Shown here: in pieces, positions 1 through 64,000 of the stretch
Layout: each line of letters starts with the position of its first letter
How positions within the stretch are numbered: position 1 is the first letter of the stretch
Source of the DNA: Moniliophthora roreri
Taxonomy: Eukaryota > Basidiomycota > Agaricomycetes > Agaricales > Marasmiaceae
DNA length: 64,000 nt
Assembly: GCA_001466705.2 (NCBI GenBank)
Contig: LATX02000205.1
Coordinates: 124,001-188,000 of the forward strand
Direction: 5' to 3'
Translations under genes and position numbers: made by a program
Notes under the pieces: generated by a model
The model's input: the letters and a program-made list of their open reading frames with translations, nothing else
Databases searched by the model: none
Told to the model about the DNA's origin: nothing

Positions 1-800
1 GGGGTCGTAACCGTACCGTCTACCGTATATACGGTGTTATCCTAAGAAGCCTCAAGGTTGATGGGAAATCTGACCAATTAAGGCCATACGCAGCTCTGCC
101 GAGTCTGCATCGAGTGTTTGCGAGCCTCTAGAGGGTCGGTCATCGAATGTCGCCAAGGAAATGAATTTTATTTTGACTTTGAACAATGGGACATGGTTTA
201 ACTGTGTCTGGAGAGCACCCCGCTGACCATGGCTGTCATTAAAGACTACTGAGGGCTATTAGTATGGGTACATATGTGAAAAAAGCAGCGGCTCACCTTC
301 ATCACTCCAATAATCCATTCCTCCATTGCTCAAAATTGCCGTCAGCCCAATCTAAGTTTGATGAAGACCCAAGAAGGTGAGCTTGACTTCTCTTGACCAC
401 TGCTGATGGCGTTGAAGAAAGTGGTAACCAGGTTTCGACAACGAACCAAAGTAGTGCTAAAGAAGTCGTGCGACAGCATTTTTGGAAGCCATCGCCGCAT
501 CAAGCGCCCACCCAGACCGTATTACGGCCGTAAACCCGTCTGACGGTACGGTCTGTACGGTTTACGACTGACCCGTAAACCGTACCGTACCTTCCTTCCC
601 TCCACAAGGCTACGGTACGGGTCCGTAACCGTATATACGACCCCGTATAGACGGCAATGTACGGGTACGGTAACGAGCCCTACTGCGAACAGCGTGAACC
701 GAAGACAATGCTGCTGGTTGTGGATGATCTATGCTACGTACACGGTGAAAGCTATCGTAGCTACGGTCATGTGACTACTGTAGTGCCGGCCGGTGCCCCG
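1..800. repeat. TACGG/CCGTA-rich repeat, probable end(s) of a non-autonomous DNA transposon
   Basis: Positions 1-40 and about 505-700 are packed with short, overlapping, inverted and direct copies of CCGTA, TACGG and GTAACCGTA-type words, including near-palindromes such as CCGTATATACGG. The segment at 1-35 resembles both strands of 620-670. Dense subterminal repeats of this kind are usual in fungal hAT-like MITEs. No flanking target duplication could be identified because the left side may lie outside the window. Positions 41-500 show no gene. Element class is inferred. Confidence 0.5.
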
Positions 801-901
801 GATCCCCTACTACAACGGGCAGAAATGGGGTTTGTATGATGGTAGGAGCCAGATCAATGTGTGCAGCCTGGTCTACAGAATGCTTAATCCATCGTGCATG
901 A

Positions 902-999
902 GGCGCTATAGCCAAGTGGTTACGGCGACAGATTAGAACCGTTGTCTCTGTTTTATCTGTTCCTCTTTGAGGGCGCAGGTTCGAATCCTGCTGGCGTCG
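902..999 (+). tRNA. tRNA-Ser (anticodon AGA) with a 16-nt intron
   Basis: A complete cloverleaf can be drawn. The acceptor strand at 902-908 pairs with 992-998, with two G-U pairs. The D arm has GCC/GGC stems at 911-913 and 924-926. The anticodon stem is ACAGA (928-932) with TCTGT (956-960). Anticodon AGA is at 935-937 followed by A938. The canonical-position intron is 939-954. A long variable arm (CCTC/GAGG) marks a class II tRNA, and the T arm 975-991 is perfect. The discriminator base is G999, as expected for serine. The gene reads UCU by direct pairing and UCC if A34 becomes inosine. Box A and box B promoter elements are internal. Confidence 0.93.
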
Positions 1000-1166
1000 A
1001 TCTGAAAGATACTCTGTCTCTGTTTTGCAAGAAATCCCTCCGACCGAACATTTCGTTTCGACAAGTCGATACATTCCTCTCCCGATTATTACTTATACAT
1101 CCTGCTCAGATATGGGTATCTCGTTACTTAGTACGCGTTGTGAATATATCGGAACGCGTGCCAATA

Positions 1167-1706
1167 CTACAGTCTTCGCACCGAGCTATAAATTTTGTCT
1201 GCAGTCACGACCCACCAATAGGCATGTCGGAATGAATCAAATGTGGTTTTTTGAAGAAGTTCTAGTACCTTTGTCTCTACCCCGTGTGAGGATTCAGTCG
1301 CAACGCACCTCGTTTCTAGTTCCGCCCGGCTCAAACATTGGTAATACCTAGAATCTTCCCAATCTACGATTCCAGAGAGCCTTCCATTTTCACCCACCAA
1401 AATGTTCCGCATTCGCAGGTTCGGGTGTACCAAAACAATCGTATCGTTAACCACCGCTTGCATCGCATCGGGATCCTCGACATCCAGCTGTGACACGGGT
1501 AGAATAGTGACAGTGTTATAGAGGTTCCGAATGCTTCGAAAGGGGCCACCAAAGATATCTGAAACCATGAGATGTCGAGTCATGGGATGAACCAATCTAT
1601 CGCCACTCGCACTCATCATGGCATGTCCACGGCAATGCTCGGGTTGGGGTATCTCCCATAAACGGCGGATAACTCTCGCCACATTCAGCGAGAAGTACCA
1701 CACCAC
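1167..1706 (-). pseudogene. Fragment of an APH-type (aminoglycoside phosphotransferase family) kinase
   Basis: The reading frame preserves the C-lobe of an APH-like kinase: an ARVI..L..IP helix, a GGPFR segment, a catalytic-loop-like LVHPNLRMRNILV and a metal-loop-like GIVDWED. The N-terminal lobe with its phosphate-binding loop is not found upstream, and the C-terminus diverges straight after the DWED motif. The family's catalytic HGD is replaced by HPN here, so the catalytic Asp is lost. These kinases are abundant in basidiomycetes and mostly uncharacterised. I read this as a truncated, inactive relic; an undetected upstream exon could change that. Confidence 0.6.
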
Positions 1707-4075
1707 TCATCGAGGGCTCTTCACTTTCGATAAGACTGCATCCAGGGAGTTTCATCAGCAAAAACTGGAAAGTGTTATAACCTAGCTCCGGGGGATTATA
1801 ACCTGGTTTTGGTCTGGTTGGTGGGGGTTATGACTGGTTTTAAGGGTTATAGTACCCTGCAGGTCGATTATAAGCCCCAGGGAACTCATTATAGCACTAC
1901 ACGGTTTTTGCTGATGTTTGTCATGCTCCCATTGAGCTGAAATGAGTCCACGAGGCATGGAATTGGAAGTTCGGAGGGGGCGACCCGGTTGAGGAACAAA
2001 GGGCGTCAGCTTTGGCGCTAAACAGACGCCAAGTTTGTTTGAGAACGAGGGGGATTCCAAAACGGAAAATTCGAACATTGGGCTGCATGTAACGAGGCAG
2101 GAGGCTCCACATGATATATAGAATTGTAGTCTATATGGAACATGAGGGTGAGCGATTATTGGAATCATGAATTACGTTCGACTTACCCTTGCTATTATGG
2201 TGGTTTGAGTTCAGGAATAAGGTGAACACCACGTTGAACTTTCCTGTCATTGCCCAGACAAAAGTAAACACTAAACTCACGATAACGGATGAGCAGTCCA
2301 TGTAGATTTTATATAATTCGCCCCAGCTTTGCAACCCCGACACGTTATAATGTGCACCCTAACCACTGCACGTCATCGCCGTGTCAGGGTACCTTTATTA
2401 TTCTCATGGTGACCTTTATTATTCTCCTTCCCTTCTCCCACGTGCAGCGTTGTCCTCTATCCTCCCATCTGTTTGCTGATCTAATTATTAGCACTTTCTC
2501 TAGTACACTGCCTGATCATGATTACACCCCTATGGTCCCACTGCTGTTCATTGGTAAGTGTGCATAATTATCAGGGTGGGCATGTCCTGATCACCAGTTT
2601 TTGTAGATTCTGTCTCATTATCATTCACCCCCAGTGTGCAAATTATTATTTGATCTTCGGTTCCTAGGTACGTACGATTTATCATTCTGTTTGACCTAGG
2701 CTCATTATCATTGGTACTCAGCTCCCCTACTCCGGATACCAGACTCATTATCATTCGACCCCAGTTAATACAACCCCAGCACTCGTCCATGAATAGCCCT
2801 TGACAGCTAGTGACCACACAATCACAAGCAAAACTTCCTTATTTCATTGCCTGCATCCTACATCGCATCAAACTTCATTTCTTGAAGCCTAAGGTGCACG
2901 TTGTTCACTATTTTGTAGGTTCAGTCTCATTATCAGTGTTTCTATGCCTTGACTGCTTCCAGCGCGCTGTTTTTGGTCGTTGCCGGTGGCTTGAACCTTG
3001 AAAATTTTCAACTGTATAGCTCTCGGCAATGACCAAGAGCATATCTTGAAGCCCAGCCTTTCATTGTCTTGCAGCGAGCAGCCTAACATGGAAAATTGAC
3101 ACTCAACATTCAGGCCTCAGATGCAATTGGGCTAAGAGTCGGGTATTTTGAAGGGATTAAAGGTGTGTGTGCTCTGCTTTATCCATATATTTGGTAAACT
3201 GACTGGTTACTTTTATTTCCAGTCGTTGAGTTGAATCTGCATCAGGTATTCAGTCGCATCCATAGTGGCTCTGCTCACCGTTCTTTGGAATTCACACCAT
3301 TGTTTACCCCAATACCTATAATGACAGGTTTTCCTCCCTGGTACCGTGTTCAGGCATCTATGGCTTAGCCATGGTATGTAGAAAACCCACCTTGTACATA
3401 TATATATCCAATATACACTTCTCCTATCATTTCACTTCTACATGCTCGCTGTGAACCTTTGACGGGACTATGAAAATGACCATTCCTGAGCCTTCATAAG
3501 GTGATTTACTGAGTAGTCCTCATTCTGTACAGTGCCTATCTACCTTCTATGTAATGTTCATCAAGGATTGCCGAATTGTTTGGGGAAGGCCACTCTCGAG
3601 ATGTGAATGAGGTACAAATTCCACAAGCACTGAATAAGCGCTTGGGATTGAACTATGTCTGGCTCATTGGAATTAGTTTTTAAGAAGAACTTTCCTCGTA
3701 CATATCCACCACACCATTTGCAGACTTAGTAAACATTACCATTTGAGTCGGAACATGAAAGAGGTTCAACTGAGTGCTCCTCATGCTGAGACAGGCTGAG
3801 TTGACACAGATGACAAAGTCGTTCTCGTCGTTGGTTGTGGTGATGACCTGCTGTTGCGTGCTACTCTACAAGACTATGCTAAATACTGCCAAACACCTCG
3901 GATCTGCCCTCCGCTACCTCCGGTACCCCTACTACATTGCTCAAAGATCAAACTTCTTCTAAGAGATGAATGAAGGTACTTTTTGTATCTGAATATAGCC
4001 CTCTTAGCTAAATTCTGCAATGATTCTCAAGAGGACAAATCTTCTAGACACTGCTAGCCTGAAACTCTCTCCGAT
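1707..4075. other. Gene-free interval
   Basis: No convincing coding exon is seen on either strand. It holds an AT-rich patch with a CATATATATAT run near 3400, a short dispersed repeat described separately (2612-2935), and scattered short open frames without family resemblance. CpG dinucleotides are present here, in contrast with the block that follows. Confidence 0.5.
2612..2935 (-). repeat. Four irregular copies of a 12-bp word AATGATAATGAG
   Basis: On the minus strand the word AATGATAATGAG or a close variant occurs near 2612, 2701, 2746 and 2926. Two copies are preceded by a GGGGTCGA/GGGGGTGA-type stretch. Spacing is irregular (about 90, 45 and 180 bp), so it is not a simple tandem array. 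It could be the remnant of a repeated transposon terminus; no role can be assigned. Confidence 0.4.
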
Positions 4076-7000
4076 TCACATCAAAACACCAGACTATACT
4101 AATGCATGTTAGCTACCCTCTTAGCAACTGATACAATGTTCATCTTATTAGAAAACATGCCTTGTGCATTAAAAACCAAGCTCTTTCTAGCTTTTATTTA
4201 AATCTCTGGTTTGGAACACAATCTCAGGTCTCAACTAGCCTGTGCCTCTTGCACAATTAAATAAGCTAGAGCCTGAAGTGATCAAAAAATACTGATTGCT
4301 AGTAGCTCTTCTACCTGAGCAACAACCTCATACACTCTGGTAATTGGTGGGCAGTATCTCTTCTGCCTTCCACTTACAAGACACATCCTCTTATATACTC
4401 TATAATATAAATGATCTAAAATATCTGTCACATATAAAAATAAAACTGAGTTGAGTGCTAAATAATATATAAACTGAGCTGTGTTTGGTAATTTCTCTGT
4501 TACAGTGTCCAATTGTAGTCAGGCTTTATAGTCATAAACTCTTTCTTCCTTTTCTCTAATGACTGTGTAGTCTTCTAACACCAATTGTTTGCAATTTTCT
4601 CTGTCAAACAGCTTTTCTTCCAATTCTGTTCACAAATATTATACTTCTATGCCACTCTGCACAGTTCCTCTTCCATCTACTGTCATCTGCTCTGTGGACA
4701 TGTAATATGCTCTCTTTCTTGTCTAAGTGTACATGTTAGTTCAGCCACTTTGGCCTTTCTATCATACAGCTTTGTCTTTTCCTCTTCTGCAATCTAGGTA
4801 CCTCTTGGCATCTCAATGATCTATTTCATTTCCTTTGATTTGATATCAGCATCTTGAGTATCCTCTGCCAATAATTTGTTATTCTCTGTTTATCTCCATT
4901 TCTTAATTAATATTCTGTCTGAGTATCATTAAAGGCTTCTATTCTTCCTTCCAATTAAGTGTTAATTTGAAAATATTCCCTTTAGTATGCTTTTGATAGA
5001 GAAATATAGTGTGGTTTTAGTCTCTGCAGGTTTTGGGATGCTCCTCTGTGTTCAGATTCACTTTTTATTTTCATACCCTACTGTCAACTATTACTCTGCT
5101 GATACTTTAAGTCCTTCTCTACTACTTGTTTTGACTAGCTGCTCAGAGCTCACACCAGTCCTCAATTTCCTTATATACTGCATTTTCAACTATAAAAGTG
5201 CAAATATTCTCTATTTGCATGTGAATTTTGAAGGTAAAAGTTATGCACATCACTAGTGTAATGAATAACCCAGTCCTAGTTGCTAACTCAAAAAGTGTTA
5301 CATGCATATAAGAAGGAAAAATTTTGGAAAAAATCTTCTGTATCCTACTAGTCTTGTAAACTAGATATCTTAATCATTTCCTTCAGCTGTGACTGGTATA
5401 GGTCCATTTTCAACCCACATCCTTCCTTGGTCATCATATATCCAGATATTCTTACCTGAGACTGCACTAGTAAGTCTTATACTATTTTCCACATGTCTGA
5501 AATGACTTTGGAAAGAGGTACATCCACATCATCCTCCTCCTCACAATGAAGATCAATATTGTCTTCAACTGGTAATGATTTTACCTCTGATTCATCCAAA
5601 CCAAAAGTTGTACCCATGCACTTGCTAATTTCTTCTTGCAGTATTGGGTTCTTTTTCAGATACTCTTTGAGGGCCTGATGACACTCTTTGCTAGACAGGC
5701 ACTCAGCAGATAATTTGTAGTCCTTTACAACATGTTTAGCCTATGCCTAAAGAGGATTTTAATGTTAGTAAGTGCAATCAACAAGTGGAAGAAAGAAGAC
5801 CTTTTTGATAAGATCTCTGCCTTTTGGACTCTTTATGAAGTTGTAAGCATGAACCAGACCTGCAACTGATGCATCTTGTAATGTGCTAATTAATGAGGTA
5901 ACCTGAATCTGCTCTGGTGGCACATCAGAAGTAAGTTGCCTCTGATGTTCCTGTGCCATCCATTTGAAAAGGTGCTGCTTTAGCATGTGTTTGATAGGAT
6001 ACTGCAAGCCAACATCAGCCAGCTGAAATTCAACTAAAATTTGCCAGTGCAATTTGCTAGAACAAAGATAACAGTAATGGTTGGTTAACATTAGTCTCCT
6101 GTAAGCAGATATAAGCAGACAGAATGTATACCCCTTTTGAGCAGGGTGAGAGGAGTATACTGGTTGACATCCAATTAAGGAATTCCTGGCTTGTATGAAC
6201 AGAGCATGCATCAAAGAAAAGGATCACTTGCTGGTTATCATCCAGGTCCAGATCAGCTTCAATCACTTGCTTCTGGTATGGCTGTACAATTTCCTCAACA
6301 TACTCCTTCATAGTCTTGAGTGTGCTGTAGTAACTCTAAGGACTATTCTCACTTGCAGCAACAGTAAAATAAACACCATGCTCTAGAGCTTCTGCCATTC
6401 TAGAGGCTTCCTCTGATGGTCTACACCTCTGTGTTTTTCCACCCCAAACCAACTGAAAGAGAAGAAAATCTCCTGTGAGAGTACTGGATACCAGAACTAT
6501 AAATACACATTTCTCATTCTTGGCAGCAACAGGAACTTGACAATCACCATGAGAATGAAAAGTTCAAGAGTTGTTGGGTAAAACATAGTTCCAAAGCTGA
6601 TCAATATTGATCACAAGCTTCAGTGGAACAGAACTCTATTTTTCAGAATAAACCAACTGAAAGAAACTATGCTCACACTGCTCATCAGCATCTTCCAGGA
6701 GTTTGGCTGCTGCTTGAGTGCCCATACAAGGTGAGCAGTACATTATGGACCCAAGAAATAAGCAAAAAAATCATTCTGAGCATGTGAACTTGAGTTCTAG
6801 AGCATCTGGGCACTCCTGCTGTATAATTCCCTGTGTGATAGACTGTGCAATGATAGCATTGACAACTATTCCCAACTTCTAAAGATTGTTGAGAGTTGTT
6901 TTGATTTCCTCAACAGCTTTAGGATACTTGGTCAATGCCCCAGCTTGACCTGAGCCCAGTAAGATGTAATGGCACTTGACTTTCTCCAGAGTCTTCTCTA

Positions 7001-9166
7001 ACCAACTGCAACTATCTTTTGACAACCATTTCCATATTGTGCCACAGTTAAGGTGTTTGTAGAGCTCTGGTTGCTTACACTGCAGCAGCTTGACACAATC
7101 TTCAGATAGCATGATCAATTGGGCTAAAGAGAAAAGGGTGCCACCAGTTCATTCTCTGTACTCTCTCCTGCTTTGCATCACCTAAAGTCTCATTTCAAGT
7201 TTTGTGCCAATCTTTATATCCAGCCCTAGAAACCTCTGCAATGTCAACCTTTGTCAAATCTTGTGCTCCTCATAATTCTTTCTTGGCCTGTGCACTCTGT
7301 ATCAAAACTTTATTGGCATTCTCTCCTTCACTCCCATCATCTCTTGCTCTCTGCCTTTCCTGAAACCTTTTCTGCCTCTTTCTATTCTTCTCCTTCTTTC
7401 TCTTAGCTTTCCTTTGTACCTCTTTCTCTTTTCTTGCTTCCCTTTCTGCCTTCTCTTGGTCTGCAACTCTCATCCATTTCAGCATTGCCTCATGCTTCTC
7501 CTTATCAGAATAGGTATCTTTCTGAAATGCCAAAGTGCTTTGCTTTAAGTTTTTATGAAGGATAAGGTTTGGTTTGGATGGAAGCAGTTAAATGGAAGAT
7601 GATGAGGCTGCCAGTGCCTTGTGGAAGAGCTCAACATCAGAATCTGGTAAGTTGTCACTAGAATTGCTTAGAGCAATAACTGTGTCTGCTGAAATTTGAT
7701 GTTTTTTCCTGGTATGAGCACCTGCACAACCTGTGAAATCAATCTTGAGTCCTATAACACATTTCCAATAGAACTCACCTATTTGTTGTGCCAATTTAAT
7801 CAGTTATTCCAACTATACTACTTTAAATGGATCCTGATCCTTTTCCTCCATCCTCTTTACTGCTCCCTTCAACATTGCAATCAAATTTTCTTCAAGTCAT
7901 CACCCACACTCACAGAACTGAACAATACCATCACTGATCTGTCCAAAACACACCTCCAAGTTGTGACATGCAACCCCAAACACACTCTTATCCTCAATAT
8001 CATCCTTATTGATTCCAAAATAGTATTTTGACTCATGTGCTGGTAGATCCAAAGGAAGATGGCCAGAAGGTCCTGCATTAGTGTTCAGAGATAGTGAATT
8101 CACTTGATAAGATGCTGGGAAGGCCCTGTTGAAGGCTTCTGAGCCCTTGCTGCTACTGCTGCACACTGTTTTTGGGTCATAGGGATGCTTGTTGTATGTA
8201 GAGCAATGAAAACTATTTTGTTTCACTAGAAATACTCAAATTGCATTCTACTGTGGCCAGTACAACTCAGTCAAACAATAGTTGGATGTCTATGACTATT
8301 GATTGCTAAAATTGGCAACAGTAACACCTTACCCTACATCTATTGCTATTATTCTACCTAAACAGAGCCCATAACACTGGGGGTCTGTTGCCTCCATACA
8401 TACAAATACAGTATACCAGAAGAGAAAGCAAGAAGCCAAGTACCACTCTCTCACTTCAATGTGTCCAAGACATCCTTACAGATGCTACATCAATTAGCTA
8501 TCCCAGAAAGAACCATCTCAGATGAGACAATCCCTTGAATCATTGTAACAGCCAAGAATCAGAAAGAATTTAAGAAGTGACACTAAAGGAAAAACAGTAA
8601 ACTTTATCAAGAAGGTCAATGGCTGCAAGCCTGTGCCTCTTGCACCCACTCTAGAAACCAGAAAGTGTTTCAAGTCTATTTCCAGTCAAGACTCCTAAAG
8701 CAGTATGATACCATATGATTTTTGTGTGTCAAATGAGTCTCAAATCATGTAACACCATGCTCAACACTATAGATGAAGGGGATCTTAGCCCTCCAAACAT
8801 GCCTGAGCTGTCTTACCAACAGTTTCATATCATATGTGCATATACCCATATGTATCAAGACCTATAGTATAAAAACCTTTGTGTATCATCACAGCAAGGG
8901 GAGGCCCACCTACTCACCACCTTGTCTTGCTGCTGCATTTAATACCAGTGCTATAATCTGTAATTGAGACAGATTGCCTGTGTCCCTTATGTGGTTCTAG
9001 TTGACTTCAAAGTGTCAAGTTAGTGCTTATCTCCACCAGTATCTAAAAAAGAAGTGTTTACTTTAGAGTACTTGTGCTCTCAATGTTAATACCTGTGCAA
9101 GAACCTGTAAGGAGTCAGGTTGCCAGTGTCCCTTGTGTTCCTTGAGTATCTTGTGTCTCAAAGGAC
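4076..9166. mobile_element. CpG-free AT-rich block containing a decayed DDE transposon
   Basis: Reading every line from about 4076 to 9166 I find no CG dinucleotide; CG reappears at 4074 and 9167. The composition is AT-rich and full of TpG and CpA, the products of C-to-T change at CpG. The block contains the relic transposase (5370-8226), a repeated 17-bp word GCCTGTGCCTCTTGCAC near 4240 and 8632 in direct orientation, and a diverged tandem duplication at about 8965-9150. It abuts the 3' end of the hydrolase gene at 9222. The exact element ends and target duplication are not visible. Total CpG loss is the expected outcome of DNA methylation followed by deamination, or a RIP-like process. Confidence 0.75.
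5370..8226 (-). pseudogene. Decayed DDE-superfamily transposase
   Basis: Fragments in several frames line up in order with transposases common in Agaricomycetes. About 8226-7600 is an N-terminal region, and 7533-7270 is a basic coiled-coil rich in KKEK/KRQKRFQERQR. Next come 7118-6879 and then the DDE core, with VILFFDACSVHTSQEFLNWM at 6311-6180. A KHMLKQHLFKWM..PPEQ...LQDASVAGLVHAYNFIKSPKGRDLIKK segment lies near 5990-5790. The tail at about 5590-5370 holds DVPLSKVI and NIWIYDDQGRMW and ends in a stop at 5370-5372. Frameshifts and stops separate the pieces, so it is not functional. All remaining codons avoid CG. The exact superfamily (pogo-like versus another DDE group) is not certain. Confidence 0.75.
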
Positions 9167-9221
9167 CGTCTTTTGAAGAATATACCCTATGTACACATAT
9201 TTGATCCCATCCTCGCTGTCG

Positions 9222-12200
9222 CTATACCTGCATAACGGGCATCTCACCCAACCTCAACTTGGCCGCACCAAATGGCACCAACTTGACCTCCGTCTTCTCC
9301 CCAACACACGCGACAGGACTTTGTGGAGGTGCCGCAGCAGTGCTATTCTCCAAGCCCCATTCGATTTGACATGCTTGAGCTATACATAATATCCACCGCT
9401 CATCAGTATCAGAGATACCGCGAAAAGCTTAAACATACCGGTAAACCAAACAGGCTGAGCACCGCTCTCCCAAGCGTAGAATGGCATTGATGTCGTGTTT
9501 GCAGAGTTGTCGACTAACGTGAGCGTGGCCGGGTCAATAGCAAGACGCCATTCACTTGTTGGAAGAAGTGTGTTATCGACAGTATTGGGATCGGTCTATG
9601 CGTTTCCCAATCAGAACTTGAAAACTGCCTGACGTGCTAGAGTGGATACTTACTGGCTCGAGGTACGCCGCTGGCGCATTAGGGAACAATCTCTTCACGT
9701 CATCGAGGGCTTGTGCACTCCTACCTCGTTCGTGAGCGTCGTTGGTTATTAGTATATACGAGGGGCAGACTAACCTCGTCCCAGCCGCCGTGGTAACGTT
9801 ATTCGAAATCTCCAATGCATAGTTCAACGGGCCCCTCGTAACGGCAATCGCACCGTTTGACCTTTCTTCCACCACCACTGGAGCGTCGAGGGAGATGTAA
9901 AGCTTGGTGTTGCCTTCCGGGACCTAGCGTGTCGAGGTGAGCAAAGGCGAAAATTAGCAAGAATTGAAAGTTCACCTCAACAACATGCAAAGAATTCGTC
10001 TCGTCAGGCTGCAACGCACTCGCTTCTCCATCATTAACCTTGATCGTACTCTGATCCAAGCTCTTCTTGGCCCATTCCGGAACGCGGATCTTGAGTTTGA
10101 AAGGTGTTGTTGCGGTGATATCGTAGGTAAGGGTTGTGCCGAACGGGTAGAGGGTGTCGACTTTGACTGTTTGGTATATTCATACATGTCAGCGCGAACG
10201 AATCGAGAACAAATTGGAGATAACGCACCAGTGCCAACATCCGCCTCATAAACTGCCGGGCCCAAAAATACGTGTACGATAGCATTATCAGAGGTATCTC
10301 TGAAGAAAGCATGAGACCAGAACTTGGGATAGGCTTGTGGGTGGTTGACGGTGCAGCATGGGTAATTTCTGCAGTGTTTGTTAATCAGAGGTGTTATGGA
10401 GGTAGACAAAGACAACGCACGGCTCAAACCCGAAGACGTTAGAGTTGGGCCCGTTGGTACCCCATGGTACTGGATCCATTACTTTTGCCCAGACTTGGTT
10501 GACTGCATAGCATGATGTTGAGTATAAGCTGTTTTGAGGTATTGACGACAAGGCGTTACCTTGCTGGTCGTACTGGTGTGCTAAAATAGTCGGTCTGTCA
10601 ATTATGAATTTAGAGGGAAGGATCTGAGATATACTCACACCACCAATCGGCAGCAATACCAGCAGGAAGAGCGTTATAAGCTACATTCCAGGAAGTCAGA
10701 GGCAAGAAACCTTGCGTAATGAATAGACAACACACCAATCTTCTCCGCTCGATCTGCGACCGAGTTGTTACCAAAAATACCGTATATCGTTGCGAACGAA
10801 AAGACTTGCTCGCTGTGATCCGTGAGATGCTCGAATCTGGAGGCAAAAGTTCAAACAAGACATACACAACAGCGCATAGTTCGGTCCTAGAGGCATAGAT
10901 TCAGTACCAAGAATCCTTTCATGGAAATTATAAAAATGACCCTCGTGAAGGATTCAACCCGGCTAAATGTTCATCGGCAGCAAAAGTACCCGACGCACGT
11001 CCATGGTACTTGTATATCATATCAATGCGATCAAAGGTGCTCTTTTTGTCTGTTTCGTCAGCGGTGAACCGGTATGCTAGGGCTTCAGATTTCAAGGCTG
11101 CGCGTGATACATCAGTGTCCTAGTATACCGGACAAGCTGAATGACAGGTACCTTCGGCAGTGTTTACTCCATGTGTATGTTGGTTGGTTCCAAAATCCAC
11201 AGAGCCTTTCGGGAATGTAGCATCAGTGAACCAATCGTCTTTCCAGGAGAAACCTCGTTGGCGGAGAAGCTGCATCGATTCGAGTAGCTGGTCTTCTTTG
11301 CCTGTCCGCACAGCGTTAGCTCAGTAACTAGGTGAACCAATAGTAGGTAACCCACCGTTAGGATGGTTGTCGTACAGCCATTGAAGGGAATAAATCATCT
11401 ACGGCGACCGGTTAGCTCATTTCGAGTCCCGGAACCCGGGTACACACCTCTTCCCATCGAACATACTGATAATCAAACTGGAATCCGAGCTCAGGTCCAC
11501 CCTGCTTGTTATCCTTCCAAATGTCATGAACCAAAGAGACAAAACGATGCATGGCATCTACAATGCGATCTGTTTGCGTGGGATCCGCTTCGGCGTATTG
11601 CTTTGCGAGTAATATAAGCAAGGTAGATTGAAGGCGGGAGAGAGAGACTCACAATCAATCCCAATAATACCAGATACCTAGGCCAGGTCAACCGAGGCGT
11701 AGTCGAGTTGGGATCAAGTACTTCTGGTCCAATCCAGCCATCCTCTTGCTGATTCTGGAGGGTCCAATCGAGGAAGGTACGTACTTGCGAAATGAGTCTT
11801 TCGTCGTTGAGCTGGAAGGCCAGAGAGATGGCGCCGTTGCTTTAAACAGATCGTTTGAGTGTGCCCAAGGATTACGTATAGATTGCAATAGACGTACAAC
11901 CAATACGGAGCAGCTTCGTGCATTTCACTGTACTCGATGGAACCGCCTTCAACCCAGATGGAACCCTTAACACTGAAATGGAACAGTAAGCTCGCTGTAG
12001 GCATGAGAACACTTGAACACACGTACTAGCTCCCAAAATTCCATATGTTTCCAGCTAATCCTTTGGCCTGAACCTTAGCTTGGTCAAGAGCCCACCCGGA
12101 AGGCTTGATGGCGCCAGTTGGTATACGCTCGAAGAGAGGCTTAGTTACTGGATTGAACGTTATGAATAACAGCGCGAACAAGTTAGTAAAATTCTACTGA

Positions 12201-12301
12201 CGCGCTGCAAGGCCAACAGTCGCGGTCGATAACAATGTGAATTTTCGCTAACAGACCAAATTTTAGAGCCTATTAAAGTTGAACAACTAGGAACGCACCA
12301 T
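9222..12301 (-). CDS. Secreted GH127/DUF1680-type six-hairpin glycosidase
   Basis: A many-exon gene whose pieces match the DUF1680/GH127 family, in which characterised members are beta-L-arabinofuranosidases; the substrate here is inferred. In order: signal peptide MRKFTLLSTATVGLAA, then PTGAIKPSGW, YSEMHEAAPYWFNG, QQEDGWIGPE, HTHGVN, the EHLT-type metal/acid region, AYNALPAGIAADWW, a Cys-rich NYPCCTVNHPQ, and RGPLNYALEI. It ends in LRLGEMPVMQV with a stop at 9222-9224. The coding start is unusual. ATG (12299-12301) is followed at once by a 51-nt intron (12248-12298), and a second intron (12148-12201) carries a perfect TACTAAC branch site. The frame stays open across the other traced introns, so it is probably functional. 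Its 3' end lies about 55 bp from the CpG-free element. Confidence 0.83.
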
Positions 12302-14189
12302 CTTTTTTTCACTCCACTGCATTTCCTCCACCTTTTCCCTTCTTTTATGTCCGCAACGCACATAGTTTCCGTCATGATACAGTCACTTGACGGAGTGGGC
12401 CGTCTTCAACCGCCAGATGGTCACAAGCCTCGACTGATGAGCATTTGGATGAACGTTCATCCTTGCTTTCCTCGTGCTGCCGGTGTTCTTTGAATCACGA
12501 GACTATCCAGTTGTATAGAAGAGCGGTGGAAGCGTGTATTTTCGTGGGTGGAATTGGGGGGCCTGCACAGAGATCGTCACTAGGTCGTGCCCTGTGGTCG
12601 AGAGAAAAAAGGTATTCGGAAGGACATCGGAAAAAGGTCATCATCTTTATCATGACGGTTTGCTAGACGATTGTGGGAGAATATTGCAATGCATCGTCGA
12701 TCATAAGCAGAGGCTCAGGTGGTGGTACAAATCAAGAGGAGGCGCGTCCGTCTTGACGCTGGTCCATGACAGGGTCACCGGTAAGTTACATCAGTGCAGG
12801 CTTAGTGCAGCTCAAATTTCAAATTTTTCAGTGGTATTGCCAATACAAAACTAGTCTACACAGGCCTAACTCATTCCGTCTCTCCAAGACTCATTCAGCA
12901 GAACGTAACGAACCCTTACAGGAGCAGAACAGTGTCTGATATCGAAGCATTCAGAGGCTGCAGTTCATATCTTTGAGTCTTTCAGTCCCGTACGTGCTAT
13001 GCATACTGAGCAGCATGTTCCGAGGGCCACAAAAATGTTAGCACCGTCACGAAGAATTCGATACACATCCACCAAGCAGCAAACTGCCTTGAGCCAAGTA
13101 CCCACGATAAACCCTAAGCGAGTTGTCTTAAGCGTCGTGCAGAGGACTAATAGTGAACATACGTACCTATTTAAAAACAGCGAAACACCATTCCGAATGT
13201 CGAAAGTACCTGCGAGATGACCGATAAGACGATAGATCTACCCAAACAAGTGTACCAAATTGTAGAGAAACTAGATGTGAGAGCCGAAACCCAGGAACAC
13301 GAGGAAAGGCTTCAGCCCAAACTGAAAAAAGAGACATACAATACGTTCAAGCACCCGAAATAAGGATAGCGCGTTATATCAGAAAGAACGAAAACGCGAG
13401 GCAACCTTCTCTGACGTCCCGTTGAGAGCATTTGTACCACGAGGGCGACGGCTGATCATCAATTGAAATCATTGAGCTGAGCCGTAGGCTTGGGGTTTTC
13501 CTTTTGTGATTGCTCTCGGTCTCGAGCTTGATGGTTGGCGCCGTGAATCGTGGGCGTATGCTGGTGTAATTGACATCGAGGTTCTTGCGGAGAGGTCTTA
13601 CTAGGTCGAGGGCTGCTGTGGTAGCACAGACATAACCGTTAAGAAGTTGCAAGCTGCTGATCATGAAGCCGAACGTACTTTCCTCCCTGATTTATTGTCC
13701 GTGCGTTCGGTGTTTATCCTGCGGTTCCGCTATATGACCATGAAGGCTAGTTTGAGCAGAACGAATTTCACTGGTCATGCTAAGAATACATTTGAGCTTT
13801 CTCGATACATGGCCTGGACAAAAGGCAAAACAATGAGAAATGTCACCACGAGATATCGTGGTAGTGAACGCACCTTTACGAACCCATCCATCCATCCTAC
13901 ACTCCAGGCCTACTTCAATGCCCATTCCATCGACCAGGAGCCCTCTTGAAGTAAGCGTAAGAAGGCCGGCGAAGGTCAAAAAACTGGTGGTCGCAGAGTT
14001 AAAGCGAATGATAGGACCGACGGAAAATGCCGGCCGTCTTTGGACCGCTTCCACCATGGCAATTGCCCAGATTGCTCATCAATCGCTACTACATTGCCGG
14101 AGAATATATGAGAACATAGCCAGAGAAACAAGAACAGACCTTATAATTCGTACGTCGCATTTAGTCCCTTGCACTCTGTTTAGGTAACA
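12302..14189. other. No recognisable gene
   Basis: Upstream region of the hydrolase and beyond. Short open frames occur on both strands. A minus-strand set at about 13370-14060 might be exons of an unrecognised small gene with one hydrophobic stretch, but splice sites and homology are unconvincing. Nothing is called. Confidence 0.4.
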
Positions 14190-15085
14190 AATTCTGCTGC
14201 AACCAGGCCGAAATCGAGCGTTGAACCACTAAAATCAGCCGGATTCAATGACCTCGACCAGGGCTCCAAGTCCAGTACCCTTTCAGTTTAGAAGAGAGAA
14301 TGGCTGTTCATAAATCCTGATGGTCTCAGTTCTGAGCATGTCGCTCCGTTTATGTGTCAGTGACCATCATTCCTACCGACACGCACTAACCTGTCGATAC
14401 TACAGGTGTCGGAGCGACGGTCCCTACACCCATTGATCATCGACTACGTCAAGCCCGTTGACTGGCCGCATAGGCATCGTAAGGAGTCCTTTTCGCTTAC
14501 CATGCACCTCAAGCTTAAATATATTCTAGATCGGGATCGGTGGCTTGGGTCATCTTGCAATCCAAGATGGAACGCGATGCCGGTGTCTTCCTCCAAATCC
14601 AAAAGAAAAGCAGCTCTCACCCTAAGTGCCTCCGAGCTCTACGCAACCAAAGGAGTAACCAATCTCACCGACCTGGCTATGGAAAAACCCGTCAAATATC
14701 TGTTACTCGCCAAAATCAGGATCAACTACCCACTGTTAGATAAACATGCGAAAACCCATTTGACGACGTATGTGACTGCTGGGGACTTGGTCGTTCTGCA
14801 TCCTGAGATACCATCAAGGGGGCCGGGTATCATTGGGACGAAGATTGGCTTGTGGTATATTGGCATGATCGTTCCGTTTGAGTGTGGTGATTGATAACGG
14901 GGCATATGGCTAGGAACAAGATGCTCGACTTTGCAGCGCGTAACAAGGTTGCGCCGTATATCGAACGATTCCCTTTGAGCGTGGATGGAACCCAGGCAGT
15001 AATCAAGAAGTTGCAGGATGGTACAATACGCTACCGTGGCGTGCTTGTCTATTCGGCTGGATTAAATGCACTTTTAATCCTATGA
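14190..15085 (+). pseudogene. Zinc alcohol dehydrogenase pseudogene (copy A)
   Basis: This is a degraded third copy of the dehydrogenases at 47.5 and 53 kb. Recognisable blocks in order are LDQGSK...REWLF.NPDGLSSEHVAPFMC (about 14250-14340), PLIIDYVKPVDW (14430), a damaged KMGCDVVVFSS region (14570), ALTLSASELYATKGVTNLTD (14620), KPVKYLLLAK (14690), DLVVLHPEIP..GPGIIGTKIG (14790), NKMLDFAARNKVAPYIERFP (14925) and YRGVLV (15035). The catalytic zinc-binding N-terminal exons are absent, the glycine-rich nucleotide-binding segment is destroyed, and frameshifts and a stop occur. It ends tail-to-tail with the VGRDQ gene, about 110 bp away. Confidence 0.85.
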
Positions 15086-15197
15086 TGTCACTATGTACAA
15101 TCTTTACTATACATATTCAAGTACACATATTTTCCCTTGCGTGGATGCGCTCATCCCGAATACCTGATTCTTCCCTGCTCGTGTCAGCCCACCGCCC

Positions 15198-17339
15198 TCA
15201 GCAGGCGGTACTTGAACCGAAAGTTGTTTCCCAGAACGAGTTTTTCTTTCGTTTATCTTTCTCCTGCTTACCTGGACAACCGCAAGAGCATCAGAAAAAA
15301 GGTGTAAGCATCAATGGATGAGTCGTAACTCACCCTGAAGGATCTCGAGATCAGGATATCCGAGCGAGCGAGCAAAATCTGTAGTTTTAGGATTAAAACC
15401 CCGGGCGATTTGCCAGTCGTGCAGAGCATCATAGACATATGAAGACCACGAATGAGCCCTTTCTACTCTTTCGTGTATATTCGGCGCAAGTGCGTATACT
15501 CCGAAACATTCAGCGAACCAGTCATATTCAGGGAATTCAATTTTGCCTGCTTCGTCAAACGACCAGAAGTGGGTGCGACCGTTTCTCCAAATCTCGAGGC
15601 CTCTGTCTGTCAAAGGATAGGGCAGTGGGTACACAAAGAGGTAGAGCGTTTTGGGCGGTGGGGGCAGCTTCTTCTGGCTGATGCTCTCGAGAGTTATAGC
15701 AGGCATGGACAGAGTGACTTGTAGTCGGGATAGATCAGCTCGATAGACGCCTCATCATAATAAAGAGGCTTACAATAATCTTCCAGTCTTACTGGGGCCG
15801 GTAAAGCGTTGAAGACCCTGGATGCTTGCGCTAGCCACGTCTGCGCAGCAAAGACACCATTGTTCCAGGAAGCGAACTTGACCTCAACACCATTTCCACT
15901 ATCATCAGGCTGGAATGTAAAGCTGGGTACCGTCAGCGTCATTGAAACCTGAAGGCCTTTCTTGGCTTACCGTGTCAAAATCCTGCCCTCGACTTCCATT
16001 TGCTTGCCATCAACGAGACCCCTTGAAGCACGCATGGTGTTGGCATCGGGATAACTTGGGTGTCTGGCAATCTCCATTCCTAAACGCGAGTAGACGGTGT
16101 CGAAGCGGAGTCCATGATGAATACGGCGATAGATTGAACGGTTGAGAAGATCATGAGGTCGGAGCAATCGCAATACACATTTCGTGAACTCGGGATGACT
16201 TTTGTCGCAAGGACACTCTCGGACGTACTCTCGCAGCATCTCGGCGTGGCTTACTACAGCGTAGTCGAAGCGATCTTTGTGGCTTTGGAAGAACTTGAGT
16301 GCAGTTTCCTTCTTGAGCATATCCATAGTTGTGGGCGTCGACGCTGTTAGCGGCCTACCAAATTTGTAGTTTTGGTAGTCTTGAAACAGTGGTAACGACA
16401 CATTAAGATCAGGCTGATCATGGCCAGGCGTGATCAAATTCCCGGTACTGACGTCGAGCCACAACTCAAGAACCGATAGGCCTAGAGTGGGGTTGTCATT
16501 CCACTGCCAGCGCCGCAGAACCTATACGGAGACTTGTAAGCTATCAAATCCAATTATGGATGGTGAAATGCGATGACCTCGCAAAACGTCAGGGAAAGAT
16601 AGCCCCAAAACATCATTTCAGGTATGAAATGCGAGACAGGTATCAGCTCTTTGATTCTTCATCAGCATCATGGTGTCGATCTGGAGTAGGCCTGCAACAC
16701 ACCATTGTAGAAGATCAGAGATGGAATAGATGACCGATTAATGCCAAAAAGTTGTGCCGCAGTATGATCTCTAAATATTCTTTCTTAGCAAGCAACGTTC
16801 AAATTATTTGATCCCTAGTGTAACTTACTGCAGTCGAGAACAGGCAGTAAAGTCCTTCTTCCACAACTGCGAAAACGTCAGAAAGGACTGAGGCCGTGAC
16901 GAAGCATTAGCGAACAGACCTTGTGAGCGTCCTGACCGCCGTAAGACACGGCAGTAAACCGTACCGCCGCTTTACCTTGAACTTCAACAGTGTGGATAGT
17001 TCTTTCACCTCGAAGAAAGGTCCTTTTCGAACCACCCTGTGTTTTGTTCCATACCAAATCCTCAACTTCGTTTGAGACGACCTTCTTCACGACGTACATA
17101 TCCCCCCGCCTGATGGTTTGAAACTGAATGATACCTAGCTCAATGAATGCCACGTATGATATAGAAACTGAGCTCACCTCGTTATAGTCCTCGCCTTCTG
17201 ATGTTCCCGTCGTTGTATCATGGATATGGACAACCTGAGCTGTAATGGAATGGGTTATATGATTGATCTGGTCTCTTCCCACGTTGTTTAACGTGCTTCC
17301 GCCACCGATGTGAATCATGGAAGAGTTTGAAATGCTCAT
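15198..17339 (-). CDS. VGRDQ-family protein, copy 1 (intact-looking, unknown function)
   Basis: A gene of roughly ten exons encoding about 500-550 residues. It starts with a Gly/Asn-rich N-terminus in which residues 18-26 read NNVGRDQIN, a motif shared with the NACHT protein at 52.5 kb. Conserved blocks follow: RRGDMYVVKK, TIHTVEVQGKAAVRFTAVSY, LIPVSHFIPEMM, LELWLDVSTGN, MDMLKKETALKFF, HGLRFDTVYSRLGMEIARHP, GNGVEVKFASWNNG, TLYLFVYPLPYPL and THFWSFDEAG, then ARSLGYPDLEILQGK. The tail is GSSTAC followed by a stop at 15198-15200. Frames join across short introns without a forced frameshift. I recognise it as an Agaricales-specific family without known function; no signal peptide or membrane segment is evident. 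It is divergent from copy 2 with about 550 bp between starts. Confidence 0.72.
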
Positions 17340-17889
17340 GTTGCTCTCAGAAGGTTGTCAGAAGGAGATGTTCGTGGTAGGAAGGCCAAACTGCTCGCTG
17401 GGCGATGGCACAGCTTTTCTTGACACTGACAGATTCGCTGTCAAACGTAGGAATAATTTTGTTGGACAGGCACGACCGTATATTCCCCCCAAGTGTCTTA
17501 TTGGTGGTTGCCTAGATTCCCTGAGCACACTCTCGGGTCCTGGGCAATTTGATACTTTGATTTTGTCCCCGGAATGTGGGTATTAGTCATTGCTTGGGCT
17601 TCCGAGCATTGGCCAAGGAAAGTCTACTGATGACCCGTCCCTGCGGTCCGAGTCCGGCGCCCAAGGAACGCGTCAGCTCCGCTGATACACGTGACCACGT
17701 CCGGAAGCTAGCTCATCTCAGAGTTACAGGAGACAGTGGACTTCAGGGAGCAATCAGAACCTCAAACCAGTACACTACTTAGTCCAGTCCACTCAGCAAT
17801 GTCAGCAATACTTACTCCATAACCTACGTACGTAAATCAGCACACACGTACGCCCGCAGAAACCGATAATTACGTCCCCCTTCTCTGGA
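17340..17889. promoter_or_regulatory. Shared intergenic region between divergent VGRDQ-family copies
   Basis: This 550-bp interval separates the start codon of copy 1 (minus, 17339) from that of copy 2 (plus, 17890), so it should hold both promoters. No clear TATA box or palindromic operator stands out. Open frames crossing it show no family resemblance. Confidence 0.4.
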
Positions 17890-19830
17890 ATGAGCATCGA
17901 AGATTTTCTATCATCGGCAACAACACTTTTAACCACGTTCTGGGAGACCAAGTGAATCATAACGTCTATTTGGTTCCAGAGAGTCCAGAGGTAGTAGAAC
18001 GTACCGAGGTCGGTGAGGTTCGTGTAACAGTGGCTTTGATCGTCGTCTGGTGCACTAACCAGAAGGTTTGGCAGTTTCGATATGTGAGACGTGGAGACAC
18101 GATCCTCGTGAAGGAGATACATTCTCGGGAGTTCTCAGAATGGGAATGGGAATGGCGAAATGGACTATATATTAAGATGTCGACTCAAGTCATCAGCACA
18201 GAGAACAGTCTACACTGTCGACATAGTGGACCGGCCATCGTCCAAGTTCATCGCTATGATCTACGAAGGGCAAAGACGCGAAGAGTTTTTGGGAGAAGGA
18301 TCTTCAACGGTTCTCGCTTGCCAAGTAGGCTCTTATCTGCCGCTCCGTAGCTCCGTAGCTGACAGATGGCCAGCAAACCTGGTTCGTTTCAACTACTTGG
18401 TATCAACCGGTCAAAAATCCCAGCACTGATATTTCACTACGGTAGAGCTCACCTTCTGTCTCCCTTGACGACACGTTCTAATGATACCCATAGAAATGAT
18501 TCCTTTCGCGCACTTTTTCAAAGAAGGATCCATTTGGAGGGATATTTACATTACAATTCTGATGGTCAGTCCGGATCCCTACCCGTATCTCAACTTCTTC
18601 AAGTTGAACTAAAACTGCGCTTCCAGCTTAGCATGAAGGAGAATTATGGATGAACACGACCAGCGGCGTGCTTTGCAAGGGGCCTCGTGGTCCTTCTGGC
18701 CCAAGTCTTCAGTCTGACTACTTCGGATCTATGAGGGACATGATTATCCCGCCCACCGTCGACATGCTGGAGAGCGACACTTCCTTCAGGTTCTTCAGCA
18801 AATTTGGGCCAAGATTGGACCATTGTGTGTTGTCCTATGCGCGCAGGCTTTGCAGTACCACCGATCTCGACGATATGTTTCCAGGGACAGCAGAAGATCA
18901 CCAATCCAACAATCCTGATGATCCCTCAGCGGTCTGCAATTCTTGGCAGAAACCACCCCGCCGCGTTCCGATGAATGTCATAGGCGGGCTTCGGTTTGAC
19001 ACCTTCTACTCATCGTCAATGGAGGCTGTTGCGAGGTGGCCAGAGGGAGCACATTCATTGTGGGAGTGGGAGGGTGCCGGCTATCGGAGCGAAAAAGTAC
19101 TTGATGGGGGGCTGACACGGTGAGTGATATTATAGTTTTTATGTTTGACTTGGACTCAGGGATTCACAGCTTGGAGTTGGATCCGAGTGACACCTTGTGG
19201 CTTCAACCTCGTTACAGTGGCTGGAGGCTGAATACCCGGTTATCACAACGCCATCGGGCTTTCAATGCTCTTGGTGTTACGGAGGGGAAAGAAGAATTCT
19301 GTACGTCCCCCATCCATTGGATTCATTAAAACTAACCTCTTCTTTCCCTTTCTAGTTCTCGTTCGTCTAAAGTTACCATCAGACACTCCAGAGATCCCAT
19401 CTACCTCTTCCTTCGTCCCCTCCCCATGTCAATACCGGAACTCGTATCTTGGATAGATAGGCCCTCCTACTTCTGGTCCCTTGACGAGACCGGTCAAACT
19501 CAAATGTCGGAGGAGGAACGTAGCAGGTGGGGGCTTCCGGTACTTACTTTACATGACCTCGGGAAATCTACCCGGCTATACACATTGTTTAATCGCGTCG
19601 ACATTGCCCTCCGAGATTGGTAAAAGGCTCAAGACTTCGATCCCACTACTTCTGAATGGGCGCAAGACATGAGTTATTCTGAGGTGGCGATTATTGGCAC
19701 AAGGAAGGATTCAGGTCAGTTTCCTCCTCGTATCAAATAATCTGAATTATGCCCTGACTGACTATTGTTTCCAGCAGGTTCGCGGCGGGAAACAATTGTG
19801 GGGTCAGGGATTAGCGCGATCTGTTGTTGA
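17890..19830 (+). pseudogene. VGRDQ-family copy 2 (broken)
   Basis: The same block order as copy 1 on the opposite strand: a variant motif TFNHVLGDQVNHN near 17925, RRGDTILVKE (18090), TVYTVDIVDRPSSKFIAMIY (18205), SKIPALIFHYG (18410), ELWMNTTSGVLCKGP (18645), TVDMLESDTSFRFF (18760), GGLRFDTFYSSSMEAVARWP (18985), PSYFWSLDETGQTQMSEEE (19470) and RLYTLFNRVDIALRDW. Breaks include a one-base loss in the T run near 17905 that puts the motif out of frame with the ATG at 17890. There is also an in-frame TAA straight after ALRDW at about 19621, plus damage near 18440-18640. The last exon still reads ETIVGSGISAICC and stops at 19828-19830. Confidence 0.8.
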
Positions 19831-20207
19831 ATACTGGCTCGTATTTATATACACATATATTCTATTGCTCATGTCTCTGTATTTTGGTGTCATACATAAG
19901 TGTTCTGTTCGGGATGGTGGTAGTGGTGTATAATAACCCTATGGACGATATTGGGTACCCAGTGGAACAATAGTTGCTTAGTTTCCTTGAAAGTACTCTC
20001 GAATTAGTGGACGTCGTTCCTAGGAAAGGAATGTTGACTTGACGGCCGTAGTGTAGCGTACTTACCATTGGTTTTCTTTGTACCTCTATTCCGTGAACCC
20101 GAATTAAGCTCCCAAATTGTGTATCATATAAGTTATCACATTAGATCGTATGTCAAGTAAAAAGTGTCCATAAATAAATAGTCAAGAGAAGGAACAGCTC
20201 GACAGCG
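19831..20207. other. Intergenic, no gene seen
   Basis: This is the 3' flank of both neighbours. The part adjoining 20208 (about 20155-20207) is homologous to 27090-27136, showing that the beta-lactamase duplication reaches past the stop codon. Confidence 0.5.
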
Positions 20208-22570
20208 CTACGCCGAGGGTGCCACTTGTCTGAACCAGACCTCAGCTCTCTCTTCAACAGAATCCCCGGTTGGATCTGGAACACCAGGAGTAGCGCCCCA
20301 GAAATTGCCGTTTAGCGCCATCCCAATCCCATCGTCAGTTTCAGCAAATTCCGCTTTGAAAGGACTGAGCCCCTTGGCCCAGAACGGTTGCTCCGGGTCG
20401 TTCGTGGGCTTAAAAACGGTGATCAGCACTCGACGCCAAGTAGACGAGAAACTCGGACACATACACTGCTGAGAATAGGCAAGCCATCAAATTTGTTACC
20501 GTCCGAATGCGCGAGTAGGATGTAGGAGCCGGCGACGATGGCATTTGATTTGGCCAAGAGTGTCGGAATGGTGAAATCAAATCCCGGGATGAACGTTGAA
20601 GCGTTTGCGGCAAGTTCACGACAAGACTCGGTCGCCTCCTCGCTAATGAGACAGAACGTCCAATTTCCGTATCCTGGATTGTTGTAAGTTCCAGCGAGAC
20701 TCGTCAATTCTATCGAGGGATCGGAGGTATTTGTTGGGAGGAATGAATTGTCGGCAGGGTTAGCATCACCTGTGCTATTTGAGACGTTCTTGTAGCTGAT
20801 AAGCGAAGATCAGTGCTGGTCAGGATTGAAGTAATCCAACTTACACTGAATTCCAGTCATACGGCTCAAGACCCAACGCCTCGTCAGTGAGACGATACCT
20901 GATGATATCTCTGATGGATTGGCCAACGTCCTCGTCGTTTGTCAAGACTGCGATCCCGACGTTGTCAGAAGGAAGACGAGTAACTTGGGTGTGAGCACCT
21001 GAAAAGCCGTTGAATTTTTAGAAGAATGACCACGAATGAAGGATAGTACGAACCGTAGGTATCGCCAGCGTGCTTTTGGAATCGATGTTAATACGTGCTA
21101 AGACAGCAAAATGAGTGAACCCACTTCAATGACATCTATGCATCCATGAAGTTCAAATCAAGTACTGAAAGACATCATGTAAAGAACTTACTATGACCTC
21201 GGTAAGAGTTCATCATTAGTCCCCCACCGTACACCGTCGGTGACAACACAGGTTGTGTAGGTAACGGGCTTTAGCGGGGAAAGTTAATAGTGCGCGCACA
21301 AGACCACAAGAAACTGAACACACATCGGGATTGTCACGCCTATAGCTAGTCTTTCCAAAACTTCCGTCGGAATGACTTGCTCACCGGTCTGCGGATGCTT
21401 CCCCCCCAAGAGAAGGGTTTGAAGCCAAATAGCCTGAGCAAGGCACATGAATACAACAGTTCGTGTAGTCACGTCGATCGGAAAACTCACCACGTCGTTT
21501 GCGCTGCTAATGACCCCACACGAACCAGCCATAACTGAGATATAGATACAGCCATCAGCTCTCATTTTCACCCGAATGGCACGTATAGCTCACCACTCCC
21601 ATCTTCGCCGCCCTCTTTGTACCAAAATGGCATGAACCTTGGAGTTCCTGTGCCAGGCAATCCAGTAGCCATGCTAAAATTCTCTCTAGCGATACCGTCT
21701 GCGAGATTTCCACTAGCATTTGCGACATCGAACGAGTACGTAGTTGTGTTCATTCCAAGGGCATCAAATATGTGTTGCTTAACATATCGCGCCAGAGTAG
21801 TCTTGGTGGATAAAACCTCGGGGAGATACGCCAAAACGTTGTACATGTGGTTGGTGTACTGCCAAGTCTGTAAAGTAGGAGATGAGGAAAGAAGCGCGAA
21901 TCCAGATGTAATAGCTATAACTCACGTCTCTGAATTCGGCAGAAGGCTTCAAAAACTTCATCCTTTCCATCTGGTGCACGTCAGCACCGTTCAAAGAAAC
22001 CCCAAAACGTCGACCACGTACCATCAAAGGAAGAGTATCACCTCGCTGATACATGTTATCATGCCGAGGAAGGCCAGTACGGTGACTCATTAGGTCAATG
22101 ATAGAAGCCTTCTCGGAGGCATACGAGTCCATTATTTCCCATTCTGGGATAACCGAAGCAATTTTCGTCGTCCAGTCAATCTTAGGCGTAACGCTCTCGT
22201 TCGAGACTAGCAGTCCGGTTGCAACCACGTTGAAAAGCTGAAAGCTGATGAGTACCGTGGAGGAGGAAAGGACAAAGACAAGACCGACCTTGGAGTTGGA
22301 ACAAATCGATAAAAGCGTGTCGGCCGTAAAGTTTGCCCCATCTTGTAACCTCGCGACTCCATAGCCCTTGGTCTCGACCTCCCATTCCCCAGAGCCTCCC
22401 AAGCGCACGGTGGCTACACTAACACCACCAGGTGTACCCCATTCCTTTAGCAAGTCCTGAATGAAGGTATCCACCTCCGATGAAAGGATTGGAGATGTCG
22501 AGGTGGAGTTCTGCGCAAAGACAGAACATAGGAAGAATAAGCTACCTGCGAGTGAGAATGAGATTCTCAT
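20208..22570 (-). CDS. Secreted beta-lactamase-fold serine hydrolase, copy 1
   Basis: A multi-exon gene starting with the signal peptide MRISFSLAGSLFFLCSVFAQ. The class C beta-lactamase/penicillin-binding-type SxxK motif is SNSK at residues 91-94, and the first intron falls directly after that Lys codon. Then follow a YTN motif in the exon holding HMYNVLAYLPEVL, GSCGVISSAND, GKHPQTGEQVIP, LSPTVYGGG, LPSDNVGIAVLTNDEDVG, and a C-terminal beta domain ending in VWFRQVAPSA. Family members (Pfam beta-lactamase, PF00144) act on amides and esters; the fungal substrate is unknown. Several N-glycosylation sequons fit secretion. It is about 65-75% similar by eye to the copy at 27.1 kb and lies in the same orientation. 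Confidence 0.83.
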
Positions 22571-24013
22571 TTCGGAGGCTTAGGACTGAGGATGATGAAT
22601 GACTGGCGAACCTTATATATCAGTCACGATTCAACACCTGAACAACTTGCACCCTAGTCATTGACTCCACCCTGAACTGCCATGCTAGCTGCCGAAGGAC
22701 GATTTCCGTGATGACCGTCGTTCGCGTAAGTAGATCAAATACTCGGGTAGCCTGATGGGTATCATTACCATTGGGCGGTTGGCTCGTGTGCGTTGGGACG
22801 AGTGGTTCTTTTTAATGTCAGACCTGAAAACTGACAGAGATATCAGAGTTAACTCCAGTGATAGAGGGAGAACACGTGCTGAAATTGAACAAGATTCATC
22901 TTTTCGACGAGCAGGCGACGCACTGAGAGTTTAAGACCTATCATGTGTGCCCATCCTGCCCATCACAATGACGCCTAAAGCTCCACAATTCGGTATTCAG
23001 ATGTCTAAGGCCCGGAGTACTAGTGGCTGCGTCGCTTCAATGAATACATGTACGTGCAAAGTGCGCTTCCTTGATCTAATATGACAAAAGGAATCGGAGA
23101 CGGAGAACCACGGGACCACTCACCTGGTCGTATTCTTCAATTTCCTGTGCTGTTTCTACCATGAATCTCGCCATTGAATGAAAGGAAATGAAAGATATTG
23201 TGCTTGTAGCCTCAAATTCTGACACAGGCTGAGGAAAACGCTGAAGAGCCGTGTCCCGGTCTTCGACGCGATACATAGTGTCAGGTGGAATGTTCTCCGG
23301 CGGTAAGCGCCCAAAGAAAGTGTTCTCTTCTCACCATCACGGTCTCTTCAGCCCGCCTTGAAAGCATTGGATGCCATTCGATGGATATTTAGACTGATAT
23401 TGGTATGTCTTATGCCCGCATTTTCGTGCGGATTCGACATTGCAAATCTAGAAGCCTTCAGTGGTTGTGGCAGAAATGGAATGGTCTTTAGGGTTTTATG
23501 GTATCCAAATCTGAATCTTGTACTTTCGCCTTCTTAAACGCCAACGATCGGCTCAAGCTCAGCTGCTAATGGACGTTAGAGTAGGCTATGGGATTCTGGT
23601 GCGTCTTGTTCGGTTCGATTCTGCATTCGACTCCGCGAGTCTGACTCCTTACTTTCGTTTCTCTAGATACTTAACAATGCAAACTGTACACTCAGTGATG
23701 CTATCAAGAGCTTTGAAAGGCAAATGACCCCAATCCCAGTTTTTCCGGCGGAATGTAACCCTCGACCCCAACCACCACTACTCTCTTGCCCTGCGCCTGG
23801 CGCTTGAAGATTTTCCTTGGCCCTCGAATACTGTATCGCAATATAGAATGTCGAATTATCGATCCTGTTATGCAAATCCCTATACGTCTATGAGTTCCGA
23901 GCCATAAAGTGCTTGACCGATACCATCGAAAGTTCCAGATCACGGTATACAATACTCAGACTCAACCAGCCACTTCTGTTGCCTCTATCCCCGAATTTGA
24001 GTCAAGAATCGAA
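22571..24013. other. Intergenic; left part belongs to a segmental duplication
   Basis: About 22570-23300 aligns with 29505-30190 upstream of the second beta-lactamase gene; for example, both carry a ..TATGACRAAAGGRAT.. segment near 23085 and 30085. Neither copy contains a convincing gene here. From 23300 to 24013 I see only short unrelated frames. Confidence 0.5.
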
Positions 24014-24490
24014 ATGTAATTCAAACCCGCCCTCACCGTTCGTCGGCCTGGCACCTTTTATCACCATTACTGCCGCCGCTCCCGTATCCGGGTTGTGTGG
24101 TAAGCTATGACTTGCGTTATTTCAACCTGAGCTATACTAACATCGATGGCAGATGGTGGATCGGACGAGAAAGTCAACGATAACTGTGTACAGGTTAAAC
24201 CTTTTGGTGTCCTTGTCGGTAGCACCGTTGCCCCACTTGCCGCAACGTCGAACAGAGATCCGACTACAGTGGTACGTTGTCAAGCCCCTCTTAAACAGTT
24301 TGCTTTCACTCTTTCTGATGAACCATTCGATAGGATACTGTTGCTGTTGATAGCCCCGACGATAATATTCGGAGTGACGAGGAGGAAGATCATAAGCAAA
24401 GTACGTTCTTCAGCTCGTAGCTTATGCCTAGTGCCCCAGATCTTGCAGACCACCCTGGAGATGATATCATTGGCGTTTTCGTCTTTGTGA
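24014..24490 (+). pseudogene. Small secreted protein pseudogene 1 (second codon is a stop)
   Basis: The first exon resembles the neighbouring MQ(L/F)K... signal peptides but reads ATG TAA TTC AAA at 24014-24025, where the expected second codon CAA has become TAA. A frame slip follows, after which LVGLAPFITITAAAPVSGLCG can be read up to a GTAAGC donor near 24100. The next exon begins after GATGGCAG at 24153 and reads GGSDEKVNDNCVQVKP and onward. Exon order, the G-L-C-G junction and the DNC motif match the pseudogene at 26.1 kb. It cannot be translated from its own start. Confidence 0.55.
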
Positions 24491-26093
24491 CCCCAGTGAT
24501 AATAGTTGCACAAAAGTGCTGACTGATGATGGTCGCCTTCGTGCTCCACTGGACGCTTCAGTCCTTGGCATGATGTCTCCAATCCAGAGAATGGTGATGG
24601 TGATGAAGAATGTCTGGATTGACCTGGGTTGACCTTGAAGCATGTAACCGACCTCCGGGATTGGGATATCGGTATTGAATACTTGAGAAAAATAAATTCG
24701 TACATTACGCATCACTCTGCCATTGTGAATTACAGTATTTGTCCAAGCTCCTTAGGATAGCAATTTCATGCTGTCGGGTGTGGGAGAGCAAAGTTGATAC
24801 TCAATCCGAGGCAGCAAAAAAAAAAATTACGGAGCGACGAGCAACTTTGACAACGCGGCCTTTTTTTTTCTTTTGGCTTCAATGGTAATGATATAGCCTT
24901 ACACACTCGCATTACGACAGTCCGTCGTCTCTTTCGGACCCGCTAGGAATCCGATATTAGATTGGCTGACTGGTGACAATTGCCCCGAGGAAATGCATTT
25001 ACGCACGGCGCCTGGGAGCGCCAGTGTGGGACTCTCTACTTCCGGCCGATCCCATCACTTACCTTTTGTCACTCACCTTCGTCAATCGGCTGAATACTCA
25101 CTAAAATCCCAGACTCTCCCTTATCCAGTCTTCTCTCGTTGTGAAGAGAGCCGCGTCATGTGTCGAGAACTAGGTATTTCGGAACTCTACGGTCCCATTT
25201 GGTTGGGTTGGATTGTAACTGATCAAAGGCCAGACGCCGACGGAGTTTCATTGTAGAGACGAATCGGTTGTGTATTTCGCGTTCGGTATGTCCACCCTTT
25301 CATTTCTCATTTTCCATATCAAATATGCAGCTTCAGAGATTAGCATCCGGCAGAAGCGCGATGTTCCTCGGTCAATATTTCCTTTCCTGTTTTTACACGA
25401 CATTACGCCGCATGCCAGGACGGAACCTATGTCTATATTCCTCCAATCTGGAGTTGTTTTTCGGTCACTCCACATTTTTCTTACCAATGCCCATATTTCA
25501 CGCTACCCTAGCGCCTCGCATTCACGCGGCCCTTTTCCTCGTTCCGGTTTCATCACAGTTTGAGTCTGACTCGCCTTTTTCCTTCCTAAAGAAACCCCCA
25601 GTGTAACATGGGTCTCTGGTGCGTTTTCGATCCGTTTCTGGCTTCGAAATCTGGCTCATTCTCGAAACTCATCAGCAGCACACTTGGAGCCTTCTCATGC
25701 TATTATGGCTTCGACTCTCGTTCTCCTTCCCCCAGATACAACTCGACGTCAGTGTTCTCCATATAAGCCTAAACTACACACCATCTCTACGAACCGAATC
25801 ATTCAACTCCTGTGGCCACTTTCATTCCTTCAACGACACTCGTATCTGCATTGAATACGAAGATCAGAAAACCGTAATCTTATCGCGCCAGAATGCGACT
25901 TGTTGGAGTCTAGACGGTACTATGGAACGATGAAAACTCGGCCAAATTGATATCTAGTATGCAAAGTTTTATATGTATTCTTTTGTATATGAGCTAACCA
26001 GGTTCCAAGTTCTAGGTATATAACAACACATTTAATCACACCTCATCCTCACCCGTTTCCGGTTCCAAATTCAATTTCCTATCCCAAGCAAGA
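24491..26093. other. No gene recognised
   Basis: Contains A and T homopolymers near 24816 and 24862 and several unrelated short frames on both strands. A TATA-like GTATATAACAACAC lies near 26017, about 75 bp ahead of the mutated start of the next pseudogene. Confidence 0.4.
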
Positions 26094-26544
26094 ATACAAC
26101 TCAAAGCCCTTGCCGCTCTCGTGCCAGTTATCACCATTGCTGCTCCTGTCCCCGTAGCTGGGTTGTGTGGCAAGTTCTTAGGCGATTAACGCGAGCTACG
26201 CTAATCATAACATTCAGTAGACGGGCAAATCAACGATAACTGCGCACATTTGAGGCCAAATTACAAGTTCTTCGGATCGTCTCGGTACGCTGGTCAGTGG
26301 CGCTGCCGGGGATGTCGTCGGTATGTTTCTTCTCCTCTTTCTGGGTCTACCGTTATGCTTACGATGCGTATCAGATCTAGACGGCCCAGTACTCGACGCT
26401 CAGAAGCGTTCTTTCGAGGGCAGAGGAGTCCCTGATCTCGTAAGCAATGGGCTTACTGATGATCTCTTGGGTCGTGATGGTCTCCCTGGTGGTCTTTTGG
26501 GTGGTGATCTCCTTGGCCGTGGTCTCGACGGTCAATCGGTATGA
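26094..26544 (+). pseudogene. Small secreted Gly/Leu/Asp-repeat protein pseudogene 2 (start ATG is ATA)
   Basis: A signal-peptide-like exon reads QLKALAALVPVITIAAPVPV then AGLCG to a GCAAGT donor, but the start codon position holds ATA (26094-26096). Exon 2 starts after AACATTCAGTAG and reads GQINDNCAHLRPN, with a frame slip before LGTLVSGAAGDVVG. The last exon reads LDGPVLDAQKRSFEGRG, then GLTDDLLGRDGLPGG and further LLGG/LLGR repeats, stopping at 26542-26544. The repeat style (GL.GRD) matches the intact gene at 38.8 kb. A non-AUG start is possible but unsupported. Confidence 0.6.
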
Positions 26545-27136
26545 AATATCGGTCTTAAAGCTTAACGTCTTGAACCAATTTGTACATTATCTACCGTTTT
26601 GTCATTGTATAACTGCGCTGTTTCCCTAAAATCGCTCTCGTTCAAACTCGGATGACTCGTGGTCGTCAGTACATGCAGAGCCACAGATCTTGGTCTTGAG
26701 GGTTGAGGACAGGACGTGGGTGGCCATGATCCTTTCGCATGGCCGGAAGTTTGTACATAGCTTGGAATGGAATGTACACTGCTAAAGGCGACATGTGAAC
26801 GAGGGGCTGACGCGACGGGACTTTTTCCTCTACCACCTTCAATTCATGATTTCTTTATTTTAAGATCATCATGAGTGGAAAAGAGACCGTTTTGAGATGG
26901 GTCCCATGGGGTCCCGGTGCATTTTTTCGTTATAAAATCTTCTGATCTCCGAGTCTGAGTCATGACATACAGTATTGACGTTGGAAAGCTATCATAGGAC
27001 ACTTGAAGTCTTTCCAGCATTCGCTATGCCGGCACATACGAGTTCTACTCTGAAAAACTGCAGCTCGTATTTCTTAGGTTGTATTTCCAATGAGTAAAAA
27101 GTGTTCATAAAGAAGTCAAGTGAAAGAACGACGGTG
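26545..27136. other. Intergenic, no gene seen
   Basis: This is the 3' flank of the second beta-lactamase-fold gene. The final 45 bp are homologous to the flank at 20155-20207. No other structure is noted. Confidence 0.5.
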
Positions 27137-29505
27137 CTACGCCGATGGTGCTACCTGGCTAAACCAGACCTCAGCTCTCTCTCTAACAGAGTCCCCAGTT
27201 GGCTCTGGAAGACCAGGAGTAGCGCCCCAGAAATTGCCACTTATCGCCATCCCAATCCCATCATCGGTACTGGCAAATTCTGCCTTGAAAGAACCGAGGG
27301 ACTTGGCCCAGAATGGTTGCTCCGAGTCGTTTGTAGGCTTTGAAACGGTGATCAACACTCGACGCCAAGTAAATGAGAAACTCGAACACATACATTGCTG
27401 ATCAAAAGGAAGCCATCAAACTCGTTTCCGTCCGAGTGCATGAGAAGAACATAATCAGTAAGGACAGCGTCTAATTTGGCCACAAGGATAGGAACGGTGG
27501 GATCTATAAATCCGGGGAGATGTGTCGAAGCATTCGCAACAGATTCACGACATGATCCAGTCGTTTCCTCGCTAATGAGACAGAATGTCCAATTGCCATA
27601 ACCTGGATTGTTGTAAGTTCCGGCGAGGCGCGTCACCTCTATCGAGGGATCAGATGTATTTTGCGGGAGAGATGAATTATCTGCAGGAGCAACTCCTCCT
27701 GGAAGTTGATTCTTGTAGCTGATGAATGGGGATTAGCACGGGACAGCTTTAGGTTTTGAAGCAGTCTGACTCACAATGAATTCCAGTCATATGGCTCAAG
27801 GCCCAATGCTTCGTCAATGATGCGGTACTTGATGATCGCTCTGATGGATGGGCCAACGTCTTCATCATTCGTCAAGACCGCGACTCCGAGATTGTCAAAG
27901 GGAAGACGCGAAACTGTGGTGTGAGCGCCTAAGAATCCATGGTTTTCGTTAAGAGATATGTGGTTAGGAATGAAGAATGGTACCAACCCCAGAGATCGCC
28001 ATCGTGCTTTGAGGATCGAAATCAATACATGATACAAATGCAGCAGCTAAACAAGTAAACCCACTTCGACGACATCTACGAATCAATGTTCAGATTAAGT
28101 ATCGGAGAATATCGTGTACAGAACTTACAATGGCCTTGGTAAGAATTGGCCGTTTGTGCCCCACCGTAAACTGTTGGCGACAATACGGATTGCTGAGGTG
28201 ACGGGCTTTAAAAGGAAAAGTTAACGATGCACGTAAAACCATAAGAAAGAAACTGTACATACATCTCAACTGTCACACCTGAAGCTAGTATTCCCAGAAC
28301 TTCTGCGGGAATGACTTGCTCGCCGGTCTGTGGATGCTTGCCTCGCAAGAGAAGGGTTTGAAGCCAGATAGCCTGAACGAGTAATATGAATATAAGGATT
28401 CGTATAGTTGGATCGACTGAAGACCTCACCATGTCATTTGCGCTACTAATGACTCCACATGAGCCGGACATGACTATAAACGCAGGGCATGAGCTCCTTT
28501 CCCTACACGAAAACTAGTCATAGCTTACCATCTTCACCTCCAACTTTGAGCCGATGCGGCATGAACCTTGGCGTTCCAGTGCCAGGTAATCCAGCGGTTG
28601 CGTCAAAATTCTCTCTAGCGATACCGTCTGCAAGATTTCCACTGGCATTTGCAACGTCAAACGAGTACGTGCTTGCATTCATTCCAAGAGCGTCGAATAC
28701 ATGTTGCTTGACATATCGTGCCAGAGTGGTTTTTGTTGATAAAACCTCTGGGAGATACGCCAAAACATTATACATGTGGTTGGTGTACTGCCACGTCTGT
28801 AGAATAGAGGTCAGGAAAGAAAAACGAATCTAGAGGTTTTAACTCGCCTGCCTGAATTCGGCGGAGTAGTTCAAAAACTTCATCCTTTCCATCTGTTGTT
28901 GTATGTCAGCATTGTTCAAGGAAACATTGAAACATTGACCACGTACCATTGAAGGAATAGTGTCGCCTCGTCGGAACATGAATTCATGGCGAGGAAGACC
29001 AGTACGGTGACTCATCAAGTCAATGATAGAAGCCTTCTCGGACGCATACGAATCCATTATTTTCCATTCCGGAATAACCGAAGCGATTTTCGTCGCCCAG
29101 TTGATCTTGGGCGTAACGCTCTCGTTCGACATCAACAGCCCAGTTGCAACCACGTCGAAAAGCTACATCCCCAAGTGATGAATTCCCCCCAAAAAAGCAT
29201 AATAGAATGACGAGAAAACCAACCTTGGAGTTGGAACACATCGATAGAAGCGTGTCAGCCGTGAAATTTGTTCCGTCTTGCAATTTCGCAACTCCGTAGC
29301 CTTTGGTTTCGACCTGCCATTCCTCGGAGCTTCCCAAGCGCACGACGGCCACACTGACACCGCCGGGTGTACCCCATTCTTTCATCAAATCCTGAATGAA
29401 TATGTCAATTTTCGGAGAGAGGATTGGTGATGTTGAGGTCGAGTTCTGCGCAAGGACAGAAGGTAGCAAGAATAAGCCACCTGCGAGTGAGAGTAAGGTT
29501 CGCAT
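27137..29505 (-). CDS. Secreted beta-lactamase-fold serine hydrolase, copy 2
   Basis: Paralogue of the gene at 20.2 kb with the same exon order and the same ending (VWFSQVAPSA). The signal peptide MRTLLSLAGGLFLLPSVLAQ decides the start at 29505, although the frame stays open further upstream. SxxK is SNSK at residues 91-94, again with an intron directly after the Lys codon. YTN precedes HMYNVLAYLPEVL. Later blocks are GSCGVISSAND, LSPTVYGGA, LPFDNLGVAVLTNDEDVG and ALGLEPYDWNS. Intron positions agree with copy 1 throughout, so the two arose by duplication, about 6.95 kb apart, including about 0.7 kb of upstream DNA. No disabling change was found. Substrate unknown. Confidence 0.83.
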
Positions 29506-30919
29506 GTCGAAGGACTGAGGACGATGGGACTCACCTGAATGATCCTTGTGCAGCTTATGTACCAGTGACGATTGAGCGCCTGAAAGACCGTTGGACGAAG
29601 ACTCATCATTGTAACCAAATTGTAACTGCGTAAACAGCGGATGAAACTCCATTCTGATATGCCACGCTGGCTATTTATTTATTTCTGTTCCCCGCAATGA
29701 TCGTTGATTGCATGGATCAAGTTGTTGGAGTAGGATGTCTTTCACTGCAATTGGACGCGATTCCTGTATTCTTGTGCAGTACGAGTATTCTTGCATCCGA
29801 CTCTTAAGGTGGTCGAAAACCAGCAAAGATTGCGAAAGTCATGGCCAGACGCAGAAAGAGAGCGAATGCAGAAAATTTGAATCGTATTCAGAGCCGTATG
29901 TTTGACGAGCGGGCGACTCCGACTTGCATAAGTTGTTTTTTTTAAAAGAGTCCATCATGCGTTCCCAGCGCAAGGCGCTCCAAGCTCCACAGTTCAGAGT
30001 TCAAATAGGTCCAGAGTGACCGGAATCACCTTGTTTCTTCGATGAATATATATACCTGTGCAACATGCACCTTCTTGTTTTACTATGACGAAAGGGATGA
30101 GGAGAAGCGGGAACGGAGAACACGGGATAACCCATCTTGGTAGTCTTATTCTGTAGCGTTCTATCGTGAATGTTCACCGAGTGCGAAGGAGAATTGAAGG
30201 ATCTGGCGCTCGAATTCTGACCTTAGAAAACATCGAAGAGTTCATGTTCCGACCGGGTAGTGGAAGTTCCGGACTCGCAGTGTACAACATACAGTATCGT
30301 TTTCGCGGCTCCAGCTCGTCGACAGCAGGTTGAAAGTGTGGCTCAGGCTCGACCGAGGCTTCTGACAATGGTCGACATCAAGGCGAGAGTTTTGAGTTGC
30401 TCGTGGAAAAATGAGACCCGGACCAGGGATTGCCGCGCGCGGGGACCCAAGCGTTTCTTTCTCTCCTGCACTCGTGTCGACTGCATGATTTCATCAACTT
30501 TGACATGACACACCTTCTGCAGCCCTCCGAAACAAGTCAAATGAAGACATCTGGAATGGTCATTTTTGGCTCTTGGATGCAGCTTTTCAGGACATGACTC
30601 CGTAATTCCTCTCGTCAAACATTTTCATATCCGGTCGTATTCGCCTCCGGTCTCCCTCTCGGGAGCCTTCATGTGAAGCTGGTGCCACTCGGAATTGATT
30701 TTCGTCCGAATAACTCCCAAAATACACCACACACCTCATTCCTCTCATTCACGAGTCTTGCTGGTCGACGTAAAGTCGGTGTTCGGACAAGCGCAAATCG
30801 CTAGAGCTGGGGTTACGTCTTCCAGTCCTCCCTTCAACCCAGTTGAAGGTATATAACCTCGACCAAAGTACAACGAATTCCCATCCCACTAGCGGTTTCA
30901 CTTACAACATACGCCCACA
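29506..30919. other. Intergenic; right part of the segmental duplication and a promoter
   Basis: 29506-30190 is the second copy of the duplicated upstream segment. 30190-30840 shows no gene. The last 80 bp hold the TATA box and leader of the small secreted protein gene. Confidence 0.5.
30850..30856 (+). promoter_or_regulatory. TATA box of the small secreted protein gene
   Basis: TATATAA lies about 65-70 bp before the ATG at 30920. Similar TATATAA boxes precede the secreted protein loci at 34.7 kb and 39.8 kb and the gene at 62.0 kb, so this spacing is a local habit. Confidence 0.6.
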
Positions 30920-31366
30920 ATGCAACTCAGAACCCTCATTTCTCTTCTTACTCTCTTCTCCACGGGTCTTGTCCTCGCTGCCCCTAACTACGACGTCGAT
31001 GAGACGTGCCCCCCCGACCTCACAGTCGTCTGCTGCCCGACTGGTGAGTTTGATCAATACTGTGAACGGCTCAAAGATACTTGGTACGTTTGCTTTCTTG
31101 CTTCTTTTTCAGTTTTACTCGGTGCTAACGCATTGTTTCTCTCCAGCCCCATCGGTGACAAGGTGTACTGCTGCGAAGTAACAGATGGTACGTTTTCTGT
31201 TTTTTTGGGTTTGCTCCCGTCTCGATGTTGATGATATCCCGATTCCTATAGATGGATTCGTTTTGGGCTGCCTGGGTATTGGTGATGGTTTGGTCAGCGG
31301 TGATAAGGGTGAGTGAATCCTTTGATTATTCTATGCAATGCTGATGGTTTTTTAGGTGAACAGTGA
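30920..31366 (+). CDS. Small secreted cysteine-rich protein, hydrophobin-like Cys order
   Basis: Four exons encode about 91 residues. It begins with signal peptide MQLRTLISLLTLFSTGLVLA. The mature part has eight Cys in the order C-CC-C-C-CC-C, which is the hydrophobin order, but the C3-C4 and C4-C5 gaps (about 8 and 6 residues) are much shorter than in class I hydrophobins. The introns are GT..AG, and the second splice restores a Cys codon (TG|C). The first exon also contains a perfect GTGAGT that could define a 38-nt intron, giving a six-Cys product instead. It is probably a cell-surface or secreted protein; true hydrophobin membership is not established. Confidence 0.65.
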
Positions 31367-31895
31367 ACGTGGTGGGGTCTGCGAAGGCGAGGTCGAGTAG
31401 CTGTAGACTGTGAATGATGGCGGAGCCGAGAAGGTTCTTGGAAGGTTCCCTGAAAAAAAAAATAGGCAAAGATGATTCCCTTCGGTGTATTATAAGCATG
31501 TAAATGCTAGTGATACAAAGCACGTCGCTCTCAGAAATAAAGTAAAAATACCAGCAAAGAATGAGTGAAAATGTTGAGTCTCGCGTGTCATTCCCTCGGC
31601 TGATGAATAACGCCGGTTTTCTGCTTACCACCACGCGGCTCTCATCAACCCAGCCCATTCTGGTTTGGATCCTTGAGCCTGAAGCTCTGAGGTATGTCTC
31701 GTTCACAAATTACAGTTTTCTTCAGCTATCGGATCCCTCTTTTCCTTTGTAGCAGTGATCATCTGGACGAGCGCTCTGGACCTCGGCTACATTTTCCACT
31801 ACTCTTTTCAACCTTGGACGTATATGATCTCGCTCTCGAGCCCAATAAAACTTCATCCATTCGTGGTTCCATTTCCAGCACACGTTACTGACACA

Positions 31896-31978
31896 ATACA
31901 ATTCTCCATTCTCCTTGCTCTCATTTCCCTCGTACCTGCTATGGTCCCTGTCAGCCTCACCCCTCCACCCACATTGCG
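31896..31978 (+). pseudogene. Signal-peptide exon of small secreted protein pseudogene 3 (ATG is ATA)
   Basis: The exon reads QFSILLALISLVPAMVPVSL followed by TPPPTLR and a GTATGT donor at 31979. The codon that should be the start is ATA (31896-31898). The ACACAATRCAATTC context equals that of the intact MQ-type genes nearby. Downstream exons were not resolved. Confidence 0.5.
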
Positions 31979-32251
31979 GTATGTTATCCCTTGTACTTAC
32001 GATGTGATCTACTAGGCCACATTGGCTATGACGGAGCTATTGATTAAACACTTTCAACACGATCCCCTTGCATCCTCCCTATATTCTACCGTCCCAACGC
32101 TTCAAAGGCTGATCGTTCAGTCTAATTCACAGACAATCGTCCTAGCGGTCACGTCCTCTTGACATGGGTTTCGGACCTTGACTTCTCAGCCTTGAAGTCG
32201 ACCAACCAGACGACATCATTGCTGAATTAAGTCCGGCTTGCTATAAGCCCA

Positions 32252-32281
32252 AGTCGCAGTCGCAGTCGCAGTCGCAGTCAC
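32252..32281. repeat. AGTCGC hexanucleotide microsatellite
   Basis: About five head-to-tail copies of AGTCGC, the last one degenerate, in non-coding sequence. Confidence 0.9.
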
Positions 32282-33132
32282 GCCAACAGTCGGATTAGTA
32301 TAACGTATTATACTTTATGAGCGCCATCAACTCCGCCTGACAGACTGCCACGACTATTACCTTTCACCACCACGAGTAGCTATTCTCTCTTGGACTCGAC
32401 ATGTTTTCAAAATGGTCAGGTGCAGAAGTAGGAGCGACTGCTAATTGAGCGTCGAAACAGGAGAACGGCAGCTGAGCAGGAGGCGAAAGAGAAACGGTAG
32501 TAGTCTTTATGTCGGTGAGTGCTTCTTCAATTCTCTCAGCAGTTCTTTTCTGATTCTACTCCCAGGTACTCGATCTTCGGCTGCCTACTACGTGCAAGGT
32601 TAGCTTTGTATAACCCCTGTTTACATCCTCGTGAGGTATGCCTTCATCCAACTCTCGTCAACTCTCGAAACTGACATTTCCTTTTCGGCCCGGGTCTTTC
32701 ACTAGTCGAAGCCGGCGATGAGTAGAATCTTCTTGAAGGATCTATCCAACGCCAGAGTCGATCAGCCCTCGTGGTACGTCTGCTTCCTTGTTCTTTTCCT
32801 GAAACTAAATTCTGGTTGGGTACAGATCTTCGACAGTATCGAGTGTCGTCATTCCAGGTCTGTGCCTATGCATGACTGGGAGTACGACAATCCTTGTTAA
32901 CCCTCCAGGCTCAGGAATATCAACGTGGTGGTACTACACGTCCATTTTGAGGCATGAACACGAGGGAACGCTAGGGATTGGGAAAAACGTCAGCATGCGT
33001 TCTTAGGTACGAAGACAAACATCTTTCACACACCGTCTAGCGTCTTGACAGTTGACTGTTGCACCACGTAGATGTCGTATAAGTGATAACTAGATCAGAA
33101 ACGAATATTACCCAAACGTGTCCAACCCTCGT

Positions 33133-33639
33133 TCAGGAGTCCTCGCACATGCACATTAACACTCTGTTCACCAATGTTAAGTAACAGCAACGTCCCCTGA
33201 ACAGCATATGCGACTGATCCATCGGCTTATCTGCTATTTGAAGGATGGTAGCCTGCTTCATCCGCACAACGTCCGCGTCTGAGAAGTTCTTCGGTTTGAT
33301 AATGAAGGGGGCAAACCTAGATAGTTCCTTCATGATTCCTTCTGTGGCACTGGAAGGTCGTATGAGGTGCCAGCTTCCAGCACCACTACACACTATCGAG
33401 CCTTCTTGATGTCGATGTGGCTCACTGGGGACGTATCGGGGATGCCAAAAATGATAGTGAAAGATGTGATCCCTCAATCCAACTCTGGGATCGGTTTTGT
33501 GTACGTCAAGCAGGGAATATTTCGGCACTATCTGTCGAAGGTGAAAAGGATATAAAGAGGTGCTGGGTCTGCCAATCCATTCAGGCTCTACTGCTCCAGC
33601 AAACTCCTTGCGCCTCCAGTCACAAAGGCGAGTAAGCAA
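33133..33639 (-). CDS. Hypothetical open frame of 168 codons, doubtful
   Basis: An uninterrupted frame with a mixed composition that includes KELSRFAPFIIKPKNFSDAD. It matches no family I know. It faces away from the gene at 33.76 kb, and part of it overlaps that gene's likely 5' exons on the other strand, so at most one of the two can be coding there. Kept only because of its length. Confidence 0.2.
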   Translation of the reverse strand: MLTRLCDWRRKEFAGAVEPEWIGRPSTSLYPFHLRQIVPKYSLLDVHKTDPRVGLRDHIFHYHFWHPRYVPSEPHRHQEGSIVCSGAGSWHLIRPSSATEGIMKELSRFAPFIIKPKNFSDADVVRMKQATILQIADKPMDQSHMLFRGRCCYLTLVNRVLMCMCEDS

Positions 33640-33757
33640 CGCGTTCGATATGCGTCCATCACTGACTATGTATCTTCAAACTCTACAGCCAGAATCGCAA
33701 CTCGGTTGTCTCGCAAACCTTTGGTATACGCAATCACCAGCAACTCAGTAAGTTTTT

Positions 33758-34530
33758 ATGCTGACCCACATTGCAAGTGCTCAACATTGCGTAGCAGTCA
33801 TGGGCGATTTTATTAAATATGACGGCCAGGATACCATTATCCGCCAGGGCCTAACCACATTTATCTCTAACCCAGGAGACCTAGCGCTCTACAAAGCCAT
33901 TGATCTTCATTTCGTCGAGTACGAATGGGTCCTCATTGCCAACCTGGAAAACGACGCCGGCAGTCTCGCCACATACGAACAAGAATATCGTGTCGGTCTC
34001 CAATTCACATCTGGAAGTGAATACGATGCCCCGTGGAACATCTCGGCGGAATTCTCGGGACTCAATTTTGGGTATCAACAGATCAACAAAGTTTTCTCTA
34101 AAAGCGAGACATCGACCCAGGGGGCCACCTTCAAAGCCGGCGTAACAGTCGGCCCCAATTCCCGTGCGTACCTCTACCAAAAGAGGTACAAGTTTCGTCC
34201 AGAAGTCTGGTTCTTGCTCGATGCTTGGGCAAAGATGTGGGCTGTTGGACAGTTGCAGGTGAACCGACCATTGACTAGGTCTGCGGTGGTCGTTATTGAT
34301 AGCGACGAGTATCGGAGCAGTTCCTATGCATTGTCCGCCAAGGATGGGGTGGTCTGTGCGGATATCGTCACTCCGGATAAAATTTACACACAGGCGAATA
34401 TCAAACAATTCCAAGATGTTCCAGCGAAGGCTAGGAACTACCTTCGAGACCGTGGCATTAATGGTGGTAAGTCTAATCCAATTTTGTTTTTAATTTTTTT
34501 CTTTCTCACTAATTCCAATGGATAGCCTAG
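33758..34530 (+). CDS. Beta-rich fungal protein of unknown function
   Basis: The main exon gives about 240 residues with alternating polar/hydrophobic strands: NISAEFSGLNFGYQQINKVF, then the Ser/Thr-rich SKSETSTQGATFKAGVTVGP, YLYQKRYKFRPEVWFLLDAW and RNYLRDRGI. A last intron with donor GTAAGT in GGTG|GTAAGT brings the stop to 34528-34530. The true N-terminus is upstream: a GTAAGT..GCGTAG intron at about 33747-33793 joins to an exon reading SVVSQTFGIRNHQQ. The ATG at 33758 therefore lies inside an intron and the start is unresolved. The Ser/Thr-rich stretch followed by a V.V.P turn resembles the insertion strand of aerolysin-like beta-pore proteins, but this is a weak structural impression, not an identification. 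No signal peptide is seen. Confidence 0.6.
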
Positions 34531-34664
34531 CACTCGAGAATTGTGGAAATGATGGAAACGGCCGTGGTATTGGCGATGGAAGTTTCAATGGTCGTTATAG
34601 TTGAGGTTTCGTACGGCGGAAAATTTGTACATGACTTTCTAAATTCAGATGATGTTGGAATGGA

Positions 34665-35328
34665 GTGCTCTATGGTTCGAAAGGCCTTGTCGTCCATGTG
34701 ATGTTGCCTATGTATCGGCAGCTGGGAGTTCCAGGGTATATAAGCACTCACCGACACTCGACGATTGCCAACCACACCTCTGGTACTACCTCCAAAAATC
34801 AGATTCAAGATGCATCTGGTTGTATTCCAGGTCTAATCGCTGGAAGTGGCCCCGCACTTGGTATTATAGACGACATGGTCAATGGCAATGCTGTTGGTGG
34901 TATTGCTGGTGGCCTGGGTGGCGCTATCGGGCTTGGGTAACATTGTCGGCGGTATTGCTGGCGGGCCTGATTAATTCTGCCACTGGTCTTGTTGCTAATC
35001 TGGATAATGTTGTCGGTCGCAACGATACCTGGTAGGTTCTGAGTGGGTTTCCCAATGTTAGGTGTTATTGACGTGTTTTCTTCGTACAGGGACAATGGGG
35101 AGGAAGATCAGCAAAGTAAGTTTCGTTCCTTTCTTCTGGGGTCGCTTTTGTATTCCCGGTATGTATCTAGACAGTCTGTTTGGTTTGGAGCATCCTCTTG
35201 AGGAGAGGCAGTCGCCAGGTGTCGTGCTAAGTAATGTGCTTGGCGGTGACAACACTCCTATTGATGGTGCACTCGGTGGTATTCAACCATCGCGAGAGGT
35301 ACATGTCGCTCTCGACGTCTTGAATTGA
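34665..35328 (+). pseudogene. Decayed secreted Gly-rich repeat protein
   Basis: A TATATAA box at 34737-34743 precedes exon-like sequence reading GCIPGLIAGSGPALGIIDDM and GGIAGGLGGAIGLG. A frame slip leads into LINSATGLVANLDNVVGRND, and after introns the last exon reads LFGLEHPLEERQSPGVVLSN to a stop at 35326-35328. The composition (Gly, Leu, Asp, GRND/GRD) matches the secreted repeat proteins at 26 and 39 kb. No signal peptide can be read between the TATA box and the Cys, so I call it broken. Confidence 0.45.
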
Positions 35329-35490
35329 AATGTATAGTACTCACGTCTCCAACTCGATGTTTAACGAAAATAAATATAATTCATTACTCATATGATTCGT
35401 CGTTGTCAGTATATACAGAGCAAAAACAGATCACAGCATACATACATCCCATAAGCAACGTCCGAGTACAAGAAAGCACAAGAAAGCACA

Positions 35491-36528
35491 TCACATAACG
35501 ATACAACTGTCCTCCTTCCTCTCCAGCCTTCTGGCGATTTCATCTGGACTGACACCTCTATCTCTCGAGGTGTTGATTTGTACGACGAGAACACCCGCAT
35601 TATCGGGGTCAATTTCAGCGATGAGCTGATGTCTGTAGGTATTCCGTTCGTTAGTTCTCCGCCCGGCTTGAGTTATACAAAGAAGACGTACTTGATCATA
35701 AGCTCTTCAATAGCCGGTTTGATTTTCGCTACACCACCGCTTGAGTGGAGGCCTTTACCTGTGTATATGTATGGGAATTTCCATGAGAAATGTGATCATC
35801 AATGACAGAAAACTTAAAAAGAAGTCGACGTACCGACAATGAGCCTAACTTCGCGCTGTCCATTCATCTTGGCTTCTTCCAAAGCACGGTCGGTATGTTC
35901 GATAGCTTCCTTGACATACAGACCATGCAAGTCGATTTCACCGGGCGCACTGTCCTTGTTGTTCTCTAAATCCGTCTCTCAGCTTTCAATCCTTTCAAGA
36001 CTATGATTAGGACAGCTCACCAATGAAGATCCATTCACTCGCCTCCCGGTTCAAACTCTCCATTTTCCTCTGATGTTCCTTGCCCTCATTGCTCAACTCC
36101 TTGGCTCGTGCACCGTTGCCACTCTTATACGCCTCTTGGGATTCTCGGAAACATCCGGACATGGCATCGCCCTCTTCGTTTGCTCGCTTACGGAGGTCGA
36201 GATAGTGTGGGTTGGACTGGTTGAGTTGGTTTTGGTCTTGGCCGCCTTGATACGAGGGTTTGTGAGGGGGTGAAGATGGTTCATGAGGAGGTGAAGACGG
36301 TTTATGGGGAGGTGAATGGGGCGGCGAATGAGAGTAAGGGTATCCTTGTTGCTGCTGGTGCTGATAATGACCTGGAGGACGACCTTGCTGGTGCTGCTGC
36401 CATGGCTGTTGCTGCTGGTACTGCTGGTACTGGTGCTGCTGCTGAGGAGGCGCCGACTCTTGTTTCTGGTTATCTCCTCCGCAGACAAGATTAAAAACAA
36501 ACTTTGCGACCTTGATGAGGGTATCCAT
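35491..36528 (-). CDS. Smr-domain protein with DUF1771 and Gln/Pro-rich linker
   Basis: Starts MDTLIKVAKFVFNLVCGG at 36528. A Gln-rich stretch (QYQQYQQQQPWQQHQQG) and a Pro/His/Ser-rich SPPHKPSSPPHEPSS stretch follow. The DUF1771 helix pair contains HYLDLRKRANEEGDAMSGCF, GARAKELSNEGKEHQRKME and LNREASEWIF. After an intron comes the Smr domain with IDLHGLYVKEAIEHTDRAL, and later G-K-G-L-H-S-S-G-G and IAEIDPDNAGVLVV. It ends ERKEDSCIVM with a stop at 35491-35493. The LHGL and GxGxHS motifs are those of Smr nucleases (MutS2, N4BP2 relatives), which cut or bind structured DNA or RNA; the precise role is unknown. Four exons, all in frame. It is probably a housekeeping gene in this unstable region. 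Confidence 0.9.
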
Positions 36529-37083
36529 CAAGAATATGAACAAAGAAGCTCTAAACACGATCTCGTCGTCGACCCGAACATGCGCTCAACGCATGCCCCG
36601 TCGTTGACAGCATCCGGGGATTTCGGTCCGACGCCGAGGCTATTCGGACCCCTGTTCGGATCTCAACGTTCAACATTCTCCGAGAGTGCCGTACCTATTT
36701 CGTGGCCTTTCAACGAGATGAAAGGCATTCTTGAGTAGTGCTCGTCTCGTTTTGCTTCCTTTGTCTCTGCCGTGCAGCTCTACCGGTCGTGTGGCTTAAA
36801 TACCTGGTTCTGCCGACTCCTCGACTTCCAGAATGCAGTAAACAAAAAGGTGCACAGAACCTCTAACGTACTCGACCCTATCGACTCATATTCGCTTCGA
36901 CAGATTGCTACCGTCATAGATGTATCCAACGACATTGGCCTCGCAGCCTTCCTATCCGCTGACTGGCCTCGAATTCCTCGAATTCCTCTGCGTGACGGCG
37001 TCGACCTGAACAATCCGCACCTCGAGACGTTGTGTCAGCATGTCAAGCAACCTACGGCGATCAGCCATAGAGTTCGATAATGA
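36529..37083. other. Intergenic, promoter side of the Smr gene
   Basis: An open frame on the plus strand at 36772-37080 shows no resemblance to any family. The 5' end of VGRDQ copy 3 would be expected here but its motif is not found. Confidence 0.4.
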
Positions 37084-38272
37084 AAACAAGTTCATTTCTA
37101 GCTTTTGGATCAACATGAAGACCGGGAACTTGTGCTTTGGCCCTACTAAAGAGCTCTCGATCGCACATCTGAAGCGACACAAATGCTTAACTGGAGTGAC
37201 AGCACAATGATTCTTCCGATCATGGATATGCTCAAGCAAGATACTGCCATACGTTTCTTCAGCAGCCAGGGAATGCATCTTGATTCTAACATAGTCGCTC
37301 GTGCTATGATCTTACGAAAACTGTAACTGAAAACGAGGCTCTGCGACCGCGGGTTAGATAATATACAAACTTCGGACTACCTTCGGACCTGTTTCTTTCG
37401 GCACCTGGGACAGAGAATACGGTTTGACACCGTCTACTCGGGTTTAGGAGTTGGGATCGCCAGGTGCCCATCATAATGCGTGTGAGGTTACGGCCTTATA
37501 TAGCGGTTCGGAAAATCAAGTTTACGGAGTCAAGATGGGTCACCGAGGCCTGACACGGTGATTTGTCAGGAATGTACGTACCTTGAACTTTGACTATCGG
37601 CACTCGTAGATTTACATTAAACCCCAAAGGTCAAACATTACTATGACTGTATCTAGACGTTGTTGTTTGCAAGCAACTAGAATCCTCAGCAGGATCCCAG
37701 TGAAGCCGGAAGACTGTTGTAAGTTTTGAAAATCAAGATTTTCAAGCGACAGGAACTGATTCAATTTGACTAAAGCTGCAGTATGCCCGTTCCCAAGACT
37801 ATGTGGGCACGCCACCGTTCGAGAGGCCTGAAAAAGCCGTCGCGGACTATATATCTTTTTGTACACCCGCTACCCTACCCTTTGACCTTATGGACGCTAC
37901 AGAACTGGGCGAAAGGACGCAATCACTACTGGTCATTTGACGAAGCAGGCCAGAGCGAAATATCGGAAGGCGAATCGAGACGCCTTAGAATTCCCAAACT
38001 CATCCCAGACACCCAGTCATACTACATAGTTCAACGTTCAACGTCCACTTTGGCAATGGTGGCCAAACATTTATGATGCCCTCCGCGATTGGCAAGTTGC
38101 CCGCGGATTTCGCGCGTTCTCTCGGATATCCTGAGCTTGAAATCCTTCAAAGTAAGTCTCCTAGCTCCCATTGATCCTTTTATCTTGTCCTTATTGTGTT
38201 TTAGGCAAGCAAGAGACAGGCACGTTTTGGGAAACGAGTGCAGGCTCGGGCATAAGTGCATTTGCGTGCTGA
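37084..38272 (+). pseudogene. VGRDQ-family copy 3 (5'-truncated, broken)
   Basis: Blocks in order: WINMKTGNLCFGPTKELS (about 37110), MDMLKQDTAIRFF (37225), IRFDTVYSGLGVGIARCPS (37420), TIYLFVHPLPYPL (37845), GRNHYWSFDEAGQSEISEGE (37915), a frameshifted DALRDW region (38075) and FARSLGYPELEILQ (38105). The last exon after a short intron reads GKQETGTFWETSAGSGISAF and AC, stopping at 38270-38272. The N-terminal motif half is missing, and stops and frameshifts occur near 37320 and 37475. It is closer to copy 1 than to copy 2 in the LYLFV..PYPL and SLGYP.LEILQ blocks. Confidence 0.8.
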
Positions 38273-38806
38273 CACGAAACGGGTAAAGAAGTTTTGTTTC
38301 AAGTTTATTTTTCAAGCACATATCTTTGTCACTCGCACTTTGATTGACCCGTTTCGTATGTATACTTTTATTCATGGAACTTTATATGAAAAAGTTTGCC
38401 GGATGATATTCAACGCGACACCGAGACTGAGATCGCTGACGAGAAGATCACTACCAAGGAGATCATCCAGTCTGAATCAGTCTATATCCAGACCCAGGGG
38501 GAGACGATGTTTATGACGTTCCCCACTCGAGACACAATCCATCCAAGTCAGTGCTTTGAAACTTGCGTCACTTGCATTGGCTGGAGGTCCATCCGGTAAC
38601 CAGTTTGTCCTTGAATACAGCACTGAAGTACAAATTTATGTATAACTGTTCTAAGGCGTATACCTACGCGAACACGTTACAAATGTAGGAGCGACAGGTA
38701 GGGGTGACGGGTATCGTAGGTAGGTAATAGGTATAGCGGATGTCAGGCACGGAGAAGGACAGGGGTGGAAGGACGAACAACGACTACTCTATCAACCTAA
38801 ATGCCA
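38273..38806. other. Intergenic, no gene seen
   Basis: 3' flanks of two convergent features. A GTAGG-rich patch occurs near 38690-38725. Nothing else is supported. Confidence 0.5.
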
Positions 38807-39707
38807 TTACAGACTGGATTCACCAACAGCATCACCAACCACCTTGCCCAGAGGTAAACCATCGAGTGGCGTATCGCGACCGAGCACACTCCCAACGACG
38901 GGTAAACCACCTACGGGTAGACTCTTGACCAAACCTTCTGCAGGCAGGCCATGGATTGCTGCATCACGACCGGCCAAACCACCGACAGGCAGACCTTTGA
39001 CCAGATTCCCGACAGGCAGACCCTTGGCCAAATTATCCACGGGCAGACCATTGACTGCTGCATCACGACCGGCCAAACTGCCAGCCACGGGTAGACCTTT
39101 TACCAGACCAGCTACAGGTAAGCCCTTGACCAAACCATCCACAGGTGTATTATTGATCGCCACATCACGACCAGTCAAACCACCCACAGGTAGACTGCCT
39201 GCCAGATTACCTACAGGCAGGCTATTGGTCACACTACCCAACGGTAGACCGTTGAGCAAACCACCGACGGCAGGCAGACCAGCGCCATTCGCATCACGAC
39301 CAGTCAAACCACCCACAGGTAGACTGCCTGCCAGATTACCCACAGGCAGGCTATTGGTCACACTACCCAACGGTAGACCATTGAGCAAACCACCCACGGC
39401 AGGCAGGCCAGCGCCATTCGCATCACGACCGGCCAATCCCCCACCTGCGAGATTGCCGACTTGACCGAGTACGCTACCAAGTACATCATCACCACCCACG
39501 GGCACAGGTATACCGTTGAGTGATGCACCGCTTGTATCAGATTGGCGACCGACCAGACCGTCGCAGTTGCTATTGCCTGGCCGTGTATCACATCGTAAGT
39601 ACTGTAATAAATGCCAGAAAGATGTAGAGAAACGTACCGGCGCATGACTTGGGGATGGGACTGGCGAAGACGAGAGGAAGGAAAATAAGAAGAGTTTTGA
39701 GTTGCAT
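38807..39707 (-). CDS. Secreted repeat protein with GRD-delimited units
   Basis: Two exons. Exon 1 gives the signal peptide MQLKTLLIFLPLVFASPIP and a KSCAG junction. Exon 2 starts NSNCDGLVGRQSD and continues as about 250 residues of imperfect repeats delimited by GRD: DANGAGLPAVGGLLNGLPLG, SVTNSLPVGNLAGSLPVGGL, then VKGLPV.. and AKGLPV.. units. It ends VVGDAVGESSL at 38807. One 44-residue unit is duplicated almost perfectly (132 bp, about 39165-39430). It has no recognised domain. Hydrophobic Leu/Val/Gly turns suggest an aggregating or wall-associated protein; single Arg sites at the unit borders could be processing points but are not the dibasic KEX2 type. Paralogous relics lie at 24-26 and 34.7 kb. 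Confidence 0.75.
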
Positions 39708-39805
39708 TGTGTTGTTTGGAATGAGCGTGTTGGGTTAAGGATCAGGAGTTGGAATTTGGGAACCACGGGTGGGTGGAGGGTTGAGGGTTGAGGCGACAGG
39801 TCGAT

Positions 39806-39815
39806 GTTATATACC
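39806..39815 (-). promoter_or_regulatory. TATA box of the GRD-repeat gene
   Basis: GGTATATAAC on the minus strand, about 100 bp before the start codon at 39707. Confidence 0.55.
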
Positions 39816-39903
39816 CATAGGATAGGAATGGAACTCGTTCGGATTAGATCTCAAGTTGTGGATAATATAGCTTGATATAGACAAAGCTTCAATTCCACGT
39901 TAA

Positions 39904-39922
39904 TCGATTCCGAGTAGCGTCA
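39904..39922. promoter_or_regulatory. 19-bp motif shared by two secreted repeat-protein promoters (copy 1)
   Basis: TCGATTCCGAGTAGCGTCA lies about 200 bp upstream of the GRD-repeat gene. The identical 19 bp occur about 280 bp upstream of the PHPKG-repeat gene (43589-43607), in the same orientation relative to transcription. Flanks differ, so it may be a conserved regulatory site or the most conserved part of an old promoter duplication. Read on the coding strand it contains TGACG. Confidence 0.5.
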
Positions 39923-40833
39923 ATCTTTGGAGCTTCTTTGTTGATTCGCGGCGATATAAATATTCCAGCGCTTGTAAGGCGATTTCATTTGCTAACAAGC
40001 CGAAACTAGAAGGCTCGCGTCATCAGCTCCAACGAAACTCGGAGACCTCGTGTCGATGCCCTACCACTTATCCATTCCTAGGAGGCTTCGAAAGGGTTAT
40101 ACAACAAAAGATCCTAGTTGACGAGGCGGGTCTAACTGGTCTAGACAACAAGGTGGAGCCCTCTGTTTGCCAGTAAACCAAGTCGGCGAGGACGAAAAGA
40201 TGGAAAATCCCCTCTACAATTTTTACCAGCTGTCAACGCTGAGAGGCAGCGCGAATCGAAGTGGAACACGGGTACAGTTGCCCATCAGGCTTAGGCTGAG
40301 ATTTTTTCGCTGGATTTCGAGTTGAAACATCAGCTTCTTTTGATGGAAAGCCAAATTGGGCCCGCTGGCGGCCAGAGCTGTTACCGTTACGGTGTCAGAT
40401 TTTCAAGTCGAAACTGGAAATCGAATCAAGAGACCCTCTTCATCGGTGACCGTTGAGCCAAACGAGATGGTAAAGCGACGAGTCAGATCTGGCAGTTGAC
40501 AAGCCGTGGTAATGAGAACGCACCTCAAAACCTTAAACATCCACTCTAGACCTGGTAATCCTGCTCAAGTTACTGGATTGGAGTGATGGTGGTTACTAGT
40601 CTTTGGAGTCGCTAGGCGTACCTCGGGCTTGAGTCACGTGTTTTGCACATACCCGATTCACGATAGAGAAACGACGAGACGTTGGCGAGTGAAACACTCT
40701 AGCGCGTTACAAGTACATATTTGCGAAGACATAACGGAGGTGATTGCATTTTGCCTTGGGTTGATGTCATCCAAGTCGTAAGAATGAGTTGCGATTGCTT
40801 GTCGCCGTTACATGTGGCGTGCTGGCCCCTTTT
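39923..40833. other. Intergenic, no gene seen
   Basis: Distal upstream DNA of the GRD-repeat gene. No coding exon or repeat is evident. Confidence 0.5.
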
Positions 40834-40840
40834 TACTCAA

Positions 40841-41110
40841 TGTACTGTATCATTTCGATCACTTCGTCAGTCACGGGTCACGGAGGCCTCATTTGTGCTG
40901 AAAAGTCACGGTCTGTCACAGGTCACTGCGCTGGTTGACGGCTGTTCGGGCTGCTCGGGCACTAGAAACCACCCTAAAGACTGCCAAAAATGGCAATTTC
41001 TTGTGAAAATTTCCCGAATGTCACAGTCTGACGGCTGACCTGACGAGGATAAAATTTCGTTTGCATCGTCACAGGTCACACCACCTGACGAAGTGATCGA
41101 AATGATACAG
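40841..41110. mobile_element. 270-bp MITE with terminal inverted repeats and target duplication
   Basis: CTGTATCATTTCGATCACTT continuing as CGTCA at 40845-40869 is repeated exactly in inverted form at 41086-41110. The sequence TACTCAA is present on both sides (40834-40840 and 41111-41117) as a 7-bp target duplication. Internal GTCACGG, GTCACAGGTCAC and GACCTGACG words form subterminal repeats, as in hAT-type elements. It is non-coding; the open frames through it are incidental. The left end has four extra bases (TGTA) outside the perfect repeat. Confidence 0.8.
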
Positions 41111-41117
41111 TACTCAA

Positions 41118-41587
41118 CTCTCACTCATTTACTCTTATGTACATGACATCAGCCCAAAACAAAATCCAATCATTTCCATTATTTTCGCAAATAGTTGTAA
41201 TGACCCCCCCCCCATCTCAGTTGAAATGGATAACGAAGGGGTCGAAGGAGTGGGAGGATAGCTCATTATGAGATCGTAGAGGTAGAAGCTTAGAACGGTG
41301 GCCATCAGAGCCCTCTAAGCGAAGTCCGGGTATCCCAACGCAATTTCAAGCAGATTCATATCAAGCGAGTGCCTGCAGCAATCTGAGTCTGCCTGGGTAG
41401 ACTGAATAACATAGCCATCACTCCGACTCGCCGATTTGCACTCGTATCTCCGAACCGTGACATCAATGATTAGCTCATGAGGAAAGTACAAATTTATGTG
41501 TGTGTAGAACTACGTAGGAATGATGGTATTGTGGGTGGGTATAACGAAGACCCGACAGTGACTAAGTATTGCGCCTGAGGGCTGACT
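41118..41587. other. Intergenic, no gene seen
   Basis: Contains a run of about nine C near 41205. This is the 3' flank of the PHPKG-repeat gene. Confidence 0.5.
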
Positions 41588-43311
41588 TTACTGTGAGGAA
41601 AGAACGTTTACATCGGTGTCAACGAGCCTGTTCCCACTAGTTTTAACTGAACGAGTAGTTTGGTGACCCTTGGGGTGAGGAGGACGGGGAAGGACGGTAG
41701 GAGGTTGAGGAATCTTTTCGACATGACGGGCTGCATCGACACCTTCAATTTCGATATCGCTCTTCACAGACTCGGTCGAACGAGCGGTCTTTTGACCCTT
41801 GGGATGAACGGGACGGAAGGTGGGAGGTTGAGGAAGTTCTTTAACATGATGGGCTGCATCGACTCCTTCAATTTCGACGTCGCTCTGCACGGTCTCGGTC
41901 GAACGAACGATCTTGTTACCCTTGAGATGAGCGGGACGGAAGGTAGGAGGTTGAGGGAGTTTGTGGGTTGCATCGGCTCCCTCAATTTCGACGTCGCTCT
42001 TCATAGACTCGGTCGAACGAGCGGCCTTTTGACCCTTGGGATGAACGGGACGGAAGGTAGGGGGTTGAGGAAGTTTTTTAACATGATGGGCTGCATCAAC
42101 TCCTTCAATTTCGACGTCGCTCTGCACGGACTCGGTCGAACGAACGACCTTATTACCCTTGGGATGAGCGGGACGGAAGGTAGGAGGTTGAGGGAGTTTG
42201 TGGGTTGCATCGGCTCCCTCAATTTCGATGTCGCTCTTCATAGACTCGGTCGAACGAGCGGCCTTTTGACCCTTGGGGTGAGGAGGACGGAAAGTCGGAG
42301 GTTGAGGGAGTTTTTCAACGTGATGAGCTGCATCGGCTCCTTCAATTTCGACGTCGTTCTTCACAGACTCAGTCGAACGAGCGGCCTTTTGACCCTTGGG
42401 GTGAGGAGGACGGAAAGTCGGAGGTTGAGGGAGTTTTTCAACGTGATGAGCTGCATCGGCTCCTTCAATTTCGATATCGCTCTTCACAGACTCGGTCGAA
42501 CGAGCGGCCTTTTGACCCTTGGGATGAGGAGGACGGAAGGTAGGAGGTTGAGGAAGTTTTTCAACATGATGGGCTGCATCGGCTCCTTCAATTTCGATAT
42601 CGCTCTTCACAGACTCGGTCGAACGAGCGGCATTTTGACCCTTGGGGTGAGGAGGACGGAAAGTCGGAGGTTGAGGTTTTTCGACATGGCGGGCTGCATC
42701 GACTCCTTCAATTTCGATATCGCTCTCCGTAGACCCGACTGAACGAGTGAGTTTGTTGCCCTTGGGGTGAGGAGGGCGGAAGGTCGGAGGTTGAGGGGGT
42801 TTTTCAACATGACGAGCTGCATCTACATCATTCTGCACAGACTCGACTGAACGAGTGGCTTTGGAACCTTTCGGGTGAGGGGGGTGAGGAGGGGTATGAT
42901 GGCGGTCGATAGCTTCGCCACAATCATCCAAGTCTAAATCACGATAATATGTCAATACAGTCGGGGGAAAAGCAAAAGAAGAGACCAAGAGAGAAACTTA
43001 CCGCATCCTGGCTCTGGCAACTCGTCATTGACTACACCGACTTCACGGAGCGAGATTCCATCACCGAGGATGTCGTTGACAACTCCTTCAGCAGTTCCCA
43101 TAGCATTGCCGATAGGGATTCTGTCAACTGGAATGGTGGAGCGACGTATGCCATCCGGTGAGCAGTCCCCAGCTACAACAGTGTCGTCAATACAAGGGTG
43201 GTCAGCGCAAAAAAGCAAAGAGATCTCACTGCACTCTGGCAGCCTGATGGGGCTGGCGAGGACCACAGCAGGTAAGAGAGAAAGGAGAGCGAGAATCCTT
43301 CTGAACTGCAT
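41588..43311 (-). CDS. Secreted PHPKG tandem-repeat protein
   Basis: Exon 1 encodes signal peptide MQFRRILALLSLLPAVVLAS and a short Cys-containing region (ECSEISLLFCADHPCIDD, GDCSPDG, PEPGCG). After a GTAAGT..TTTAG intron the frame continues from LDDCGEAIDRHH into about 440 residues made of 11 units. Each unit carries PTFRPPHPKG-x-K-x-x-RS and an acidic SDIEIEGADAAHHVEKLPQ half. Ordinary units are about 41 residues (123 bp); those ending DATHKLPQ are 38. The basic and acidic halves alternate, so the protein is a charge-patterned, probably disordered secreted polymer. It ends DTDVNVLSSQ at 41588. Function unknown; an adhesive, wall or effector role would be guesswork. Confidence 0.82.
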
Positions 43312-43588
43312 TGTGCTGGTAATGAGTGTGCTGGTTTAAGGATTGACTGCTGGAGTTGGAACCCACAAGGTGGATGGAGATTCATTGGGATTTGAGAACT
43401 AATTTATATGCCTCCAAGGTTGTAAGGAGGACCGGAAAATGTAGGATTCGCCTATCCTTTCTCCCACTAGCCCGAACGCCATAGGTTGATCGTCGTTACT
43501 TGAAAAGGAGAGCAGCAGGACTCGATGGATGGGAGGTGTGAGGTGTGAGGGGTGTGTATGTCGTCGGTTATGTTTAACGAGGCGTAAC

Positions 43589-43607
43589 TCGATTCCGAGT
43601 AGCGTCA
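43589..43607. promoter_or_regulatory. 19-bp motif shared by two secreted repeat-protein promoters (copy 2)
   Basis: TCGATTCCGAGTAGCGTCA, identical to 39904-39922, about 280 bp upstream of the PHPKG-repeat gene. Confidence 0.5.
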
Positions 43608-44258
43608 GTACACAGTGAAGACGTGACAGCGTTCCCGAGCCTGATTTGCAGCGAGAGTGAAAAACATGGCCGTTGAGAGACAGCATGAATGAAGGTAAGT
43701 CTTGAGTAACCGAGGCGGCAAGTGTGCACTCTGGAGGAGATTCGACCGGATGTGAAGTTCTAGGCTGCGTCGGGTATTGAGAAGGAATTACTATCCACGA
43801 TGTACGAGTTGACCGACGGCGCGTAGCAAGACTCAAATGACCCTTTATTCCGCGCTTGCAGACTGAAAATAGGTCAATAATATACTAAACACCCCAAACT
43901 AAAAACAAAGACGCACCAAAATCCAACACTATTCAAAATCATGTTCAAAATCGACGAAGCCCAGATGAGTCGAACGAGTTTGGCGACAGGAAATTTTTAC
44001 GGTATCGGACTCTCGGAACCGACGAACAAGACGTCCGAACGTCCATTCTGAATGTCTCTCATAGCGTTCAAGCGATTGTATTGTGCAGAGGTTGATGGTG
44101 ATTGTGGTAGTGTAAGAGAAAAAGGCGTGTACGTTACGTTATCATCATGGGCCTTTGTCGCGGTGTGTATATACAAACTTCAAAAGTACAAGTTGTATCG
44201 CTATCTTACAATGTAAAGAGCATAAGTACAAGTCGAATACACACACATGACGCTTGCT
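43608..44258. other. Intergenic, no gene called
   Basis: A minus-strand frame at 43399-43836 has low-complexity composition and overlaps the promoter of the repeat gene, so it is not called. Confidence 0.4.
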
Positions 44259-44787
44259 TTAGTCTCCGAGCAGCTCAAGCACAGTACCGAGACCATCGAT
44301 TCCCGAGTCTCCCAGAGCGCCGCCAGTTACGCCTTGCACATCATCAAGTGGCAAGGCATTGATGACGCGGCCCACCGCATCAGTAATCTCCCTATTTGAA
44401 GAGCTGTAATCTTACACAGTCGTTCTCTTTTACGTTGAACGCTCCATCTACCAAATATAGCGTGTTAGCACAAAATACCCTGAAAGAGAACCAAGATGAA
44501 GCTTACTTACTTGCTTGATTGCTATCATTGTAGCAGTATGCTTCGCCATCGTAACTGCAATACGAACACGAATCCGTCAGCGATCACCTGTAATCCTGAA
44601 ATCGCCAATGTACCGAGTATCGCTCAACAGAGCACAGCTATCCGTACCATCGTTGCAGTATGCTACGCCGACGATTCTGCAGACGTTACGGAAGCCTTGG
44701 TTGTTGAACGAGGTCGGAAGGAGACCCCAATGTCCTTGTCGCCCGGGTACGGGAGTAGCAAGGACGAGGGAGGATTCTGAATTGCAT
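44259..44787 (-). pseudogene. Small secreted protein gene with disrupted signal peptide
   Basis: Starts ATG CAA TTC AGA ATC CTC like its neighbours, but an extra C shifts the frame inside the signal peptide. After the shift one reads LVLATPVPGRQGHWG, then FRNVCRIVGVAYCNDGTDSC, a second similar stretch YDGEAYCYNDSNQ, NGAFNVKENDC, and a last exon ITDAVGRVINALPLDDVQGV to LGTVLELLGD with stop at 44259-44261. The two AYC.ND stretches derive from an internal duplication (about 44525 and 44650). Intron borders are uncertain. It is either a recent pseudogene or a gene with an intron I have not recognised. Confidence 0.45.
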
Positions 44788-45384
44788 TTTGTGAAGTACT
44801 TGGATGGCGGCTTTGATGCTCGGGGATGGATGGAGAGAATTTGCGGTTGAGGTCGAGGCTAGTAGACGTCATATTGTAGCTCTCGATAGAATGATTCAGT
44901 TTCAAATTTCCATCGTTGAATGTCTAGAAAAACGAAAAAATAAATAGGGAATCAGACTCGTGGAGTTAAATGTTGAATCGACGCACCAAAACCTTATTAA
45001 CCGATCGTTTATGGTCAGACCGTCGGAGACGAAAATCCAGAAAGAAAGCTTTTAGGCTTGCCATGTATCAAACTGTCGACACCTAATGAAAGGTAAACGC
45101 AAAATGGGGTGTTAGAGTCAGACTTTTGGGGGCCGAAAATTTGTGGACAAGGCGCGTACCAATGCCTTCAAGGGACCAGTGCAAGGGGTCATGGTGGTGA
45201 AAAAAGAAAAACAGCCGTGAGAGCTTGTTTGGACGTTTGCCGGTTGCCGCTGAAGCACTCGCACTCTTCGACTTGTACTTAGTATCGCGTCGGACATGAA
45301 ATTAATGCCGCCAGAGCAGCGTCCTTTATTTCTTCTCGCGTCAGTGTCACCACAGAATGACGACTGATCACTTGGTGGGTTATC
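44788..45384. other. Intergenic, no gene seen
   Basis: Short unrelated frames only. Confidence 0.5.
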
Positions 45385-45784
45385 CCGTGTTCTCCCCTCC
45401 GATTCCCTCATGAGTAGTAGTGAATCGGAGAAAGGCTACTATGACACACTTGGCCTTTTGCCAATCTCGGAGGGCAGTGTCAATGTTGTTGGACCATGTA
45501 TACAACTGGACAGTGTCACTGATACTTAAAGTAAGCACCGGAAGCCATCGCCTATTATATTCCTCCTTTGACAGTTGAGTCTGACCAGTATAGTCAAGGG
45601 ACCAGAAGTAGGAGGGCCCCCACAACAAATCTGATGAGCCGGGGTACCCCAGCCGGCCCAACAGATATGACGGCTCGGGTGGGAACCAAAGGTGCATTGA
45701 AGGGTACAATGTGGAGTCATCCTCGCCACAGATCCTGTCCTTTACTCTTAACTCGGTTTCGCCTTCGTGCTGATGAGTTGTCAT
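45385..45784 (-). pseudogene. VGRDQ-family copy 4 (C-terminal fragment)
   Basis: Only the late blocks remain: a degraded LYPSMHLWFPP stretch where copies 1 and 3 have LYLFV.PLPYP, then GPSYFWSLDYTGQTQLSKEE, YNRRWLPVLTL and LYTWSNNIDTALRDWQKAK. The frame then slips, where copy 2 has DFDPTTSEWA. It is closest to copy 2 (PSYFWSLDETGQTQMSEEE). No upstream part is found, so this is a truncated relic. Confidence 0.75.
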
Positions 45785-46020
45785 TGATTCGTTAGCTGAT
45801 GGAGAGGATGGAGCTCAGCGGCACACAGTGACCAAGCCTTGAATTGTTGCATAGCTGGGCATTGCGTATGTCAGGGAAGTGGTTCAGGAAAGGAGCGCAG
45901 AGACCGTGGGTGGGCTGTAGATGATCGCGACGTAGCAACACATCTTCTATCAAGGCAAAAAAATTTCAATTCAACATTGCGATACGACTTTGATATGACC
46001 TTGACACGACCAGCTCTACG

Positions 46021-47153
46021 CTACTCTATTCTAGGCCTTTTCGGCGGGCGAGGTGATGTTCTGCCAGCCTGTGGTTGAGAATCCAATTTACTCTCGACCT
46101 GTGCATTCTTCGGAGATGGATATGAAAACTGGTCCATGGCAGCCTTTATCTGCGCTCTGAGCCGGGATTCATCTTCTGCTGGTTTTTTCAGCATCTTCAT
46201 CGGTAAAAGAAAAGTTAAGGAAGGTTTACCCTCGGTGGGCTTGGTGTCTTCAAGGATCCTTTGAACCCTTGTCAGCCTTGCTTCGCTGTCTGCAGCACAT
46301 TGAAGGGCCGTCTCGAGTCTCGATTCCAACTCCTCTTTCTGACCGGCGATTTGCTCGACAAAGTTCTTTAGACCATTTCTCTTCCTTTCATTTTCTTCTA
46401 GTTCAGATTCGCGCTCCGCTACACACTGCTCAAATCTACTTGAGGTAACAATAGGCTCTGTGAATGGCGATGATTGTCAGATGTTGACTTAGGGATAGGG
46501 ATGTTTAACATGCGCACCGTTTAATTCCATAGTTTTATTTTCAAGAGATTTTTCTAATTCCTTCAGTCTGTCGACCATCTCACCTAGCTGTCCTTCAAGT
46601 CTCGTCTTCTCTTCAACCAAGCCAGCAACCTGAGACTCTAAATCATGTTTTTCCTGCTTCCACCGTTGTCTCTCTGCTTCATTTTGGTCTGAAGTCTGCA
46701 ACGCAGGAGACTTTGACTTTTCACTCTGTTCTTTATCTGCCTTCATTGCTCTACAGTTGGCACAAGTATTCGCGTTTGGCTTGGGAGGTAGTCAAACTGG
46801 CTTTGATTCTGGGCCAGTATGAATTCTCATCCATGAGTCCCCACTGGTGTCGTCGGTAAGGCAGAAAAAATCTTTTTGCAAACATCCAGCACGTACTATA
46901 TTATCCTCACCCCCTTGCGTCGGTTGTTTTGCAGATTATTGTGAAATCGGAACCGCCAATCCCATTCCTCTTCTTCTGCCTTTATTCCTCTGAGAAATTC
47001 TTTCGTCTGCAGTGGGAGAGTAACTGTTCCAGAGGGATCATCACAGATCCTTTTCAACCAAGACTCTTCCGTCTCCCCTTCTTGCTGGTGAACTCCGTAA
47101 GGGTCATGTTCGAACCGTTCGTAGACCTTGAGAACTGTTCTTGGTGCTGACAT
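46021..47153 (-). CDS. Coiled-coil protein with basic C-terminus, probably nuclear
   Basis: Exon 1 begins MSAPRTVLKVYERFEHDPYG and includes GETEESWLKRICDDPSGTVT and EEEEWDWRFRFHNNL, a block I associate with an uncharacterised agaric family. The middle is a long heptad-rich coiled coil (KQEKHDLESQVAGLVEEKTR, ELEKSLENKTMEL). A GTGCGC..CACAG intron follows, then more coiled coil (EQIAGQKEELESRLETAL, SEARLTRVQRILED). The C-terminus SPRPPKRPRIE looks like a nuclear localisation signal. The join between exon 1 and the first coiled coil (about 46740-46900) is not fully resolved. About 330 residues. Function unknown. Confidence 0.7.
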
Positions 47154-47482
47154 TCTTTGGGCAGAGAGTCGAGACAGAAGAGAAATGATGGTAACGGTCG
47201 ATTTGAAATTTCGGTTTTAACAATGATTCCAAGGTGGACCCTTAGATTATCAGAGTGATTAGAGATTATTAGAGCATCAATGCATCGAGCCTCATGGAAA
47301 AATGAGCCAAGGGAGATGGCATGAACACGAAAGCTGGGTAATACGCGATTGGGAGCAAAGCAGAAGTTTGTCTGATCGAAGCGCCGAAGGTGTGGAAGTT
47401 CCGCCTGCAGGGCCGGCGGCAATCTGGTTACTTGTTCATACCAATTCTATAGCTACATGCTCTCCCTCTAACATGTGAGAAT
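47154..47482. other. Intergenic, no gene seen
   Basis: Head-to-tail spacer between two minus-strand genes. No repeat or site stands out. Confidence 0.5.
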
Positions 47483-48744
47483 CTATTCCTTCGCATTTAC
47501 CACAAGCACCCCACGATACCGCATCGTACCATCCCGCAGCTTCTTGATAGCCGCCTCAGCACCTTCCACACTCATAGGGAATCGCTCGATATAAGGAGCA
47601 ATCTTGTTGCGTGCTGCAAAGTCGAGCATCTTGTTCCTGTCGATATACCCCGCCATCAGTCACTATAGTTAAAAAGAACGATAAACCACGACATACACAA
47701 TATACCGCGAGCCAATCTTCGTCCCAATGATACTCAGCCCTCTAAACGTCATCTCAGGATGCGAAGTCACCAAATCCCCAGTCGCATACGTCGTCAAAAG
47801 AATCTTCGCATGTTCATCCAATAGTGGATAGTAAATCCCCAAATTCGTCGATCCCGAATTGGCCAGTAGGAGGTATTTGACAGGTTTCTTCATGCCCAGA
47901 TCAGCGAGGTTGGTTACGCCTTTAGTTGCGTAGAACTCGGAAGCACCGAGGGCGAGAGCTTCTTCGCGTTTGGATTCGGAGGAAGAGAAAACGACGACAT
48001 CGCATCCCATCTTAGCGGCAAATTGAATCGCGAGGTGGCCTAAACCACCGATTCCGACCTATGCAACACCAAGCCTTGTTAGCTTGGTTGCTGTGATGAT
48101 CGGAGGAATATGCTCACGATGCCTACGCGGTCAATGGGCTTGACATAGTCGATAAGAGGAGTAAACACGGTAGCTCCAGCACCTGTGGAAATATATTACT
48201 AGGTTAGCGTTGATTCATGCAACGTGGAGAAATTTGGAACACTAACACATAAGAGGAGCGGCATTCTCAGAACTGAGACCATCAGGAATCACGAAGAGCC
48301 ATTCTTCTTTCCGAACTGAAAGGGTACTGAACGACCCTTGGTCATTACTGTCCCAACCGAACATCTTTGCATTCTTGCAGTACTGGTCTTCACTTGGTCC
48401 GGACAAGCAGTGGTCACAGTAGCCACATGAGGTGTGATTGAAGCCCCAGCCGACTCTGTCGCCAACCTTGACGCGTTCGCATGCCGAACCGACTTCTTGT
48501 ACAACGCCGACACCTACCAGGAGTACGGGTCAGCCACGAGTCCGACGCTGAGCATTGAGTCTAGAAAAACACCTTCATGCCCGAGAACTACACCTGTACG
48601 AAGAAAATGCAATTCTGAACCACATACACCGCTGTGAGTGACCTTGATCACGACCTCATCGGCTTCAAGGGATTCGCGAGTGAAGGAAGATTCTACGATC
48701 TGCCCAGAGGGAGAGCCGCGGTATGTAACGCCTTGGTAGACCAT
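47483..48744 (-). CDS. Zinc-dependent alcohol dehydrogenase (MDR superfamily), copy B
   Basis: A medium-chain dehydrogenase of about 345 residues. The catalytic zinc ligands are in HSGVCGSELH (Cys41) and LGHEG (His56-Glu57). The structural zinc loop reads CGYCDHCLSGPSEDQYC. The NAD(P)-binding Rossmann segment contains GIGGLGHLAIQFAAKMGCDV. Later blocks are GASEFYATKGVTNLADLGMK, TFRGLSIIGTKIGS and MLDFAARNKIAPYIERFPM, and it ends MRYRGVLVVNAKE. The family oxidises alcohols or reduces aldehydes, commonly cinnamyl-type or NADP-dependent; substrate inferred only. Introns follow VLGHEG, PLMC, the PIDR region and RYIV. The structure is intact. The 113-residue central segment differs from copy C by a single residue, which implies recent duplication or gene conversion. 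Confidence 0.9.
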
Positions 48745-49919
48745 TGTGATAGATGTAGGTGGAATGTGATGCTATGAGCTTGAGAGGCTTGACCGACTGC
48801 TTTTATACCAGGAATGGGTTAGACAGAAATGAACTTGGCTGTCAGCTGAATGACCAAGTCCCGCTCGGCTGGTTTCCGAGTCAACGACGAAGGCGGACCA
48901 AAAAAACCCTGTGTCCTTGTCATGTTTTGCGGTGAAACTCTAATGCCAGTCTCCAGAAAGTAACCAGAGTTCTCGTAAGCTATGGTGTTGCAGCAGAAAA
49001 CAAGTAGGAGAATGCCGAAGCCCGCGGTGTCTTTTCAGAGCTCCCACCTGTAAAGATGCGAAGAAGTTAGCTCCATATACCACACAGAAGAATAAGTCGA
49101 ACGTACAGGGAGTACTCTATAACTTTCAATTTGAACATCGACCGTTCTTCCAAGGTAATCCTGAGCCTTTGGACACGCAGTGAGTCAAATCCAAGTCAAG
49201 AGTATACCGACGGACGACGCACCAGAAAAACTAAACAGCCTCTTTGAACCCAGATCGATTCTTGTTTACATCTTCCAGCGCTGGTGCTTACGTTCAGCCC
49301 GGAGTCAGCGAGAGGTCCACTGAAAATTTCCGTGTCATAGTTCACTGCGATGTGAAAACGGATCAGGACTAGGGATGAAACCAGATCCTTGTAGTAAAGC
49401 GAAAATGGCAATGGTAATTGGCGCGGTGGTTACGGTGTTCGCGGAGCAGCGGAACGTGAAGTCACAACAAACACCAACAACTGCGACCCGAGATTCTTCA
49501 CCACGGTCCACGGTCATCAATCTCTAGACCCCCACAAAATACCCTTCCTTGTACCGAAGTCTTGGTCTTTAGGTGCATTGGAATAGTGAATATATAACTG
49601 CTGAATCTGCGCTGTCATCGGAGCACCGACATTACTGATAAGTAATCCGACCGCCACCTCGGAAAGGAAATGACTGAGAAGAGGTGCGTCTCCAGTGCTA
49701 AAATCGACTTCGAGACCATCGATTCCGACAGATATACAGGGTCTACGTCTACGAAACTATCTGTGAAGTTGCGCGAGGCTTTCACTGAAACTGGGAGATT
49801 TCGCTAAATAATGATGACAGCCAAGTAGGTACATTTAAAAATGTCTCTTTCATGCCATTATATACTGAGAACACTTCATTGCTTGTAGCAACCGGTCCCT
49901 GTTACCGCCTCTGTGTCCT
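48745..49919. repeat. Upstream segment of dehydrogenase copy B (segmental duplication unit)
   Basis: No gene. It is collinear with 54297-55350 plus 56399-56500, and in degraded form with 60560-61640. Shared landmarks include GGCTGTCAGCTGAATGACCA at 48837 and 54634, the ATCCTGAGCC-like word (49152, 54878, 61313), CCAGCGCTGGTGCTT (49275, 55010) and GAGAAGGYGCGTCT-like words (49677, 56458, 61570). The segment includes the dehydrogenase promoter. Confidence 0.7.
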
Positions 49920-52522
49920 TCATGGGTTTTCACACTGGATCTTCCGCACCTGTTCAATTAGAGGAGATGTCCTCGAAGCGTATCTGGGTGGGAAGGACTA
50001 GAGTAACAAGTACCGAGCAGTCAGTACGTGCATAAAGTGGAGGTGTAGCATCGTACTCACATGCAACCACCTTGATAGATATTCTTGATCCATCTTGGAT
50101 TTAACTTTATGAAAGAGTGGAGGAAGTAAATCCAAACATTCAGAAGATGGCCCACAAATGTCCAACAATGTGCAGAGAGAATTTATCACAGAGGATCGAA
50201 CAACTAGACGGTGGGTATCGCTATCCAAGAACCAATCTCTAGGCGTCCGCATCATGATGGCGAGTAGCTTCCCTATTGCAACTGAGAGTTGAACATGGTA
50301 TACATCACCCGAAGTCGACCCATCAGAACATGGCAAAGACAAACGGGATGTACCCTCCTCATTTCGAGTACAACCACAATCATTTCCTGGTGAGACGACT
50401 TCAAAGGCTTGTTGGAATTTATCTGGAAGTCTGGTAGTCTGCGGTAGGAGCCCTCGTGATCGCAAGGTCAATAGCCAGTGAGTGTGGTTAGCAATTGGCA
50501 GACATCCTAAAATTTTGGCAGCCGTATCCAGAACGAGGGATATGACCTCTTTGGGGATGTCTTGCCGCGTAATTTTAATGCGAAAGCCTCTTCTGTAATC
50601 GGTGAGGCGTTGTATTATGTCGGTATGCCTGTGGTACGACACCTGGTTCTTTTACGAGTAGTTATTGCGCTGAAGAGCAGTAAGAGAACAGCAAACACAC
50701 CCGTAAGCGCTCCAGTAGTCTTTCAGTTTGATCAAAGAATATTAATATCAATTGACTGACGCGTTGAATGCCACTGGTCTCAGTGCTGAAGCCAGTGCTG
50801 GACAGCATTTCAATTCCTTGTTGAATATATGATCCGAGACTTCTCGTGAAATTGGCATTTCGAATAGCATCCAGGGTTTTATCGTCAAGGCTGCTCTTTG
50901 AGCAGCAAATTCCCCAGGTTCCCCATGCTCCGAAGAGAACATTGCGCCTAACCCAGTGCATCAAGATTCAATTATCGGACAATCAGCGCGTTTTGTAGCA
51001 TTCAAGACTCACTGTGCTTGGCTCAATCTCTCTTCGCGTCCTCCACAATTTTGAATGTGGTAGTCGATGGCGTGAAGGAGCCACCATGCGACGAAGCTAT
51101 GTTGGTCCTCTACGTTCCCAACGAAAAAGTAGCCGGAACGAATTTCATCACGGAGAGAGTCTTCGAATGACGCGTGAAGGATACGAATCTCGTCATCGGG
51201 ACCATCGATATGAAGAATAGAATGCATCCCACGCAGGGTTAAGAGAACTTCTCCTACAGGCAGCATTAACAATGCTTCCATGTTTCGTGGTGTCGGACGT
51301 GGTTCGCGGGGCCATATCTGTGGTGCCAATACAAGAACCCGAAGAATGTCTCGCAATTTTGAGCGATGAGGGTTGGTCGAGAGGATCTGATGATAGAGCG
51401 TATCTAGATCGTGGAATGGGGAACCCATGTCAGGGTCTGACAGGGATTTGGGACAGAGAACGATTTCCAGCCGTGCGCACGGATTGGCGTATTCGTTATC
51501 CACAAACTTAATGACTGTATCGGCATAAATAAATTGCCCAGACGCTTTCTGCACCAGTTCGTCGACGACACTGGGTGAAGGCCATAGATTTGGAAATTCG
51601 ATATGGCAATTACGGGGACTTCCGCGTATCCGTTTGAACTCACTGTTCAGAAAGATAGCGATGTCGCGGCCTACAGCAAACGTATCGTCCAAAGCAATTC
51701 GACGCAGATAGAGACGAAAGATTTCCGTGTTGAAGGATTCCCGAATGGATGGCTCGGGCCTACTGCATAGCAGGGTCCGGTAAGGCATCTTCTCTGACAG
51801 CGCAGTCGCCATTATAAAGAGAATACGTTGCTGTGCTGAACTCCCATTACACTCGTCTATGCCATCGATAACGAGAGTCCCTTGGTAATTTCGTGCCAGC
51901 TGAGGGAGTGATCTGCATGGTTCTAGAATTAGCTCCGCAAACTGGTTTTCGAGGGTGCCTTGTAATATAGCGGGATTTTTCCGAATGGCCCGCTCGATGG
52001 GTTCTCGAAGCTCTGGGATAGAATGTGCGAGTTGGTAGGCGATGGAGAGGAAAATGTATCTCGGATTGTTTCGCTTCGGATCCGCCCGTGAAAAGAAGAA
52101 ACTGGCCACAAGGATATTCTCCTCTCGGGCGGTCTGCGCTATTGTTTGGGCGATGGCCGATTTTCCAGCACCCGCTGGGCCATACAGCCATAACATGCGA
52201 TCTGAGGGTGAGGTACTGTGAATCCAGTCAAGGAGCAGCTTCAGAACATCCTGACGTGTGTCTGGATGGCATTGGGGTTGCGGGTACCGTGTTTCGGAAT
52301 CATAACTTGCGCCAACATCTTTGACTTCCTCGTAGAGATCGTGAAAAGTCGCAGCTAGATACAGCTGATCAGATCGAGTGAAAGCCGCTCTGAGTCGATA
52401 GGATATGACTTACGCTTACGATCTGTCAAGTGGTAGTGTGTAGTGGTGTTGTTAATCTGATCCCGACCAACATTGTTGAATTGCCCGCCGGAAATATTAA
52501 GGCCTTGAGCATCGGAAAACAT
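49920..52522 (-). CDS. NACHT-type NLR-like NTPase with N-terminal VGRDQ motif
   Basis: Begins MFSDAQGLNISGGQFNNVGR, and residues 16-24 are NNVGRDQIN. A short linker follows. The NACHT domain has Walker A GPAGAGKS at residues 95-102, FFFSRADPKRNNP (which differs from copy to copy in the family), Walker B GTLVIDGIDEC, a sensor-like LLCSRPEP, and the winged-helix part ASGQFIYADTVIKFVDN and LRVLVLAPQIWP...VLLTLRGMHSIL....ILHASFEDSL. The C-terminus (about 50650-49920) is helical without WD, ankyrin or TPR repeats. A last intron (GTGAGT, TACTGAC, CTCTAG) gives the end RKIQCENP at 49920-49922; without it the frame ends at 49998. These proteins are fungal innate-immunity/incompatibility-type STAND NTPases. 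It lies between two dehydrogenase copies. Confidence 0.85.
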
Positions 52523-52958
52523 GAAGGTTTAGCCGTGTTGGATTTCGTACCTAGGATAATCAGTAGTCGAGATCAAGGGTTAAGGATGTTGAAATAGTCA
52601 TTCTACACTTTGAGGTCAGCTTGTGATAAAGTTTGATATTAGTCATAAGATACTTACCCTCTCAATCTCCGAGGTCCCAGTACCACTATCAGCTCGTACT
52701 GCGGCGTACTATTAGGAGTTGATTGCTATGACTCTGAGAGTTGTCAGCACGAACAGAATTTCACAACCGGGGTCTGCCTTTTGCAACACGAAGTAAAAGA
52801 TCCTAGTACCCTGCTTGAAATGCTTTGAAGCCTCTGAGGAATTTACCGGTCGTTCCTGTCCCATGATGACTGTCCGAAAAGTCACGACTGCAGCCAGAAT
52901 TTTGAATAAAATGATTTCGCAAGGGCTAGTACACCGTATCGTGATTTCTCTCGTCGTA
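52523..52958. other. Intergenic, NLR promoter region
   Basis: No gene. The interval separates the NLR start from the 3' end of dehydrogenase copy C; no TATA box is obvious. Confidence 0.5.
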
Positions 52959-54296
52959 CTACTCACTCTTCCCTTCGCTGTCACAAACAAGCACTCCACG
53001 ATACCGCATCGTACCATCCCGCAGCTTCTTGATAGCCGCCTCAGCACCTTCCACACTCATAGGGAATCGCTCGATATAAGGAGCAATCTTGTTGCGCGCT
53101 GCGAAATCGAGCATCTTGTTCCTGTCGATATACCCCGTCATCAGTCACTATAGTCAAAAAGAACGATAAACCACGACATACACAATATACCGCGAGCCAA
53201 TCTTCGTCCCAATGATACTCAGCCCTCTAAACGTCATCTCAGGATGCGAAGTCACCAAATCCCCAGTCGCATACGTCGTCAAAAGAATCTTCGCATGTTC
53301 ATCCAATAGTGGATAGTAAATCCCCAAATTCGTCGATCCCGAATTGGTGAGTAGGAGGTATTTGACAGGTTTCTTCATGCCCAGATCGGCGAGGTTGGTT
53401 ACGCCTTTAGTTGCGTAGAACTCGGAAGCACCGAGGGCGAGAGCTTCTTCGCGTTTGGATTCGGAGGAAGAGAAAACGACGACATCGCATCCCATCTTGG
53501 CGGCAAATTGGATTGCGAGGTGGCCTAAACCTCCGATTCCGACCTATGTAATGCCAGGCCTAGTTAGCTTGGTTGCTATGATGATCAGAGGAACATGCTT
53601 ACGATGCCTATGCGGTCAATGGGCTTGACATAGTCGATAAGAGGAGTAAACACGGTAGCTCCAGCACCTGTGGAATGTGTTGCTTGGTTAGCGTTGATTC
53701 ATGCAACGTGGAGAAACCTGGAATACTAACACATAAGAGGAGCGGCGTATTCAGAACTGAGACCATCAGGAATCACGAAGAGCCATTCTTCCTTCCGAAC
53801 TGAAAGAGTACTGAACGATCCTTGATCAGTACTGTCCAATGTGAACATCTTTGCATTCTTGCAGTACTGGTCTTCACTTGGCCCGGACAGGCAGTAGTCT
53901 TGGAAGTGAGAAAAGGGAGTCAATTGAATATCCTTATAGGCCTCCAAATCGAGAGGACCACGTACCACAATAGCCGCAACCAGTATGGTTAAAGCCCCAG
54001 CCAACCCTGTCGCCGACCTTGACGCGTTTGCATGCTGAGCCAATTTCCTGTACGATGCCGATGCCTAGAGAGAAGATGTGGTCACTTACGGGTGAAATAA
54101 CGAGGAGCTAGTGAAGAGATGTACCTTCATGTCCAAGAACTATACCCATGCGAAGGAGATGCAGCTCTGAGCCACATACACCGCTGTGGGTGACCGTTAT
54201 CACGACCTCATCCGCCTCGAGAGATTCACGAGCGAAGGAAGATTCCACGATTTTCCCAGAGGGAGAGCCGCGGTATGTTATGCCTTGGTAGACCAT
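52959..54296 (-). CDS. Zinc-dependent alcohol dehydrogenase (MDR superfamily), copy C
   Basis: Near-identical partner of copy B: MVYQGITYRGSPSGKIVESS start at 54296, catalytic zinc site HSGVCGSELH and LGHEG, and the same nucleotide-binding and C-terminal blocks. Within the structural zinc loop, GYC|D is split by a 67-nt GTACGT..CCAAG intron (53899-53965) that copy B lacks; splicing restores CGYCDYCLSGPSEDQYC. The C-terminus differs (RGVLVCDSEGKSE) because the end of the gene has diverged. If the extra intron is spliced the product is complete; if not, a stop follows. The upstream duplicated segment is interrupted by the hAT-like element at 55356. Confidence 0.85.
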
Positions 54297-55355
54297 TGTG
54301 ATGGATGTAGGTGGAATAAGCGGTGTTATGATCACGAAAGGCTCGCCCTATGGCTTTTATAACCATTCTTTGCAATGAGCGGGAATCGTACCGCGCGGCA
54401 GGATTGACCAAACGATAATCGCGTTGAAGCGGAAGTAGACCGAAGAGATGCTCAAGCTCGCTTCATCGCACCCACGGAGATACCGGCGCTGTCACCGTCA
54501 AGGAGGAATCGGTGTCTCCATAAAGGAACGGCAGATAATGGTTCAGGATGATGAAGACCGAAGTTCACCGAACTGAAAGTGCTGCAGGCGCCAGAAGCAA
54601 GTGTGGGAGACGGGAATGAGCTAGATCTGAATTTGGCTGTCAGCTGAATGACCAAGTCTTCCTCGGCCAGCTTCCGAGCCAGCGACAAAGGCGAACCAAA
54701 ACACTGTGGCTTGATACGCATTATGTTTCGTAGTGAAAGCTCGTATACCGGAGTTCTGGTGAGATCATGGTATTGCAAAAAGCCGTGTGGTTAGGTGCCG
54801 AATGTCGCAATGTCTTCTCAGAACTCCAACGGAAGTTAAGTACAGAAGTTTAGACATAGATCGTTCTTCGCAGTTTATCATGGGCCTTCGAGTATAGTAT
54901 AGTGAGTTCAAATTCGTCAAGAGTATACAGAAGGACAACATACCAAAATCAGCTTGACAGCCTGCTTCCTCCAGATTAATTATTCCAGTTTTCGTCTTCT
55001 TACGCATTTCCAGCGCTGGTGCTTCTGCCCAGAGTCAAGCCACAGAGTTCTCCAAAGAGCTCTCGTGATCCGAGTTCACCGCAATGGGAGAACGAATCAG
55101 GATTAAGGATAACTCTAGATCCTTGTAGTACCGTAGTGTTCATGGGTGGAAGCGGCGGAAGCGACAAACATCAACAACCGAAACCACCACCATCGTATTC
55201 TCTCGCTTTCCACTTCTTGGTATAATTCGAGCATGAGAACGGCACATTTTTCGCAAAACATTTGTCTTTTGCCGACATCTGGAGTCTTAAAGGTGCATCA
55301 CGAACGCGACTGATATATGTCGACCTCAGAACGAGGTCGTTGATACTATAATCAC
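54297..55355. repeat. Upstream segment of dehydrogenase copy C
   Basis: Collinear with 48745-49600; it continues after the inserted element at 56399-56500. No gene. Confidence 0.65.
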
Positions 55356-56390
55356 CAAGGGGGGGGCAAGAAAAAAATTTAAGATATAGCGCCGGATTTT
55401 TTTCTAAGAGGTCCTCAGAGGGAACCAACCAACCATCACGTGCTGGACTTGCTATATATGGTAGTTATTACATAATCAGACTGCTCTGCATCCGCAACCT
55501 TTTCTCCTCAATAACGACGCCTTTTGACCATCTCGCACGCCCTGCAGGTCCAGTTCGACCTCGAATATGTTATGCCTACACAGTCCATATGGAACTAGAT
55601 GAAACACATGGGTGGGTAATGTGTTTGAACCATTACATTGAATCTGACTTACAAAGCGGGTTTCACAGCCCTTGCTTTTGCAGGTTACAATATGGTTTTC
55701 CGCTATGGCAGCCTCAGTTTCGCTGATATGAACTCCACACTCACATTCACACAATATTACGGCCTCGACGTAGCCGGCTGGGTCGCCCGCTTATTTGATT
55801 ATCACCCGGAATCGCGACCGTTGCATTTGAGGTCACAGGATGATTGTCGGTTGGCCTCGGGCTAGCGTTGGAAGTCGAGCCGTCAGCTGGGGTAGGGCTG
55901 GTTGTGATGGATGAGTTGTTATGATCGACATCCATTGAATCGCTTTCGCATTCGGATTCCCCTGGTACGTCATCTTCTACTTCGCCTGATTCATCACTCT
56001 CATACTCTTCTGGTCTAAAAGGGTGGTACTTCATTACTATGTCCTTGAAAAGAGAAGAACGACATACTGCAGTGCAAGTCGAGAGCTTCCCATCAATAAC
56101 GGGAAGGTTATCCAGTTCCTAAGTTGAGCGCCGATGAGTCTATGGGACATTATGGCATATACAGTGGTTCTTCTCACCAGTAGTGGGTCGTTCGACATGG
56201 CGTTGATGGTCAGCGCTGTGCGTTAGGACAAATTTTTTTTTCTTGGGGACATTTCTCCATGCTAGTTTGCTCCGAGTAGGTAGCTAGGACAAAGGAAACT
56301 GCCTAAATTTTTTGGGTATGGAAAAATTTTTAAGAGACCTCTGGACCGAACCGGCGGTATATGCCGGAACCACGGTCCGCCCCCCCCTTG
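55356..56390. mobile_element. hAT-like element, 1,035 bp, with perfect 8-bp target duplication
   Basis: The left end CAAGGGGGGGGCAAG and the right end CCGCCCCCCCCTTG form a short terminal inverted repeat. ATAATCAC is present on both sides (55348-55355 and 56391-56398), the 8-bp duplication typical of hAT insertions. The paralogous segment B has the corresponding uninterrupted sequence near 49640-49665. Inside lies a PHD-finger reading frame but no transposase core, so it is either non-autonomous or internally deleted. Confidence 0.85.
55507..56198 (-). pseudogene. PHD-finger protein remnant carried by the hAT-like element
   Basis: Read 5' to 3': MSNDPLL, then ELDNLPVIDGKLSTCTA, MKYHPFRPEEYESDESGEVE and a Ser/Asp/Pro-rich acidic linker ending RPSRLRRGRNIV. 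A one-base shift in the GTGTGA run near 55755 follows. Then comes a Cys4-His-Cys3 PHD-like finger, CECGV...CKSKGC...FHMDC...CRAC, split by an intron and ending MVKRRRY at 55507-55509. It resembles the C-terminal tail of transposon-encoded proteins common in agarics. The frameshift makes it a likely pseudogene; sequencing error in the GT run is an alternative. The upstream catalytic part is absent. Confidence 0.6.
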
Positions 56391-56500
56391 ATAATCACTG
56401 ACGCCTCGATTTTCACTATGAACTTGGGAAAGGAAACGAGGGTTCCTGGGGTGGAAGAGAAGGCGCGTCTCCAGTTTCAAAATAAGTCTTGATATGGATT

Positions 56501-57294
56501 TTGACTAGTCTCCCCTAGGCCGACTCAATCACTCGCAAGCTCGCTAGATAGAGGTTTTGACAGACACAAAGCCAGCAGAACGCCATGCGGTTTGGCATCA
56601 ACGGTCCTTGCCCAGTACCTTCCAGAGGTCAGCAAGCTCAGAAGAAGCCATCAAAGTCCTCGGTTCCCGTATGATACCCTGATGCTTGGCTGCCGTATGG
56701 ATGGACGTATGAAGCATTCTTGCAGATGCTCAAGCTTTAAGGTGCGTCATCCTTCTCAACATTATACTGCCAGCTCGCTACTGTTATAGCGCAATACTTT
56801 TATTTCATTACGCTGACGTGTTCATCGCACTGACACGTTTCTTCACAGGTCCAACACTGCTCTTAGGTAGACGCGGTATGCGGAGCTCATTCTGGACGGT
56901 AACCTCGCAAGGTATGACATCTTCTCGACTCATTATCGTACATACTGATTGACTATTACGGCCCCTGAGTATAGGTTCTACCACCACCAGATGCTGTGGA
57001 CGTGGATAGCGTTTGGATGAACTGCTGCAGGCTGTGGAACAAACTGCGTCGCCACTTCGGTATTTAAGTATTTCACCTCAGTGAAGATCCCCAGGCCTTA
57101 TCGATTATCTCCTGTTTGAGACATGCGCTTTGCTGTATGTATTATTGTCCCAAATATGATAGCCACGCGTGCTGGTGTGTCGAACTTCGGATGCGAGAGG
57201 TTGATTACCGCTCCTACTGTCCTTGACGTGCTTCTCCCGAATGTCTTTGGTTGAAGTGGTGTTGACTAAAGAACAGGTATAGACGTCTTCTGAT
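56501..57294. other. No gene called
   Basis: Exon-like scraps on the plus strand at 56590-57060 can be read in pieces with GT..AG-like borders but resemble no family. The 3' flank of the membrane protein gene is included. Confidence 0.35.
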
Positions 57295-59572
57295 TCAATG
57301 ATGCTGAAGCACAAGAGAATCTTGATACCGAAAGGATCGTGATTGTACACATTGGGAAAGACTAGTAATAATAACACTAACAGACGACACTAAGCTTTTC
57401 CAAGCATTCTGAGGCGGTGATGTGAGGTGTCTAGCTGCTGTACTTGCGTCGCCGACATTGACGACTTGTCCTGGGGAAACCAATTGAAGATGTGGCCCTG
57501 GAACATTCTCCCAGGCTAGTAATGCAGATTGAGAAGCTACCGTGGGGCAGACAACACCCCAGTACGGCTTCAACCCCCCATAGCAGTCCTCGACTGTACG
57601 TACACCTGCCAAAGCTCGGGTGATAACCAAAAACAAGATCCAAGCAGCTACAAGGATCGCAGCCACGATAAGAGGAATGAAGCTGACTGCGTATGGGGGT
57701 CTATAGCATGTTCCCAAAGGTCCAGCTGTGTCAGACACCAAAACGGGGGAATTAGACGCAGCGACCCATCCATTGTAGGTTAGAGAGTTGAGGACATATG
57801 CTGCCCCAAGCTGTCCAAACCATCTTATCGCTGTGCTGGGTGACCAGTTGAATCCGCGACTATCGACAGCAAGAGCACGCAAGCAATCATAGTCAGTGAA
57901 GCTCAGATCCCCGAGGTTAATGATCGTAGTCCCAACTCTCGATAGTGTGCTCCCTGCACTCGCGGTGCCTCTTCTCACAGTTGCGCGCCCATCTTTGTTG
58001 TCTATAAAATGAGAAGTACGACCGTTCGGATTGTCGCTCAGGGTATAGCGAAGAACCGGGTCGAGAACGTTGTATTGTGTGCCGTTTGGCCCGACAACAG
58101 CATCAAAGTATTCCGCATGGAGTACATGCAAATCGCTAGGTAAACGAGTAATGTTCACAGCGACCTGTCCTGTCTCAGCAGCGGAAATTGTTCCTGATAC
58201 CATATTGATTTGGGATGCAGACGCGCAAACCATCTTTGATCCCACTTGCACGAGGTCACCATCCTCTGCAATCATGCCGGTGAGTGTGACGGGCTCACAC
58301 ATATCAGAGGCGATTAAGATACCAGAACGTATCCCCAAGGTGTCGTCTAGCTCGAGCTGCTTTCGTAAGCCCTCTGTACAGTTCCCTCTTATCCAACGAG
58401 TGATATCTACACCGTCAGTGGTGCCGACATCTGGAAGGAAGAAGTTGTCGATACGAGACGCTTCCGTGAGTTTAAAGCCTGTAGAGTTGATTACTCTGAA
58501 ACCATCCTTTGAAGACGAGTTGAAAATGGAGGAATACACATTCCGGACGTCGTCCACTGTCCTCGATAGGACATCCTTCATGTAATCAGGACCCTTATAG
58601 CTGCGCCAATCGCTTTTCTCGGAAAAGTATTCGAGGCCATTTCCGCTAGCGTCCAGAATGTGACTGGCAAAAATACCAAGAGACATGCATCCGACCTCGA
58701 CCTCGAATGCCATGGCCTTTTCGAGGTTCACCGATTGGCCAGATTGCAACGACGGGACACCGAAAACAACCCTTAGTCCTCCCTCGTGTGGCTCGACAAC
58801 TTGGCCGTTTCTAATGGTGGCATTCAATACTAATGAATCCCCAAAACTTTGCCGATAGGTGTTTAGGTCGAAAACATTGGAGCGGGAGTGGTTCAAGTGT
58901 CGAATGTTGACGGGAAGGAGCATGTCGGAATCGGTGGTATTAATGCCAGTAAAGATGGAGGGGTCAGCGAAGGTCGAGTTGTGCCAGGACGTGGACACAC
59001 GAAGCGTGTTATCGGTACCAAGATTGACGTCCCCTATCTCGATCACATCCATTGAATCGCATCTGCATCACAGATTAACAGTAAGCTCGAGTACTACCGG
59101 AGGATAGGAACACGCACCGATAGGCTTTCACCGATCCAGGATCCGTACCGTTCACCAATGCACTTTTAACCATTGCTAACGCTTCCTCAGTACTGTTCAC
59201 CGAGGCGGGATGATCAGGAAAATCCCGCAACGTTTTGCACGCGTATAGACCAAGAAAGCCTAAATCGCTGAGAGCAGCGGGGAGTCCATAAACGCTGAGT
59301 AGCGTCAAGGTAAGGATCAGACGAGGGGATGTGGCGGGGTCTCCATTGCGGCCACGGATGGCATTGAATATCCACTTGCGCGTCGTTTTCCCTGAGGTCT
59401 CTCGTCCAACCACGCGATTGAGAATGTCATGGGTATGGAGCGATGCGATACGAGGAGCAGATGCAAGGACAATATATCCTATGAGAAAGATTCCGTCATA
59501 GTTCAGGATCTGAATCACCGCACGTAAAATGAATGTGAGCTGCCCAACAGTCAACGCCGAAGTTAGAAACAT
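57295..59572 (-). CDS. Large membrane glycoprotein of unknown function
   Basis: Two exons joined by a GTGCGT..GCAG intron at about 59068-59118, giving about 740 residues. The start MFLTSALTVGQLTFILRAVI at 59572 opens a hydrophobic N-terminal region with about three membrane spans (to LSVYGLPAALSDLGFLGLYA). A long, probably extracellular domain of about 440 residues with many N-x-S/T sequons follows (NST, NTT, NAT, NSS, NCT, NIT). One more span (FIPLIVAAILVAAWILFLVI) and a cytoplasmic tail complete it. This topology is common for uncharacterised agaric membrane proteins; no enzymatic motif is visible. The gene is intact. Confidence 0.8.
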
Positions 59573-60559
59573 GGCGAAGAGTCTGGTAGGAGGTAGTGGG
59601 GGAAATCTAGGGAATGAATGGAATGAATGAAGTATGAGAGAGGGGAAGAAGAGAGGAGTATATGAAGTTTGTTGTGGCGTTTTTGTGGGTGACAGCATAC
59701 AGCCTAGCGAAAGAAGCCGTTGCACTCGTTGTATCTACCCATTTCTATCCATTTTTTTGATAGCCTATTTTGACAGCTTAGTGCTTGGCGCGATGGAAAC
59801 AGATGAGAAGTAATTCACCAATTTTTTGAGGAACCAGCATTAAAAATGCCCAATGAACCTGACACTGAGTATTGGAGCCGACAGTGCTAGCTTGTCGGCC
59901 ATGATTTCTGATCGTCTCTTGCGAGCTATGGACTTGGCGGAGATTCAGAGAATCTCTATTAGTGGGCCCGAGTAAGAACGCGACGAGCGCGCTCAGAGTA
60001 TGTGAAATATGTTTCTATGAGGGAGGGGTATGGAATCGCAAACTAGCCGTGGTCGGAGAGTATACATTAATGCTTGGAGCCGAATGCGTAGTCTGGGTGA
60101 GCATCGTGGCAAAATGCGATAGTGCCATAGTGAAGAGCTGAGCGGGGAGGTGGTGTCTGAGCAATACAACGCGCTCACCCAAGCGACGTCAGTATGGACA
60201 GAACGACCCGAGTTCTCAAGCATTCATATTGCTGTTCGTATTCATTGGACTGCCCAACGTGATTCAGGGTCGCTACTATCTGAGCAAGAGTTGGACAGTT
60301 TTTTTGTTCTCAACGGATTCATTCTGACTCACCTCATCAAATGGTCGAGTCCTATTAGATCTAGCGAGTCACGACTTTCAGATCCATGGGCTCAAGGCTG
60401 AGAACGTCTATCATCAACACAGTCTTTGCCACAAACAGACCAGATATGTACCTTATCCAGGTTCTGCGAATAGTGCCTCATAATGAAAGCCAAAGTCTGG
60501 TCAAGCTGAAAGGACCACAAGCACGTCAGGCAACGAGTGTGCGAATGGGAACTGGAGAT
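59573..60559. other. Intergenic, no gene seen
   Basis: The frame ahead of 59572 stays open but is low-complexity and has no hydrophobic start. 59750-60560 shows only unrelated short frames. Confidence 0.5.
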
Positions 60560-61640
60560 GAACTTGGTTATCCAGGTGAATGATTAGGTCTCCTTTAGCT
60601 GGCTTGGGGACAGAGGTGGATTAAGAACCCTGCGTAAAGCAACACATGCGAGGAACTAAACCAGACACCTTGTAGAGCATGGCATGTAGAAAGGTGACAA
60701 AGAAATATCAGAGGTTTTTGTCCTAGGGCTTCACATTTAAGCAGTGCCAGAAGGTAGCAGGCCTAACGAAGGTTAATTCCCTATACGAGATGCAGAGACA
60801 CGCGTCAGACGCACCGGGAGAACTTGCCGTATCGCCTTGACGAACAGAAATCCATCTTTTCGGATGCGCTGCTATTAGAGAAATTATCGAACTTGGGAGA
60901 AGAATGGTGAGGTGAACCTGAGCGCTCAGATCAGGGTTATTTCAATTGACAACTTCAGACCGAGCGCAACGGCCTTGGTAACAATCTCGGTCTGCAGGCT
61001 GAAGATAACCCTGTAACGAGCGCCTGTCTTCAAGAAGGACCCCAATGCCTCAATAAACTAGTGATGCAGGTCGGTTTTCGATATCAGCGTCCTGTAGGGG
61101 TTGTCTTAGGCGCACCTTGTCCTGAATTCTTTGGGCGCAGAGTCCCCATCTTCGTCATCCTGGTGTTCTTCGATCCTACTATCATCCTTGTATGTTCGTT
61201 ATTGAGCTAGTCCAGTCCGGACGTGTGGAGACCTGGAATTCAGGTGCATCGAGTCAACGGTAAATCTATCCCAGTTCATGACTCTCTAGATAGAGAGGAT
61301 CCTTTCAAGTTTATCCTGAGCCTTCGGGTGTATTGTGAAGTAGGTATCGTCATAGTGCAGCGGTGAAAGCGGCAACGACAAACAAAGGCATACAATTTCT
61401 GATCCTTTCTCACTCAATACTCTTAGGCCTTAGATCTTGAATGGCACACCTAAACGAAGAGCAGCACGGATGTGCCACTTGAATAGGCAGTCGTCCTGAT
61501 AATCAACACGCTTGAAGTTAGTATTATATTAGTATTATGAACGAAGAGAATTGGTATTTTGGGCTGTAAGAGAAGGTGCGTCTGTAGTGTTAAACGCAAC
61601 TTCGAAACCACTTCTGACTGGCACGAGGTTCGACAGAACA
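60560..61640. repeat. Degraded third copy of the dehydrogenase upstream segment (D), without the gene
   Basis: Landmarks in the same order as segments B and C: AACTTGGTTATCCAGGTGAA (60563), TTATCCTGAGCCTTCGGGTG (61307), a GGCAACGACAAACAAAGGCA stretch (61370), a GAGAAGGTGCGTCTGTAGTG stretch (61570) and the following CTTCGAAACCA. The dehydrogenase coding region expected to the left is absent. Confidence 0.6.
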
Positions 61641-61780
61641 CCGTACTATAGCCTGACTTGCAGAGCTACTGTCACATTCCCAAGGTTACGAGGGTGTAAG
61701 AAGCTCCCTTGTCTTAGTGGAATGCTTCGTCTGCTACGCCCAGTGTCTCACAGCCAGCTCCAGTCCGATCTACCACTCGG

Positions 61781-61891
61781 GATAATTTTGCAGGATAGCT
61801 CTCTATTTCTGCTGGATAACCTCCCCATATTTGTCTATTTGGCTGGATAATTCTTCAATTTTGCAAGATATTCTCAAAATTCCCCAGGATA
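61781..61891. promoter_or_regulatory. Array of six GATA boxes in a degenerate 21-bp repeat
   Basis: GATA occurs at 61781, 61794, 61815, 61846, 61867 and 61888, four of the five steps being about 21 or 31 bp. Most copies sit in a TGC(A/T)GGATA...ATTT context, so the array looks like a tandem repeat rather than chance. It lies 60-170 bp upstream of the TATA box of the gene at 62045. GATA factors are known fungal nitrogen, iron and light regulators; binding here is inferred. Confidence 0.5.
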
Positions 61892-61953
61892 TCTCTCGAG
61901 ATCGCCGATGCATTCCCTCCATTCCTTGATTTTCATACTCCGTAGGGATTTCC

Positions 61954-61960
61954 TATATAA
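61954..61960 (+). promoter_or_regulatory. TATA box of the 62-kb gene
   Basis: TATATAA, about 85-90 bp before the ATG at 62045. Confidence 0.55.
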
Positions 61961-62044
61961 GGCTTGCATGCTATTCTAGCACAGCATTCGCCTCTTAGAG
62001 TCGAACCCCTACCATATCTGCATATTGCGCTTTAGCCCCTAAAA

Positions 62045-62646
62045 ATGTCTTTCACAACTTCCCAAATTTACAACTTTCAAGCCCTCTTTGGAGGTATCGA
62101 GGTACGTTTTCCCATGATATACGCCCGGTGCAGAATGCTAATGCCATCGTCATTGTGCAGGTGCCAGAAAGAGACGAGATTGACGAAATCATCGAGCTGT
62201 ACGTTGACTTTGAGGGGGGTGACAGTGATTCGTTGGTCCGAGAACATTGTGGAGGTGGTTTTGAGGTTGGTGGCTTTGAGGAGATGGAGAGGATTTTGGA
62301 GGCGTTTGTAGTCACTAACGAGATCTCGATGACCCACAGCTCTCAGGGTTACGTCGTCGACATTGAACATACCAGCCCCAATATCCCCATCAACAATACC
62401 ACCGACTCGACTCCAGCAAACCTCGACATGATAACAGAACCTCTCCGCCCAAAGAACCTCAACGTCGACATCGCCAATGTACGACAACTTCTCAACGTTC
62501 CGAGTATCAAGATCAACTTCAAGTCCAAATCCCAAAAAGAAAACCAAAAAGTCAAGGCTCAAGCTCAACACTCAACCTCGATTTTGAACGAACGGCATCT
62601 ACCGCCGCCTTCGCTGTACAAGACGCTCTCGACTAGGCGGTGGTAA
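62045..62646 (+). CDS. Hypothetical two-exon protein
   Basis: Exon 1 MSFTTSQIYNFQALFGGIE ends at a GTACGT donor (62103). The intron ends CATTGTGCAG at about 62160, and exon 2 continues VPERDEIDEIIELYVDFEGG, FEEMERILEAFVV, an Asn/Thr/Pro-rich middle and a Lys/Gln/Ser-rich end, stopping after LSTRRW. About 180 residues. It has no signal peptide or known domain; the acidic first half and basic second half suggest a soluble, partly disordered protein. The start is supported by the TATA box and the clean intron. Confidence 0.55.
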
Positions 62647-64000
62647 AGGTTTGCTTCGTTCTTCGTCTCTCCATAATGTTCCGTCACTTTGGATGTGTGT
62701 CGAGGATGACTTTCATGTTCCCCTTCGTTGCTTTGGACTTGTGGTGTTCGACGCTTCCTCTTTTGGCTCTCCATTCTTGGGTTTCATTACTGATTTTGTT
62801 GGTGAAGTTGCCGCCTTATCAGTCGTTCTCGTAGATGCTTTCGATGCCATGGAAAGGGACTCGTCTAAATGGGTCTGGAGGTATGTCTCTTTCTCTTTCT
62901 ATCCCGTGTCGTAGTACTCATTGAAATCATAGGTCTACTGAGTTTGGAATCAAGGCGTATCGTGTATGCTGCTGGCGAGTTTCACCATAGAGGTATTTCT
63001 GTCTCACCTGGCATGTGAGCTCATGTTCTCGTATACCCTATGCAGGTTCACCATGCACTTCAGGTCTAAAGCATGCGAGGCTGTTCGACGGGCTACCTGC
63101 AAGATGCTCTCGGCACATCTGATTTGATTCGCCTTACCGGTATACCCTTCCTTTTCTCTGGATTTGGCGGCGACTTTCTCTTACACTCCGAGCTTCGTGA
63201 CTTTCCTTGTACCTCTTGGGTTTCTCAATACCATTCCTTTCGCTCTGTTCTCTAGTTCCCCATATTGGATTCTTGTCTCATTGTTCATAATTGCAGATGC
63301 CCCCTGCGCTACTGGAATCTCCGTGAATAATCGTCAACGCAATTCGGGCTTCAAGGTGTAACACTATTATTAGTACTGCCGACTAAGCCTGCTCCTCATT
63401 CAGCCTATGTGTTCATGGTATTAACATGCGCCCTGCAGGTTCGAGAACACTCTTCAACATCCGCGCGAAGTCCATTCGAGACTAGAATTTACTAGGTATG
63501 TTGTGCATGCTCCTCTGGCCATCGGAGTACATGCTCATTGGTTGTCGTAGCGTTCGATGATGATTTTGCGGTGCGTTGGGAAAGATGGATGCGGATTGCG
63601 TATGGAACGGATTTGCAATTCATGCTTCATTTGTATTCTTTGGTGTCCTATTTCTTTTCATCAAGTTTTATATGTGTGAACCACGTGCCATATCCACTCA
63701 CGATTTGAGGAGTACCATAAAGCACGGAACGATCTTCTATCATCTCGAGGTAATTACAAAAAGGCCTTCGTTCCAAACTAATGCTCCTTTCTCGTTGGCT
63801 TGACTTTGATTTTAGTGAGCAGTTTACGTCGACTGTACGACGCAACCACTTGTCTGCTTCGACATTGAATACTACAGAACATGTATGTTGAGTGAGGAAG
63901 ATCTAGGTTTTTGAGAAGCGGGATTTAAAGCTGCACTGGAGAAGGAAAAAACTTTCGTCAGTAACTTTCCGTTCAAAATGCCCGGCGACTGACCTTAGCC
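62647..64000. other. Possible exons of an unresolved plus-strand gene
   Basis: A frame at about 62651-62880 reads SLWMCVEDDFHVPLRCFGLV, VFDASSFGSPFLGFITDF and VGEVAALSVVLVDAFDAM up to a GTATGT donor near 62881, with codon usage that looks real. Later exons could not be joined (63060-63850 is fragmented), no ATG fits and no family is recognised. The gene may be degraded or run out of the window. Confidence 0.25.

What the first reader, a model, noticed from the sequence alone, without database searches (positions are those of the whole stretch)
17250..17339. NLR-like NTPase and the VGRDQ-family proteins share an N-terminal motif
Seen: the NACHT protein (start 52522) and VGRDQ copy 1 (start 17339) have the identical nine residues NNVGRDQIN at positions 16-24 and 18-26, each preceded by GG. 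Broken copy 2 keeps a variant, TFNHVLGDQVNHN. The proteins are otherwise unrelated. Known: fungal NLRs and their effectors can share short N-terminal motifs that template a signalling fold, as with HET-S/NWD2 and the PP and sigma motifs. Inference: the VGRDQ proteins may be signalling partners or decoys of NACHT proteins through this motif, an undescribed pairing as far as I know. I do not know whether this motif has already been catalogued.
Basis: partly seen in the sequence, partly recalled or inferred. Interest (0 to 1): 0.78.

Follow-up and report, generated by a model that had tools for sequence, protein, structure and literature searches.

The report
Mushroom NLR tag on kinase-like proteins
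In a cacao-rotting mushroom, the short front-end tag of its immune-receptor-like proteins is also found at the front end of a large family of kinase-like proteins and of several other proteins, which suggests a shared docking code between sensors and partners.

Summary
Both proteins carry NNVGRDQIN near the N-terminus, inside a conserved ~25-residue module (M-F-x-N-[AS]-x-x-F-x-I-x-G-G-x-F-N-N-V-x-[GR]-D-Q-x-N). The genome is Moniliophthora roreri. Of 40 NACHT upstream stretches that a strict motif pattern had not flagged, 34 carry it by eye. NACHT and "VGRDQ" N-terminal profiles match with score 35.8; 200 column-shuffled controls reach at most 16.4.

The NLR side is probably catalogued already (NLR05/08/22/29/44, PMC9815663), with no C-terminal or neighbouring partner in its Table 1. 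I found no mention of the kinase-like side in seven searches. Partnership is inferred: NACHT and kinase-like genes are not clustered, and no assembly data exist here.

The parts
17262..17288 (-). NNVGRDQIN core of the shared N-terminal module in copy 1
17250..17339 (-). first 30 codons (N-terminal module) of copy 1 of the kinase-like family
15311..17339 (-). copy 1, gene of the kinase-like family; collinear matches to P0004 at 17126-16605, 16464-15802 and 15658-15338 (splice sites of this copy not modelled in full; a 54-base in-frame intron is inferred by comparison with P0003)
17892..19827 (+). copy 2 of the kinase-like family, head to head with copy 1; looks broken (no Met before the motif in its frame, in-frame stop in the C-terminal block)
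17925..17963 (+). motif variant TFNHVLGDQVNHN in copy 2
37103..38266 (+). third copy, degraded fragment of the kinase-like family
45383..45814 (-). fourth copy, C-terminal fragment of the kinase-like family
52451..52477 (-). NNVGRDQIN core of the shared module in the NACHT protein
52420..52522 (-). start of the first exon of the NACHT gene, with the N-terminal module (splice site not determined)
51009..52409 (-). open frame with the NPHP3_N / NACHT domain of the NLR-like gene

Best explanation
The shared stretch is a homologous N-terminal signalling module of ~25 residues (strand, Gly-rich turn, strand, [GR][DN]Q cap) on a flexible tail. In M. roreri it is carried by most NACHT NLR-like proteins examined, by two subfamilies of a large kinase-like protein family that probably lacks catalysis, and by several other proteins. 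Most likely mechanism: a triggered NLR oligomerises through its NACHT domain and brings many tails together; these template a homotypic beta-arch (amyloid-like) assembly that recruits motif-bearing kinase-like proteins, which act as scaffold or output. Shown: the shared module, its conservation, the two families, the kinase-like fold of the model. Inferred: homotypic assembly, direction of signalling, lack of catalysis, immune or allorecognition role.
Against: The module is N-terminal in both partners; in the described fungal pairs the partner carries it at the C-terminus. In this very species the paper pairs 26 NACHT N-termini with two BaMLKL C-termini, another candidate output. No clustering: subfamily 1, 2 of 84 genes within 10 kb of a NACHT, rotated mean 2.4, p 0.55. 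Subfamily 1 mostly has one residue more in the turn than the NACHTs. Across species the motif letters are not better kept than the body: P0004 against P0087 6 of 17 in the core and 87 of 191 in the kinase-like part; P0091 3 of 17 and 51 of 181. 59 of 93 family N-termini score below 5 bits with the NACHT HMM, in part because annotations start elsewhere; 11 of 1860 shuffled ones reach 5 bits and the best reaches 10. Kinase TM-scores in Foldseek are low (query-normalised 0.15-0.20, target-normalised 0.26-0.36), and two Lys columns are conserved (K62 92%, K104 89%), so nucleotide binding is not excluded. The tail has no predicted structure. No aggregation, interaction or expression data.
Confidence: 0.5

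Rival explanations
1. The module is a common N-terminal address or stability tag, perhaps spread by exon shuffling; carriers share it because they go to the same place or are turned over the same way, not because they bind one another.
For: Several proteins with different-looking bodies carry it; it lies in a short first exon in the NACHT and kinase-like genes; no clustering of NACHT and kinase-like genes.
Against: The strand-turn-strand pattern with conserved Gly, Asn and Gln is unlike known import signals (inference, recalled); NLR motifs of this class were picked by a grammar built from bacterial amyloid signalling motifs (PMC9815663).
Confidence: 0.25
2. Separate channels: NACHTs, kinase-like subfamily 2 and the GGxFNNV proteins share one homotypic code, while subfamily 1, with its longer turn, works only among its own members.
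For: One-residue insertion in the turn of most subfamily 1 rows; subfamily 2 has the NACHT spacing and a higher profile score (45.7 against 35.8), though most of its 12 sequences were picked by motif patterns; subfamily 2 alone is weakly closer to NACHT genes (8 of 26 within 50 kb, p 0.045, one of 12 tests).
Against: Some subfamily 1 members, copy 1 among them, are identical to NACHTs over the nine-residue core; P0086 has the short turn.
Confidence: 0.2
3. Coincidence: Gly/Asn-rich N-termini that look alike by composition.
For: The stretch is short and rich in N, G and S.
Against: Residue- and column-shuffled controls; 83 GGxFxNV sites against 22 for the pattern read backwards; 0 of 404 shuffled frames match the kinase-like HMM at E 1.
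Confidence: 0.03

Closest known systems
NLR05/08/22/29/44 amyloid-like motif group of Agaricomycete NLRs (Wojciechowski et al. 2022, PMC9815663)
   Same: Extreme N-terminus of NLRs with short N-termini, Agaricomycetes, a ~25-residue core with hydrophobic positions and a G[DN] pair, dozens per genome.
   Different: Partners were sought in C-termini of known effectors and of neighbouring genes; Table 1 gives 0 and 0 for these motifs. N-terminal carriers outside NLRs are not mentioned in the sections read. The logos are figures and could not be compared letter by letter, so identity with our motif is inferred.
M. roreri 18-residue motif on 26 NACHT N-termini and two BaMLKL C-termini (same paper)
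   Same: Same species, NACHT N-termini.
   Different: The letters are in a figure that is not held; the BaMLKL proteins were not found here.
HET-S/NWD2, sigma, PP and PUASM amyloid signalling pairs of ascomycetes
   Same: A short motif shared by an NLR N-terminus and separate proteins.
   Different: There the partner carries the motif C-terminally and the genes are often adjacent; here the motif is N-terminal, genes are unlinked and the body is kinase-like.
RHIM of RIPK1/RIPK3
   Same: Short amyloid-forming motif on kinase proteins (passages).
   Different: RHIM sequences were not compared here; RIPK3 phosphorylates MLKL, whereas catalysis is doubtful here.
Protein kinase fold
   Different: No Pfam hit for P0004 and none better than E 0.013 in 62 members, none in NCBIfam for the two members tested; no Asp above 41% in residues 150-215; C-terminal part without a convincing match.

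Membership tests
NLR05/08/22/29/44 motif group | very N-terminus of NLRs of Agaricomycetes | tested here: met
   window NACHT, 10 flagged and 34 of 40 unflagged NACHT upstream stretches
NLR05/08/22/29/44 motif group | three hydrophobic residues, then a G[DN] pair | tested here: inconclusive
   seen by eye in part of the NACHT alignment; many rows have RD in place of GD
NLR05/08/22/29/44 motif group | match to the published profile HMMs | not testable with these tools
   logos and profiles are in figures and supplements that are not held
fungal NLR/partner amyloid signalling pair | motif at the C-terminus of the partner | tested here: not met
   module is N-terminal in the kinase-like family
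fungal NLR/partner amyloid signalling pair | NLR and partner genes adjacent more often than chance | tested here: not met
   subfamily 1: 2 of 84 within 10 kb, rotated mean 2.4; both subfamilies: 4 of 110, mean 3.2
fungal NLR/partner amyloid signalling pair | motif forms amyloid and cross-seeds | not testable with these tools
   needs peptide or cell experiments
protein kinase superfamily | kinase fold | tested here: met
protein kinase superfamily | conserved catalytic Asp residues | tested here: inconclusive
   highest Asp frequency in residues 150-215 is 0.41, but the register to real kinases was not established and D222 is kept in 76%
RHIM proteins | RHIM core sequence | not tested
   no RHIM sequence was compared

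The most novel reading that the evidence does not exclude
The orphan NLR motif of mushrooms is the recruiting code of a genome-wide homotypic network: most of about a hundred NACHT sensors, more than a hundred kinase-like proteins in two subfamilies, and several other proteins carry it N-terminally, and the kinase-like proteins are a main, so far unseen, output of Agaricomycete NLRs, an independent arrangement reminiscent of RHIM kinases.
Probability: 0.3. Interest if true: 0.85.

Novelty: new variant of a known kind. Interest (0 to 1): 0.64.

Why it matters
The 2022 survey lists this group of Agaricomycete NLR motifs in 689 sequences and tabulates no C-terminal or neighbouring partner for it. 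A multi-copy kinase-like family with the same N-terminal module gives a concrete candidate partner, would explain why searches of C-termini and of neighbouring genes missed it, and would tie NLR amyloid signalling to kinase-like proteins outside animals. It also delimits a large protein family that Pfam does not recognise in the members tested.

Full report
What was checked. On the minus strand the NACHT gene starts at 52522 with MFSDAQGLNISGGQFNNVGRDQINN and copy 1 starts at 17339 with MSISNSSMIHIGGGSTLNNVGRDQINH. Copy 2 has TFNHVLGDQVNHN in a frame without a Met before it. The frame 51009-52409 matches NPHP3_N (E 3e-29) and NACHT (E 4.3e-12).

What the VGRDQ protein is. The window lies in an assembly of 59.4 Mb and 154 contigs. 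Copy 1 has 86 matches there at E 1e-3 or better; 150 of 166 candidates were scored, so this is a lower bound. Blocks downstream of its 153-residue frame are conserved between copies. One intact member, locus L047, was modelled with 8 exons and 7 GT-AG introns of 50-61 bases, giving 560 residues. The database search returned 91 proteins at E 0.01 or better: the identical WG66_012784 of Moniliophthora roreri, 84 others from M. roreri or M. perniciosa, three from Paramarasmius palmivorus and one each from Collybiopsis confluens, Favolaschia claudopus and Mycena epipterygia. Pfam gives nothing for the L047 protein up to E 10 and nothing better than E 0.013 in 62 members scanned; NCBIfam gives nothing for the two members tested.

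The NACHT side. PF24883 gives 115 rows in the genome, merged to 106 places. I fetched the first exons of the 10 that the strict pattern had flagged besides the window gene, and the upstream stretches of the 40 best-scoring of the 103 rows that it had not flagged; 63 were not fetched. By eye 34 of these 40 carry the module in an ATG-started frame; L091, L103, L117, L118, L124 and L127 do not.

The shared module. Aligned NACHT N-termini (45 with the window gene) and kinase-like N-termini (56 of 62 rows with enough residues) were compared as profiles without the first Met: hhalign probability 96.9, score 35.8, 24 columns, one gap in the turn. Two hundred column-shuffled controls scored 7.8 on average and 16.4 at most; the reversed profile scored 8.1. 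With a NACHT-motif HMM, 51 of 93 kinase-like N-termini reach 3 bits and 34 reach 5, against 41 and 11 of 1860 shuffled ones (best 10.0) and 1 and 0 of 93 reversed ones. Of 707 other 60-residue pieces of the same proteins 7 reach 3 bits, most of them the module itself in annotations that start too early. Of the 59 below 5 bits, part lack the true N-terminus and part are true members with the longer turn. Among 69 genomic exon-2 matches, 52 have the module by a strict pattern.

Selection. In 30 and 14 distinct first exons of two length classes, dN/dS is 0.17 and 0.25 for motif codons and 0.42 and 0.74 for the linker behind them. Synonymous sites are near saturation and linker codons were not gap-aligned, so the contrast is approximate. 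Mean column entropy is 1.25 bits in the motif core, 1.89 in the linker, 1.56 in the kinase-like part and 1.64 behind it. Between species the motif is not better kept than the body: P0004 shares 7 of 16, 6 of 17 and 3 of 17 core residues with P0086, P0087 and P0091, against 79 of 174, 87 of 191 and 51 of 181 in the kinase-like part.

Other carriers. The strict pattern for N[VI]Gx[DN]Q has 60 sites against 19 read backwards; 11 lie in front of NACHT, 7 in the VGRDQ matches and 42 elsewhere. Of 11 of these 42 fetched, 8 are in N-terminal context. Three belong to a second kinase-like subfamily, whose first exon has 44 matches at E 1 or better, 27 of them at 1e-3 or better. Its exons match the subfamily 1 profile weakly (E 2e-4 to 0.4) but in collinear order; 0 of 404 shuffled frames match at E 1. 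Two more are subfamily 1 genes (L088). The GGxFxNV pattern has 83 sites against 22 read backwards. Of 12 fetched outside the earlier lists, 11 show the module: L139, L140, L143, L144, L147 (one small family by eye), L138, L141, L142 (a family in which L142 has a sub-threshold ULD_2 ubiquitin-like match, E 0.007), L145 (subfamily 2), L137 and L146. Nine have an in-frame Met close by; L141 is interrupted right behind the core. L080 (with a C-terminal hydrophobic stretch in a later frame) and L081/L082 add two more bodies. Nine of these loci match the kinase-like HMM in its motif part alone. They were chosen by motif patterns, so they show breadth, not frequency, and only short stretches of their bodies were seen.

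Genomic arrangement. NACHT and kinase-like genes are not closer than under random rotation (subfamily 1: 2 of 84 within 10 kb, mean 2.4, p 0.55; both subfamilies: 14 of 110 within 50 kb, mean 12.2, p 0.38). Subfamily 2 alone is weakly closer (8 of 26 within 50 kb, mean 2.8, p 0.045, one of 12 tests). Contigs of 42.3 Mb were placed (lengths known, or taken as the last hit plus 2 kb) and the rest treated as one empty block.

Literature. PMC9815663 (outline, abstract, sections 19, 28, 40 and passages) describes 16 amyloid-like motifs in fungal NLR N-termini. The largest group, NLR05/08/22/29/44 (689 sequences), is specific to basidiomycetes apart from a dozen NLR22 hits that overlap the ascomycete sigma motif, is usually at the very terminus, and has 0 neighbouring and 0 effector C-termini in Table 1. 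In M. roreri MCA 2997 the paper reports an 18-residue motif shared by 26 NACHT N-termini and two BaMLKL C-termini. The word kinase occurs twice in that text, both in the reference list. PMC12881547 (passages only) mentions HELL domains in proteins with kinase or pseudokinase domains. The listings of seven searches showed no paper on a mushroom kinase-like family with the NLR motif; most subscription journals and all bioRxiv preprints are not held.

Reading. The best-supported account is a shared homotypic module of NLR sensors and kinase-like proteins. The sequence evidence for a shared module is firm and the kinase-like fold well supported; assembly, partnership, lack of catalysis and role are inference. 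The one-residue difference in the turn between NACHTs and most of subfamily 1 leaves open that the two are separate channels, with subfamily 2 closer to the NACHT code.

Noticed in passing
window 47669-48058 (-), 53154-53543 (-), 14364-14894 (+): Two nearly identical dehydrogenase-like exons (ADH_zinc_N for the first), the second just upstream of the NACHT gene, and a degraded third copy: segmental duplication.
   Followed up: no
window 41588-42997 (-): Long frame of tandem repeats of the type PQPPTFRPPHPKGQKAARSTESVKSDIEIEGADAAHHVEKL.
   Followed up: no
window 38807-39850 (-): Frame with a second repeat type (GLPVGGLTGRD and relatives).
   Followed up: no
window 20423-22579 and 27352-29670 (-): Two similar copies of a putative secreted protein; both have a hydrophobic start followed by AQNSTSTSPILS.
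   Followed up: no
L080 1-786: A gene start with the module (MFNASRDFDINGGAFNNVGRDQVNN) and, in a later frame, a C-terminal hydrophobic stretch that could be a membrane anchor; a candidate membrane-bound partner.
   Followed up: partly
L081, L082: A different body (RIGDVGIV...FDYLFN[VI]C) behind a variant of the module; no Pfam match for the L082 frame.
   Followed up: partly
P0078: Annotated protein with DUF6593 (precomputed) in front of an internal copy of the module and the kinase-like body; a fusion or two joined gene predictions.
   Followed up: no
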